Source: Branchiostoma lanceolatum (lineage: Eukaryota; Chordata; Leptocardii; Amphioxiformes; Branchiostomatidae). Taken from it: a stretch of 64,000 bases of DNA. The stretch covers positions 8,534,501-8,598,500 of the forward strand of contig NC_089724.1 of assembly GCF_035083965.1 (NCBI RefSeq), in the 5' to 3' direction. Positions 1-64,000 of this stretch are shown here, piece by piece. Each line of letters starts with the position of its first letter. Position 1 is the stretch's first letter. The notes beneath the pieces were generated by a model that did not search any database, was not told where the DNA came from, and saw only the letters and a list, made by a program, of their open reading frames with translations. The translations under genes and the position numbers were made by a program.

Positions 1-337
1 GTCTGCTAAGCATTGGCCTGTTTCTGCCAGCCTGTCTTTGCAAGCCAATCGAGTTATCGCCGACCCTACATCGGGAGCGAACTAAGCCCATAAAACCACC
101 CCCATCCACCGTGTGCGCTAATCTGCCTGGGCGGGCGGGCGTCACTCCCAGCGCCATAGAGATACCGGGGAGCTCCCGATGGTATGGTTACCCGGCTAAT
201 GCAAGGGTTAACAATGACTTGTGCAAAATCAGGTCTGAAGTAAAACTCGGCCACCTCCAACGACCAGTCCTAACATTAACATAACTGCCGCATGACGCAA
301 TTGAATAACAGGCTGATATCCCTTGCACCCCGTGAGA

Positions 338-344
338 TGAGTCA
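338..344 (+). promoter_or_regulatory. AP-1/NF-E2-type site upstream of the globin gene
   Basis: The heptamer TGAGTCA lies 31 bases before the globin start codon. AP-1/NF-E2 family proteins bind this core, and NF-E2 is a known driver of vertebrate globin genes. The site is so close to the ATG that it may lie in the 5' untranslated region. A seven-base match can occur by chance, so this is only a candidate. The rest of 1-374 shows no coding sequence or clear TATA box that I can support. Confidence 0.25.
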
Positions 345-374
345 GTTGGGCCTTCCTACAGAGACAACGTGAAC

Positions 375-2902
375 ATGTCGACTGACCGGAGCGCTGTCGT
401 GTCCCTGTCGGAGGGAGAGAAGGCCATCATCCGCCGGACTTGGACCGTCGCATCGAAGGACATGGCGGGGAACGGAGCCAACATCCTACTGAAGTCAGTC
501 TTTATTACATGCTTTTTTTTCCGGTTTGTTTGTTTCTGTACCTATCGGTGGACAAATGCTGATACACTCTTTTGACTGAACATAACTTCATCCATATGTG
601 ATATTGGATCACTTCTATATTTGCAACACACAATTTGTACATGTAACCGAATATCATATTTTTTAATAATAATTTTCTTTCCATTCCCAGGATGTTCGAG
701 ATTAATCCGGACACGAAGAAAGTATTCGCCCAATTCCGGGACATTCCGGACAACCAACTCCGGAGCACGCCCCGATTCCGTGCCCATGTGACCCGGGTTA
801 TGGCATCCATCAGTACGGTAGGTGCAGTAGTATACATGATATTCTGTTGTCGACGTGCGTTAAGGCCATTTTGATTTGATTACATGGGTGACATGTTCGC
901 GCGCATCAATTTTCGTCCGTTACAAAAAAGAATCTTAAATCTTGCAAAGCAGCTGCAAAATGAGAAAGTATATTTTGTAGATTGAAAAAGAAAAACGGAA
1001 AACAGACTACTAATGTCGTAGAATGACAAAATCAAAGAAGATGTGAAAGAACGAAAATTAAGGCTCAATCTTTTATTAGGTATACCATACTCTGTGTTTA
1101 TTTTTGTCCACCCTTCCTGACCACTTAGATTTGATCATGAAGGCAACTTTTTTTTTCATTCACACGCTCGCATCAGTTTTGAGGGTCACCAGACAATATC
1201 ATCCTTATAATCAAATCAATATGGCCTTACGGTTGTGTTTGTTAAAATCCATGATTTTCGTTGAAATATCAAAAGACATATATAGTACCCTTCTGCCATG
1301 ACCACACCCGCATGCTTAACTTACATTTTCTTTCAAGAAGCGAAAAAAAGAAAGCGGATCGTCGACATTTCTCACTTTTACGTTGTTAGATATTTCGTTA
1401 TCTCAGTATAATCTTAGTTGATTCTTAAAGAAGAACTAACCCCCATTAACCTTAATCCGCCGGGTTACATAAATCCGCCACTTTGAAAAATAGTCGATTT
1501 GAGAGATCTCTAATGAAGGTGTGCACAGTTTAGATATACAGGAGTGCATTATACTAGGGGACGTTGGGTTGGAGATCTGCTTGGACGTATCTTTGGACAT
1601 ATATCTTTTCAGGGTGGCGGAATTATGTACCCTGGTGGAATTATGTTAGTAGATGTTACATGTACGTGAGCTTTGCCGTATGAAATTGTTTGTTCTGGAC
1701 ATCCGCGACAGCAGTCAATTATCTTTATGTTTAGAAATATCACTTAGGTGAAGTGGTGAAGTCAAAATAAGCTCATGTGTGTTATTTGTTCTTTCACTTT
1801 TTGTTAAAGTGGTGCGATTACTAAACTTTTCGAGCCAGACCATCATCCATAAGACAAAAGGGATTCACACACACAAAAAGAAGTCTATCGTTCCAATTCA
1901 CTAATCACTGCGCCATTGTGTCTGTCCTTGTAGGATAGGTCACAGAACAGACATAACAAAAGAATCCAGAGCTAGTTTGAGTTAGGCCCCTGTCACACAT
2001 TCAGGACCTTCCCGCCACTTTAATTTGCTCCTGACAATTTCTAAAGACTAGAGGGTAACCTCGCCGGCCAACTCTACAGTCTACACTACAAACGCCGGCC
2101 AACTCTACAGTCTACACTACAAATGACCGTGCTCCCGACTAACTCCCAACCATGGTCTGGAGAAGGTCGACGTCGGGATGCTACGGTCGGCTATGTGCGA
2201 CATGAGTTTGATTTGATTTGATTTATTTGACTGTAAAAAAAGTACAGTCAGGGCTACCCAACTAGCCGAAGGCTATTACAAAGGGTTAGCCCTGGGAACA
2301 GTACTAGTATTCAATTTTCAATGTAAGTTCAATATAAACTTTCACAAAGCACGTCAAACACACACAAGTTACACACAGTAGTTACTATCTGTTACCGATC
2401 TAGCAAGATATATATTTGCGACACAACACCATTTCTTTTACCTATTATACAACATTTTTCCTTTCTTCTTAGGTTGTGAGTTCCTTAGACGACCAGGAGG
2501 CTTTGCTTGACTTGTTCAAAGACATCGGCAAAAAGCATCATCCTCCAAGGGTGCCCGCCGAGTATTTCGACGTAAGTTCTTCTGATTATGCATACAATTT
2601 AAAGCATTTTAACTAGCTAGTATGCTAAATTTGAACTGTTTCAGATTTGACGATTCAGTCTGTTACTTGAATGATCTGTTTGCATTCCCAGTCATAACTT
2701 CCCTTACAAGACGGCAGGGTTTTGATGCAGTACCTTTTCTCTCCGCCAGGTTATCGCCGGGGCCATCCTGTGCATGCTGCAGCGGTGCCTGGGTACAGAC
2801 TACACGGCAGAAGTGGACGCAGCGTGGACCAAGCTGTACGGGAGTCTCAGCCGTCATGCCAAGGAAGGTCTGAGGGAGGCCGCCGCCATGAAAGCGCCGT
2901 GA
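375..2902 (+). CDS. globin, four exons, 165 aa
   Basis: Haem-binding oxygen-carrier or sensor protein of the globin family. Exons are 375-493, 691-817, 2473-2571 and 2750-2902, all with GT-AG borders, giving 498 nt in frame. The protein has Trp23 (A12), Phe55 in VFAQF (CD1), His72 in RAHVTRVM (distal, E7) and His104 in GKKHHPPRV (proximal, F8), so the haem pocket is complete. The first intron falls at the classic B12.2 position and the third in the G helix. The second lies in late helix E, after E17, which is not one of the two ancestral globin introns. There is no signal peptide and no N-terminal myristoylation glycine. Start is the first ATG, at 375; the frame is open slightly upstream without another ATG. 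Intron 2 (1655 bp) is filled with repeats. Orthology to a specific vertebrate globin cannot be assigned here. A possible polyadenylation signal AATAAA lies near 3529. Confidence 0.93.
1441..1667. mobile_element. MITE-like repeat, family R1, copy 1
   Basis: Short non-coding element in globin intron 2. Its ends are imperfect inverted repeats: ATCCGCCGGGTTACATAA on the left matches the complement of TATGTACCCTGGTGGAAT on the right. The same sequence occurs at 6811-7024 (opposite orientation) and 37621-37850. Each copy is bordered on one side by a TGTAACATCTACTAA-like string. No reading frame. Family not named. Confidence 0.75.
1985..2300. repeat. dispersed repeats with a 30 bp tandem duplication
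   Basis: The stretch begins with CCCCTGTCACACATTCAGG, and a similar CCCCCGTCACAAAT string recurs at about 30461. A unit of about 30 bases starting GCCGGCCAACTCTACAG is duplicated in tandem near 2063-2123. From about 2205 a TTTGATTTGATTT tail is followed by a segment containing CCAACTAGCC and GGCTATTACAAA, which recurs near 37297-37322. It looks like fragments of two interspersed repeats inside globin intron 2. Confidence 0.55.
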
Positions 2903-2930
2903 AGGGCGACAAGCTCATAGAATTTGGATA

Positions 2931-3165
2931 GCCTCCTTCGCAGACTTCTTGGAGTGGCGGTGTTCATTTTTTTGGGAGAGCGCTGATACGTGATTTTTTA
3001 CACGGGCCAAGGTTCTCTAATGCCAACTTAGGAAGTTTCGCGGCTGATTGAGTTATGCCGCGGAGGGCCTAGGGAGGCGTTCCTTGGTCAGTGTAAAAAA
3101 ATCGCGTATCAGCGCTCCCCCCAAAGAACTAAATGCCACCGCTCCAAGAAGTCTGCGAAGGAGGC
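2931..3165. mobile_element. palindromic MITE with TA target site
   Basis: A 235 bp foldback element with arms of about 80 bp. The left end reads GCCTCCTTCGCAGACTTC and the right end is its complement, GAAGTCTGCGAAGGAGGC. TA flanks both ends (2929-2930 and 3166-3167), which fits a TA duplication of the Tc1/mariner type. It carries no coding capacity and lies 28 bp after the globin stop codon, so it probably sits in the globin 3' untranslated region. Confidence 0.85.
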
Positions 3166-4194
3166 TAAAACTTCGACAATTTCGCGGGAAAAATCATTGA
3201 CGCGTTTTTACATAAAAACAATGCATTACAAGGCAATCTAGTGTTATATTGGGCTCTTGTATTATAGGGATCATCAGAAAATCAAAAGATTATTAGCAAA
3301 ACATTTAAGGTTTTACATATGTATAGTGAACAGCTTTATTGCCTCTCATATTTAAGTCAATGCATAACGGATTGAAAAGAAATTGTGCATTGGGGTAAGC
3401 TGCATATCAATTTCTAGTCCAATCTAGTATGCTAATTTTCTTTGGATGGAGAAATAATGTTAACGGCAGCATGTTAAAGAGCGCTAGCATATTATTGACA
3501 CTACATGCATCATGCTTTCCACTTAAAACAATAAACAATGCATGTATTGCCATCACTTCAAACAGACCATGTCGAGTGTTAGGATAGTAGCAATAGATTA
3601 ATAAAAGTATAAATATCACCCGTACGAGCTCTCATGCGTCTTTACTGTATAGCAAAGCCCTTACCATGAAGCCCTGGGTAGGGCATGGGTTCCCCTGGTG
3701 GACGGAGTACCTGAGAAGGTATGTGCAAATATAGTCCCTCGGGGATGGTCCGGAAAGTTGTGTGCTCGGTGTTTCAATATGGAACCATCAAAATTAGGTA
3801 CACTGTAGATGATGCACAGTGCACAAATATGTCATCAGCAATTATTAAAAGCCCCCAAAAGGCCCAGAGAGCCTGTTATGGAGGCTACTGGTCCCCTTTG
3901 TTTTCGTGATTTCTTAACCATGAATATGGTTATGATGATAAAGACATACGGGCGCATCAAATGATGATAACAAATATCTTAACAGGGAAGTTTTGAAGCG
4001 CACAGAGAGTGTGCTAAAATCGCCAGGTACAGAAAAAAAGTGCAGAAGAAACTTTGAAGAAAGTAAGAAGGAGAAACACCGGACGATGATGTTTCTCAAA
4101 GACAAAGGAAAGAGCGAGACTTGTTATTTGACTTAATAGTACCTAGTCATGAAAAGTATTCATCCGAGTGCAAACATTTTGTTCTGAGTTGGGA

Positions 4195-6480
4195 TCATAA
4201 GTCTGTAGAATACGACCGCCTATGGTATCTATGACATGGTGTCCCTGGTAGTGGCATTTTCAAAATAAAAATCCCACAGGCAAAAGATCAACTAAAACAA
4301 AGCTCTTTACGACGTGAAGGGCCTTCTTTCCTGTTTTTCCTCCATACCAGATGTGCGTTCTGATGTTCTTACAATATGTTCAGACGTCACTTGAAAGAAA
4401 ACATATTTGGGATATTCGATTCTTATCCTTGTCTGTATGGCTCATAATTTCTACAAATCTATTCCCCAGTTTCATGTCAAATTGAACCTAACCCCCCCCC
4501 CCCCCTCCGGTCTTATTGACTTCGCCAAGAAGTCTATGTTTTGATGCTTGTCTGTGTCTGTTAGTGAACAGAATAAGTCGAGAACGCCTGGATGGATTGT
4601 TGTCGTATTTGGTGTGTTGATGTGTATGTGGGAAATCTCAAGATGATTAGATTTTGGGCGAAGTACTTTGCATGATTAACGAGAAAAGTGTAAAAATGTG
4701 TTATATTGTATGAGTGTCTGTGCTGGGTACCAGCTGGCACGTGTTACTGGTGTAGGGGAAGTGTTACTGGTGTAGTAAGGAGATATTCCCATTGGGCCAG
4801 GGGTGTTTGACTGTGAAGGCCTAAAACGTGTTGGCTGGCACAAATTGGCTTCTCACTGACTTTTAGATCTTGATCTTGTGAAATTGCACTGTTCCTCAAG
4901 GCAAGTAGTTACCTTCGCCGAGAAGGTTATGCATAGGGTAGCGTGTGTATGTATAAGAAGACCAGCATAACTCAAGAATGCCTGGATGGGTTGTCTTGAT
5001 ATTTGGTTTGTTGGTAGGTCTTGGTGAGACCTGAAAATGATTAGATTTTGGGCCCCCTAGCGGCTTGTTAAAGTACTGCAGCGGAAATTCCTGTTTTGAT
5101 ATCTCATGTTTTGGATATGCTATGGAACCGACTTTTGAGTGGTAGATAGCTCTTTGGAAAGAGAGTAAAAGGTATCGGTTTGGACACCCTAGCGGCATTT
5201 TCTGGGACTGCAGGAGCAGGTTTTGCTTCAGACTGTGAAAGGGAATAACTCAAGAAGGGCTTGATGGATGGTCATGCTTTTTGCTAAGTGGATAGCTTGA
5301 GTGATGATTTACATGATTTAAAACTAATTATGCAAATCAGTATCTAATTTGCATAACTAATGATGAAAATTGATACATCCTCCAAATTCCATGATAGGAC
5401 TCTCAAACATGTGACATGACCGAGGAAGAGAGAAATAGTAATAAATATCAACTATGCAAATGAAGACCTCTTTTGCATAATTAATGAGAAATACTATAAC
5501 TCTATAACTTACGTGGTGCTTTGCTTGATTGGATGATAATGATGCAAATCAGATTCTAATTTGCATAATTAATGAGGCAATTCAAAAACTCGCTGTGTTC
5601 CATGATATGACTATTCAAATATGCGAATTTGTAACTGAGAAAACTTGATAGATAGAAAATATGCAATTTGTATAATTAATGTTAAACTACTATAATTCCA
5701 TACTAGTTAATGACGGCAATTTCATACTTGTGGCATTTGGAAGTAGTGTGAATGTGAACACCATTGAACCAAATTATGCTAATATGGAGCTTATTTGCAT
5801 AATTGATGATAAATGTTATCATAACCTTCTTTGTTTAGCTCATAGTCATACTTTGGACAACTTATGTTATTTGGGTGAAGACGACCAACTGGTATGATTC
5901 ATAATTGATGAGAAACACTCCTAAGACGTCAGTCATAAAGGTTAAGATCATTTGGAGAAGGTATGAGGTCGTAGAACTCTTGTTTTTCATGTATCTATGA
6001 CACAGTGTCCCTGGTAGCGGCATTTGTAATCTAAAATTCCACAGGCAAAGCATCAACTATGTACAAAGCTCTCTACAACGTGACGATCCTTTTTTCTGTT
6101 TTTTCCCTACACCGGATGTTCTGACGTTCTTACAAGATGTTCAGACGTCATCAGACAGAAATATGTTTGGGATATTCCATTCCTATTGTTTGGCTTATAA
6201 TTTCTACAAATTGCCCCAACGTTTTATTTTAAATTTGCCCTAAACGTCTTCTCAAACATGATATTTGGTAATTGTCGAGGCTATATGTAGAGGATTTTGT
6301 AAAACTTTCTTGCCCCTAACACTCCATCCCGGATGTTCTGACGTTCTTACAAGACGTTAAGACGTCATCAGACAGAAAAATACGCTTGGAATATTCCATT
6401 CTTATTATTCTCATGTATGGCTTATAATTTCTATAAATGTATCCCCAGTTGCAAGTCAAATTGACCCTAACCTCTGCAAT
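4195..6480. repeat. three direct copies of a ~260 bp repeat
   Basis: A segment beginning TATCTATGACA and containing GTGTCCCTGGTAG, then GTTCAGACGTCA, then TTATAATTTCTA occurs at about 4225-4490 and again at 5990-6245, both on the + strand. Its second half recurs at about 6320-6480. The spacing is uneven, so this is probably repeated insertion or segmental duplication, not a satellite. No coding potential is seen. Confidence 0.6.
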
Positions 6481-6810
6481 CCTAAAGATAATATCAAATC
6501 GTTTTCGATGTCGAGGCTATATGAACAGGAACTCGAACTTTCTTGAACCTATAAGTTGTGTCTACTCTACCCCCCTCTATCTACATGGACTAGCCTGACA
6601 AACGGGTTCTGGATGACTCATAGCTCTTCGACGTCTGTGGCATTCAATCGCCAACCCGCAAGGACAGGTTGTTTTTTCTCAATTTTATTTGACCGTCACC
6701 AACTACAGGGACCCACAAAGGTACGTAGTTTAAGTTGTCTTTAAGATACTTTTAGGGAAAAATGCATTTCTTCTGATTTCTTTTTTTTCTGCTGGAAGAA
6801 AAGTAAGAGC

Positions 6811-7024
6811 CTACATGTAACATCTACTAACATGATTCCAACTGGGTGGATAATTCCGCCACCCTGAAAAGATACGTCCCAACAGATCTCCGACCGAACG
6901 TCCCGCAGTATAGTGCACTCCTGTATGTCTAAGCTGTGCATACCTGCTGCACTAGAGACCTCTCAAACCCACTGTTTTTCAAAGTGGCGGATTTATGTAA
7001 CCCGTAGGACTAATCTTAATGGAG
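6811..7024. mobile_element. MITE-like repeat, family R1, copy 2 (inverted)
   Basis: Same element as at 1441-1667, in reverse orientation. GATAATTCCGCCACCCTG on the left pairs with the complement of GTGGCGGATTTATGTAAC on the right. The copy begins with TGTAACATCTACTAACAT, the border string that all three copies share. Non-coding. Confidence 0.75.
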
Positions 7025-8024
7025 GTTATCTGGTAAGGCTAGACGTAAATCCGTTAAATACATTTGTACCGTTTCTCCAAGATGATTGATTATGGATAAT
7101 ATAAAGCATCTCTTCGTTTGGTATATCGCTTTAATCTATCCTGAAAATTGCTAAAAACATGTGCAGTTATATTCTAAGCATTCCAGTGTCATTTCATCAA
7201 TGTGATATGTGATCCACAGCACAATAGAAAATCAATAACTTGACGCTTTCTGTTATATAAGTTATAGAAGAGAAGGCTGTTCTGTTTAGGTACATTTATT
7301 GACATTGCGATATGGCAACATGAAAGGTTGCTTGGCGTGAGGTGGCACCGTATATACCCATTCAATAGAACGCTGTATTCAAGTTGATGGGTAATTAATT
7401 GGCAACACTGTAAACATATGTGATTTGCTGCGAGCCTCTTGTAAACACTTTAAGCATTTAAAGTGGCTGAAACTAGGGAAACGTCAACCTGATTACTGGT
7501 CGATATCTTGGATGAGTGGAATTTAAATGTGTTACGCTACGTGAACACAGGGTTCTGTGGTGTCGTTTCAAAACAGTGCAGTACACTTAAGGTGGTCGTG
7601 CTCAACGTTTATATTTAAGGAGAGAATGCGTCAAAACACTATTTTTCTGTGAACCATGTTTAGTCACGTTTTAACTATGCGTTACAGTTCCAAACCGGTA
7701 GTTATGTTGCCATCGACTCTTGAGTATTGAGGAAATAATGTTGATGAGTAAGCATTTCATTAGCTTCTTACCAGGCCTTCTTACGGGGTTATGTAAATTA
7801 AGTATCGTTCGGCAAAAATAGGGTGAACAATTTGCCAGGAGAGTCAATCCGCGGGAAAGGTATGATTTCCCCAAACTACGCGGGCGAATGAAACCTTAAG
7901 GTGCCGAAGCTCCCCTGGCAAATAATTCTCCCCACAGCCAGTGTAGTTGGTTTGGTACAGAGTAGCATTTTATAGCTACATGGCAGAGAATTACCTCTTT
8001 CATATCAACTGCATACAGGGCATT

Positions 8025-9145
8025 ATGAAGTTCCGAGTGCTGTTCGCCATTATCGTTTTGTCGGCGACGACTTCGGTAATCTCCGGAGCGCCTGTCCGGA
8101 CTTCGGTAATCTCCGGGGCGCCTGTCCGGCCAGGTGGAGACCAGGCTGTAGAGAAGGGGTTCTTTGACAACATCCAGGACAGTTACTGGCAGGCCATGGC
8201 CTTACAGCATCAGCTGGCTCAACTGGCTGAACAGATCCAGGACGCTGATGACGACGGTATGTGTGTGCCTTCAACTCAGAGATCAAAATACATCTGCTAA
8301 TAATGTCACACGGTCTGCGAGCCTAAATGACATTTTCGTCTAGCCTCCATAGCTGGCTCTCTGTGCCTTTTTGGGGGCCGGGGGCTTATAATACACTTTT
8401 GCTGATGACTTCTTTTCGCGTACTGGCTCGTTTGTGCAGCCAGCCCGTAACCATTAGACTTAGTATGGGAGCCCTGGAACTAACTAGGATGACACTATTA
8501 AAGGCTAGACTTCAGAAAAGGTACTGAAAGATAGAATGTAGGTTCCACGGTAATTGAAGCTGTAAATCCGAGATTTTGGCTACGATAGCCTTTGTGTATG
8601 CAGATTTTTTATATCAAAATGTGTAACCTACTCCTGAGTATTCGTGTAGTTTTCCGACCTATGGTTTAGCTTAGTAATATTAATAAGCTTAGTATTAGAA
8701 GCCCTGTAACATCTGCATACCTGTACTTACACCGACAGGGGTAAGTACCGGTATGCAGATGTTACAGGGCAACCAAACCAACTACACTGGCTGAACGTAC
8801 ACTAAAAGTTATTCTGATATGTAGACATCCAGGTAACACGCCAAAAACTCAAGCAAACGAATAAAATTTCTAAACCTTTACCATTTTCAAAATTTCATCC
8901 AGTTGCTGTAATGAGTAACTGTTTATGGCGTATTACCTGGATGTCTACATCAAAATAACTTATTACTATCATTCAAAGGGACAGGGAAATGCATAAAATC
9001 ACTGCAGCGTTCAATCTTTGGTATGAGTGCTTATATCTATAATTCCTTTCACCTTACAGACTCCTCTGAAATGGCACACCTCACTGCGCAATGGCATCAG
9101 CTACAGGCCCAGGCTCAGCTAATCATTGACCAGGTTTACGGATGA
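8025..9145 (+). CDS. small secreted helical protein A, two exons, 105 aa
   Basis: Exons are 8025-8256 and 9060-9145 with GT-AG borders and a phase 1 junction. The protein starts MKFRVLFAIIVLSATTS, a clear signal peptide likely cut near residues 20-23. A 10-residue unit TSVISGAPVR then occurs twice, encoded by a tandem 30 bp duplication (8070-8129). The mature part is acidic and rich in Gln, Ala and Leu, and probably forms amphipathic helices (NIQDSYWQAMALQHQLAQLA, then a short acidic linker, then a second helix). It lacks cysteines, so it is not a disulfide-rich toxin or cytokine. An AATAAA lies at 9263-9268, 118 bp after the stop. Gene B at 52926-53741 has the same exon plan, junction phase and NIQD-Y motif. 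The function is unknown. A lipid-binding (apolipoprotein-like) or peptide-precursor role is only a guess. An ATG 78 bases upstream, in frame, would remove the clean signal peptide. Confidence 0.72.
8701..8770. repeat. 70 bp hairpin in gene A intron
   Basis: Two 30 bp arms (8701-8730 and 8741-8770) are complementary except for one base, with a 10-base spacer. The outer end is GCCCTGTAACATCTGCATAC and its complement. It is followed at once by ACCAAACCAACTACACTGGC, whose complement lies at 7937-7956 at the start of the transcribed region. Probably a small foldback element. Confidence 0.7.
8815..8955. mobile_element. small foldback element with TAGACATCCAGGTAA ends
   Basis: The left end GTAGACATCCAGGTAA and the right end TTACCTGGATGTCTAC are exact complements, followed inward by CACGCC and GGCGTA. 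The same terminal motif recurs near 16968, 17107, 17230, 21923 and 57905, marking a dispersed MITE family. The element lies inside gene A's only intron and has no reading frame. Confidence 0.7.
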
Positions 9146-9149
9146 TGTC

Positions 9150-10609
9150 ATCAACACGAGTCACAGAAAGGCCCCATATTTGGTCTCCCAAACCTGCCAA
9201 TCAGCTCCTGCTACCTGTGCACCTATCAGCGACATTTTCACATCTGCACAACTCTCAATTTTAATAAACAGCAGGAGTGAGGTTCTAAATACTAGACCTG
9301 AGTCAACTCTATTTAACACTATAAAAAGGATCAAATACCAAATTGTAATATTTTCTATTTCCCCACCTAATACTGTAATTTTTGTTTCTTTCACTGCTAC
9401 TTTACGCTCACTGTTTGCACGGTCACCCCTGTACCATGAACGTATTATCACTGTGAAAAACCTGTTGTAATTATTTATGATTCCTTCACACATCTGTTCT
9501 GAACATTACTTGCCCCCACCGTGAAGTTAAAAGTCAGTGAAAATGTCCATTTTCCTTACACCGTGAAATTTTGCTACCATGATAATAAAGTGAATTACAG
9601 TACTGACTGTCTCACTCTACCCTATGAATAAAAACAACACTTCTTGAAACATGGGTTGTCTGAGTTTATAATATTTACTTTTTTGACTGACCTGTGACTT
9701 GTACGATGACATCACTACATAGCAGTGACCAATAAGGCAGGTGACATGTATTATGGCTATTCCATTCAAAAAGTGCAGGGGAAGGAAACACTCTTTAAAC
9801 TCATATCACTTTGTCATTTCTCCATAAACTTTTTAAATGGAATATCCCTAAATCAAATGCTATATAAATTCTACTACATGTACCTCTATTGCCAGCTTTC
9901 CTCAAGTCACGTGGATGGTTTCAAATCAGAATAAGATGAAATTCTACTTCCATTAAATATGAATAAACTGCTGAGAAATACGTTACCACAATCCAGAATT
10001 TCAGATGTTGACAACATGGCCTAGTTACATTATCTCACATGTCTTGCAAGACAACTGCAGCAAGTCTTCCCACTATGTCGTAGAATGAAGCCAGTCATAA
10101 TTTTTGCACAGAGAAGACTTGATTTGTAATAATGGGACTATGATTCTGCACATTGAAAGTGAGTTGAATTTACAACTATGAGACCATAAATGTTACAGTT
10201 ATCATAAATTCTATTAAACATGTATAGAGCACCTGCACCACTCATTTATGCAGGGAGATTTTATACCTAATTTTAATCAAGTCAATCAAGATATCAATGC
10301 CGAGTATACAAAATAAGAAAAACTAATAGTACATATCAAGCATAGAATTGCATCTTTTTGAACTAAGTTAAACACCAAGCATTGATGCTTTTGCTTAACC
10401 GATTTGTATGCGGCAAAGCTAAATTTTCGTAATTTCCAAGTCAAGACACTTTTTGAGCTATCAATGTGTCATCAATATTCATTGTTGAAAAGTACCCATC
10501 AAAAATGAGTTTTGATCCTCCAAAAGCCACAGAGACAAATTGCTGTGACTACACACTACATACTTTTACAAAAAGTGTACAAAGGTTGAGAGAAGTCAGT
10601 TGAACAGTG
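9150..10609. other. spacer and FNBP4 3' flank with a dispersed repeat
   Basis: No gene is supported here apart from likely 3' untranslated DNA. A dispersed repeat at about 9370-9600 (containing CACGGTCACCCCTGTACC and CCATTTTCCTTACACCGTG) recurs at about 20650-20890 in the same orientation. The rest (9610-10600) is AT-rich, with nothing recognisable. Confidence 0.5.
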
Positions 10610-13600
10610 TTACGTGTCGGGTTTTAGGAACCCTATCGGAGAGTTACTCCCACTCCCTCCCTCGTTCATCCGCCGCCGTTTTACCCGCTCTCTCCAGTCC
10701 ACAGTTACCGCCTCGAAGTTGGGGTTGTACGCGGCTCCTCCACTGTGGACGTTTAATAGGAAAACCAACGGTTAGCAGGAACAACCCTCTGCAAGTGGAG
10801 TTATCTAGCAATACTGAGGAGTGGGCCCTTTCTTACATACCAAACGTGGAGTAGAAATATCTGAGCATATTTCTCATTGCTAAAAACGTGATGGAAAACT
10901 AAGGAAGTCGAACAAACAGGATTCTGCTTAAAATGATATTACAGCTTAATGAGTGAGTGAGTGAGTGAGTGAGTGAGTGAGTGAGTGATTGATTGATTGA
11001 TTGAGTGAGCCAATGAGTGAGTGAATGAAGTCAATGAGTGAGTGATAGAGTGAGTGAATGAGTGAGTGAGCCAATGAGTGAGCCAATGAGTGAGTCAATG
11101 AGTGAGTCAATGAGTGAGTCAATGAGTGAGTCAATAAGTGCATGCACGAGTCAATGAGTGCGTGCGTGAGTCAATGAGTGAGTGACTGAGTGAGTGAAAG
11201 AGTGGTGAGTGAGTGAGTAAGTGACTGAGTAGTAGTCCATAACAAAAACAAGACTTTATGCAAGTGCATCCCAGGTACTGACCTCTCCAGCTGCTGTTTC
11301 TTCCACTCCTCGATGCGTTTCTGTGTGCGGACCTTGTCGTCCTCCTCCTCAGAGTCCTCCTCCATCTCCTTCTGCTCCTGCTCCACCTCCTGTTTGATCT
11401 TCTGCCACTTCTGCACCAGGTGGGGGATCTTCTTGTTCTTCAGACCTCCCGCCACCGCCGGACGCTTCATCTGGTGGATGTGCAACATTACAAGATTAGA
11501 GAGACTGTAGGTTGCCCTGAGGAATGGAACACAGAGACAGGGTCTGCAAGAACAGAGATGCTCTCAAGACTGACTTTGGCCACGACGCTGGGCGGTACTT
11601 TATTGTGACCAATCAAAGTTAAAGTCCTCCCGCACCAGATGGTGCATAGTGCAGCACCCATCTCTGTTTCAGTAGCCCTTGGGCCACACAACTTTGTGCA
11701 ATCACTACAGCAGGGGGCTAATCCATTGGTAGTGACCAGAACTGTCTCTAATCCAGCGCAGATTTGTCAAATCACCCCCATCCCAAAATATGGTGGAACA
11801 GGTGGGATGTGATCCAAACAAGACCTTTACAGCAGGCAGAAATCTAGAATTACATACATGCATGCACAAAGGGAACTTTAGGAGTATGTTTTAATCAGAA
11901 AACGTGATTCTCACCTTTTTCAGCTTCTTGACTTTAGACGGTCCCGGAGACCCCGACTTGACAGGTGGAGCTGATACAGCTGCGCTGCTGACTGCAGGTG
12001 CTACTGGAGCGCCAATCACAGGCTGGCTTACATACGGCATGGGGCCCCCTCCCACGACGGGACCAGCTACAGCCGTGGTCATTGGTCCGTACATGACTGC
12101 TGGGGCGCTGGGTGCACCTATCATTGTGCTGCTTGCAGAATGCGTGCTCTGATAGCGGATGGGTGGCTGGGCGAGGATGACTGGTTTGGAAGGCGGTTTT
12201 GGCTGGTCGTCCTTTTTGGTCTCTGTCATGTCTTCCTCAGGCTTGGTGTCTTCCATCTCAACATCACTGATCTCCCCTTCCTCTGGGGAGTCTGGGGGAG
12301 GAGGGGGAGGGGGGCTGTCAGGCGGTGGGGGAGGGGGTGCCGGTTGAGTACCAGGGGGGAGGGGAGGTTCATCCCCAGGGGGAGGGGGTTCATCAGGGAG
12401 AGGGGGTAGGGGTGGTTCAGGGGGGAGAGGAGGGGCACCGGGGAGAGGGGTGAAGGATTCAGAGGGGAGGGGGGCAGGTGCTGGGGGGACAGTTGATACT
12501 GGGGCAGACGCAACACTGATACTGGTGACTTGTGGTTGAGCTGTAAAATAAACCAACAAGAAATTGTTACAGTCACTACAATTTAATGATCCTACAATTG
12601 TATTTAAAGTCTAAAAGCATCTTTTTTTAAATTCCATGTCTTTTGACCAGGGCTGTCTCTGAGACCCATCCCTACATCCTGGGACGTAAATTTTCTTGTT
12701 GGGAGGACAGAAATTTTACCCAAAATAAAACTGATGAATGATTTTTGTAAGCTTAAAATGACAGATTAAACAATGAAAATCAACAATATGCGCTCCTATT
12801 ATTAGTCCTAATGAATGAGTGGGACGGAAAAAATTCAAAGCTTAAGACAGTGACTGCTTTTGACATATACTACTAGAGATATATAGTGGTCGACTGTACT
12901 AACCTGATGGAAGGAGGTACGCATAATCTGAACCTCCGCTTGTTGACGCAAACACCTCTGTCGAAGCAGCACTACTTGTCACGGACCCCTTTGCCGAGGT
13001 GACTCCTCCACGGCTGCTCCTCCCGTGTCCCGGTGCCGTGGTGACAGTTGCCATGGCGATAGCCTCTTGACCGGCCCCAGCAATGCCGTCCTCTGGGTAC
13101 TCCCACTGCGACTCTCCCGTGACCGTGTTCATGTAGTAATAGCGCCTGTGGGTCCTGGGGGAGGGGAGGGGGGGCGGAAGAACAAACACCAGCAGAATGA
13201 GTACCCTCCTACTATACAGCCAAGCACCGACTAACACTTTCAAAAAAGTGCTTGTGAGAAGGTAGGAAAAGTAGGAAAAAACATAAAATCCCTGCAAACA
13301 ACTGTACATCAGAAGGGGTTAGGACTGGGGCAAATATAGCATCTGAAAGAGGACAGAACCATAGCATTAATATTTCACATAAAATTGAAGAAATGCAACT
13401 AAATGTGTGCCCTAAACTTTGAACACAGTATTGCAATGTCTTAGAACAATGCATAGGGGAACATCTCTATGGACACACATTTGTAGCAGTCAACTCTACA
13501 CCTCCCACTGTATAACCCGAAACAGGGCCTTAGAGGGGAAGACTGCCCAACACAACTGCGCTGCAGTTAAGAATGATGATCAAAATGCGCATTGAACCAT

Positions 13601-16600
13601 CCTGGGATGGTCCACAAGCCATGCCGGCCCCACTGGCTGAACCTTTTGATTTGCAAGGGGACAACCATCTGAAAAGTCGATGGTTAGATTTTTTGTACAG
13701 GGGAGCCATGTATTATAACCAGGGCACTCTCAGACCCCCTTTTGTATCAGGAGCCTGTAAGAACATCATGATAAATAGTAGTTGGCACAGAAATCAGAAA
13801 ATGATTGATAAAAAAACACAACTGCAGTAGAGAGGATAATGTACCACTGACCTCGTGGATCCTGACTCTCCCGCGAAGTCTCGGCACGCCGTTCGCTCCT
13901 TGTGGTTGGTCAGGGGAAAGCAGAGTCGTTCGTGTCGTGATGCGGATATTTCCTGGCTTGCTCAACACATATCGCAGAACACCAAACCATTTTTATATAG
14001 AGGCTAGTCCTCTACCAATCATGATTTTTTAAATTTTCGTTTTCCTGGGTACCAAGAACTTCCTGTCAATATCTCTCTGCAATCTTCATGCTGTAGTCCA
14101 GAGTTGCTGAATGTGGGTCTTGATGCCTGGGACCTCTCTTTATTTCTCCCCTCGCCTCTCTCTCATTCTGTCAATCTCAGTTGTCAACTTTTCTCTAAGG
14201 CTTCATTGATTGGTGGAAGGAGAAACACACACAGGCATGTGGCAAGAAGTGCATGGACACTCTGAGACACCGGGAAAAGTTTTTCCTCTCTAAATTTTTT
14301 CCGGAAAAAAATTCCAAAATCTTTTCCCTACCTGTCCCAGTGGCAAGTCCATCCCCGTGGGGCCGCGTGAAGTTCGTAATTCTGAAACTGCCAGTCGGCT
14401 TCCTTGAGCTTGCGGAGGAGGTGCTTGGACTCCAGTGCGCCTTCTCGCCAGTCCAGGATTCGGGTCTGTACAGTAACATCATCAGAGCTCATCATAAAAA
14501 AAGTTCAGTAACAGCTAGCTAGTGTGCATATATACGTACAGATGTGAGTCTTCAGTTGTCCTGAATCATACAGTAAAGAATTGTAAAAATAAAACTTAAC
14601 ACAAACATATGGTCAATTTTGAAATGTTCTCAGTGATTTCATTTTCGCAATTTTTTCAGTTACCTCTTTACCACAAATTCATGAAATTGTGATATACATT
14701 TCCGATGTATTACTACCTTACTACTGAATACTTTTTTAACTGTGAACTTGAAACACTGCAAAAACCTCCTTTTCACGTCTACTGCAAAATTAAGTCCTCA
14801 CGAAAATAAATGAATTTACAGTATAATCATCATCATCATCATACAATGTATATATGTTTGGACATATACAAGAACATATCTAATTACATATTCAATGAAA
14901 TCAAACAATATAAAACACAGAGTGAAGCAAGAACATTTTTCCACATTAAGCAATTTCAAAAACTAAACTTAACAGTAATTGTCACCAGTCTTGTAACGCG
15001 GTGTCTGGCCATTCTTCCACCAGCAGTCGTCGAAGGCTGACCAGGGTTCTTCTGTCGGTTATTTTTGCATACACCCAAACATTATAGTTATACACCAGAG
15101 TAAAGCCTAATACAAATTTTGATCTAATCAAACAACTGTGTCTCACCTCCATTTCTATAAGCAGCACTTGGAATTTACTGAGCTGCTTCCTGGCGATGTT
15201 CAGGAACTCCAGCTTGGCACCGATGGTGGAAGCCAGCTCAGATATCTCAGTCTGCATGGGAGGAAAATAACATTCATGTAAGGGTTGGATCAGGAACAGT
15301 GTGGGTTACATCTAACAGTCGTTGTGAAAACCTTCCCAACAATTTCTTTTATCTTTCTACTGTAATTCTTGATTTGTTAACTGTAACTTAATTTTAGCTG
15401 ATTTAACGGTCACTAGTCAACAGCTAAAATTTCATCATCGCTAATATTTGATCACTAATATTTGAGACAGTAATGTTTGTTGCCACCGTTAAAATTGAGT
15501 GCTGTGACCTACTACATGTACATTTTCCCCCAACCGCTATATTTTCCTGCCGTTATATTAAAGTGATTTTACAGTATCTATCGGCCATTGCCTGGGACTA
15601 AACAAGTACATACATCACTCCATATTGCCCTATCCAACATCGTTGATGGGAAGGTCTCGACATAAGCAAGTACGCAACATCGTTTGTCCTTTTATCTTTA
15701 CTATTCTTCCTCTCCCATCTTTCTCGACTTAATGAAGAGTACCGGTAATACCATACGATTGAAGCAAAGAAGTTGAAGCGATAACATTGAATATTAATCT
15801 AATCATAAAAATAATACATTTAAACATCCAAACGATAGGGACCTACCTTTAATTCTTTTTCTTCTTTGGCCTTCTTCCTTGAGGCTGGAAAGTTACACAT
15901 CATTCAGTTAGCAAATCTTTAGAAATTATGATAAAAATTTCTCATCTTTCCAACGAATATAATAGCTTTGGGCTGCTGCAAAGGAATATCAAATGCTTTC
16001 CTTCAGGTAAAAGCCTTTTTTTAGGGTTTAACCTGGTAATGCGTGCTCATATAATACATGTACATAGTATACTATTTTACAGACAAAAATTTGATGTTCT
16101 TTTGACTTTATACCTTTACGGTGTAATCATATTTTCATGAAAAACATATTTAAATTCCTACATCAAAAACTCCACAACATACAACATAACCCCATTTGTA
16201 AGACAGTACATACCCATGTCAAGTAGTGATTCACTATCCTCCTCACCTGCAAATTTGCAAAGCGACAAAGAAAATCAACAACAGCAACAAAGATACACAG
16301 TCAACACAGTCAACACATTCTCATGGTGGGTCAAACTGATATGCAGTCCAGAGAGATACCCACTTTTACATGTTCAGTTGGTATAAGTTTTCACAATCTT
16401 TCAAAAATTTTCATAAATCACCAGTATGATTCATAGGTAAAAGATGTTTCAGAAGAATTTCTAGTGAAAGAAAAATGTAGATGACTAAATCTGTAAGGTC
16501 TATTTCAACAAGAGGGAAACAGTTTAAGTGAACTAAAACTAGTTACAAATTAACAGTGAAAACTATCTGAAACTCTTAGTCTTACAAGAATTTATCTAGT

Positions 16601-19600
16601 TGCCTGTTTTATTTTGTATTTACATGAATTAAAAGTAGTTAACCTTCTCCATGCCAAAGAAGCCTTTTGCCACCAAATCTGTATTGGTTCCAGGGTTAGG
16701 CAGCAGGGAGAAGGTTAAGAAGAGCATACGTACCAACTGTGTCATCATACTGAGTTGACACGTCTCTAGTTTGTGTTGGGGTTGTCGGCCTACTGGACTT
16801 CTGTTTAGCCACTGCGAGCAGCAAGGCCGGTGAGTACCCCCCCTCCTCCTGGTCACCCTCCTCCTGCTTTAACTCTGCCTGGGGGGTAGACACAACATCC
16901 TATATGGATGTGGGGTACTCTCAGTTATAACGGTAGGATCTTTTGTTGATACATGTAAGTTCATGTTAGACGTCCAGGTACAGATATTTAAAGACAAAGA
17001 CAATCTTTACAATTGGTAAGATATGGAGATATGGAGATGCGGGGTATTATCAGTTATAACAGTACTAGTAGGAGGTTTTAACTGCTTGATAGTACATGTA
17101 CATGTAAGTTCAATATGGTTAGACATCCAGGTAAACAATATTTAGAGGCAATACAATCTTTACAATTGGATGAGATATGGAGATGTGGGGTATTCTCAGT
17201 TATAACGGTTGGGCGTTCTTCTTGATACAGTGATAAAGGTTAGACATCTAAGTAGGTGGTATCTTTTCAGGGCTCAAAATACATTTCTGGGTCAATTTGC
17301 ACTGGTGAAGATGAAAAACAAATTACTCGCACCAAGCAAAAATTACTTGCACTGTTGTACAACCAACTTTTTGCATATTCGGGAAAGTATGATGCCCTTA
17401 TTCCCCAAGATGGCGGCTTTTAAATTGCTTGGTTCAAGGCTACTAAATGTGTCGCAAACTCGTAAAAATGCAAATTTCAAAGACAGCCCATTCTACATAC
17501 AGCTGGATAAGATTCAAGAACGTAATCTTCCTATCTTATACAGTAGCTGTTTGAATTGTCTTTAAATTTTTCTTGACAGCTACAAACTTCTTAGCTACAA
17601 ACTTCACAACAAGAGAAGATGTATCTGGAGTGCAAAAAATTTTTGAGAAGTGAATTTGTAGTTGCTTAAAATTCAGTTAATTGTACCTTTTTCCTTTCAA
17701 GTGCAAGGTCCAGTTGCTTGTCAATGTCAAATTCTTCCTCGTCCTCTTCTTCCTCTTCCTCCATGTCTTCTGTCCCAGCTAGTTCTGTTGCAGAAGTTGT
17801 TGCTGTTGTTGTTAGAATGTTGTTGAATGCTGGAACTCTCCTTGCACTGAGAGGCAGGGTGTTAGGATCAACATCTTTAGTAGGGGGTGTTGCTGCACCC
17901 TCGAGTTCTGGTTGGAAGGGGGAGGCTGTGTCCATGCTGTGAAATAAAAATTGAATCTTCAATTTTATGTCATACCTGGGCCTTGACAACTTTTGATATT
18001 GGGTGTCCCGGACCGTATTTTATGGGCTACTTGTATCCCGCGGACTTCCATAGAATGATTTTAATGTGCTTCACATGTGTTGCTATAGAAAATTTCAATT
18101 TCGGGTTTGGATGATAGAATTGATGTTCTTCCAGCATTTCTCTTTAGGACATCAAATTTTCTTAAATTCTGGCACATTTTGCATTGAAAGGTGTGTTTTG
18201 TTGGGTATGACTATGAGGTGCTCCAATCCGTGGTCAGGCTGGTACCTCAGGTGACTACGTTGTATTCTCTGTGTACATGTTCACATGTACATCATTCAGG
18301 ACTATTTCATTCAATAATTGTGGGGGCAGGATATATTTAAGAAGCTTGCCTTAAGTCAAGATTGAGTGAAGTTACCTGCACACAGAACTTCTGCTATCTT
18401 CTTCTATAATTCGTACAATAAGGGTAAGGCATATAGACATGTAGTACACACTACTGATATACACATAAACAATCATTAATCAAAATAACTATAACAACAC
18501 TTCACATGTGTTGTACCATACATACATGTAATGATAGAGCTATTAGGACTTTGTAATCTGTATTTCTGTTATATCTTATCTGACCCTTACCTCTTCCATC
18601 ATGACCTCAATGAAAAAGCGGCCTGCATGCCGATTTGAGCTTCTTGATAATAAACAAAGGTTCAAACAAATAAACAAACAAATGCACCTCTCTTCTTCTT
18701 GCTGTAGTTCTACCCCATCCACGTCTTCATCTGCAGGTTTGACAGCGAGGTGTTGGAGGTGGGAGGGGAGGACGGGACCGATGAAGGACAGCTCGTCCTC
18801 CGTAGGGTCCACGCTGTCGGAGTTGGTGGCAATAACCGAGGCCGTGCTGAGGTCTGGGACAGACAGCTGTGGTGCTGGGGGCGGTGGCTCCTCATCTTTG
18901 GCCAGCGGGAATTCTTCAGAAAGAAATGTAATAGTCATGACCCATTGTTCCCTGTGTTGGCATCGCTAGATGTCCCTGTTCAAGGTTCAATAGTCATGAG
19001 GATAGCTTGTGTTGCACGATCTCTCGCTGCCGGGGACTAATTACACGTAGCACCCCCGAGAGTCTAGAAGGGCCGGTTAGTCGGGTGGGCTACTAGGAGA
19101 AAGATTTAGTCAGACTAGTCATGGAGGAAGAGGGCAACCAGCCCGACATGATGAGTCATGATGATCCAAGTAGAAAAGAAACTGCTGTCATCATGTACAC
19201 ATCTCGTACTATATGTGTTCTTCTACATTCACATTTATATCACTGTCTAGTTTCTAAATGAGACAATTTTTGTCAACATTCTAAAACAGAAAAAGTATCT
19301 TACATGTACATGTATTTGTAGCAATTTGTATCATATACTAGTTGTTGAAATTGTAATTTTCTCAGGAAATGAAGAAAACACAAACTTACCTTCATCTGGA
19401 ATTACAGGGATCTTGGCTGCCTGTTTAGGCTGAGTTTCCTCAGCAGCTGGTGCGTCAGGCTCTGAAGCAGTGCCCTCTTCTGACAAAGCACTGGTACTGC
19501 AAGCCAAATAATTTCAAAATTTTTAGTTCGAAGAAACAACTTAAGTGTTGATTATTGTTCACTCACTGTCTACAAATAAAGTACATAATCATGCTTATGC

Positions 19601-22600
19601 TCTTGAAAGGAAGGTGTACAGTATCAGGGCTCGAAATTCATTTTTGGGAATAGCTGCGTGCACTGGTGTAACCAACCAAAAACAATTTTAGGTGCACAGA
19701 AAGAATTTTGGGTGCACAGCATGAAACAAAGTTGAATGTCAGCAAAATATAATTACAAAGTTAAACGCTACTGCTTCTCTTAAGAACTTCAATCTGTTAT
19801 TCTATTGCTAACTTTGAAATTCCAAACAAGTAATTCATCAAACAAAGTACAACATTGGTTATACTGTATCTATTTTTCTGATACTTAGATTTCAAGAATA
19901 TTCTGTATACTAGACTAAGTGTACAATACTACCTTTACCCTATAGCGTACTAAAATTTCTAGGCACAGTCAAAAATCAGAGGCACAAAGGTGCACATGCA
20001 CCCAGTATTTCAAGCCCTGAGTACCACTGAGAATACTTGTAATAAGTTATAACTGTTCATGAGATCAACAACTGCACATGTGAGCTCATAGTACACAATC
20101 CCCTTCCACTATACTTACCCATTTTCTGTCGTTGTGACCCCATCCTGCCCAGCGACCAGTGCAGCCTGCGAAACGGCATCGTAGTACTTCCTCACGATCT
20201 GTGGGATCTCCCACTGGACTTCGTTGGTGACAGTATGCCAGTAATACACACAGCCGGTACCCTCGTCTAAACACTCCTGCCATTCAAGGGCTTCTCTAGC
20301 CACTAAGGAAAGAAGAACAACAACATCTCAGTTTAACATGTTAACTATGTTTTGCTACGTGTTCTGTAATGTTTTATGAGTGGGTCATGACACCAGCAAT
20401 AGCTGCCTATATCCCACATGTATTGTACCGTTGCAGTTCTAATAAAATAAAATAAAAATCAAGATAGAATGTAATTCATGACTAGTTAACGGTAACTGAA
20501 TTTTACAGTCACTAGTCAACCACTAAAATTTCATCATTGCAAATATTTGAGAGTGATGTTTGTTCCAATTTGTTAAAATCAAATACTGTTAACTACTCTC
20601 TTTTCCCCAACTGCTGTAATTACCAACGGTCCCTCAATATTAAATGGATTTACAGTACTGTAATTCTTGTTTCTTTCACTGTTACAGAAACTTTATGTTC
20701 ACTGTTTTCATGGTCACCTCTGTACCTTGAACTTATCATCACCATGAAAAACCTGTTGATATCATTTATGATTCCTTCACACATCCGTTCTGTAAATCAC
20801 TTGCTGCTACCGTGAAGTTAAAAGTTCAATGAAAATGTCCATTTTCCTTACACTGTGAAATTTTGCTACCATGAAGATAAAACGAATTACTGTACAGTAT
20901 GTCCCCATACTAGCTATAGTAATTAGTATCTTTACAGCTTTCCTGACCACTGCATCCAACAATGGATATACACAATCGTGTTCCTTACATTCTGGGTCTA
21001 CAGAAGGGGCCACTGCCACTGGTTCTGTTGCTGTAGCCTCTACACTAGCTGCTGCTGCTGTTGTTGTTGTTGTTGTTGTTTGCTTCTCTTTTGTTTCATC
21101 TTTTCCATCTTCAACTTCAGTATCATCAGCTTCAGGCACATCTAGGGCATCAATTTCCTAGAAAAGCAAATTTCTAATCATTATGACAATCATCATGAAA
21201 GGAGTTTTACCAATAAGGACTATCCCATTTTTATCACTTTTTAAATCTTTTTTACATCTAATTATACATACATGTACATGTCAAGCTATTTGAATATGGA
21301 GGGATACAAAGAAGAACACAACTCAGCTACATTTTATTTAAATTGTATCAAACTTCAAAGAATCATTTGGGTAGATTATGGCTGTCTTCAGCTTTAATCT
21401 TTTTCTCCGTTCCACTCATTGTTTAGGAGCCCCTGAAACTACAATTGTCATGACCTTCATTATGAAGTTCAGATCTTTTGGATGGATGGGATAAACTGTT
21501 GTCTGTCCCAACAAGCAAATTTCCATCCCAGGACAAAAAAAAGGATCCCAGAGACAGCCCTAGGCCTGGGGTAGATGTTTTTACCTGATAATGACTTAGG
21601 AAAAAAAAATCAAAAATGTTTTTGAAAAATGGGTCTAACTTTGAGGCTGGCAGAGCCGACTTACTGCAAGGAAATCAGCTACTTTGGAATCTATGTCGTC
21701 ACTGCCCTTCACTTTTTTGCTAGCTGCAAGGGGGAGCTTCTTTGGCTGAGTTGTCACAGGGGGAGGAGCTGGAGCTAGAGACAAAAAACATGATTGAATA
21801 AACTATTAGCGAATATGACAATGATTGTGATCTACAATGTAAGTAGAGTTATTGAATTCTAAATGCAATGTTGCTCATATAAAACTGAGCAACATTGATG
21901 CTTTGATATGTTGATGAAGGCTAGACATCCAGGTAATTTGAAGATACGCCAAAAATAGTTACTAGTACTTAGTACTCAACTTTCTAAAGTGACTGGAATT
22001 TCACAATTTTATACAGTTGCTTGAGTAACATTTTAGGAGTATTGATGCCAATTTTGAATGTCAAAAGTGAATACTGTAAATACGAGAAAGATTCTTCACC
22101 GCAAACTTACATGTAAAAACTAAAACCAGTGTTTTCATTAAATACAGTATGATTATACAAATGTAGCACGGCCACAAATACCTACAGCGAAATTACATCA
22201 TTGCAAACTTAAAGGCATTCTATGATTTACAGTACTTTGATTGATGTAAATTTTAGAGATGCCATGAATATCCAAACTATAAAAAATCTATGTCAAAGAA
22301 TCCCCTGTGCAAACTCACCAGCAATTGGTTGTTTTTTCTGCTGAGTTTCCCTGGTGTCTTTCTCCTCGTCCTCCTCATCACTGTCATCATAGTTACCAAT
22401 CAGACCAATCAGGGCATTCGCTTTTGGCGTCACTGATAAAGACAGATCAACATCTTTATTTAAAACTTTATATCAATATTCTATTCTATCCCTTGGGGAT
22501 ATATAAATATATCATACATGTATATTCATATTAATCATAGGAACGCCCTGCAGCAGTGTTCATGGTTGCTTTTAAAAATTGTGTGAATAATAAGATTTCG

Positions 22601-23739
22601 ATAAAGTGATGGAATTCGTGGAATTTATACAGACATGGTTGGAGCATATTTCCAACAGATACGTAAGGCCACACCAAGTAATTTTTATGGATGACATCAG
22701 CGCGCTCGTTAATTTTCGCCTGATTTCGAAATAAAAAACAAGAAATTTCATTGCCCTCCGACGGTGGTCAACATGCCCGAAAAACTGGAAAATAAGTTGT
22801 AAACGTTGTAAGTCTAAGGTGTTTCATTGCATATGAATACCCAGTGTAGTTTCTCCCCATAATGGTATGACATTGGCTGTTTTCTGCGTTTGTTCTAGTT
22901 GATTAAGCTGTATACACATCTTCAAGAACAGTTTAATGTTGACAGTCTAAGGTGTTTCATTGCATATGAATACTCAGTGTAGTTTCTGCCCATGATGGTA
23001 TAATAACAAGCTGTTTTCTGCATTTGTTCTAGCAAGGACATTATATAAATAATGGGGGGGGGTCTAGTTAATTGAGCTGTATTACACAAAGTGTTTCATC
23101 ACATGAATAGCCAGTGTAGTTGCTTCAGATGATGGTACAACAAGCTCTTTTCTATATTTGTTGTAGTTAGTCTATTGCAATGTATACATGGACATGTTCA
23201 TAGAATCAAGGAGGTTTTATATTATATATGAAACCTCATTGGTTGAATACAGGAATAAAAGACCTGTTGGTCATGATATTATATTTCGCTGCCTCAATTC
23301 TTGTTTAACAAGATTTATGATCTCAAAATTTGAAAATATAGGAATCTTGTTTTTTTTGGCTCGCCTTGTTTTTTTTTCGCCCTATCTCATTAATTTTGGG
23401 GTCTGCCAAGGATGTCATCCATAAAATTTACTTGCTGTGGCCTAATTTACATAATTTGGATGGGCGACTCAAATTTTGAGTCAAAACGTGGAGAATGGAA
23501 TCAGTACAAGTCAGTAGCGTTCTTAACACAGCAGAGGAATTTACAGACAGCTTATTTTATTCCCATCACTCATGACATTTCCTCCTACTAGTCCTAGGAA
23601 AAATAAATTCCTTCTTTCACAACAACCAAAAAAAACCCTCACCATTCACGTTGTCTTTTCGTATCGTGGTCTCGATCTGTAACATCGGTCTCCTCCTCCC
23701 TCCAACCGAGGGTACTTGACGCTCCTTTCTTTTTCCCAT
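10610..23739 (-). CDS. FNBP4: formin-binding protein 4, two WW domains, 969 aa
   Basis: WW-domain adaptor that binds proline-rich formins and is found with nuclear RNA-processing complexes. Seventeen exons in transcript order: 23739-23643, 22432-22319, 21774-21665, 21157-20989, 20302-20119, 19496-19390, 18913-18688, 17936-17687, 16878-16734, 16246-16214, 15884-15847, 15251-15147, 14465-14332, 13154-12904, 12540-11915, 11470-11283, 10742-10610. All borders are GT-AG and the total is 2910 nt. The N-terminus (MGKRKERQVP, then RRRPMLQIE) and the DIDSKVADFLAEIDAL block match the family. WW1 spans about residues 169-197 (Trp171, Trp194, Pro197) and WW2 about 562-591 (Trp565, Trp588, Pro591). Residues 655-863 are rich in polyproline. 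The C-terminus keeps IPHLVQKWQKIKQE and NPNFEAVTVDWRERVKRRR. Human FNBP4 is about 1017 aa, so the length fits. It is divergent with RIC8. Confidence 0.96.
10948..11240. repeat. TGAG tetranucleotide microsatellite
   Basis: About 290 bp of imperfect TGAG repeats (GAGTGAGTGAGT), with variants such as CAATGAGTGAG, in the last intron of FNBP4 (between exons at 11283 and 10742). Its antisense frame encodes only Leu-Thr-His-Ser repeats and is not a gene. Confidence 0.95.
11614..11755. mobile_element. SINE 3' part, shared with 60405-60540
   Basis: The sequence from AAAGTCCTCCCGCACC to GGGGGCTAATCCA matches the segment at about 60420-60540 (AAATCCTCCCACACC to GGGGGCTAGTCCA). That segment adjoins a tRNA-like head with RNA polymerase III boxes, so this copy is a 5'-truncated member of the same SINE. 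It lies in FNBP4 intron 15. Confidence 0.55.
12646..12840. repeat. dispersed repeat, CAGGGCTGTCTC family
   Basis: Begins CAGGGCTGTCTCTGAGACCC and contains GGAGGACAGAAATTTTAC. Related sequence lies at about 21440-21565 and 58318-58685, where one border is AGACAGCCCTAG. Non-coding and intronic in FNBP4. It may be a terminal-inverted-repeat element, but the ends are too degraded to fix. Confidence 0.45.
15360..15580. repeat. dispersed repeat shared with 20460-20660
   Basis: CGGTCACTAGTCAACAGC, then AAATTTCATCATCGC, and a run ending AAAGTGATTTTACAGTA match the copy at 20500-20655. Two copies of one interspersed element therefore lie in FNBP4 introns. The second half of the longer copy is the part seen at 9370-9600. 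Confidence 0.55.
16900..17260. repeat. tandem repeat, ~140 bp unit, 2.5 copies
   Basis: Units begin near 16906, 17036 and 17181 with GATGTGGGGTACTCTCAG-like sequence followed by TTATAAC. Each carries a TTAGACATCCAGGTA-like box and ACAATCTTTACAATTGG. The box matches the ends of the small foldback family at 8815-8955. The array lies in FNBP4 intron 8, just upstream of the 16878 exon. Confidence 0.65.
19625..20019. mobile_element. non-coding element with CAGGGCTCGAAAT ends, copy 1
   Basis: Starts CAGGGCTCGAAATTC and ends ATTTCAAGCCCTG, its near complement. It is internally rich in GTGCAC strings. A related element occupies 59806-60123, and a partial start lies at 17268. CAGGG termini are common in hAT-type elements, but I see no clean target duplication here. 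Intronic in FNBP4, no reading frame. Confidence 0.6.
20460..20895. repeat. dispersed repeat in FNBP4 intron 4
   Basis: A long interspersed copy. Its first half matches 15360-15580 and its second half matches 9370-9600 (both contain ATTCCTTCACACATC). It ends about 95 bp before the FNBP4 exon that closes at 20989. Confidence 0.6.
22805..23175. repeat. tandem triplication, ~130 bp unit
   Basis: Three diverged direct copies in FNBP4 intron 1, each with GTGTTTCATTGCATATGAAT-like sequence, CAGTGTAGTTTCT and TTTTCTGCGTTTGTTCTAG-like sequence, starting near 22818, 22959 and 23090. No coding content. Confidence 0.65.
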
Positions 23740-24262
23740 TCTCGTGCCTCGCCTTCTTATAACCACTAAAATTACCAAGAAAATCTAACAAAAGATCAGA
23801 AAAATTTCATCTCATGGAAGCCATTTTGTTTCCCAATGCATTTTGGGAAAGTTCTAAAAGAACCTACCTGATTGGTTGCCTTCTGACTAGGTCTATCTTA
23901 TGAACCAATCACGTTATACATAACAAAATCTAGATCTCAATCGAAAATGGCCAGATTTAGGGGGGAGTCACTAACTTTTCTAAAGGGTTTTGCGTTCAAT
24001 TCATTTCATCATATTAGTCTTATAAATTGATTATTATTGATTTTTTGTTATGCTAACATTGCCCGTACCAATATCTATCCCAAAATGTCTCTTATTTTGT
24101 TCTAAATGATGATTTATAAAACAAAACACATTCTAGAGGGATAGCCAATGGTTTGTCCAGGAAATTATGTTCGTGTGTGAAGCACTGTAATAAGATTGAG
24201 GCCATGAATATCTGATAGTTGTGTCGCAAGAAAATCGGACCAAAAATCTACTTAACACAAAA
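23740..24262. promoter_or_regulatory. shared bidirectional promoter of FNBP4 and RIC8
   Basis: Only 523 bp separate the two divergent start codons. The interval holds two opposed CCAAT boxes 30 bp apart (ATTGG at 23871-23875 and CCAAT at 23905-23909), which suits NF-Y. It also has a palindromic CCCAATGCATTTTGGG at about 23833-23848, whose complement contains TCCCAAAATGC, similar to the ZNF143/THAP11 motif. Two ATGGCC/GCCATT strings could be YY1-type sites. There is no TATA box. Head-to-head spacing below 1 kb is typical of co-regulated housekeeping pairs. Transcription starts cannot be placed from sequence alone. Confidence 0.6.
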
Positions 24263-27200
24263 ATGGAGGGAGTGGACTCAGTGGTGGGAGTGTTGAAGCG
24301 GGGAGACCAGGCGGAGATCTGTCAGCATCTCCAGTCATTCAACACACAGGTGAGGGGAGGGGGGCAGCTGGTGAGGGGAGGGGGGCGGCGGCAGTGTTTG
24401 GAAGGCGTGTCTTTGTTTGTTGTGTGTTTTTATGAAGGTAGGGCGTGTGAAGCAGTTGTATTTTCTTTCCAGCATGAAGATGTATAATAAAAGGTATAAG
24501 TCCGGTAGGACTGCAGGACGCGTCTACATTTATAATGGTATGCATGTTTACTTTGGAGAAGATTATCAATATCAGTGACAGTGACATTTTTGATTGACAG
24601 CTAAATGTACATTTCACTGTGTTTCTTCCAGCATGCAAAGACGTTTGGTTTCCCAGATCTACAGCAGGACAAGAGGAAGGTCAGTGCCTGTTTAGCTTAC
24701 ATCACACATTAACAATTTGTATCGGATCCATATTTGTTGCTATGTATATCATATGCACATTGTACTAAAAGTAAAACGGCTGAAGATATTATCACAATAC
24801 AAGTAACAAGGTGATGAAATGAAAAATTAACTGCTGTTGTTTGTAGTAAATTGTAACGTTACAGTCAGACTGGGTATCAGCTCTATAATTTAGGAGGTTC
24901 ACGATTAGTAAGTACGCATGCACAGTGAAATGCTGTTTTGTGAGTAATTGTCAAAGGTGAAGGCCCTTAACTTGTAAACATTTCATGTCTCAACCATTGT
25001 CTTCATTATCATAATTACCTCTGTGAAAAAAGAAGCCGTCTAAAATGTTTGGACGCCGTCTAAGAGCGTTTTGGTGCGTCGGAGCCCGTCCCAGGCCGTC
25101 TGTCCTGTCAGAAACGGCGGCGGACACGTCGCGCGCGTTCAGGCCGTCCTGCCCGTCTGTTAGTTGGACGCCGGGGCGGCCTTCCTGGACGCTGGAAACG
25201 TCAGAAACAGCGTCGGACGGGGCTATAAAATAATTATTCACCCGACGCTTCCGCCTGTCGTCATTTCTAACGTGTGAAAAGCACGTTTTCGGCTTCTGCA
25301 CATGCGCAAATTTGAGCGGTAGTTTCGATTTGACCGTTAACTGTTGCAGACCATTTGTTCAGTCAGTGCTCGTTTTGCTGTATTTTTTGGCCCATTTCTT
25401 GGATTTCGCGCACTTTTGGAGGATGCAATTTACTTCTAAAAGCAGCTGTATCTTTCTACAACATCCGGGGTTTGGTTTTATTCCGGTGACTGAGTTTATA
25501 TTGCCAAAGAAGACGTCGATTGTGAGAAGAATCATGATAAGAACATTATTTGCCGTGGCGGGCCCGCCGCTGCGATCTTGGTTCGAACAAGGAGGTGGTT
25601 CGAAAGTCAACAAACTTCCGTCGGCAGAAAAAAGGGATATCACCAAAGAAGCTGAGTTTTATCAAGCTGGCTGAGTTTATATTAGTGGAGACTGGTAAGT
25701 GAACAAGCATTTCATGTTGATGTTTCGTTACAATGATACAAAGGCAGATCATTTCCGACGAGGTCTCACGGTGCCCTCCCCACTTACAAAAGAAATGATA
25801 AAATAGGATGTTGCAATTAAATACCACGGGAAAAAAAGGCACATAAGAATTGTAGAATACCTGTTTACAATATCTGTTGTTTTAATAAACGATGAAGATG
25901 CTGTGAAAATGTATATCTAGACAACAGAAAATGATTTCAACCCACCAACACGCGGCACGTCTGACAGAATCTTACCGCCCTTCCGACTCCGATTACGGGG
26001 TAGCAATTATCAAACTGAGGATCTTGTTTGGACCCCACAAAATACAAATAACATAACGATACTGTAGAATACATATTTAGAATATCTCCTGTCTTATTTT
26101 TAGACTCATTGTGCACATTCATGAGACAATAGAGAAGATCAAAAAATTTTTTAAGAATTTGCACCCACCCTTGATGACTTGTGCGCGCCCGTCCATGTCA
26201 ATCAAACTTTCAGCCGGCGCACGCAGTCAAACTTCAAAGGCCGGATTGAATTTCACAAAGCTGCGCCGCTGTGTTAAGCAATGTTTTTTAACCGCGGAGC
26301 AATGTTATAAGAAATTCGTTTAATTTAGCTTCCAGTCTGACAGCTCGGAATGTGGTCTAATCTGCCTATGTCATTAATCACGCCGTCAGCGGTCCTGCGC
26401 AGGCGTACTTCTCTTGACCCCAAGATTTGACCCCAAAATCCAAGATGGCGGACGGACTGTGGGTGTTACGCGCCGATTTGAGGCACAAGACATGGTCACG
26501 TAAAAACTCAATAGATCTCGCACGAAAGGCCAAATCATGCATATAAATGTGTCCCTGTAATGTCAAGAAGCTATCTAAGCTCCTGCGATACACTTGGAGA
26601 TCCAAATATAATTTTCGAACGAGATTTGCACACTCAAAGTTGGCCCCAAATGAGCCTTCTTGTGTTAAATTCTGTCGTAGATTTCGCACTGCATGGGGGT
26701 TTCCGTGCTACCGTTTCAGCATTATCAGGCGTAATTTACTTCCGGGTCGTAGCAGAAGGGCTTGCGGCCGAACACGGAAGTGTGGTCAATCTTCACGTTC
26801 TATCCAAAGATATGTTAGAATACTTTTCTTATTTTAGAATTTGTCATGCAGTGCAAATTAACAAATGTAACCGGCTCCTTACTGGGCGCCCAGTACGGAA
26901 CAGACGACACCTACCGGGCATACGTCACCTAAAGTGCCTGTGCTCGCTGCGGTAAGCTTGTACGTATATGCTCAGAAGCAGTTGAGACATAGGGGGCTGA
27001 GTTCCGGGAAAAGTTGGAGAAGCCCAAAGAAGACGGTGGCTTCGGCACTCTGGAGGCAACCTTCATGAAAGCAGACCCAATTCTAAAATGAAAGAATTTT
27101 CCGATTGACGTCCGTGCCTATATGGGTGTACACACGCCCTTGAGAAAGCAAGGTTGAAATTGGGTCTATGGAATGACCCAATTCTAAAATGAAACTTTTC

Positions 27201-30200
27201 CGTCCTACGTCCGTGCCTATATGGGTGTACACACGCCCTTGAAAAAGCAAGGTTGAAATTGGGTCTATGGAATGACCCTATTCTAAAATGAAAACTTTTA
27301 CGTTTGACGCCCGTGCCTATATGGGTGTACACACGACCTTGAGAAGCCAAGGTTGACATTGGGTCAATGGAATGACCCAATTCTAAAATGAAAACTTTTC
27401 CATTTGACGCCCGTGCCTATATGGGTGTACACACGCCCTTGAGAATGCAAGGTTGAAATTGGGTCAATGGAATGACCCAATTCTAAAATCAAAACTTTTC
27501 CGTCCTACATGTACGTCCGTGCCTATATGAGTGTACGCACGCCCTTGAGAAGGCAAGGTTGACATTGGGTCAATGGAATGACCCAATTCAAAAAAAGGAA
27601 AACTTTTCCGTTTGAGTCCGTGACTATATGGGTGTACACACGCCCTCGAGAGGGCAAGGTTGAAATTGGGTCAATGGAATGACCCAATTCTAAAATGAAA
27701 ACATTCCGTTTGACGTCCGTACCTATATGGTTGTACACACTACATTGAGAAGCCAAAGTTGAAATTAGGGCCATGGAATGAAACAATTCAAAAATCAAAG
27801 ACTTTTCTGTCCTACGCCGTGCTTATGTTGGTGTACACACGCCCTTGAGAAGCCAAGTTTGAAATTGGGTCAATGGAATGACCCAATTCTAAAATGAAGT
27901 ACTTCTCCATTTGACGTCCGTGTCTATATGGGTGTACACACGCCCTTGACAAGCCAAGGTTGAAATTGGGTCAATGGAATGACCCAATTCTAAAATAAAA
28001 ACTTTTCCGATTGACGTCCGTGCCTATATGAGTGTACACACGCCCTTGAGAAGACAAGGTTGAAATTGGGTCAATGGCTTCTCAAGGGCGTGTGTACAAA
28101 TTGGGTCAATGGAATGACCCAATTCTATAATAAAAACTTTTCCGTTCGACGTCCGTGCCTATATGGGTGTACACACGGCCTTGAAAAGGCAAGGTTGACA
28201 TTTGGTCAATGGAATGACCCAATATTCTATAATGAAAACTTTTGCCGTTCGACGTCCGTGCCTATATGAGTGTACACACGCCCTTAAAAAGGCAAGGTTG
28301 AAATTGGGTCAATGGAATGACCCAAAATTCTATAATGAAAACTTTTCCTTCCTACGTCCGTGCCTATGTTGGTGTACACACGCCCTTGAGAGGGCCAGGT
28401 TGAAATTGGGTCAATGGAATGACCCAATTCTATAATCAAAGACTTTTCTGTCCTACGCCGTGCCTATGTTGGTGTACACACGCCCTTGAGAAGCCAAGGT
28501 TGACATTGGGTCAATGGAATGACCCATTCTACAATCAAAAACTTTTCTGTCCTACGCCGTGCCTACGTTGGTGTACACACGCCCTTGAGAAGGCAAGGTT
28601 GAAGTTGAGTCAATGGAATGACCCAACTCTAAAACTTAAACGTTTCCGTCCTACGTCCGTGCCTATATGAGTGTACACACGCCCTTGAGAAGGCAAGGTT
28701 GACATTGGGTCAATGGAATGACCCAATTCTAAAATGAAAACTTTCCGTCCTACGTCCGTACCTATATGGGTGTACACACGGCCTTGAAAAGGCAAGGTTG
28801 ACATTTGGTCAATGGAATGACCCGATTCTATAATGAAAACTTTTCCGTCCTACGCCCGTGCCTATATTGGTGTACACACGCTCTTGAGAAGCCAAGGTTG
28901 AAATTGGGTCAATGGAATGACCCAATTCTAAAATGAAAACATTCCGTTTGACGTCTGTGCCTATATGGGTGTATACACGACATTGAGAAGCCAAAGTTGA
29001 AATTGGGTCTATGGAATGAACCAATTCTAAAATGAAAACTTTTCCATTTAACGTCCGTGTCTATATGGGTGTACACACGCCCTTCAGAAGGCAAGGTTGA
29101 AAATGGGTCTATGATATGGAATGACCCAATTCTAAAATGAAAACTTTTCCGTTTGACGTCCGTACCTATATAGGTGTACACACGGCCTTGAGAAGCCAAG
29201 GTTGACATTGGGTCAATGGAATGACCCAATTCTAAAATGAAAACTTTTCCGATTGACGTCCGTACCTATATGGGTGTACACACGCCCTTGAAAACGCAAG
29301 GTTGAAATTGGGTCAATGGAATGAACCAATTCCAAAATGAAGTACTTTTAAGTTTGGGTGTATACACGACATTGAGAAGCCAAAGTTGAAATTGGGTCTA
29401 TGGAATGAACCAATTCCAAAATGAAGTACTTTTAAGTTTGACGTCCGTGCCTATATGGGTGTACACACGGCCTTCAGAAGCCAAGGTTGATATTAGGTCA
29501 ATGGAATGATCCAATTCTAAAATTAAAACTTTTCCGTCCTACATCCGTGCCTATATGGGTGTACACACGCCCTTGAGAAGGCAAGGTTGAAAATGGGTCT
29601 ATGGAATGACCCAATTCTGAAATGAAGTACTTTTAAGTTTGACGTCCGTGCCTATATGGGTGTACACACGCCCTTGAGAAGGCAAGGTTGACATTGGGTC
29701 AATGGAATGACCCAATTCTATAAACAAAGACTTTTCCGTTTGACGTCTGTACCTATATGGGTGTACACACGCCCTTGAGAAGCCAAGGTTGACATTGGGT
29801 CCATGGAATGACCCAATTCTTAAATAAAAGACTTTCCGTTTGACGTCCGTGCTTATATTGGTGTACACACGCCCTTGAGAAGGCAAGGTTGAAATTGGGT
29901 CAATGGAATGACCCAATTCTAAAATGAAAACTTTTCCGTCCTACGCCCGTGCCTGTAGGGGTATGAACACGCCCTTTAGAATGCACGGTTGAAATTGGAC
30001 CAGTGTATATGAACAATCCCTGTAGAGTGCAAAGTTGAAACCGCTTCAAAGGATCGCAACAGTTCGGACATAAAAGAATTGTCCGTCCTAAGTGGGTGTA
30101 TAACCAACGAGGCATATGATAAAAAAAGTCAATCTTCCCCCATGACCTCTATAAATTACACAAAAGCCACTAAGAGTGCAAAAAACATTCCGTCCTTATA

Positions 30201-33200
30201 GTGTACGACCGTAAGTTCCTAACAATGAAAACTCACACGTATGGAATAGAACTTACAAACTTTTCCAAACAAGAGTTTCCCGTCTTAAGTTAGCGGATAG
30301 AACCCGCTTAATAATGCAATTCTAAACGTTCTTAAGGAACGCTCTTAGCTATGATTTTCAGGGTATAAGAGCTGAAAACAGTGTAAACTAGAAAGTGTAT
30401 TAGGACATTATATACAATGTCCTCGTTCTATTGACGCAATTTAACCTTGCCATCTTAAACCCCCGTCACAAATCAAGAATTAAGCTCGGCCAACATGTCG
30501 GCGAGCTCCAAAAGGGTATTTTCGGCCGAAGGACGGTCGACGTTCTGTCGATTACGCGGGCTTCGGTCGATTTTTAGAAATCAAATTGATCCAAATATGC
30601 TCGGGCGATTTTGAAATTCGGCGAGCTTTCGGCGATCTACGAATTCGGCCGACGCTCGCATTGACGCCGGCTTAAGGGCGTGTGTACACCCATATAGGCA
30701 CGGGCGTCAAAGTAAAAGTTTTCATTTAGAATTGGGTCATTCTATTGACCCAATTTCAACCACGCCTTCTCAAGAGGGTGTGTACACCCATATAGGCACG
30801 GACGTCAAACGGAAAAGGTATCATTTTAGAATTGGGTCATTTCATTGACCTAATTTAAACCTTGGCTTCTCAAGGGCATGTGTACACCTATATAGGTACG
30901 GGCGTCAAACGGAAAAGTTTTCAATTTAGAATTGGGTCATTTCATTGACCCAATGCCAACCACGCCTTCTCAAGGGCGTGTGTAACGTTACACCCATGTA
31001 GGCACGGACGTTGGACGGAAAGTGTTCCTTTTAGAATTGGGTCATTTCATTGACCCGATTTTCAACCTTGCTTTGTCAAGGGCGTGTATAACCCATATAG
31101 GCACGGACGTCAAACAGAATAGTTTTCATTTTAGAATTGGGTCATTCCATTGACCCAATTTCAACCTTGCTTTCTCAAGGGCGTGTGTACACCCATATAG
31201 GCACGGACGTAGGACGGAAAAGTTTCATTTTAGAATTGGGTCATTCCATTGACCCAATGTCAACCTCGCCTTCTCAAGGGCGTGTGTAACGTTATACCCA
31301 TGTAGACATGGACGTAGGACGGAAAGTTTTCTTTTTAGAATTGGGTCATTTCATTGACCCAATTTTCAACCTTGCATTCTCAAGGGCGTGTGTACACCTA
31401 TATAGGCACGAGCGTCAAACGTAAAGTTTTCATTTTAGAATTGGGTCATTCCATCGACCCAATTTTAACCTTGCTTTCTCAAGGTCGTGTGTACAACAAT
31501 GCAGGCACGGACGTAGGGCGGAAAGTTTTCTTTTTAGAATTTCCATGGACCCAATTTCAACCTTGCTTTCTCAAGGTCGTGTGTACAACAATGTAGGCAC
31601 GGAGGTAGGACGGAATGTTTTCATTTTAGAATTGGGTCATTCCATTGACCCAATTTTCAACCTTGCTTTCTCAAGGTCGTGTGTAAAACAATGTAGGCAC
31701 GGAAGTAGGACGGAAAGTTTTCCTTTTAGAATCGGGTCATTCCATTGACCCAATTTTCAACCTTGCTTTGTCAAGGGCGTATATTACCCATATAGGCACG
31801 GACGTCAAACAGAATAGTTTTCATTTTAGAATTGGGTCATTCCATTGACCCAATTTCAACCTTGCTTTCTCAAGGGCGTGTGTACACCCATATAGGCACG
31901 GACGTAGGACGGAAAAGTTTCCTTTTAGAATTGGGTCATTTCATTGACCCGATTTTCAACCTTCATTCTCAAGGGCGCGTGTACACCCATATAGGCACAG
32001 GTGTCAAACGTTAAGTTTTCATTTTAGAATTGGGTCATTCCATCGACCCAATTTCAATCTTGCTTTCTCAAGGTCGTGTGTACAACAATGTAGGCACGGA
32101 CGTAGGACGGAAAGTTTTCCTTTTAGAATTGGGTCATTCCATTGACCCAATTTCAACCTTGCCTTCTAAAGGGCGTGTGTACACCCATATAGATACAGAC
32201 GTGAAACGGAAAAGTATTTTAAGTATGTTATAGAACACTTACGAAGTTTTGCTAAAGAACAGTATCAAACCTGTCTTAAGTTGGCGGGTATAACCCGTTT
32301 GATAATGCAATCTTAACGTTGTCAACGGAACGGTTTTAAGTTATAATTCGGAGGGTATAAAAGCCAAAAGTTTTAACAGTATAACTAGAAAGTGTGCCAG
32401 AACATTATATACAATGCCATCGTTACTTTAAAACGTGTACTGGGCCGCCTCCTTGCGCGCTTCCCGCCCGAACACAGTCAACTGTCATCAGAATCAACAC
32501 GAAACATTTCTTTTGCTTTGTCTTGCCAGTATTCTGCGTCACGCTGAGTGTGACCCGGAAACAGTGGAGTGTCGCCCTCAAACCACATGCCGCGAAACCC
32601 CCATATGGTGCGTTCTTGGTCCGGAGTGTAATACTTAAACCATAGGGAAAACCTTGGAAAATGGGTCATCTTTAACTCGAGCAATCTTGCTTCTTGGAGA
32701 AGTTTAGATACCCCGCTTTATTGCAGGGGCTTGAGGAACGTCTTGACATTACGAGGACACATTTATATGCATGATTTGGCCTTTTGTTCGAGGACTATTG
32801 AGTTTTTACGTGACCATGTCTTGTGCCTCAAATCGGCGCGTAACATGGAACGCCGATCTGAGTGCTATGCTTCCTATATCAAGTCCTACGGAAGCCACGA
32901 TATGTCAATCTGAGCTATTATACATGTATGTGCCCCCGTTATTTTGAAAACTCGGACAACCGCGGGTAAGCCAGTTGAGAAGTCAAAAAGTAGTTAAAAA
33001 CTAGATTTGTCCCGTCAAAGTTGACCCACTTGGCGAACTTAGTATGAGAACGCTACGGTCCCCCGGCTTACTTACCTGTCTCGCAAATATCTTCTGCCAG
33101 GTTACCGACGGGACGTATGATTTCTGATTTGTTGACGTGAAGTGGAACGTTTCCAGTTCTTACAAGTGTCATAACTACGATAGAGATTAGAGATGTTTTC

Positions 33201-36200
33201 GACAGTTTTTCACGTGCGTACGGGCTGCCTCGCGTTGGGCCACGCTACATTTATGGTACTTGTACGTTGTCAGTTACGAAGCTGAAATAATTTGTTTGGA
33301 TGTCGCAAAATTACAACCAAAAAAAACTAATAATTCAGCCTTTTACGGACCAATTTGTTTGTTTAATTGGTTTACGATATTTAGAGGGGCACTTATATAA
33401 GCCGACTTGTCGGACTATCTACACAATACACGACCACGCACACTTTGATTTAAATACCACTCGTAAACACATATTGTTGTATACAGCTTCACTCGCATAT
33501 CTCACAAGACAAGACAACTAAAAGACCTCCAGGTGGAAGGGGCCGTGGAAGGGGTCGTGATAATCTATAGAAAGACATGTGACATCACAGCAGGTTAGGT
33601 GCATCAGAGGAGAATATCTTTATATACATGAACATATTGGCACCTGTCTCAAAGGAGAATATCTTTATATACATGAACATATTGGCACCTGTCTCAAAGG
33701 AGAATATCTTTATATACATGAACATATTGGTACCTGTCTCAAAGGAGAATATCTTTATATACATGAACATATTGGCACCTGTCTCAAAGGAAAATATCTT
33801 TGTACACAATGTAACATGAACGAAGTGTTAACTGTATCAAACTTCAAAGTAGAATATCTTTATACAGTGTGTACATTAATATGGTGTTACCTGTCTCAAA
33901 GGAAAATATCATTATATACCAGTACATTAACATGGCGTTACATGTCTCAAACTTCGTCAAAGGCAAATATCTTCATGTACATGAACATAGCATTACCTGC
34001 ACCAAGTCTTACAAGTCTCTTGAAGTAGGTTGTTCACCTAACTGTTTATAACATGAAGTTACTTTTTGCAAATATACATATATATCAATCAACTTGCTTG
34101 TTGTGTTGTGTTGTCACAATGTTCAGCTGTATACTGCCATGACTATATTTACATCAAAGACAGCATGTTTCCACAAAATACAAGATTAGAAGTGAAACAT
34201 CAAAGTTGACAAACATTGTCTAACTTGACTGAACTTGTGAAGAAAGTGTACCACAGACACCGATGAAATGTACAGAACATACCATATCAATTCATTTCTA
34301 CATGTCTATATGACAATAATAGTTGACAAAACCGCTTACTTATTTATGTACTACCAACACATGTTGTGATAGCCTGACAAAAAACATGACAGATAGAAAT
34401 ATATGTCAAAAATTGCATGCTTTAACAAAGCACATGAGTATTACACCTTAAAATCACAACTCAGTCTGACCTGCATCACTTAAGACATCTAGCTGTAAAG
34501 CACACTGGATATTGTTTTGGTCAATGGCTTCATTTTGAACTTCAAAGTACAGTTCCAACAAGTCCTCTTTCTTGTCAACATAGTACATCTTCACATCCTC
34601 TACTACAAACTGTACAAACATCTCTTTTATCTTCTCGACAATATCAGCTTATTCCAAATATGTTAGAAAACCCCTCACTAAATGACGAACACGAATACTC
34701 TCTATCTCCAACAGCATGTCCACACAGGCGACACTTTGTTCTCAGCAGCCCTATGTGGTCATCCTCCAGTTCTTCATCTACAAATACAGTAGACTCCAGC
34801 TATTTGCATTACTGATAATAGCATATTTCGGGGATATGCATAAAATTATGAAAACCCAAACCATTTCCCATTCACTCCATTATAAATAAAATGGCATAAT
34901 TGCATTAGCCATTTTCGCATACTCCTGCTATTTGCATAAAATAATGCCAATGGTAACAGGTAAAACTGGTTGAACATGTCAAAGTCACTAACTCTTATGG
35001 ATCTTATGCAAATGTCATTCAGATGTAAATCGAGTATGGATAGTTTCTATGGTTAGACAACACCATAGGAACTGTTATTGTCCTTTGTGTTTTGAAAAAG
35101 CTGTAGCTACTCCATTGTCATTTGCTGTGATAGGATTCAAAAGAATATAATTGCCAATTTTTCGCTAAGTTTGCCATTCTTTGCACTCAACATGTGTAAA
35201 TAAACTGATGATATGCTTATGAATTCAATATGATACATGTTGTATAACCTGGGAGTGAGTGAATTTGACAGAAAGTGTGTCTGTTTCCTTCAAGTGCCAT
35301 CCTAGTAACCACTACAACCCCCTCCCCTCTCAGTGCCACTCATTTTGTCCCCTAGGGTTAATTGACTACTCCTTATAATTGCATAAAATACACTGGCAAA
35401 TCAGTTATGCAAATAAGCGGATTCTACTGTACAATGAAATAGGCAAAATAAATAAAAATCAACAATGTACCAGTATTATTACAACAATCAATCAATTATT
35501 AACAAAAATATCTATAATTCAAGCATTTTTTTGATCCAGGACTAACAAAACAGTAGTTTACTATCCATAAAAATTGGATGTAATCTATATAAAATATCAT
35601 GAAATCCGGAAAATTAATCTGATTTCTTTTTTTATTATTGTCACAAAGTTTATAAATATTCAAGACAATCACCTCGGCGTAAAAACGTGGAACTACGGCG
35701 CTCTCATAATACGGGAAGCTATTTCCTATGGACATCAGCGATTTTGCGCCCCCCTCCCCAACCCCGCTAAAACAGTTAATATCGTAACATCGCCCACTTC
35801 AAAATCATCAACAATTCTTCCACATAAATACTAACGGCTGAAACCCATGTAGAAAGATAGCAGAGGGTCTATACTATTCAGGAAAATTATTCATTTTTCT
35901 TAAAAACATAGCGTATTGCAACTAGACAGACATTTCTCCGATAGAACCGGTGCTCTATCGACCCAACCGCCATAGAAAAACATACGGAGCAGGCGACTCG
36001 AGGCACGAAACCTTCGAAATTCAAAAACATGAACAATTTTTGCAAGACAAACAACCAGAAAACAAAATGGCGCCAGCGATAGCTGACCACGTCAACAATG
36101 ACAGAAAATTGCTTTGGATAACCTAAAGTTCCCTAAAAATGTGCAGTTAGACCAGCAAAATTACCAAGAAAATGTGCAATGGGAAGTCTTACCTGATGTT

Positions 36201-39200
36201 TCGCCCGCCATTGCCGCCAGGAAAGAGCGATTTCGGAGAGATTTGTGCGACGAAAAAAGCACTTGCAGACTTGTCCCTTTGTTCTGGAGGCTTCTGTTAG
36301 GCTCAAAGACCTTGTTTGACCTCTGAACTGGGCAATACCAATGAATAAATAGGGGAGATAGAAGGGAAAAGTCTAGAAATCGACTGCACCAGGCTCTGGC
36401 GGTAAAATTACGTCATAGCCGAGCGGACGATCTGATTGGCTGGCTATTGGCGTCATGGACATAGGCAGATTAGACCACATTCCGAGCTGTCTGAGGCCAT
36501 GGCGGCCGTGGGTGGTCTGCTACGCCAGTCTGGCTGCATACTTTGTAAGTTTGTTGCCCCAAGCGGCCATAAAAATCAAAACCATGTCCGGACGCCGTCA
36601 GAAACCGCGTCTCAAAACGGAGCAAGCATGCGCACAGCAGCCCGGATTAGCACCGGAAAATTGACGCCGTTTGCGTCCGTCCCTGGGGGGCCCACGCGGA
36701 TGCGGTCCAGGACGTCTGGGACGTTTTCTACGACGTCAACGACGCCGTCAAACGAGCCAATCTAGACGCGTCCGTGTCAGAAGCGCCGTTTGCGCCCGTC
36801 CCTGGCGTCGTTCGGCGCCCGTCCCTAGCGTCCCCCGGCGGCGCCTGGAACCCGGCGGGGAGCCCGCGCGGACGCCGTCCAAGACGTCTGGGACGTTTTC
36901 TACGGCGTCAACGACGCCGGCAAATGAGCCAATCTAGACGCGTCCGGCGTTTTTCAGGCCGTTCAGACCGTCCAAGACGTGTCATCAAGGGATTTACAAC
37001 CCGTCCAAGTCGGTCTGCAGTCATAATTCAGGACGCATCGAATTTCAGTGGACGCCCGTCACAGACGGCGTTCGGCCGTTTGGGACGGTTTCATTTTCAC
37101 AGAGGTAACAATGTGTATTGTTTATGTCTCAGCGGCCTTCCCCATTGACATATTTAACACACAGTGCATTTCGCTGCACATGCATATACTTAAAATCTTG
37201 AACCTCCTTTAATATACAATGTATAATGTATGGCATATACTAGTAGTATCCAATTATTGATTGGTTTGGCTGTTCAGCACACACAGCCATGGCTGTCCAA
37301 CTAGCCTGTGGCTATTACAAAAAGATGACCATATGTTACACACTGTTTACTGTGCAGCTGCAGTTCAAATACTTCAGATTTTAAAATTTCAGGATCTTGT
37401 ATCGGCAATCCTCGAGGTACTAAACAAGGACATGCAGCCATCGTGCTATGCCACCTGTCTGTCAACCATTCGCATCCTGAGCCGAGACAAGGCCTCCCTG
37501 CAGTTCCTGGCCAAACCACCGTGTGTCACCACACTCCTGAAGCATGCCGGGATGGACGGAGCAGAGGCTGTCCTGGAGCTGCCAGAAGATGAAGGTAAAT
37601 CAATGTTTATAGAATATAGCGTTGTAACATCTACTAATATAATTCCAACAGGGTACATATTTCTGCCACCCCGAAAAGATAAGTCCAAACAGATCTCCAA
37701 GCCATTTACATCCCCCAGTATAATTATATGATGCACTCATGTGTGTTTAAACTGTGCATACCTGGGAGATGCTGCACTAGAGATCTCTCAAACCCACTAT
37801 TTTTCAAAGTGGCAGATTTCTGTAAGTTGTATCCCAGCAGATTAATGAAGGACACTTATCGTATTGGTATAAAGCCTCTATCTCACTGAACCTGCGGCAC
37901 GTTTGGCCACCTCGCTACAACTAGGCAATTTGACAGAGCTCTCAATGAATTTCATGGATAAAATACTTTTAGCCTAAATATCTTTTTAGGCTAGGGTGTT
38001 TTGTTGTCTTTTTAAGTCATACTTCAATGCTTGTACGTTTTACATGATATTCCCAATATAAATTCAAGGGTAACACAAATCCAATTTAGGACGCAGTGAG
38101 GCTGCCAACGTGCCGCAGGTCCAGTAAGATAGGGGCTTAAGCACTTGTTATGTAAACCAATGCATTTTGGTACAACACCCTGGGTGTAAACATTCAAGTC
38201 GTTGGCTGTCTTTGGTATCCACTTATTCTGTCATGCTATGCAGTGATTTTGACAGTATTTTTCTTTATTTTCCACAGTGATGGCAGAGGCAGAGAAGTGC
38301 CTGTGTAACATCATCTTCACAAGTCCTACTGCACAGAGACTCTGCAGGTCCGGTCATAGTTCAGAGTTAAGATATACTCATTGAAAGTATTAAAAAACAG
38401 AAGGAAAATACATACCAACAGTTGAACAGGAAGAAAGCAGTACTAGTATTCACACTGAGCACCAACCTAGAATTTGCCGTAGTACTTTTCTCAGGCATTT
38501 CTATCATTATGTTTTGTTTATACTGTTGACTGTCTGTCATTTAATCATCTATGTTAAAGATGAAGGAATGATAATTTGTGCCCCAGATGATGACTTGTTT
38601 GAATGTTGACTTGTGCAGCTCTAATGGCTGTGTGGAGGGTGTGGCTGGTAGGTTGAAGTGCATCTCAGACCCCCATCTGTCCTATGATGTCAAGGTAAGA
38701 CTGTGATCCTTTCATTTATAGATGTGTATCCAGTCAACCCTAGAATTGTTCTCAGTTGTGTACAGCTATATTTTTTCCATATAGACAGATATTGTTGTGT
38801 CATTTTTACTTCAGGTCATCAAGTGTTAATTATGACATTTCAGAAGTACTTCAAAGGGCCCTCTGGCAGTTAGAAATAAACATTTAATTCACTAACCATC
38901 TTTTCTCTTTATGCAGCTTTTTGCTGTAAGGCTGACATTCCTTCTGACAGCTTTGTGCATCGACATCAGGTGGATATTGAATCTAATTTTGGGCTACATG
39001 TTTCAAGTTCTGTTTCATCTTTTTGAATTTTTACATCTTATCTAGAATTACAACAAAAATAACTTAACATCTCCTTAAACATTTTTTTGAAACAAAGTAA
39101 TACATGAAGATGTCATTTTACACATTGAGATCATTGCAGGTACAAAGGTACATGGCATATGTAATCTCCAAGCAGATCTATCGGTGGCACGGCAGTATGA

Positions 39201-42200
39201 AAAGGGCCAACCAGTATCCAAAGCCACCGGAGATCTGCCATCATTGAAACACGGAGGAGCATTTCTTTTCAAAAATGGTGTTATAGCCCCTACTCATTGC
39301 CTTATAAAACTCCGATGGCTTTGGGTACTCGTTAGCCCTTATGCCTTGCCACCGATATATCAGATTCTGCTTGGAGAGTAGTACTCAAAAGGATTTATTG
39401 TTTTCTTCTGTCAGACAAAGACTTCAGGTTGAGTTCAACGTCCCAGCACTACTGCTGTCAGCCATGGAACACACTCTGGGTGTGGAGAACAACAGCACTC
39501 TGGGTATGTTTGGATGATTTCATTGGGGTAATGTGGCGTAACGGCAAGAGTGTTCAGCTCAGAACCCAGCGGTCCCAGGTTCGAATCCTGTCATGTCACT
39601 GATCTTCTCTTGGGAAAAGCACTTAACACCACCTTACTTACTTCACTCAGGTGAAAATGAGTACCGAGTTTTAGTTCAGGGCTCCAGACTAACTTTTAGG
39701 CCTAGGAGCACTGTGCTCCTAACTCAAAAAAGTTAGGAGCACCAGCAAAAATCTAGGGGCACCACTACAAAAAGTTGGAAGAACAAGCAAAAGTCTTGGC
39801 TATACCAAATAATACTCCTATTAATCAATGTTATACGTTAACAACCGGGAATAAAGTATTTGAATAGATCATAAAAGATAAAAACCTACATTGATGGTGC
39901 AGAACAATTGGCAATTCAATTCATTCAATACCTTCCTACATACTGATACTTGGAACAAGGCAGGTAATGATTCACATAACCTTGAATGATAAATAAATAG
40001 ATGACTCTAGAACTTATCTATTGGGTTCATGACCAAAACAAATAAAGTCATATTATCACATAGGTAGATGGCGTAGACCAATCAGAAGCCTCCATTGCCC
40101 ACAATAAGTGGTCTGTTATCACGCCATAACACACCACTTATTGACGTCATGTCAGAACACAACCGTTCCGTTTTGTAGAGGGGGTATCTTTTTGATGAAT
40201 CTTTTTCTTAACCTTGTTTAAAAAATCTTTATAACCGTTGCATTTTGTATAGGGGGTATCTATTTGATGAATCTTTTTCTTAACCTAGTTTAAAAAATCT
40301 TTATTGTCTTAGAATTCCTAAAAATTTCCTTAGATTACATGAAAAAGGGAAAACAAATTTAAAATTTCCAAAAATGTTCCGCGTGTTCCATTTGTTGTTG
40401 GCCAAAGAAACCATGTTCTATCTAAGGTTCCGCGCGTTCCATTTCCTGCTGGCCAAAGAACCTGTGTTCTAATCAGGTTACCTGAGGTCATGTTGCAGGG
40501 AGATTCTTCAATGATAACATTTTCTGACTGACCTGAAACCGACCCTCCTATCCTGTGTGGTTGAAATAAATAAATCAGGCAACAGTTGTACATATTCTTC
40601 ATCATCTTCTGTTAAAAAAGGACAAATGTGAATTCTGAAATGCATTCTTAATAGTATAAGGGATCTATGCGTCCAACAGAAATTGTCTACTCTGATATGC
40701 GTCAGTTTGGATAAGCTATATGATAATAACGTTAATGACCCGCCTCTTCCTCGGTGTATATGGTGTCATAACGCCTGGCCATGTGCTATAACCACCTCAT
40801 AAAACCACCTCGTTCGCTTCGCTCACTTGGTGGTTTTATTCGGTGGTTATAGCACATGGCCAGGCGTTATGACACCATATACACCTTGGGGCGGGTCATT
40901 AACCCTTAATTCCATAATTTGAAACTTCACTGCTGGCATCAAGTTCAACATTTTTACTGGCATTTCTTTTCTTTTTACCCTCACCCTCTGTCTACAGATA
41001 ATCCAAAATACTTTAATATCCTTACAATTCTTGCTCAAAATAGTATCAAAAATGATCTGTTTGTGCCGACCCAGTCAAATCGGGAACTTCGAAACGCGTA
41101 GTTCAAATTTCGCGCGTCAGGACCGCGCGGCGCCGTCATCCAATGACAGGCAGACCGCATGGGGAAAGCTTTGTGATTCGCCGCTGTGCAGTATAGACAG
41201 CAGCAGAATGAAAGTACATGCAGCACCATAACAACGGGCAGGTAATGAGCTTTGAAATGATACCGGTGACAAAAGGAAAATTTGATATTTTTTTAAATAA
41301 AACTCCACATGAATTGATTCATCAATTTTTGATCGTAAAAATCATCGCTTGAACAGGTATAAATATGACCGCAGGAAACAAGCCTTTCATTCTGCTGCGG
41401 TCTATTTTTTATAAACATCATGGCCGCCATTGAAAACAGCGAGCGTCCCGGCGAGCGCTCACTTTCATCGACAAAGTTTTGGCGTTTGAAACATTTTACA
41501 AAACAAATACACCACAAAGGAGAGAGACTTATATCCTTTATTTCTATGGGTAACTTTGCCACTAGGAACGGATAGTTTTTGTACCGCGGGTGTGGGAACA
41601 TGATAGAAAATGCACCGACAATATTCGCGGTAGCATTGGAATACCTATATTTTCGGCTTACCGCTTAGTTCTGCAGCCATTATCCTGGCGCAGGTCTTAA
41701 TTTTGGATTGTCGCACCGTGCGACCGTGATTTTAAATCTAGTCGCATTCTCAAGAAACTGGTCGCATACATATTGTGTGCGAGTCGCACTCACGAGCGCT
41801 GTTAGTTAGAGGTGTCTTCGGATAGGACGTTAAATGGAGGTCCCGTGTTCGAGGAGAGCCACACCTCGAGCACGTTGAAGAATCCGCCACACTTATTGAA
41901 AAGAGTACTAGCACGGGTTCTTCCTGGTGGATCAAATCATAATGATTCCGGTCTAAAATGGGGTAGGGAAGTTCCCATGATCATAACCCCTGCTTCGCCT
42001 ATTGAGTCAGTTACTTAGTTAGACAAGCTTGCCTAAGGTTGATGTTTCTAACTTAGGGAGAAGAGACGCTGCTTCAGTGAGCGTTAGTTCAGTGCCCAGA
42101 CGTGGTCCATGTGGCCTTGCACTGAGCAAACTTGTTAGCAAAAAAATGACATAGGTGTACTGTATGTACATAGTATAACATGTACATGTTTATAACTGTT

Positions 42201-45200
42201 GGTTTATCTTTGCAACTGTTATATGTATTTGTCATCAGTGCATGCCATCTACATGTTTGTAAATTGCCATTACTAATTATGATATCATTCGTTTTTAAAG
42301 TTGATTAATTTTTGTCTCTGCTGTTACAGGTACTCTAGAAGGTGTGGTCCTGACTGATGAACAGGTGGACCTTCTGTCGGAGATCCTCAAGACGATGTTC
42401 AATGTCACACTCACTGGACAAGGCAGGCAGCTAGACGAGGTTAGTGGTCATTGTTTTTTCATTGTCTACTGTCACAGTTGTGAATGTGCAGATTTGTAAC
42501 TTTGAATGCTGTTTTTTAAAATATTATTTTTTGTAATAAATATTCTTTAATTTTGGGAAGGTACCACCTCCCAAATTTTGTAAAACTTGAAAATTAATAG
42601 CTTTGTCTTCTCAAAACATAATTTTCATGTCTTTGTAAATGACAGTCTTCTTACATTTCCAAGTTGAATTGTGGTTTCCTGCTCATGCTGTCATTCCATG
42701 TATTGTCACTAGGAGGAGCTGGAGCGGTACAAACAGATGACTGCTGTGTGCAGATACATGCTGATGTGTCGGGCATCGAGTGAAGCAAAACAAGAGGAGC
42801 TGCATAAGTAAGGAACTGAGTACTTTTCAGCTTTTAAGCTTTTACCTCAGATTTCTTAGGCACTGGAATGAAACAGATGTTTTGAAATAATCTTCGGTGA
42901 GCTAAGAAGAAAGTATACTCCATGTTTTTTTTTAATAATTGGATGTTTAAATAGTACATATGCTCCATACAAAAGATACCAAAGCAACTGGATATGTTTT
43001 GTAAACAGTTAGATTTTTAAAACAGCATCTGCTGTCTTTTGTCAGAAACTTCAAAAGGCAGTGGATGCTGACCAGACTTGGGAAGACAGCGAGTGTTGTC
43101 TGTAATGTCTGACTGTTCACAAAACTTATCCAGTTACTGCTGCTTATTAATAAGTAACTTTTGTATTGAGTATCTCATTACCTAGACTTTTAGCTCTTTA
43201 CATGTAGTTTGGAGTGTTGTGTGGTCCTAGCTAGGGGTGGATACTGGTACTGTGTACCGTTACAAAACTGGTATTTCTTGCTGGACAGGGAAAAAAAAAT
43301 CAGTGGACCAGTTTTTGGACCGATCAGGAAATACCACCAGCAGGCAGTCACATTTGATCATAATTTGTAGGACTTACAGTTACAGAGACCTGTACTTGTG
43401 TCTCGTTCTCCAAAATATGATATAGTACTGCTGCACCAGACCTGAACCTGAATTTTCTGTACCGGTATCCACCCCTAGTCCCAGCCCTATACTACCACTA
43501 CCCCATGGGATTTTAGTGACAGGCACACATATCTGACATGACTTCCCTCGACAGCCACACCATCAACCTGCTGACCAACATGCCCAGGAGCTGTCTGAGC
43601 GAGGTGATCGTCCGACAGGGTGAGCGCGGTGTGGGGACAGAGTACGACGGCTGGAACATGGATGCCATCATGACCATTCTGGACTTCTTAGAGAGAAGAA
43701 TAGACCAGGTAGGACTTTGATACTGTAGAATCCACCCTGTATAAGGGTGGATACCGGTTCGCCTGACCTGATTCTGACCTGTATACATGTAACATCCAAG
43801 AACAGAGTCCCCAAAACCTGAAAGTCCAAAACCAGAGTAAAAAAAATGTCAGTCTTAATTCTCTATGCTTGATATTGGTTTCATAAAAACCAAATATCAT
43901 TGTCAACTAGACAGGATCAGGTCCAGGTTCTATAGCCTCTAGACCTAAACCTGGACTTGGACCTTAGTAAGTGGAACCAGTATCCATCCCTAACACTGTA
44001 TCTATCTATCTAGACTAAGTGGCTAGTTTTTAGAGGGAGAAAACACAGAAAAGTTGGTGCATGGGGATTTTGCTGAAATTCTTGCTTGATAGAGGTTAGG
44101 TATCCCGTTGTTTGTGTGCAGGAGGTTATGCCATAATTGATTTTACTTTGAAAATTTAAAGCTTGATTGTTTTCCAGAACAAACGTCTGTTGGAGACCCT
44201 GTCCCCTGTCCTGGCCTGTCTGATCGCCATCTCCAGAGCCGATCGCAACATCAGGAAGTTCCTCAGAACTAAGGTGAGGGGATCATTAACCTTCTCCCTG
44301 CTGCCTAACTCAGAAACCAGTGCAGAATGGGGTGCCAAATGGCTACTTCAGTATGTTATTGTTAACCTCTTATGTACATGTACATCATGTCATGTAGTCT
44401 ACATCATTTGAATATACAATGTCCTTGTTTGATATATTGCATGAGCTCATTCTAGTTATGCATTATCCGTTATGAAAATGTGAAATAAGTATTGTAAAAC
44501 CTGTACAAGTGACCATCTCTGTATCAGGACCACCTGACCAATGTGACCACTTTTGGTGGTCCCAAGACAATTTTTCCCATTGACAAAGGCAGGAAGTATC
44601 CTGTCTGTAAGTGATCACCTGTCTACATAGGCCAGATTTAATCACAGTTTCCTTAGTGGTCTTCTTACGCAGGTACAACAGTAGTTTTGCCTACAGTATT
44701 TATTCCATTCGTAATATTGCTTTATGTTTTATTGTGTAGGTTTTACCCCCATTGAGAGATGTGGAGACATTACCGCAGGAGGGGCCCAAGTTACGCAACA
44801 AGTGAGCAAACTTTCATTCTTTTTGTTGCATTTCATCAGGTATTTTAGGGCTTAATCTAAACAGGGGAACAAGGGCGCTGCACCCCCATGCCCTGACCAT
44901 GTTGCCCCCCTTAATTATTGAATGAATGAATGAAAGACCTTTATTGTACATTTATGCTTAAACAAGCTAAGTACAGGTCATGGTGATAAGCAAAGGACTA
45001 CATACAGTGGTGATAATATAACGAAATATAATGAGATATCTTACTGTGTCTAATAGGACTAATCTATACTTGTCTACTGTTTACAGGTTCGACTTCTTCT
45101 CGCTTCATAAGGCAATTGTAGATGTATGTAGATATGGAACTCGTAATACATGGTTTGTTCAGTTTCATTATAAATAGGAATTTTTCAGTGCTGTTTATAT

Positions 45201-48200
45201 ATTTAAAACTAGGGAACTTATCTGGTATATAAGTATAAAGGATATTTCTCTCATCGTTATATAATGTACATTCCACAACAAAATGTCTTTCGTCCTCAAT
45301 TCTATCTAAATTACAAAATTGACAAATTCTTTCTTGCAGAGGAATGCGGTTGTGTCTGCCCTTTTCAATGTTCAGTTTGTGTGAACTTATCCGAAGTTTT
45401 GTGATTGCTGTTTTGTGTCGAGAGTTTGTAATGTTTAGATATTTCTCCTCGTGGTAAGTATTCTTAAATAATCTGTACGTTCGTAATTTGTTATTGTTTC
45501 GCATTTCTGTTGTAAAATGTTGGAAATACATATCTTTCAGACGTTGGTGAATGGATGGAATAATCTGAGAAGAATTTAAAAAAAGATTCTGGGGTGAATG
45601 CCATACATAGGCAAAACCACATTCCTCAAGTGTCTTGCGGACTCCCGAAGCCCAGCATTTAGCCCCTGATGTATCTAAATCAAGTTGACACAAAAGGGCG
45701 TCTGCTGAAAGGCTGTCAGCTGGCACGTTCTGGCGTATTCTAATATAGTGTTTTATAGCGTTCAGGGAAGCTTCTAATCTAAGGGGGTATCTCCCCAATT
45801 CCACCATCACAGCTAGATTACATGCAGACTTGGGGACTTTTAATGTTTGTTTGCAGAATTTTAAGTGAATGGCTTCAATTGGGGATGATTTTGGACTTTT
45901 GAAAGATCCCCAGATTTCAGACCCATACAACAATATCGGTTTTACACATGCATCAAAGACTTTGTTTTTAACGGAAATTGTAGGATCGGCTTGGTGAAGA
46001 GATTGATTGATTCCAAAGAGGGCTCTTGAGCCTTTGCTGTGTAAGTATTTGTTGTTTGCCTTGAACGTGCCAGCTGAGTTTACAACAATACCCAAATAAC
46101 AATAGTTTGTCACAACATCTATAACATTATTACTAAACAAGAAATAACAGTCTTTAGGCAGACGGCCTCCCTTTGTAAAGACAATTACTTTCGTTTTCTT
46201 GAGATTAACATTCAAATGCCATGATTTACAATAGTTTTCTAATTTGTCTAAAGATGTTTGCAGTCCCCGTTGGGTTTCAGAGAAAAGCACTAGGTCATCT
46301 GCATATAATAAACAAGACACTTTCTTATTATGTAAAGTAGGAGGGTTACAAATACCATCATCAAACGCATCTGCTAAATCACTTATGAATAGATTAAACA
46401 ATGTTGGACTCAAGTTACAGCCTTGACGAACCCCACAGTTAGTTACAAAAGTTTCAGTTAGACCTTGGCTAGTTTTTACACAATTTGTTGTTTTGGAATA
46501 CATGTCTTTAATAGTAAGCAAAAATTTACCCCCTATTCCAAGTTTATTCAATTTCAGCAAGAGACCCTCTCTCCAAACCGAGTCAAAGGCCTTGCTAAAA
46601 TCTACAAAACATGCATAGAGTCGTTTATTCCTGCTTAGATATCTGCTTACTAAAGTAGACAATACAAAAATGTTATCAGTTGTTCTAAATTTCTTTCTAA
46701 AACCGGCCTGTTGGGGTTTGAAAAGGCTGTAATGTTCTGCATAGTTAACAAGACGTGTATTTAAGATAGATGAGAATAGCTTTCCCAGACAACTAATTAT
46801 TGATATTCCCCGATAGTTGTCTGGGAGCGCGGTGTCTCCAGATTTATGAATAGGGACAATATGACAACGTGACCATTCTTTAGGATAGTAACCATTTCGT
46901 AGACAGGAGTTGAAGATATGTAGAAGTGGTTTCTTTAAAATAAGCTTTCCGCATTTTAGCATCTCATTTAAGACCATGTCGTCACAACTTGATTTATTAT
47001 TTTTCAAGTGAGATATGGCTAAGTCCAATTCTTTCTCTGTTATGGAGGAGTCCAATATGGAGCTGTCCATATTTGGGACAGAAGGAAGACAAGTGTCCAC
47101 GGAATCAGTGGCTGAGGCGTCTACATTACTGTTGTTATCTGTTGAATGTTTGTTGAGGTTACTAAAGTGTTGTAGCCAAGTTTCGTCTGAGATTTGGTTG
47201 CTTACAGGTGTTTTTTCTGGTTTTAGCTTGTTTACCAAGTTCCAGAAAGCAGTTGGGTTAGTTTCTCTAAGGGACGATAGCTGGTTCATAATTTGCTGAT
47301 GAAAGTCACGCTTTTTCTTTTTAACCAGTTTCTTGTATTCTTTTTTTGTTTTAAAGAACCTTCCTCGTATTTCTGAGTTCAATGGGTTTTTTTCAAGTAA
47401 GGAAGCCAAGTTTTTAATTTCACGTTTCATTTCCGTGCAACTTTTGTCAAACCATCGTTTGTTTTGTTTTTTTCGTACATGTTTTCTTTTTCTTTTCAGA
47501 CTCAAGCATTCATGGCCAGCATCCCTCAACAATGAGCTAAATTCAGAGACAATGTTTTCAATTTGATCTGGGGTGGCTGCATTGTTGAGATTTTCGTGTG
47601 AAATAGCATGTAGCCTTTGTAAGATGCGAGGTTGGCTTATAGATTGGAAAAAGTTTTTGGCTGATGTTTCGTTCCAGCCAAATCGTTTAGGAGCTGGTCT
47701 AACATTACAGGTTTTATGTTTTTCCTTAACACGATGTCCAGCAGATTTGGAGTGGATAAACACCGACAACATACAATGGTCAGAGAACATATTTAGGGGA
47801 TTGACACGAAATAATAAAATGTGTTTTAAGAAGGATTGGCTAGAGAGCATATAATCGACAGTGCTACTACCGTTTGGTTGATAGCAAGTAAACTTTCCTT
47901 GGAGATCACCTGCTACCCTACCGTTTAGTATTGACAGGTTAGCTTGGATACAGAGGTCACAGATTAGTCTACCAAATTTGTTTGGGGGTGCCTTGTCCAT
48001 ATGCTGCCGGTCCGAATTGAAGTTTGAATTTACAATTTGATTTGCGTCGTCATGAATATCATTCTCGACATAGTCATGCAGATCACCGAAACGAGAGTTA
48101 AGATCTATACCCTGGACAGCAGACTCTCTGACAACCATAAAATTCAGATTGACCAGGGATGCTACTAGGTCACATGTGGCCACAGCCTTCAACAGTGACC

Positions 48201-50217
48201 TGTAATTTTGCCCCTCGGGAAGCCAAATAATGCTCCCCTTCCACACCATCCCCAGCTTAGTTGCTCCGCTCCCTCACAATGCTCTCCATTGTAATTGTTT
48301 TCTAGAAAAAACCCTTAGGTATGTGATGACATTCTGATATTGTAGAAAAATGTTTGATTTCTTCTCTGTAAGAAATTCATAAAAGACAGTTGTATTTTTC
48401 AGGTGTGTTCGTCTCATGACCTGTGTAGTGACAGAAGTGAAGGAGGCAGCGGCAGAATTTCTGTTTGTTCTCTGCAAGGAGAATGGTAAGAGTTGGAGTG
48501 TTTACAGAAATACATGTACTACAAACTGTATGTCCACATACTGACATAGACCAGATTTTATCAGTCCCCTGAGTGGTCTTCTTGGGCAGTTTTGATTGTA
48601 ATATATAAAACATGAACACATTGAAAAAGAAGGCAAATCTATACACCATTTCCTGCACTTCTTTTGGCGAATCTTCACTGTTGTTTGTTTGTGCCTGTTT
48701 ATCAAATGGTTGTTGTTGTTGACAGTTGACAGGCTGGTGAAGTACACAGGATTCGGTAACGCGGCGGGACTGCTCGCGCGCCGCGGCCTTCTTGCCGGCG
48801 GGCCGTCTTCTGGACAGGACAACTACTCCAGCGGCGATGAGGAAAGCGACACAGAAGAATACATGGTGGCCAGGGACAAGTAAGACCAATTATAGAAGTT
48901 TTAACCTTTGGTTTTAAGAATGGAATGTTTCTCAACACTCAAGTATACCCAGCTAGTTCTCCTGCAGAAATAGGATTCTGTGCAAGAGAGGTGACAGAAA
49001 AAAAAAAAAAGAACTGTCTGATCTGTGATCTGAAAAGAAAACTTGTCCTTACTTAGTTACAAAGTGAAGGCATTACTTTCATAATCTTTCCTTGTCCATC
49101 CCTAAAAGACATGTGCAGCCTGGTTACCATCCTCGTTAGTTAACACTGACTCCCATAAGTCTTATGCTATACATATTGTGCTGTGTATGATAGTCGTGCT
49201 ATAAAGTTGTAATTCTTCTACATGTAAGTTGGTGAGTAGGAAGTGTGGGAGCCAGCATAGAGTAGCAAAAAGAGCTAGCTAAGAGGGTTCACAAAAAAAA
49301 TAGTTACTCAAGCAACGGTAAAATTTTGAACCATCAGACGTTTCAGACAGCATCCACTGTTTTTCGTCAGTGATTAAAAACTGTAGAACCAGGTTTCATA
49401 CCAAAACCTTGAATTGAAATGTTAATGAGGTGAAGACAATTTTATCCTAGAGGATAGATACTCTACATCCTGACAATGTCTGTGCTTGTCCTACAGAATC
49501 AACCCTGTAACGGGGCGTGTGGAGCCCGACAGACCCAACCCTCTTGAGGAGATGACAGAAGAGCAAAAGGAACACCTTTTCATGCAGCTGGCCAGTGACT
49601 TTGACAAGTTAACAAGGTACACACCCACACTCACACTTACCACACACACACAAGCACACATCATCATCATAGATGTACCCACACACACACACACACACAC
49701 ACACATGCACACACACACATGCATGCATGCAACCCACGCACACACGCACGCACACACACACATAAACACACATATACGATATTCAAAAGATACCCAACCC
49801 TAGTAGTTCTAGATTGTATCGATCTAGTGCACTCTATCCACATAATGCAATAACTGTTATGCTTGTGGTGAACTCTTATAAATGTTATAATAAAACAGAT
49901 ATGTATGAAATATATTGTTGTTTTCATAACTGGGTGTAGCTGCAATTATGCATGATTACAGCATACATTGTACTACAATTTTCATTGCCTCTGTAAATAT
50001 TGATATATGTTAATACAATTCATGATTGCCTTGACTAATTAAAGACTAGTACTGTTTGATATCATGCTCTGTTGTGCCCTGTAGAGAAGGGATAGTAAAA
50101 CCCACCATGATTGGCAGCGACGGACGGCTTCACGTGGTGGAGGGGGGCGTGGCAGAGATGGTGGCCCGCGCCCAGACTCCGCCCCCCGACGACGAAGAGG
50201 ATGATGCAACAGAGTGA
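24263..50217 (+). CDS. RIC8: RIC8 (synembryn), Galpha chaperone and exchange factor, 543 aa
   Basis: Cytosolic armadillo-type protein that folds nascent G-protein alpha subunits and acts as a guanine nucleotide exchange factor for them. Sixteen exons: 24263-24349, 24632-24679, 37393-37594, 38278-38347, 38619-38694, 38917-38969, 39415-39503, 42330-42439, 42713-42807, 43555-43708, 44178-44273, 44740-44801, 48403-48485, 48726-48879, 49497-49616, 50085-50217. All borders are GT-AG; the total is 1632 nt. Family blocks are clear: [54 protein letters not shown] and [20 protein letters not shown]. The acidic stretch [13 protein letters not shown] (442-454) aligns with the CK2-phosphorylated loop of mammalian RIC8A, and [10 protein letters not shown] with [13 protein letters not shown] follows. 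Length matches RIC8A (about 530 aa). Intron 2 is 12.7 kb and holds the composite foldback element; intron 12 holds a LINE. Confidence 0.97.
25018..25240. repeat. left GCCGTC-rich subterminal zone
   Basis: GC-rich, with many copies of GCCGTC or CCCGTC (GACGCCGTC, AGGCCGTCTGTCC, AGGCCGTCC). It mirrors the right-hand zone at 36585-37105. Repeated subterminal motifs are typical transposase-binding regions in DNA transposons. That role is inferred. Confidence 0.5.
26445..27063. repeat. inner left arm segment with coding-like fragments
   Basis: Positions 26470-26580 pair with 32735-32850 at roughly 90 percent or better by eye. Both stay open for about 34 codons in the matching frame ([10 protein letters not shown], then [16 protein letters not shown]). 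Near 26985-27063 a short open + stretch encodes [20 protein letters not shown], which looks like a captured exon fragment that ends where the satellite begins. No parent gene is recognised. Confidence 0.35.
27064..29990. repeat. left satellite array, ~100 bp monomer, ~29 copies
   Basis: Tandem monomers of 99-106 bp. A typical unit contains CCGTGCCTATATGGGTGTAC, ACACGCCCTTGAGAAG and AAGGTTGAAATTGGGTCA. Every unit includes a perfect 10 bp-arm palindrome, AATTGGGTCA and TGACCCAATT around a 6-base loop. A unit fragment in reverse orientation lies near 28077-28100, and deleted or duplicated half units occur near 29340-29410. Monomers agree closely, with scattered substitutions. The array runs opposite to the right array at 30665-32215. 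Confidence 0.9.
29991..30664. other. centre of the foldback, between the opposed arrays
   Basis: Not satellite. Positions 30236-30430 are repeated in direct orientation, at about 70 percent by eye, at 32222-32415 just beyond the right array (both contain CATTATATACAATG and AACTAGAAAGTGT). The stretch 30460-30660 has several CGGCGAGCT, TCGGCCGA and TCGGCG strings and begins CCCCCGTCACAAATCAAG, like a dispersed repeat start at 1987. No gene seen. Confidence 0.55.
30665..32215. repeat. right satellite array, ~100 bp monomer, ~16 copies, inverted
   Basis: Same monomer as the left array on the opposite strand (AAGGGCGTGTGTACACCC, ATATAGGCACGGACG, AATTGGGTCATTCCATTGAC). Three variants are mixed: ACACCCATATAGG, TAACGTTACACCCATG and ACAACAATGTAGG types. 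A variant unit with TATAACCC and AACAGAATAG occurs at about 31075-31130 and again at 31768-31825. This suggests a higher-order repeat of about 7 monomers (roughly 695 bp). Confidence 0.9.
32478..32684 (-). other. coding-like open stretch, 68 codons, unknown
   Basis: An ATG-started frame on - reads smoothly ([20 protein letters not shown], then [18 protein letters not shown]). It has a balanced composition, rich in aromatic and acidic residues, unlike the low-complexity frames around it. It has no splice-supported neighbours, and no family is recognised. It may be a captured exon, a fragment of an element protein, or chance. It lies in the right arm of the foldback element, between array and inner segment. 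Confidence 0.3.
33609..33975. repeat. 45 bp minisatellite
   Basis: Four nearly perfect 45 bp units start at 33609, 33654, 33699 and 33744 (GGAGAATATCTTTATATAC, ATGAACATATTGGCACCTG, TCTCAAA). More degenerate units follow to about 33975. Because 45 is a multiple of three, frames stay open on both strands, but no start codon or splice context supports a gene. Confidence 0.85.
34454..36211 (-). pseudogene. broken two-exon gene with a CRLCG zinc-type motif
   Basis: Exon 1 (36211-36193) encodes MAGETS and ends with a good GTAAGA donor. Exon 2 (34777 down to 34454) follows a TTTGTAG acceptor and joins in phase 1. The joined frame reads acidic residues ([12 protein letters not shown]), then [18 protein letters not shown] and FSNIFGI. 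It meets a stop at about residue 50, while the next frame stays open to 34454 ([20 protein letters not shown]). One frame disruption near 34645 therefore separates two coding-looking parts. The CxxC motif followed by an IFGI-like core recalls the N-terminal zinc region of RAG1 or Chapaev-type proteins, or a ZAD-like domain; this is weak inference. It lies in the extra right-arm DNA of the foldback element. It could be a decayed host gene copy or a transposon gene remnant. Confidence 0.35.
34790..35480. other. AT-rich stretch, no gene seen
   Basis: This is the intron of the broken CRLCG gene. It contains several TTTGCAT and ATGCAAAT strings and no recognisable exon. The neighbouring stretch to 36190 is similar, except for GC-richer DNA close to exon 1. 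Confidence 0.4.
36585..37105. repeat. right GCCGTC-rich subterminal zone with an internal duplication
   Basis: Mirror of the left zone, dense in GACGCCGTC and its complement. A block of roughly 75 bp with GACGTCTGGGACGTTTTCTA and GAGCCAATCTAGACGCGTCC occurs twice, at about 36705-36775 and 36875-36945. The long open frames here reflect GC richness. Confidence 0.5.
37621..37850. mobile_element. MITE-like repeat, family R1, copy 3
   Basis: Same element as at 1441-1667 and 6811-7024. It begins TGTAACATCTACTAATATAA and ends with AAAGTGGCAGATTTCTG near ATTAATG. It starts only 27 bp after RIC8 exon 3 ends (37594), within intron 3. Confidence 0.75.
39166..39377. mobile_element. imperfect foldback element, 212 bp
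   Basis: TCTCCAAGCAGATC and CGGTGGCA on the left pair with TGCCACCG and TCTGCTTGGAGA on the right. It lies in RIC8 intron 6 and ends 38 bp before the exon at 39415, very near its branch point and polypyrimidine tract. No coding capacity. Confidence 0.6.
39525..39665 (+). mobile_element. tRNA-derived SINE
   Basis: An A-box-like TGGCGTAACGG (about 39534) and a perfect B box GGTTCGAATCC (39578-39588) give a tRNA-like promoter. It is followed by TTGGGAAAAGCACTTAACAC and ACTCAGGTGAAAATGAGTAC, a central part seen in several invertebrate SINE families. It lacks a foldable tRNA body, so it is not a tRNA gene. RIC8 intron 7. Confidence 0.75.
40166..40310. repeat. tandem duplication, ~73 bp unit
   Basis: Two adjacent copies contain GGGGGTATCT, TTTGATGAATCTTTTTC and TTTAAAAAATCTTTAT, with few differences. 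A second small duplication (GTTCCGCGTGTTCCATTT and GTTCCGCGCGTTCCATTT) follows at 40377-40470. RIC8 intron 7. Confidence 0.7.
40736..40898. mobile_element. foldback MITE with TTAA target site
   Basis: A 163 bp element whose arms (about 65 bp) are almost fully complementary: GTGTATATGGTGTCATAACG on the left against CGTTATGACACCATATACAC on the right. The ends are TGACCCGCC and GCGGGTCA, flanked by TTAA on both sides (40732-40735, 40899-40902). A TTAA target is used by piggyBac and Kolobok transposases. RIC8 intron 7. Confidence 0.85.
41800..42130. mobile_element. SINE 3' region, same family as 56840-57035
   Basis: CTTCGGATAGGACGTTAAAT, GAGGAGAGCCACACC and CACGTTGAAGAATCCGCCAC match the complement of 56845-56935. 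No tRNA-like head is visible, so this copy is truncated or joined to another repeat. RIC8 intron 7. Confidence 0.6.
44918..48290 (-). mobile_element. 5'-truncated LINE with open endonuclease/reverse transcriptase frame
   Basis: Non-LTR retrotransposon, antisense in RIC8 intron 12. One uninterrupted frame (48249 down to 45064, 1061 codons) begins inside the apurinic-type endonuclease: DLNSRFGD, then STVDYMLSS, then SDHCML. Reverse transcriptase blocks follow: [54 protein letters not shown] and [11 protein letters not shown]. Near the C-terminus is a CCHC knuckle, [19 protein letters not shown]. The 3' end is marked by TTGAATGAATGAATGAAAG at about 44918 on +. The endonuclease N-terminus and any ORF1 are missing, so it cannot move by itself. 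The intact 3.2 kb frame implies a recent insertion. Clade is not resolved; a CR1/L2 or RTEX-like group is possible. Confidence 0.93.
49622..49775. repeat. CA-rich microsatellite
   Basis: Runs of CACACA interrupted by CATGCATGCATGCA and ACGCACGC, starting six bases after RIC8 exon 15. It directly follows the 5' splice site of intron 15. Confidence 0.95.
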
Positions 50218-50482
50218 TAGCTGTTTCCCGTCGTGTACCCAGGAAGTGTCCAAAGCTTTCATAAAATCAACTTGTTGCATGTGGGCTGTTCCATTATGTG
50301 AATCAGGGGTTGACAAATTTATTCCATGTTAGGGGATAGTGGGAGACCGGTAGCAAACAGTGTGGAGGTGTTAGAATTATGGAAAGAAAATTCCAACCTA
50401 TTGTTCTGAAAATAACAACACTACCATTATTTTATAATGGAGCAGTCCAAGGCCAGAGTATGTACACATTGTATATGTTGTC

Positions 50483-50874
50483 CATCCTCGTTCACCAGGA
50501 CCCTTCCGCTCCACGTTACATCGCTCGCAGAAAGGGCCCTGGTAACACGGGATGGCATCCATGGTTATTGCAGGTCGACGAGACTTGCTGATGAATAATT
50601 AATGAGCTAACCCTTATTTGGGACAAACGGCAGTTGTAGCTCATGAATAATTAATGAGCTAGCAGTAACACGTAACCTGATTGGTTGATAGCTTCCCAGC
50701 GTTCTTTGCGCGCTTGCTTCCGATGAGAGGAAGCAAACGGGTTTTAACCCCTCTGATTGGCTGAAGCTGTTTTGGTGGCGATATCGTAATAACCATGGAT
50801 GCCATCCCGTGTTACCAGGGCCCTTTCTGCGAGCGATGTAACGTGGAGCGGAAGGGTCCTGGTGAACGAGGATG
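50483..50874. mobile_element. foldback MITE with perfect 8 bp target duplication
   Basis: A 392 bp element with arms of about 85 bp that are practically perfect complements (CATCCTCGTTCACCAGGACC on the left, GGTCCTGGTGAACGAGGATG on the right). The octamer ATGTTGTC flanks both ends (50475-50482 and 50875-50882). An 8 bp duplication fits hAT or P-type transposases. Arm identity suggests a young insertion. It lies 265 bp after the RIC8 stop, so probably in its 3' untranslated region. Confidence 0.92.
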
Positions 50875-51097
50875 ATGTTGTCAGTATACATGTATATATA
50901 CAGTCTGCATGTATATACCAGAGTACTACACACTGTGTATAGTAGACTATAGTATAATTATTATTAAGTTATTGTTTAGCTAATGGATCAGTAATGGATA
51001 TCACTTTGTATCATTCTGTTGCGTTTTCTATATGCTTTATAGCTGAATAATGTATATGTGGATGTGTGTGACTATACAGTGTATGACTTTGTGCATA

Positions 51098-51127
51098 TAT
51101 GTATGTATGTGTGTGTGTGTATGTGTG

Positions 51128-51170
<43 letters not shown>

Positions 51171-51172
51171 AT
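51098..51172. repeat. TG microsatellite
   Basis: GTGTGT repeat of about 70 bp with few interruptions, downstream of RIC8. The surrounding 50880-52500 has no gene that I can support. Confidence 0.9.
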
Positions 51173-51855
51173 TCATTCAGTCAATGGTATGTTGTACTGA
51201 AATAAGACATTCCTTATTTGTGTTGGACACATGAATACTGTATTAGCCATGTGAAGTTGTGATTCCAAATTCATAAAGGCTAAGGGTGTGATTGATGTGT
51301 CTAGATGTACTCATATCACTGCCATGTTTAATATTTGCAGATGATGTAAACAAGCTCTAGTTTGCAGGATCAAGACTGACATACATGTAGTTTGTAAGAC
51401 TAGCATCTATCCAGGACATTCAAGCTGTCCTTTAAAACAGTAACATGACTCTACAGTGGATTTCTGGTCTATAGACACTAGACTTCATACTAGTTTTTCC
51501 TGTAGATTATGTACTCTAACTTTTATATCAGAAGTGTGCCAAAATTTGGTCAAAGTTCTGTGATGTTAAAGACCTATTTATGATCCACTGAATTCTACAT
51601 TTCTGCATGACACCATGTAGGTACTATACTGTTTCGCTACTGTTTCTTTTTCCTTGTACTGGTATTTCACTGTGGAATGCCTATTATTTAATTTTGACCA
51701 CATGTTACAAAAACGACATGAAGACATTTAGTTGCTTGCTGCATGTTTTATCTTTTCCTGCTCAAGCTACAGTCCGTAGTACATGTACTTTACATCGTCG
51801 TCATATAAAGGAAATTAAAACATTTAAACATGTATTATTCAGAGCATTTATGAAG

Positions 51856-52110
51856 AAATCTACAAGTAAACTTGGGTTCGTATTACATGTACCAGTAAAA
51901 CATCTTCTGCCTGGTGATTTTATTTCAATGGTGTCTGACATTTTCCTTCAAAACTACTGGGGAAAAAAACTTAGTAAAACTGAGTCTCAATTGAGAAATC
52001 TACAAGTAAACTTGTGACCATATTACCAGTAAAACATATTAGGCCATGTGTTTTCATGACGTCTGACATTTTTCGACCATTCTTTAAAGCTACTTCTAGG
52101 AGAAAAATCT
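51856..52110. repeat. direct duplication, ~135 bp
   Basis: GAAATCTACAAGTAAACTTG occurs at about 51856 and 51996. Each copy is followed by ACCAGTAAAACAT and then GTCTGACATTTT. The copies diverge. The overlapping open frame has no family match and is broken by the second copy. Confidence 0.6.
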
Positions 52111-52521
52111 TGAGTTTGCCATGGTCACTGTTGATCCTTTTGCAGCCTGGAAAAAACAAAAAAACCTTTGAATTTGATTGCGATGAATGGTGACAAGTCA
52201 GGTGCTTTGTTGGTCATCACCAGATGGATATAGACTTTGTTGGTCGTCACCACAGCCAAAGGAACTCGCGATCAGTGTTAATGTGAGGTCACGGCCTAAT
52301 GACAATACTATAAAAAATATGTAAGGCATGCAACAACGTTAGCAAACATGCAAACTGTGGGGGCAGGAGCATATTAACTTTGTGCCACAGCGTCTGATAA
52401 ATGATCAAGAGCACACCTATACTGAACAATCTCGTGTTCTGTATCGGTGTCAAACTTGAACCGGTATAACAGTCTTTTGGTGTAAAATACGTAAACTAGC
52501 GTAGGCGGTGTACGTAAGTCT

Positions 52522-52754
52522 CCCATTCCACTAGACCGCGATCGAGCTGCGCTCTCGCTGCGACCTAAACGGGATTTGTGTAACCCTTGATTTGATAATT
52601 GAAATATCATTCAAAATATAAAAGTATGACTAAGAAGACAACAAAACACACAAAGCGTAAAAGGATTTGTTTTCTATCTATGAAACTCGTTGAGCGCTCC
52701 ATCAAAATAGGTCGCAGCGAGCGCAGCGAGGTTGCGACCCTAGTGGAATCGGGG
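52522..52754. mobile_element. terminal-inverted-repeat MITE, GC-rich ends
   Basis: CCATTCCACTAG and GCTGCGCTCTCGCTGCGACC on the left pair with GGTCGCAGCGAGCGCAGCGA and CTAGTGGAATCGG on the right. About 45 bp arms surround an AT-rich core. It ends about 170 bp from the stop of secreted gene B. Confidence 0.8.
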
Positions 52755-52925
52755 TAAAGGGCATGCGCGTCCCTTGGAAATCAGTTACCAACTTGAAGTT
52801 AACTGACGGGTCCACCCTAAAGATTCATAAACAAACAATGAAATAAATAATTCATGCTTTAACGTCATACGTTTTACATCATTGATATAGTGTTTCGATG
52901 CTCTAAAACGCTCTGACCTGTTGGA

Positions 52926-53741
52926 TCAGCCGGTGAGCGCGGTGAGGTTGTTGTACGCCTCCTGCAGCTGCTGCTGAAGATCACGGATCAGCTCGGCTAA
53001 CTCACGGGCAGCATCGCGGTCTTCGGGAGACAAAATGAAAAACTTCAATATTATGATATATGATTGACTGGATGAATAATAAAACTGTAATTCAGTCTAT
53101 ACCAATGGATTACAATATGATGTAATATGATACTGGCTGGATGATATTCACAAACTGAGTGACTGGATGGTTTCGCACGTTATGTCCATTTGGCAAAGTT
53201 ATTTAACACCTGTTGGTGTTTGCCGATAAAATCAAAAAATTAGCTATAGCCACATCTTACTTTTCTATGCAAGGAGAAAGTTTTTTTTCTTCTAAGATTT
53301 ATAATTACATGTACGTACACATTTCTGCTATATCGGAGGACCTTTCATACACTACCATTGTACATCTGAGACATTTTAACATTCTAATCCCCAGTCCAAA
53401 TAACGAGCAAGGCGTTTGGGTATTGTCAAATAGTGCTTATTTCAACCAACAGAAAGGTAGATGTTTTAGTGGGTATGTTGGAGGATCTTACCGTTGTTGT
53501 CGTACGCCTCCTGAAGCCGTTCCTGGGCATCAGCTAGCTGGGACCGTAGGCTGGTTAGTGCGAAGTACGCGTCTTGGATGTTCTGCCAGCCGGACTTATG
53601 GTCATCAGCCACCGTCTTGTTGTCACTGGTGGCAGGCGGTGGGATTGCGGGCTTAGTTGGTTCCTCTGTAGGCACTGCTGCGGATGATGACACCAGGAAC
53701 CCCACAGTTCCGCACAGGAGGAGGAGGTGGGGCCATTCCAT
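52926..53741 (-). CDS. small secreted helical protein B, two exons, 114 aa
   Basis: Exon 1 is 53741-53492 and exon 2 is 53020-52926, with GT-AG borders and a phase 1 junction, as in gene A. The protein begins with a signal peptide (MEWPHLLLLCGTVGFLVSSS, cut near AAV). A Pro/Thr-rich linker (PTEEPTKPAIPPPATSD) follows. Then come two helix blocks with the same ending: SQLADAQERLQEAYDNN and RDLQQQLQEAYNN. The block GWQNIQDAYF matches FFDNIQDSYW of gene A. No cysteines, and no dibasic processing site flanking an amidation glycine. The frame is open upstream to another Met, but the chosen start gives the clean signal peptide. Likely a secreted coiled-coil or amphipathic-helix protein. Function unknown. 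Confidence 0.72.
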
Positions 53742-53749
53742 GGTCACCT

Positions 53750-56010
53750 GGATAAAGGCGCTTAGCAAGAAATAACTATCGCTTAGAAGCGTTACAAATT
53801 CCAATTCCCTTTTATAACACAATTCGCTGCAGACATCGGGATACATATCAAATTTATGCGCACAGGATAATCAACACGAAGGGGAAGGACTGTACCTTAC
53901 TTTTTTTTCTCTTACCGCTACTGACGAACTAACATTTCCCCTAGGTTAAGAATGTGTCTCTGTCCACGCGTTTTTCCAATACAATGCCGTTTTCAATCAT
54001 ACAGGTTTTGCCGTACAATCTACGCATTTGGTAAACTTTGGTTGCTGCTTCTAGTTTTATAACGGTATATACATTTCAAAGTAGGTAAGCAAAACTGATA
54101 CTCACAATCCAATTTTTCCCTATATCAGACTTTGGAGCTTAGGAAACGCACGGTCTGTTCTGAAAGACTGATGTAAACTGTGACTAACGGAGACTTGCGT
54201 CATGCGCCTTTCTGAAAAACACCATGGTGACGCTACAAATGCCTCTTAACCTGCACCGGGTCATAGTAACAGGGCAAACTGAACCCAGGAAAAACATCTT
54301 TGGATGACTGGGTGGCGTAAACAGCCCAATCTAACACCACTTCAGATGCTTTCAGCGCGAATGGTTCACGTGCATGGTGCCCACTCAAAGAAAGGCAGTG
54401 GAAGACGCGACATATATATAGACGTTACGTGGAGTGGTTCCGACTCACTGGGGAAAGATGTTTGTGAATGATAGGATAGGAAGGTCGCACACACGCACGC
54501 ACACACACACACATGTACACACACACACACACACACACGTACACCCGCACGTACACCCCCCCACACACACACACACGCACGCACACACACACACACACAC
54601 ATTCATCTTTATTTTTTCACTACCCTCTCTGACCCTTAATCAAGAGAAAGCAGAAGCCATGTAAACTTGCTTGGAGATTGAAATATGTAATGCGGACGAA
54701 TGTTTGCGTTTGTTTATGAATAAGGTATTATATGGGGGTAGGGATGTCATTAGCTTTTGATTATAGGCTCGTCACTTCACATTTAGACGGAATAACTATG
54801 AGTGAATAACACAAATGAAATAACTCTTAGGTGTCTTCCATCATTTTGGTTAGGTGTACATAGAAGGGCGGGGAATGACAAAGAACGGATGTGCATTGAA
54901 AGAGATGTGCATGTAAGTCACACAACATCTACGATGCAAAGACTGGTTCAAAATATTTGCTGCGAAGGCTTTTTGGCGTCCGACATATAACGTTAGGACA
55001 GGTCTTATGTTTGTTTGTTTGTACATGTCTCTCTGTTCTTTCGCCTCTCTCTCTAGCCACTTTTACACACACGCCCCCGCACACTAATGCCGCACATATG
55101 AACATATCGGCTAGGCTAGATGTTTGTATGGGCACGTTTTTTGGTGGTTCACCTTTATCACTTAGTGCCTTCAGAAAAATACGGACACGAGAAGCAGAAT
55201 CCATACGCCCACCTGGAGATTGAGATTGTGTAAAGCGGACAATTGTTTGCCCTAAGGATAAGGGGCTATTGCACTGGTGCAAACTTTGCGCTTATTCGAA
55301 AGGTCCCTTGTATTGGTAGTTATTTGACGACCGAAGACGTTTTATTATCACATTGTGCATTGTGAGTTATGGCTGACGAATATTTCATCCTTACAACCCT
55401 TAAAAAATCGAACACCCAGGAATCCACAACTTAGACCAAAGTTTGCGCTCATTTGAAATGTCTCTTCAGTTGGTAGGTACTTGCCGACTGAAGATGGAAA
55501 ATCAAGATTTCATAGGATGGACATTGCACCTACATGTGTATGTAGAAAAATCATCAATAAACAAGTGACCATCACTTATCAGCATTTAATGCATTATCCA
55601 CATATTCATAAAATCAAATAGATGGAACTGCACATAGTACGATATTTCCAAATTCCAATTATTCTAGGCTACACAATTCAGTGTCATCTTGAAATAACTT
55701 AAATTGGTACATTTCCAGCAATAATGATATTATTGCAACACAAATAATTCAGACCTTTACAAGAAGAGCAACATATAAGGTAATAGATATTTCAAATTAT
55801 CACAAGTTTATCCTTAAAACATTTAAATGGGTAGAAACTCAACTGACTGATTGAGTACCTAAAAAAGTACAATGCTAACATAACAGTGAGTTGCTGTATG
55901 TAATGAAAAGTAGTCATACATAATAATGCACCCCTCCTAACATAATATGCATGTAGCAACTTCTATTCTTTCTATAATCACTATACATATATTGCAAAAT
56001 AAAAAAATGC
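53750..56010. other. spacer between secreted gene B and SPT2
   Basis: No gene supported. It contains a CA-type microsatellite (54488-54602) and a diverged direct repeat of about 90 bp at 55280-55365 and 55436-55525 (TTTGCGCT, TTGGTAG, GACGACCGAAGA or GCCGACTGAAGA). The remainder, 55560-56010, is AT-rich without recognisable content. Confidence 0.5.
54488..54602. repeat. CA/CACG microsatellite
   Basis: CACACACGCACGCACACA runs with short interruptions (ACGTACACCC). No gene content. Confidence 0.93.
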
Positions 56011-56011
56011 A

Positions 56012-56017
56012 TTTATT
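56012..56017 (-). terminator. candidate SPT2 polyadenylation signal
   Basis: AATAAA on - (TTTATT on +), 343 bp after the SPT2 stop codon. It is the best-placed such hexamer downstream of the gene. A six-base match in AT-rich DNA is weak evidence. Confidence 0.3.
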
Positions 56018-56359
56018 ATCTAAATCAAACATTATCACAGTGGACATTCAATGTTTTATATGCACTGCTCAGATAAAAAATAACTTAAGATTCAACCATT
56101 CACCAGATACTAGTGAAACATATTCATATGTTTGGCTTTAGCTGTTCTATGCCATGTGACAAGACATAATAATGTATCGAGACATCAAATGGTGTTCAAA
56201 TGCCGTTAACAACCACAATCTTTATGACTACTTTTACAAAACAGAACAAATAATCATACTGGTTTCAAAACTCAGCACTGAATTTTTTCTTACAATAACA
56301 AGCACAAGGTTACGTATTCTGGTGCATGTGGTAGAAGTGATCTTTGTCTTTGAGTGGAA

Positions 56360-59300
56360 CTACTTTCTCTGTTTGCCCTTTGACCTGGGTTGTTTACGTT
56401 TCTCTTCTTCTGCAGCCTTGCGTAACTCGTCGGCGTCCTCCTGTATGGCCAAACGGGCACTGCAGGGAGACATATAGAATCATGGTTATAGTAGTCATGG
56501 GCAACATTTTACATCTATGACTATGAGTGATCAATACATAATTTGAATATCATCATGAATATAAGAAAAATACATGATTTTAGCCTGTACAACTCTACTT
56601 GGAGTGTCCGGAATACATAATACATAATACACTTGAGTGGCTTGAGCCATTTATGGACTGATTTGCAGGAAAAGAAAGAAAGACAGCTAAAACTGCAATT
56701 CCATAAGACTTAGTTTGTTTCCTTTGCACCCCGGTAAATTGCCCAATGGCGTAAACACACCAGGTTTGTAATGAACAGTACAAGCTGCATATCTGGACAG
56801 ATTCATATGATCCACTCACACTGGGAAGGACCCCTACTCTTTTCGATAAGTGTGGAGGGTTCTTTTACGTGTTCGGGGTGTGGCTCTCCTCAAACACGTC
56901 CTATCCGAGGAACGAGCTCGTGTAAAGTGCCTTTTCCAATGGCACAATGTCAATGGGACAAGTCAGGGGATCCCAGATTCGAACCCAGGACCTCTGGGTT
57001 CAAAACCCCGCCAATGCACCATCAAAGAGGTCATTCGGATTTTCATCTGAAGTGAATACTGACTGTTGGCCATGTGCACTGTATCCATATGATATCCAGT
57101 CCTATGTTGCCCCAACTAGAATACACCAATAACAACTCTGAAAGTTTAGAACACAGAAAACAAGAGTGGTCTGACCTCCTGGCCTCTTCCTGCATGACTT
57201 GTCTGAAGTTTGACTCCATGCTTGCAATCTCACGGTCGCTCTCGTAACGGTACCTGAACATGGTGACAAGGGTATAGAGGAGCAAAGTAAGTATATAGAG
57301 AATACTACATGGTGTATTCCGCATCACCCGAGGTACCAACCTGGCTTGCGGGAGGGCTGATGCAGATCTAGAATACAACTTCTTTTTAAGTTGTAGCCAT
57401 CTGAGAACACAGACATTTCATTGCAAAATGCAAAACAAATTTGTGTTCTCAGAGTGAGAATTCCAACGTCTGAATCCTGTTTCAAATTTTCCACAGCGGA
57501 GCATGCCACACACACAAAGCGCATTGTAACTAATCTATATATAAGGAGAAATTCAAACTCTACAACTGGATAAAAATTCGGAGATTTATTTCCGGACGTT
57601 TCGAGTGACATCCATCACTCTTCTTCAGCGTCACTAAAGGGAACTAGCAGAACGAACCAGTACTTATATACAATAACTAGAAAAAACGGATTTTACATGG
57701 CAAATCACAGTCATGCATAAGCGACATTGTAATGTAAAATAAGTTCGGAAGATTCCTATGGTAAGACCAGTATATAAGTACTGGTTCGTTGTGCTAGTTC
57801 CCTTTAGTGACGCTGAAGAAGAGTGATGGATGTCACTCGAAACGTCCGGAAATAAATCTCCGAATTTTTATCCAGTTGTAGAGTTTGAATTTCTCCTTAT
57901 ATATTGTTTACCTGGATGTCTACCCTTCACAAACGTAACTAATCTATAGAAACCTGTGTGATAAAAATAGAGCTTGTGCATGGGATACTGTAAAATACAA
58001 TTATCGAATGTTATCAAGGCCAAGATCATCAAGACACAGATCATAACATGTAAATACAAATATGCACTACTACAAAGCCAATAGATCTGAAGTAGAATTT
58101 TGTACAGGACTTACTTTCTCTTGTCGTATCCAAAGATCTCCCGGATGTACTTGGAATAGTCCACATCCTCGTTTGAGTCGTCAATGAAGTCATCCGACTC
58201 CTCTTCAGAGTCGTCGTATCTTCTCTTCATCCCTGTGGTGACGGGGTTATACGGGATCATGTGAGAAGGATTGATAAGATTTTAACTGGCTTATATACAA
58301 AACACTTTACTGAGAGTTGACCAGGGCTCATCCCTCTATTCCGGGATGGAAACTTGGTTGTAGGGATGGACAGAAATTTCACTGTTTGTCCCTGTGGAAT
58401 GGGTGTAGCCGTGTACAGAAAAAATCTGATCTTCATCACAGGAAACCTAATTTTGCCTTTTCCAGCAGGCTGCTTCAATTTTAAAAATGTGCTTACGAAA
58501 ACGTGGGAAATAGCATTTCGGAGGGTTGGAATATCCTTCATGTCCCAGGGGAGTATGCCCCCAGACCCCCCTTAGTTTTGTGAGTGAAATTGACACTCAC
58601 CCAGGGCCAAGGGTACTTTTACCTTGAATCATCAATGTCATTAATACAAAGTGAGACAATTTACAGCTGAAGACAGCCCTAGACTACTTTCTTTAAAAGC
58701 AAAAATCAAGAGAAATATGCATGACTGTATATTGTTCATATGTTACCTCTCCTCATGTCTTCATACCCTCTCCTTGGCGGAGGTTGTCGTGGCGGGCCCG
58801 TGGTCAGACGAGACGGGAGGCTTTCCACCACCAGAGTGCACTTGGGTTTGGAGGCACTTCCTGACACTGACACTGACCTTGACGTTGAGTCTTGTACCTC
58901 GCCTCTCCTGTTGTTGGGATGTACCACTTGTTTTGAGGAGGTAACAGACTTGTTTGTGCCATTGTGTGTAGACGAGCTTGGTCTCTTTGAAGCGTCACCT
59001 TTGCTTGTGCTGCTAGATTTATGTGTATCATTGGACGATTTTGACCCTGAGCCCCTTGATTTATCATTCTGATGTCTTGATTTTGATTTTGCACTAGAGC
59101 TGCCTGGTTCTGACCCTTTGGTGTCTAGATAGCGCCCTTTACTGTGGTACACATATCTGGGTTCTTCTTTTTCTACTTCTTCTACTTCATCATCGGAATC
59201 TGCTCCAAACAATTCCTCATGGATTTTTGGCAAGGGCACTGGTTCATCTTTCTTCTTCTCTGCCATCTTCATAAGATCTTGGAAGCTCATTGGTTTAGAT

Positions 59301-62180
59301 GGAGGAGGAGGGGCCTTCTTCTTTGGAATCGGCCTATCAGGCGGTCTTTTAAAATCAGTCCGTTTCTTTTCTACATCTTCTCTTGGTGTCTTTAATTTTG
59401 ATACCTTCTGCATGAATTGCATATGTTTGGCTTTATGTTCTTTGCTTTCGTACTTTTCTTCCTTTGTCTTTTTATCCTGAGGTTTTTCTGTTTTAGATGA
59501 GGTATTTGCAGAAGCCAAGCTCTTTACAATGTCCGTCTTTTTCCTTTTCTTATTTAGCACGTCTTGAGCCTCATCCATTCTCTTCTTGGCTTCAGTAGCT
59601 GAAAGTTAGAAGTACAAATGTACACGTCAGGAAAATGTTGCATAACAAAATGTGATGTTAACTGGCCTATATCTAAAATACCTACCTAGTACTCTAAAAA
59701 GAAATAATAGGAGTTGACCAGGGATATCTCCAGGACCTATTCCTCTATCCCGGAATGGAAACTTGCTACCCACTATCTCCTAACGCACGCCCGAACCTTA
59801 CGCGCCAGGGCTCGAAATAGTGGGTGCACTAGTGCACCTAGATATTTTTGTAGGCTATAAGTTAAAGGTACTATAGTACACTAGTTAACAGTATCAGAAA
59901 AAGCAAAATAACCCTTTGTTGCACTTTCTTTGATGCACTACTTGTCTGAAAATTGGAGGCCATAGAATTACAGATTGGAGTTCTTAATTATAAGAGCATT
60001 AAACTGTAATTAAGTTTTGCTTTTTGCTTTTATTTTATGTGGAGCACCCAAATTTCTTTCTGTGCACCTAATTCTCTTGGTAGGGTGCACCAGTTCACCT
60101 ACAAAAATGGATTTTCAGCCCTGCGCGCCTTACCATCCTGCCAGCCCCTGCAATCCAACCCTCCTCCACTATCCACTATCCAGGGTATACTGTAAATGCA
60201 ATTAAGTTCACAGGGATTTAATTTCACCTTAAATATTGGGGAGAAATTGGCATGTTCGCGGCGGTTTTAAATTCGCGTTTGAACCAACAATAGCGCTATA
60301 GTCACATAATGGAAACACTGGTGGCTTTACAGACAGCCAGTCAGACACCAAGATAGTTGCGTGTTCACCATAACAGGTGCCTTATAATACTGTACAAGGT
60401 ACATGTACATTAAAAGTTAAAATCCTCCCACACCATAATTGATGTATAGGGCGGTGCCCATCTCCGTTTCATAGCCCTGGGGCCACACTGTGGTGCAATC
60501 ACTGCAGCAGGGGGCTAGTCCACTGGCAGTGTAGTGTGTTTAACTTCCATACTGTTTCATAAGTATGTACCATTTTTATAAAGTCTTTGGTATGACTTAA
60601 TGCGCCTCTTGTCCAGAGGTGCCCTACGTGGGGCTTGAACCCCAGACCTTCTGGTCCAAGTAATTTGAACCAGATGTGGCAGAGTAGCAGAGGCGCAGAC
60701 CACTACACCACATTACACAGTGCTTAAACAAGGGGGTACTAACAGTTCACTGCGAAAACCACAAACATAAAACCACCGCAAATATTTTTGCATTTACTAC
60801 TTATTTGCTTGTGTAAGACTTAAGAGCAGTTTGAAACATTACCACGTTTTTTCTCCTCCTCATGTTTCTTCTCCATGAGTGCCCTGATGGCAGCGGACTG
60901 GACAGACTTCGGTTTGGGCTTTACAATCTTCTTTGCAGGTTTGGCAGCAGTGCTGTACCTCTTTGTTGTGGACAGCTATAAATAACAATATAGAAAATTA
61001 TATCAATGAATGAATTGATTAGTTAAAGAATGAATAAAAGAACTTTAATGTACATTCATGCTCTTACAAGCTAAGTATAGGTCATAGTGATAAAGCAGAA
61101 GTATAAAATATAAATACAGTGATACTAAAATATTACTACACCTACATACTGCTATAACACGTACGTACAGGTAGGTTCAATTTCGTCTCGCTTCTTTAGA
61201 CAGTTGTAGATGTATGAACATATGGAGCCTGTAATACATGGTTTGTCTAGTTCCATAAGGCATACAATTTTTTCTGTGATATTTAAACATCGTAAACTAG
61301 GAAACTTATCTTGTATACAATTATTAGAGAGTTTTTTTTTCATTGTGCAATTTGTTGTATAGTGTACAATCAATAAGAATGTGCTAGCATGATTAAATCT
61401 ATACATGACTGTAAGATGTAAATGTCTCAAGTGACAATCTTAATAGTGACATTTGAAACAAAGGAAGTTAGAGATCAATTTTCTTTTTGTATCACTTTAT
61501 CTTTATACTACTACTAGTAGTGCTACTTGTAATACATGCATGAAACAAGCATGTTTGAACACTAGAGAAGCGTGACAATTTAGTGTTCAATTCTGGAAAC
61601 AGTTTCATATTTCTCCACACTCCCAGGTCTCATCATCAGCTGAAATTTGCATACATATCAGACAGTCTGAATAAGGCCCTGCCAGTTTGCTTACCACATC
61701 ATTATGCATACCTACATGTACTTTGCACTAAGAAATTTTCATTGACATTAGCACCTTTTTCTAAAACGTTTGTCATATACTTATCTTTGATCCCTTTGAT
61801 CAAAGGTAAGTGCCAATCTAAGTACAGAAGGAGGCTACAAATATGGGAAAGGAGACAAGCATATGGTAGGCAACATTATTTATCATACAAAGAAAATCAC
61901 TCTTAATATAATTCTTATGCCTTTGATTTTGAAGTTACGCCAAGTAGTGAAGAAATGAAGAATGCTGTACTCGGCTTTAAAATCACAGCCACAGAGAAGG
62001 AAGTATCAGTTACGTTTGCTGATCAAACAGCAAAACCGGATGCTAACATATGTATGATCGATCATTTGGTGCCCCCCTCCCCAAAAAATTCTTCTCAGAC
62101 AATATCCAAACATTTCTCACCTCTTTCTCGGCATTCTTCTGCTTCTGGGCAGCGATATTTAGTAGGTCTTCGAAGTTCAT
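56360..62180 (-). CDS. SPTY2D1: SPT2 chromatin protein (histone H3-H4 chaperone), 446 aa
   Basis: Nuclear chaperone that binds H3-H4 during transcription and replication. Six exons: 62180-62121, 60975-60843, 59598-58747, 58232-58115, 57253-57176, 56459-56360; GT-AG borders; total 1341 nt. The N-terminus MNFEDLLNIAAQKQKNAEKE and the next block (STTKRYS, KSVQSAAIRALMEKK) match the family. A middle motif PMSFQDLMKMAEKK corresponds to the conserved MNFxDLLxxAE segment. It is followed by a Ser/Lys-rich disordered region (about 210-320). The C-terminal histone-binding region (about 349-446) carries DDFIDD, YSKYIREIFGYDKRK, YRYESDREIASMESNFRQVM and a basic tail. It is shorter than human SPTY2D1 (685 aa), mainly in the disordered middle. 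Confidence 0.95.
56840..57035 (-). mobile_element. tRNA-derived SINE, antisense orientation
   Basis: On -, a B box GGTTCGAATCT (56985-56975) precedes the conserved centre (TTGGAAAAGGCACTTTACAC) and a tail with CTCGGATAGGACGTG, GAGGAGAGCCACACC and CCCTCCACACTTAT. The tail is shared with 41800-42000. It lies in SPT2 intron 5. Confidence 0.72.
57540..57934. mobile_element. large foldback element flanked by a 14 bp direct repeat
   Basis: Arms at 57538-57671 and 57771-57905 (about 134 bp each) are complementary with about one mismatch (TATAAGGAGAAATTCAAACT, GGACGTTTCGAGTGACATCC). The 14-mer GTAACTAATCTATA flanks the element (57526-57539 and 57935-57948). The right end extends by about 30 bases including TTACCTGGATGTCTAC, the terminal box of the family at 8815-8955, which the left end lacks. 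SPT2 intron 4. Confidence 0.85.
58318..58685. repeat. dispersed repeat, CAGGGCTCATCCC/GACAGCCCTAG
   Basis: Starts near GACCAGGGCTCATCCC and ends near GAAGACAGCCCTAG. It contains CGGGATGGAAACTTG and GGACAGAAATTTCACTG. Related to 12646-12840, 21440-21565 and a fragment at 59714-59770. SPT2 intron 3. Confidence 0.5.
59806..60123. mobile_element. non-coding element with CAGGGCTCGAAAT ends, copy 2
   Basis: Starts CAGGGCTCGAAAT and ends ATTTTCAGCCCTG. It is flanked on both sides by CGCGC (59801-59805, 60124-60128), a possible short target duplication. Related to 19625-20019. SPT2 intron 2. Confidence 0.6.
60405..60722 (-). mobile_element. tRNA-derived SINE, second family
   Basis: On -, an A box TGGTGTAGTGG (60710-60700) and a B box GGTTCAAGCCC (60641-60631) define the tRNA-like head. 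The downstream part, about 60540 to 60410, recurs at 11614-11755. The head has an inserted stretch between its two boxes and is not a functional tRNA gene. SPT2 intron 2. Confidence 0.7.
61010..61440 (-). mobile_element. truncated LINE fragment, same family as 44918-48290
   Basis: The - frame reads STFLLIVHYTTNC and then ITEKIVCLMELDKPCITGSI, CSYIYNCLKKRDEIEP. This matches the C-terminal end of the LINE at 45064-48249 ([31 protein letters not shown]). The non-coding 3' end, with ACAAGCTAAGTATAGGTCAT, is also shared. Only the last few hundred bases remain. SPT2 intron 1. Confidence 0.85.
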
Positions 62181-64000
62181 GGTTTCTTCAGTTGTATAGT
62201 TCTTGTTTGATGATCAAAAGAAAGAGAAATTTCGAGAAAAATAGCAACAATTTGGAAGAGGAACGTGAGTTTCTAATTCTACTTTCCCGTCGCCATCTTG
62301 GGGAACCAGCTGACGCGTGATGACGCAACTAGGACCGGAATAGCTCATAAGCGACACCTAGCGACAATTATCCGCGTACAACTGATGTTTTTTTTTTGCC
62401 TACAGTAATCTGGCATAACTCCCATATCGGAGACTCTCTGATGGTGTAGAAGTTTCTGAGAACTTTCTGAGTTATCAGAACTCACTTCTGATTGGACAGA
62501 AGCGCTACGACGTATGGAAGTGGCGGAAAATCCTTGCAGCGCAAAATGACTGCACCTCTCCTCTTGGACCAGACAGACCAAGTCCTTGCATTCCAAATGT
62601 TGCTGATTTAACTTCCTTCCTGCACAGGATTAATAGAGTGGGTTAGCCAGTGTACCTTTTCGGTTTTATTGGTATGGATACCTTGGTCGGGACATAATGT
62701 TATATATACGTAACGTTACGTACAAACTGATTTAAAAAAAATTTATTTTCTTATAACTGCAGACAATTCAGGTAGATATCAAGATTTTCCAACATACATT
62801 TGTAGCTTTGATCATTATGCACATGGAAAACATAGTTATATTGCAGTGTTATGTACCAAAGTGCTGGAATTTCTCTTAGAAAAAATAACATTAGGGGCAA
62901 TAGAATTTGATGACGTCATCCATATGGTCCAAAAAGTCGTATTTAGAATCTTTTCATGCCAAGCTATCAATATTTAGTACAACTTCATTATTGAGATAAC
63001 AATGAGAAGTCAAAATGCAAATTTAGCCAGGGTACAAACCTTAAAAGAGTGAGACGAAATTCAAGATACAACGTCAATTTTTCTTGTAGTTTTCTCCGAG
63101 ATAATATTCTACTGATGACGTAAGGCAGCGATGGAATGAAAGACAGAACGTCTAACGTTACCTGTATGACGATGGGTCCTGTTGAACAGTACTTTACCAT
63201 GGTAAGTTTATTGTAACTTGCTCTAACACATACCTTGATTTAGGGTAGCTTCTGGAAAAATATTTGGTCGAAACAAGGACGAAACAATGGTTGATGCAGT
63301 CGCCAGGTGGCGCTAATCTTCTTTTACTACAAAAGACAAGTGAGCCATCTTACGGCAGTACTGACAAGCGCCAACTGATGGCGCTCGTCATATGGTGTGA
63401 CTTTAATGTAATTTGAATACGTATGAATGGAGAGCAGGGCTTGTCTTACCTTTCCTTTGTTTGTCATCCACTACATACATGTACCCAAATCTTAACATAT
63501 TTCTCACGCTTTAGCTGGTGCTTATAACTTCTTAGCAATGGGTACTTCATTTTACAACTTCGTTGATAAAAAATTTAGACCTGCCATTTTCGTCCCCAGG
63601 CCCATTGATTCCCGGGTTCACCTGTATTCAGGAACTGTGTGTACCCCGTCCCAACAAACCGCCAATCAAATGACGCTGTTGTTTATAGTGTGCCATGTGT
63701 CATTGAGAAGGGAACGTAGGATTGCAGCATACATCAGCGACAACTGGCACAGTACAGTACCCGCTCAGACATTGCCTAACCTATAGCCTTTTCTCTCACG
63801 TTACTGACTAGGACTGTTGTCGACAGTACGGTGTGGCGCCCGCCCACACGCATTCATTTTTGGACAGGAATGACCAGCGTCCGATCTTAGTTATTTTTCT
63901 TCCTTGACGTTTATTGCCGTTTTCTACACCAAGTATAAGTTACAGTAAAGGCGGGAGGACTAGAATTTACTTCCCAAGGTGGTGTGGACGTAGAAGAAGG
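62181..64000. other. SPT2 upstream flank, no gene supported
   Basis: This stretch contains the SPT2 promoter and unannotated DNA. Short frames near 62345-62596 and 63538-63786 lack splice logic, motifs and family resemblance. A GC-richer segment at 63580-63860 could be a first exon or promoter of a gene beyond the window, but nothing shows this directly. Confidence 0.4.

Follow-up and report, generated by a model that had tools for sequence, protein, structure and literature searches.

A foreign-looking 12-kb block in the second coding intron of RIC8: one giant foldback or a nest of transposon-like elements?

The second coding intron of RIC8 in the analysed window (the whole stretch of DNA studied, 64 kb) holds inverted repeats and opposed satellite arrays, which raises the question of whether these form a single foldback, as in the original prediction, or several elements inserted one into the other. 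The joined exon pieces on either side of the block matched Ric8A in the PDB (E 9.7e-26) and also Pfam Ric8 (E 1.8e-19), confirming the gene identity given earlier. The intron measures 12,713 bp and the block at 25018-37105 (12,088 bp) covers 95% of it, the share that had been predicted.

24680..37392, plus strand: RIC8 intron (second coding intron), host of the block; GT..AG edges read, flanking RIC8 exons confirmed

The block bears repeats and looks foreign and transposon-like, a reading supported by its composition edges and by the motif vocabulary common to both ends. A composition model placed the edges at 25030 and 37105, at 12 and 0 bp from the inverted termini, and the left and right ends have 42 8-mers in common (shuffle maximum 19). 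The observed/expected (o/e) CpG ratio was 0.80-1.43 in every listed part except 33392-35667. The window as a whole is repeat-rich; the block had no match in the rest of it at E 1e-4 and none in Rfam. In these respects the original observation largely holds, and it is partly confirmed. The outer ends carry the following features.

25015..25061, plus strand: outer left inverted terminus (TTACCTCTGTGAAAA...), 37 of 47 columns matching the right terminus inverted
37063..37108, minus strand: outer right inverted terminus (...TTTTCACAGAGGTAA), from the inverted alignment to the left terminus and the shuffle test
25018..25235, unstranded: left CGTC-rich, CpG-rich subterminal segment (CGTC/GACG 14 times, shuffle maximum 9; CpG o/e 1.37)
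36583..37105, unstranded: right CGTC-rich, CpG-rich subterminal segment (CGTC/GACG 36 times, shuffle maximum 21; CpG o/e 1.43)
36685-36774 and 36857-36946: 90-bp direct duplication within the right subterminal segment

The inverted match runs inward from TTACC/GGTAA with a local score of 42, reached by none of 1000 shuffles (maximum 32), and within the window TACCTCTGTGAAAA occurs at the two outer termini only. The ends read CCTCT or TTACC, and the inverted terminus is about 47 bp long. The predicted termini and the adjoining TA are real, and the subtermini predicted as CCGTC-rich were recovered as CGTC-rich. The TA on both sides, however, forms a palindrome within the inverted match and is therefore uninformative on target duplication, and no non-palindromic direct repeat of 3-10 bp was present within 6 bp of the outer edges.

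Three further repeat pairs, named A, B and C, lie inside these ends.

26341..26372, plus strand: pair A left arm, candidate 32-bp terminal inverted repeat (TIR) of an inner element, perfect inverted match to 36458-36489
36458..36489, minus strand: pair A right arm, perfect inverted match to the left arm
26336..26340, plus strand: candidate 5-bp target duplication TCTGA, left copy
36490..36494, plus strand: candidate 5-bp target duplication TCTGA, right copy (same test)
26464..26590, plus strand: pair B left arm, 127 bp, 89% inverted to 32719-32845
32719..32845, minus strand: pair B right arm, inverted partner of 26464-26590
30239..30427, plus strand: pair C first copy, direct, 75% to 32223-32424
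32223..32424, plus strand: pair C second copy, direct, 75% to 30239-30427

The three inverted pairs in mirror order of the original prediction were only partly recovered: the outer pair, A and B are inverted, but C is direct, which leaves the mirror incomplete. The distances on the left and right sides were 1323 and 616 bp from the outer pair to A, 91 and 3612 bp from A to B, and a nearly equal 483 and 470 bp from B to the satellite array. When the segments between the pairs were compared in mirror fashion, the three full comparisons did not stand out from shuffled sequence: 27, 198 and 72 shuffles out of 200 scored as high.

With its flanks included, pair A (26336-26372 and 36458-36494) is inverted over 37 bp at 97% and perfect over 34 bp. 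Of the three inverted pairs, only this one is edged by a direct repeat that is not a palindrome, TCTGA, with a null P of 0.011 for this pair and a chance level of about 3% over the three pairs tested. Pair B has no direct repeat of 3-10 bp within 6 bp of its edges. Apart from pairs within the satellite region, the window has 43 inverted pairs with at least 20 perfect bases, many of them in microsatellites; an edge repeat of at least 5 bp was found in two of these 43, namely pair A and an element at 50483-50874 with an 8-bp repeat. The motif is nearly palindromic and extends the inverted match of pair A with one mismatch, so that it could be an inverted repeat without target duplication.

One explanation, which we regard as possible, is a non-autonomous composite of 12.1 kb, foldback- or Pack-TIR-like, which moved as a unit and inserted at a TA. 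Its outer termini would be short and its CGTC-rich subterminal repeats would bind transposase, while host DNA that it had captured would make up the interior together with inverted modules and satellite arrays. The proximity of the composition edges to the termini, the shared 8-mers and the CpG ratio, which fits a common recent arrival, argue for this reading. It is opposed by outer ends without an informative target duplication, by unequal spacings in two of the three intervals, by segments between the pairs without inverted similarity beyond shuffles, by a mirror broken by pair C and by the candidate duplication of pair A itself. Mirror order is moreover also produced by nested inverted-repeat elements, which weakens the single-foldback reading. 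The unequal spacings, the dissimilar segments and the TCTGA belonging to pair A leave the one foldback of the original prediction unproven and now less likely than nesting.

We favour a nest of non-autonomous DNA-transposon-like elements, one of about 10.15 kb inside an older one of about 1.9 kb, a reading that we consider about evenly poised between right and wrong. The parts assigned to the outer element, from the termini, the composition edges and the spacing and duplication tests, would be the following.

25018..26340, unstranded: proposed outer element, left part (1323 bp)
36490..37105, unstranded: proposed outer element, right part (616 bp), on the same grounds

The repeats and their orientation, the composition edges and the TCTGA repeat are shown by the analysis. 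Pair A, perfect over 34 bp, compared with 37 of 47 columns in the outer pair, looks as expected if A is the younger; end identity is a weak clock, since an element may start out with ends that differ. Against nesting stand the shortness of TCTGA and its chance level, the near-equal spacing from B to the array, as in a true foldback, and a CpG content that does not separate outer from inner parts.

The core of the block is formed by two opposed satellite arrays, as had been predicted.

27074..29998, plus strand: satellite array 1, unit of about 100 bp, from tandem repeat and monomer analysis
30674..32215, minus strand: satellite array 2, opposed, from tandem repeat, monomer and inverted alignment

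The arrays align inverted over 1507 columns at 87%, and monomer rows were near full length in 28 of 31 cases in array 1 and in 15 of 17 in array 2. For 35 of the 43 monomers the nearest neighbour lay in the same array (permutation mean 23.1, maximum 35 in 2000 permutations), so the two arrays diverged separately. This divergence, together with the matching inverted termini at the borders, argues against an assembly error through misjoined inverted arrays or merged haplotypes, which we consider very improbable even though opposed arrays are difficult to assemble. Also improbable, if less so, is a mosaic in which repeats came to lie in the intron sequence independently of each other, and in which recombination instead of transposition preserved or copied the outer match and pairs A and B. 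Such a mosaic would suit arms with only short stretches in common, the composition of 33392-35667, unlike that of its neighbours, and the repeat-rich window overall; it fits poorly with three inverted pairs nested in order around opposed arrays and with outer composition edges that coincide with the inverted termini.

The deviating segment to the right of the arrays contains three smaller features.

33392..35667, unstranded: CpG-poor segment inside the CpG-rich block, about 2.3 kb (CpG o/e 0.35, TpG 1.51, CpA 1.39)
33604..33817, plus strand: 45-bp minisatellite, tandem repeat of 4.7 copies
34454..34786, minus strand: coding remnant that contains a CRLCG motif and is broken by a frame shift; the upper frame continues to 34799, into the small insertion
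34787..35429, unstranded: small insertion with aligned inverted CAGTAGA... ends and a palindromic TA on either side, which may be pogo/Tigger-like

No convincing inverted or direct repeat was found at the borders of the CpG-poor segment, and its interpretation as a nested insertion was rejected. One relative of the coding remnant was found, P0001, on a contig of 1031 bp (E 3.5e-19, identity in 54 of 67 columns, with a 12-residue gap); a parent gene, as sought for a Pack-TIR element, was not identified. The CRLCG motif is reminiscent of the RAG1 N-terminal region and of ZAD domains, a reading without support in Pfam, PDB or NCBIfam. A designed pentatricopeptide protein headed the 12 PDB rows with E up to 10; its E was 0.00042, and each of its repeats was far from significant alone.

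The predicted lack of a transposase holds as far as tested: none of 12 block peptides, some overlapping, reached the Pfam cut-off, out of 116 intron frames of at least 45 aa. These were nine peptides plus three, two of which overlap earlier ones, with one RIC8 frame outside the count. A non-autonomous copy of Tc1/mariner type may lack the DDE/D transposase. For the frames at 32717-32478 (minus strand) and 25423-25674 (plus strand), no candidate relative was found among about 5.8 billion proteins. The longest frame was within the shuffle range in four of five non-satellite segments; in 33392-35667 the longest is the minisatellite's own and the second longest runs antisense to the coding remnant. 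Neither IMG/VR viral contigs nor GTDB contigs contained the exact patterns taken from the satellite and from pair A; the exact pattern from pair B was likewise missing from the former, and 25015-29015 had no match in phage records. These collections are not intended for animals, and a missing match in them does not imply absence.

Captured promoters or first exons were considered because ATGs with donor-like sites occur at 36211 (minus strand) and 36499 (plus strand, by eye), and were rejected. Promoter motifs were too few to decide, a splice-like pattern at the A junction departs from the acceptor rule, and splice-like sites are no denser inside the block than outside. On the plus strand, the 12,088 bp of the block have 71 acceptor-like and 4 donor-like sites; the corresponding numbers outside are 184 and 38 for a stretch of 24,600 bp, and 245 and 25 for one of 26,601 bp.

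The block was compared with known systems. Tetris of Drosophila virilis, a foldback with TIRs up to 1,735 bp and target duplications of 8-10 bp, is likewise non-autonomous and modular, with tandem repeats in opposed arms, a variable middle and no apparent coding capacity (PMC4079207). Such modular foldbacks with internal tandem arrays lend support to a single composite. The block has opposed tandem arrays in its arms as foldbacks (FB/Tetris) do, but differs in its termini of about 47 bp, in separate inverted patches instead of long continuous arms, in the dissimilar segments between them, and in its candidate duplication, which measures 5 bp at pair A; the outer edges have a TA that is uninformative and no non-palindromic repeat. 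The uptake of host DNA by animal TIR elements also favours the composite (PMC8277862): like Pack-TIR elements, which enclose non-TE DNA, the block holds a CpG-poor, coding-like stretch, although at 12 kb it is far from the median of 374 bp of the short TE consensuses in that study. The Tc1/mariner type has a 2-bp TA duplication and a TIR below 100 bp (PMC8277862); with a TIR of about 47 bp and a TA on both sides that is palindromic and inside the inverted match, the outer element could be assigned to it only tentatively.

CACTA elements are described as having subterminal repeats, direct and inverted, packed closely over several hundred bp, and in some copies satellite arrays and gene fragments (PMC8978399). 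The block shares such subterminal repeats, but its CCTCT or TTACC ends without a 3-bp direct repeat at the outer edges speak against membership. Rehavkus, with 9-bp duplications and a transposase, similarly carries an internal minisatellite close to a TIR (PMC6446971); a MULE/Rehavkus assignment was rejected, as no 8-11 bp duplication was found at the outer, A or B edges and no transposase in the 12 block peptides. The candidate 5-bp duplication of the inner element recalls ProtoRAG of lancelets, which has 5-bp target duplications and TIRs starting with CACTATG (PMC8289069). The ends speak against a ProtoRAG/Transib-like inner element: pair A starts with CAGCTCG, without the CAC start, and CACTATG occurs nowhere in the block.

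The insertion order and the way of moving that we infer for the nest are as follows. An outer element of about 1.94 kb, whose inverted termini are short and whose CGTC-rich subterminal repeats are dense, would have settled in the RIC8 intron. An element of about 10.15 kb (26341-36489), with 32-bp perfect inverted ends, would then have inserted into it with duplication of TCTGA, bearing pair B and the two opposed arrays, which probably grew through local tandem amplification. It would also bear the CpG-poor stretch with the coding remnant, into which the small pogo-like element presumably inserted. With no recognisable transposase, movement was probably driven in trans, and RIC8 may tolerate the nest since splicing takes it out along with the intron. 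In the unspliced RNA, the opposed arrays could fold to a hairpin of about 1.5 kb. A tentative and rather doubtful proposal is that the block is a single non-autonomous, TA-flanked 12-kb mobile unit, with CpG-dense CGTC subterminal arrays, opposed satellites and a captured host gene fragment, and that such a unit distributes satellite DNA, together with a preformed RNA hairpin, among the introns of genes.

The locus would offer a concrete case of satellite DNA carried into a gene on a transposon and of a giant foldback mimicked by nesting. Should the inner 10-kb element be able to move by itself, its copies would tell whether opposed arrays travel with the unit or arise after insertion.

The pieces of exon flanking the intron belong to RIC8: once joined, they matched Ric8A structures (best E 9.7e-26) and Ric8 in Pfam (E 1.8e-19). 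As originally predicted, the repeat block takes up about 95% of this intron (12,088 of 12,713 bp).

Features of the RIC8 intron and its repeat block
24680-37392, RIC8 intron, 12,713 bp, edges read from the sequence
25018-37105, block, 12,088 bp, 95% of the intron
25015-25061 and 37063-37108, outer pair of inverted termini
25018-25235 and 36583-37105, left and right subtermini
26336-26372 and 36458-36494, pair A
26464-26590 and 32719-32845, pair B
30239-30427 and 32223-32424, pair C
27074-29998, plus strand, satellite array 1
30674-32215, minus strand, satellite array 2
33392-35667, CpG-poor segment
within 33392-35667, 45-bp minisatellite
34786-34454, minus strand, coding remnant, within 33392-35667
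within 33392-35667, ~640-bp insertion, inverted ends with TA on either side

Inverted termini bound the block, as had been proposed. They begin TTACCTCTGTGAAAA and are identical in 37 of 47 columns, with a local score of 42 that none of 1000 dinucleotide shuffles reached (maximum 32), and the 14-mer TACCTCTGTGAAAA is present window-wide at these two termini only. Just inside them, the subtermini are CGTC-rich and CpG-rich, with 14 (left) and 36 (right) occurrences of CGTC/GACG (shuffle maxima 9 and 21) and 42 8-mers in common (shuffle maximum 19). A two-state composition model, its starting guess taken from the block coordinates, placed the edges at 25030 and 37105. Only this outer-edge fit is informative: the model scored 25786-25936, 26004-26156 and the long 33392-35667, all inside the block, as background, and flagged many shorter CpG-rich stretches outside it.

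The inner segments had been described as three inverted pairs. Pair A (37 bp at 97%, 34 bp perfect) and pair B (127 bp, 89%) are inverted, and pair C is direct (75% identity). The two predicted satellite arrays were found in opposed orientation, with a unit of ~100 bp and 31 and 17 monomer rows; their best inverted alignment spans 1507 columns at 87%. Only monomers with 85 or more positions aligned were compared (28 and 15 kept, five shorter ones dropped); mean identity was 0.877 and 0.864 inside the arrays, against 0.863 from one array to the other. For 35 of the 43 monomers, the nearest neighbour belonged to their own array (permutation mean 23.1, maximum 35 in 2000 permutations). The arrays probably had a common origin and were later partly homogenised apart.

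We read the block, at about even odds, as a nest of transposon-like elements. A single foldback with long, decayed inverted arms seems less likely than nesting. Its chief argument is the mirror order of the pairs, which was observed except for pair C, but the same order necessarily results when one inverted-repeat element inserts into another. Moreover, if a long arm had decayed, the pairs would be expected to lie at similar distances on both sides, with some residual similarity in the DNA that separates them. From outer pair to A (1323/616) and from A to B (91/3612) the spacings are unequal; only that from B to array (483/470) favours the foldback, yet the DNA within it is dissimilar. Inverted similarity of the full mirror segments was no higher than in shuffles, with scores of 16, 10 and 14 for outer-A, A-B and B-array, reached by 27, 198 and 72 of 200 shuffles. 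Among ten looser comparisons, all six inverted ones fell within shuffle range, as did two of the four direct ones, the other two standing out weakly. Directly oriented, AT-rich similarity between 25781-25886 and 33271-33367 scored 23 (shuffle maximum 22), and the left subterminus against the right scored 22 (3/200 shuffles as high).

The TA at the outer ends is palindromic and forms part of the inverted match, and is therefore expected with or without target duplication. Duplications were accordingly defined as non-palindromic direct repeats of 3-10 bp, at most 6 bp from each edge. None was found at the outer pair or pair B, and pair A is edged by TCTGA (null P 0.011 in 20,000 draws, ~3% across the three pairs tested). 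In a check set of 43 inverted pairs in the window with at least 20 perfect bases, from which pairs inside the satellite region were removed and in which many sit in microsatellites, repeats of at least 5 bp occurred only at pair A and 50483-50874. The latter is an inverted-repeat element of 392 bp whose ends match perfectly over 87 bp. It is flanked on both sides by the 8-bp direct repeat ATGTTGTC and is presumably hAT-like, judged from the length of this duplication.

Under nesting, a CGTC-ended outer element of ~1.94 kb would have received a satellite-bearing element of ~10.15 kb at TCTGA, inside which a small pogo-like element would have inserted. The last would be the ~640-bp insertion in the CpG-poor segment, which we assume to resemble pogo. 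All three may have moved in trans, because no transposase was found among the tested sequences; in agreement with the original prediction, 12 block peptides against Pfam, and two frames and the coding remnant against the protein collection, gave none.

Other repeats in the window include a 380-bp near-palindrome (57531-57910, self-complementary at 85%), short palindromes at 40731-40903 (85%) and 2929-3167 (75%), and direct repeats at 9371-9611/20656-20903 (84%) and 44911-45236/61015-61324 (71%). A dispersed repeat of ~200 bp has three copies, 1437-1664 being inverted relative to 6812-7028 and 37623-37825, the last of which lies directly behind the RIC8 exon that follows the block.

Judged from the available portions of the published descriptions, the nearest system in architecture is Tetris, modular and non-autonomous with opposed arms carrying satellite units, from which the block differs in arm continuity and duplication length (PMC4079207). 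One or two features are in common with animal Pack-TIRs (PMC8277862), CACTA elements with captured satellites (PMC8978399), Rehavkus (PMC6446971), satellite-bearing MITEs (reviewed in PMC12628747) and ProtoRAG (PMC8289069); the accessible parts of PMC5802833 and PMC9179366 held nothing bearing on the layout. No account of the exact layout was found in the part of the open-licence literature covered.

The segment 33392-35667 has a CpG o/e of 0.35 with raised TpG (1.51) and CpA (1.39), dinucleotides like those of DNA methylated for long. Its coding remnant has one relative, P0001, a protein from a 1031-bp contig and the sole match among five candidates. They are identical in 54 of 67 columns, 12 others being a gap in the block copy and one a mismatch; thus the coding-remnant piece, at least, is present elsewhere, and it may either stem from the capture of a host gene or belong to another element. 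CpG o/e is 0.80-1.43 in the other listed block parts and 0.46 (20000-25017) and 0.41 (37106-41000) in the flanks. The composition model also marked a 1.05-kb CpG-rich patch at 41055-42106 (CpG o/e 1.16) between CpG-poor stretches, perhaps another recent insertion. Where invertebrate genomes are methylated in a mosaic pattern, gene bodies are usually among the methylated parts (PMC11292947). The CpG-high outer and inner parts of the block within a CpG-poor gene suggest that they arrived recently or are not methylated.
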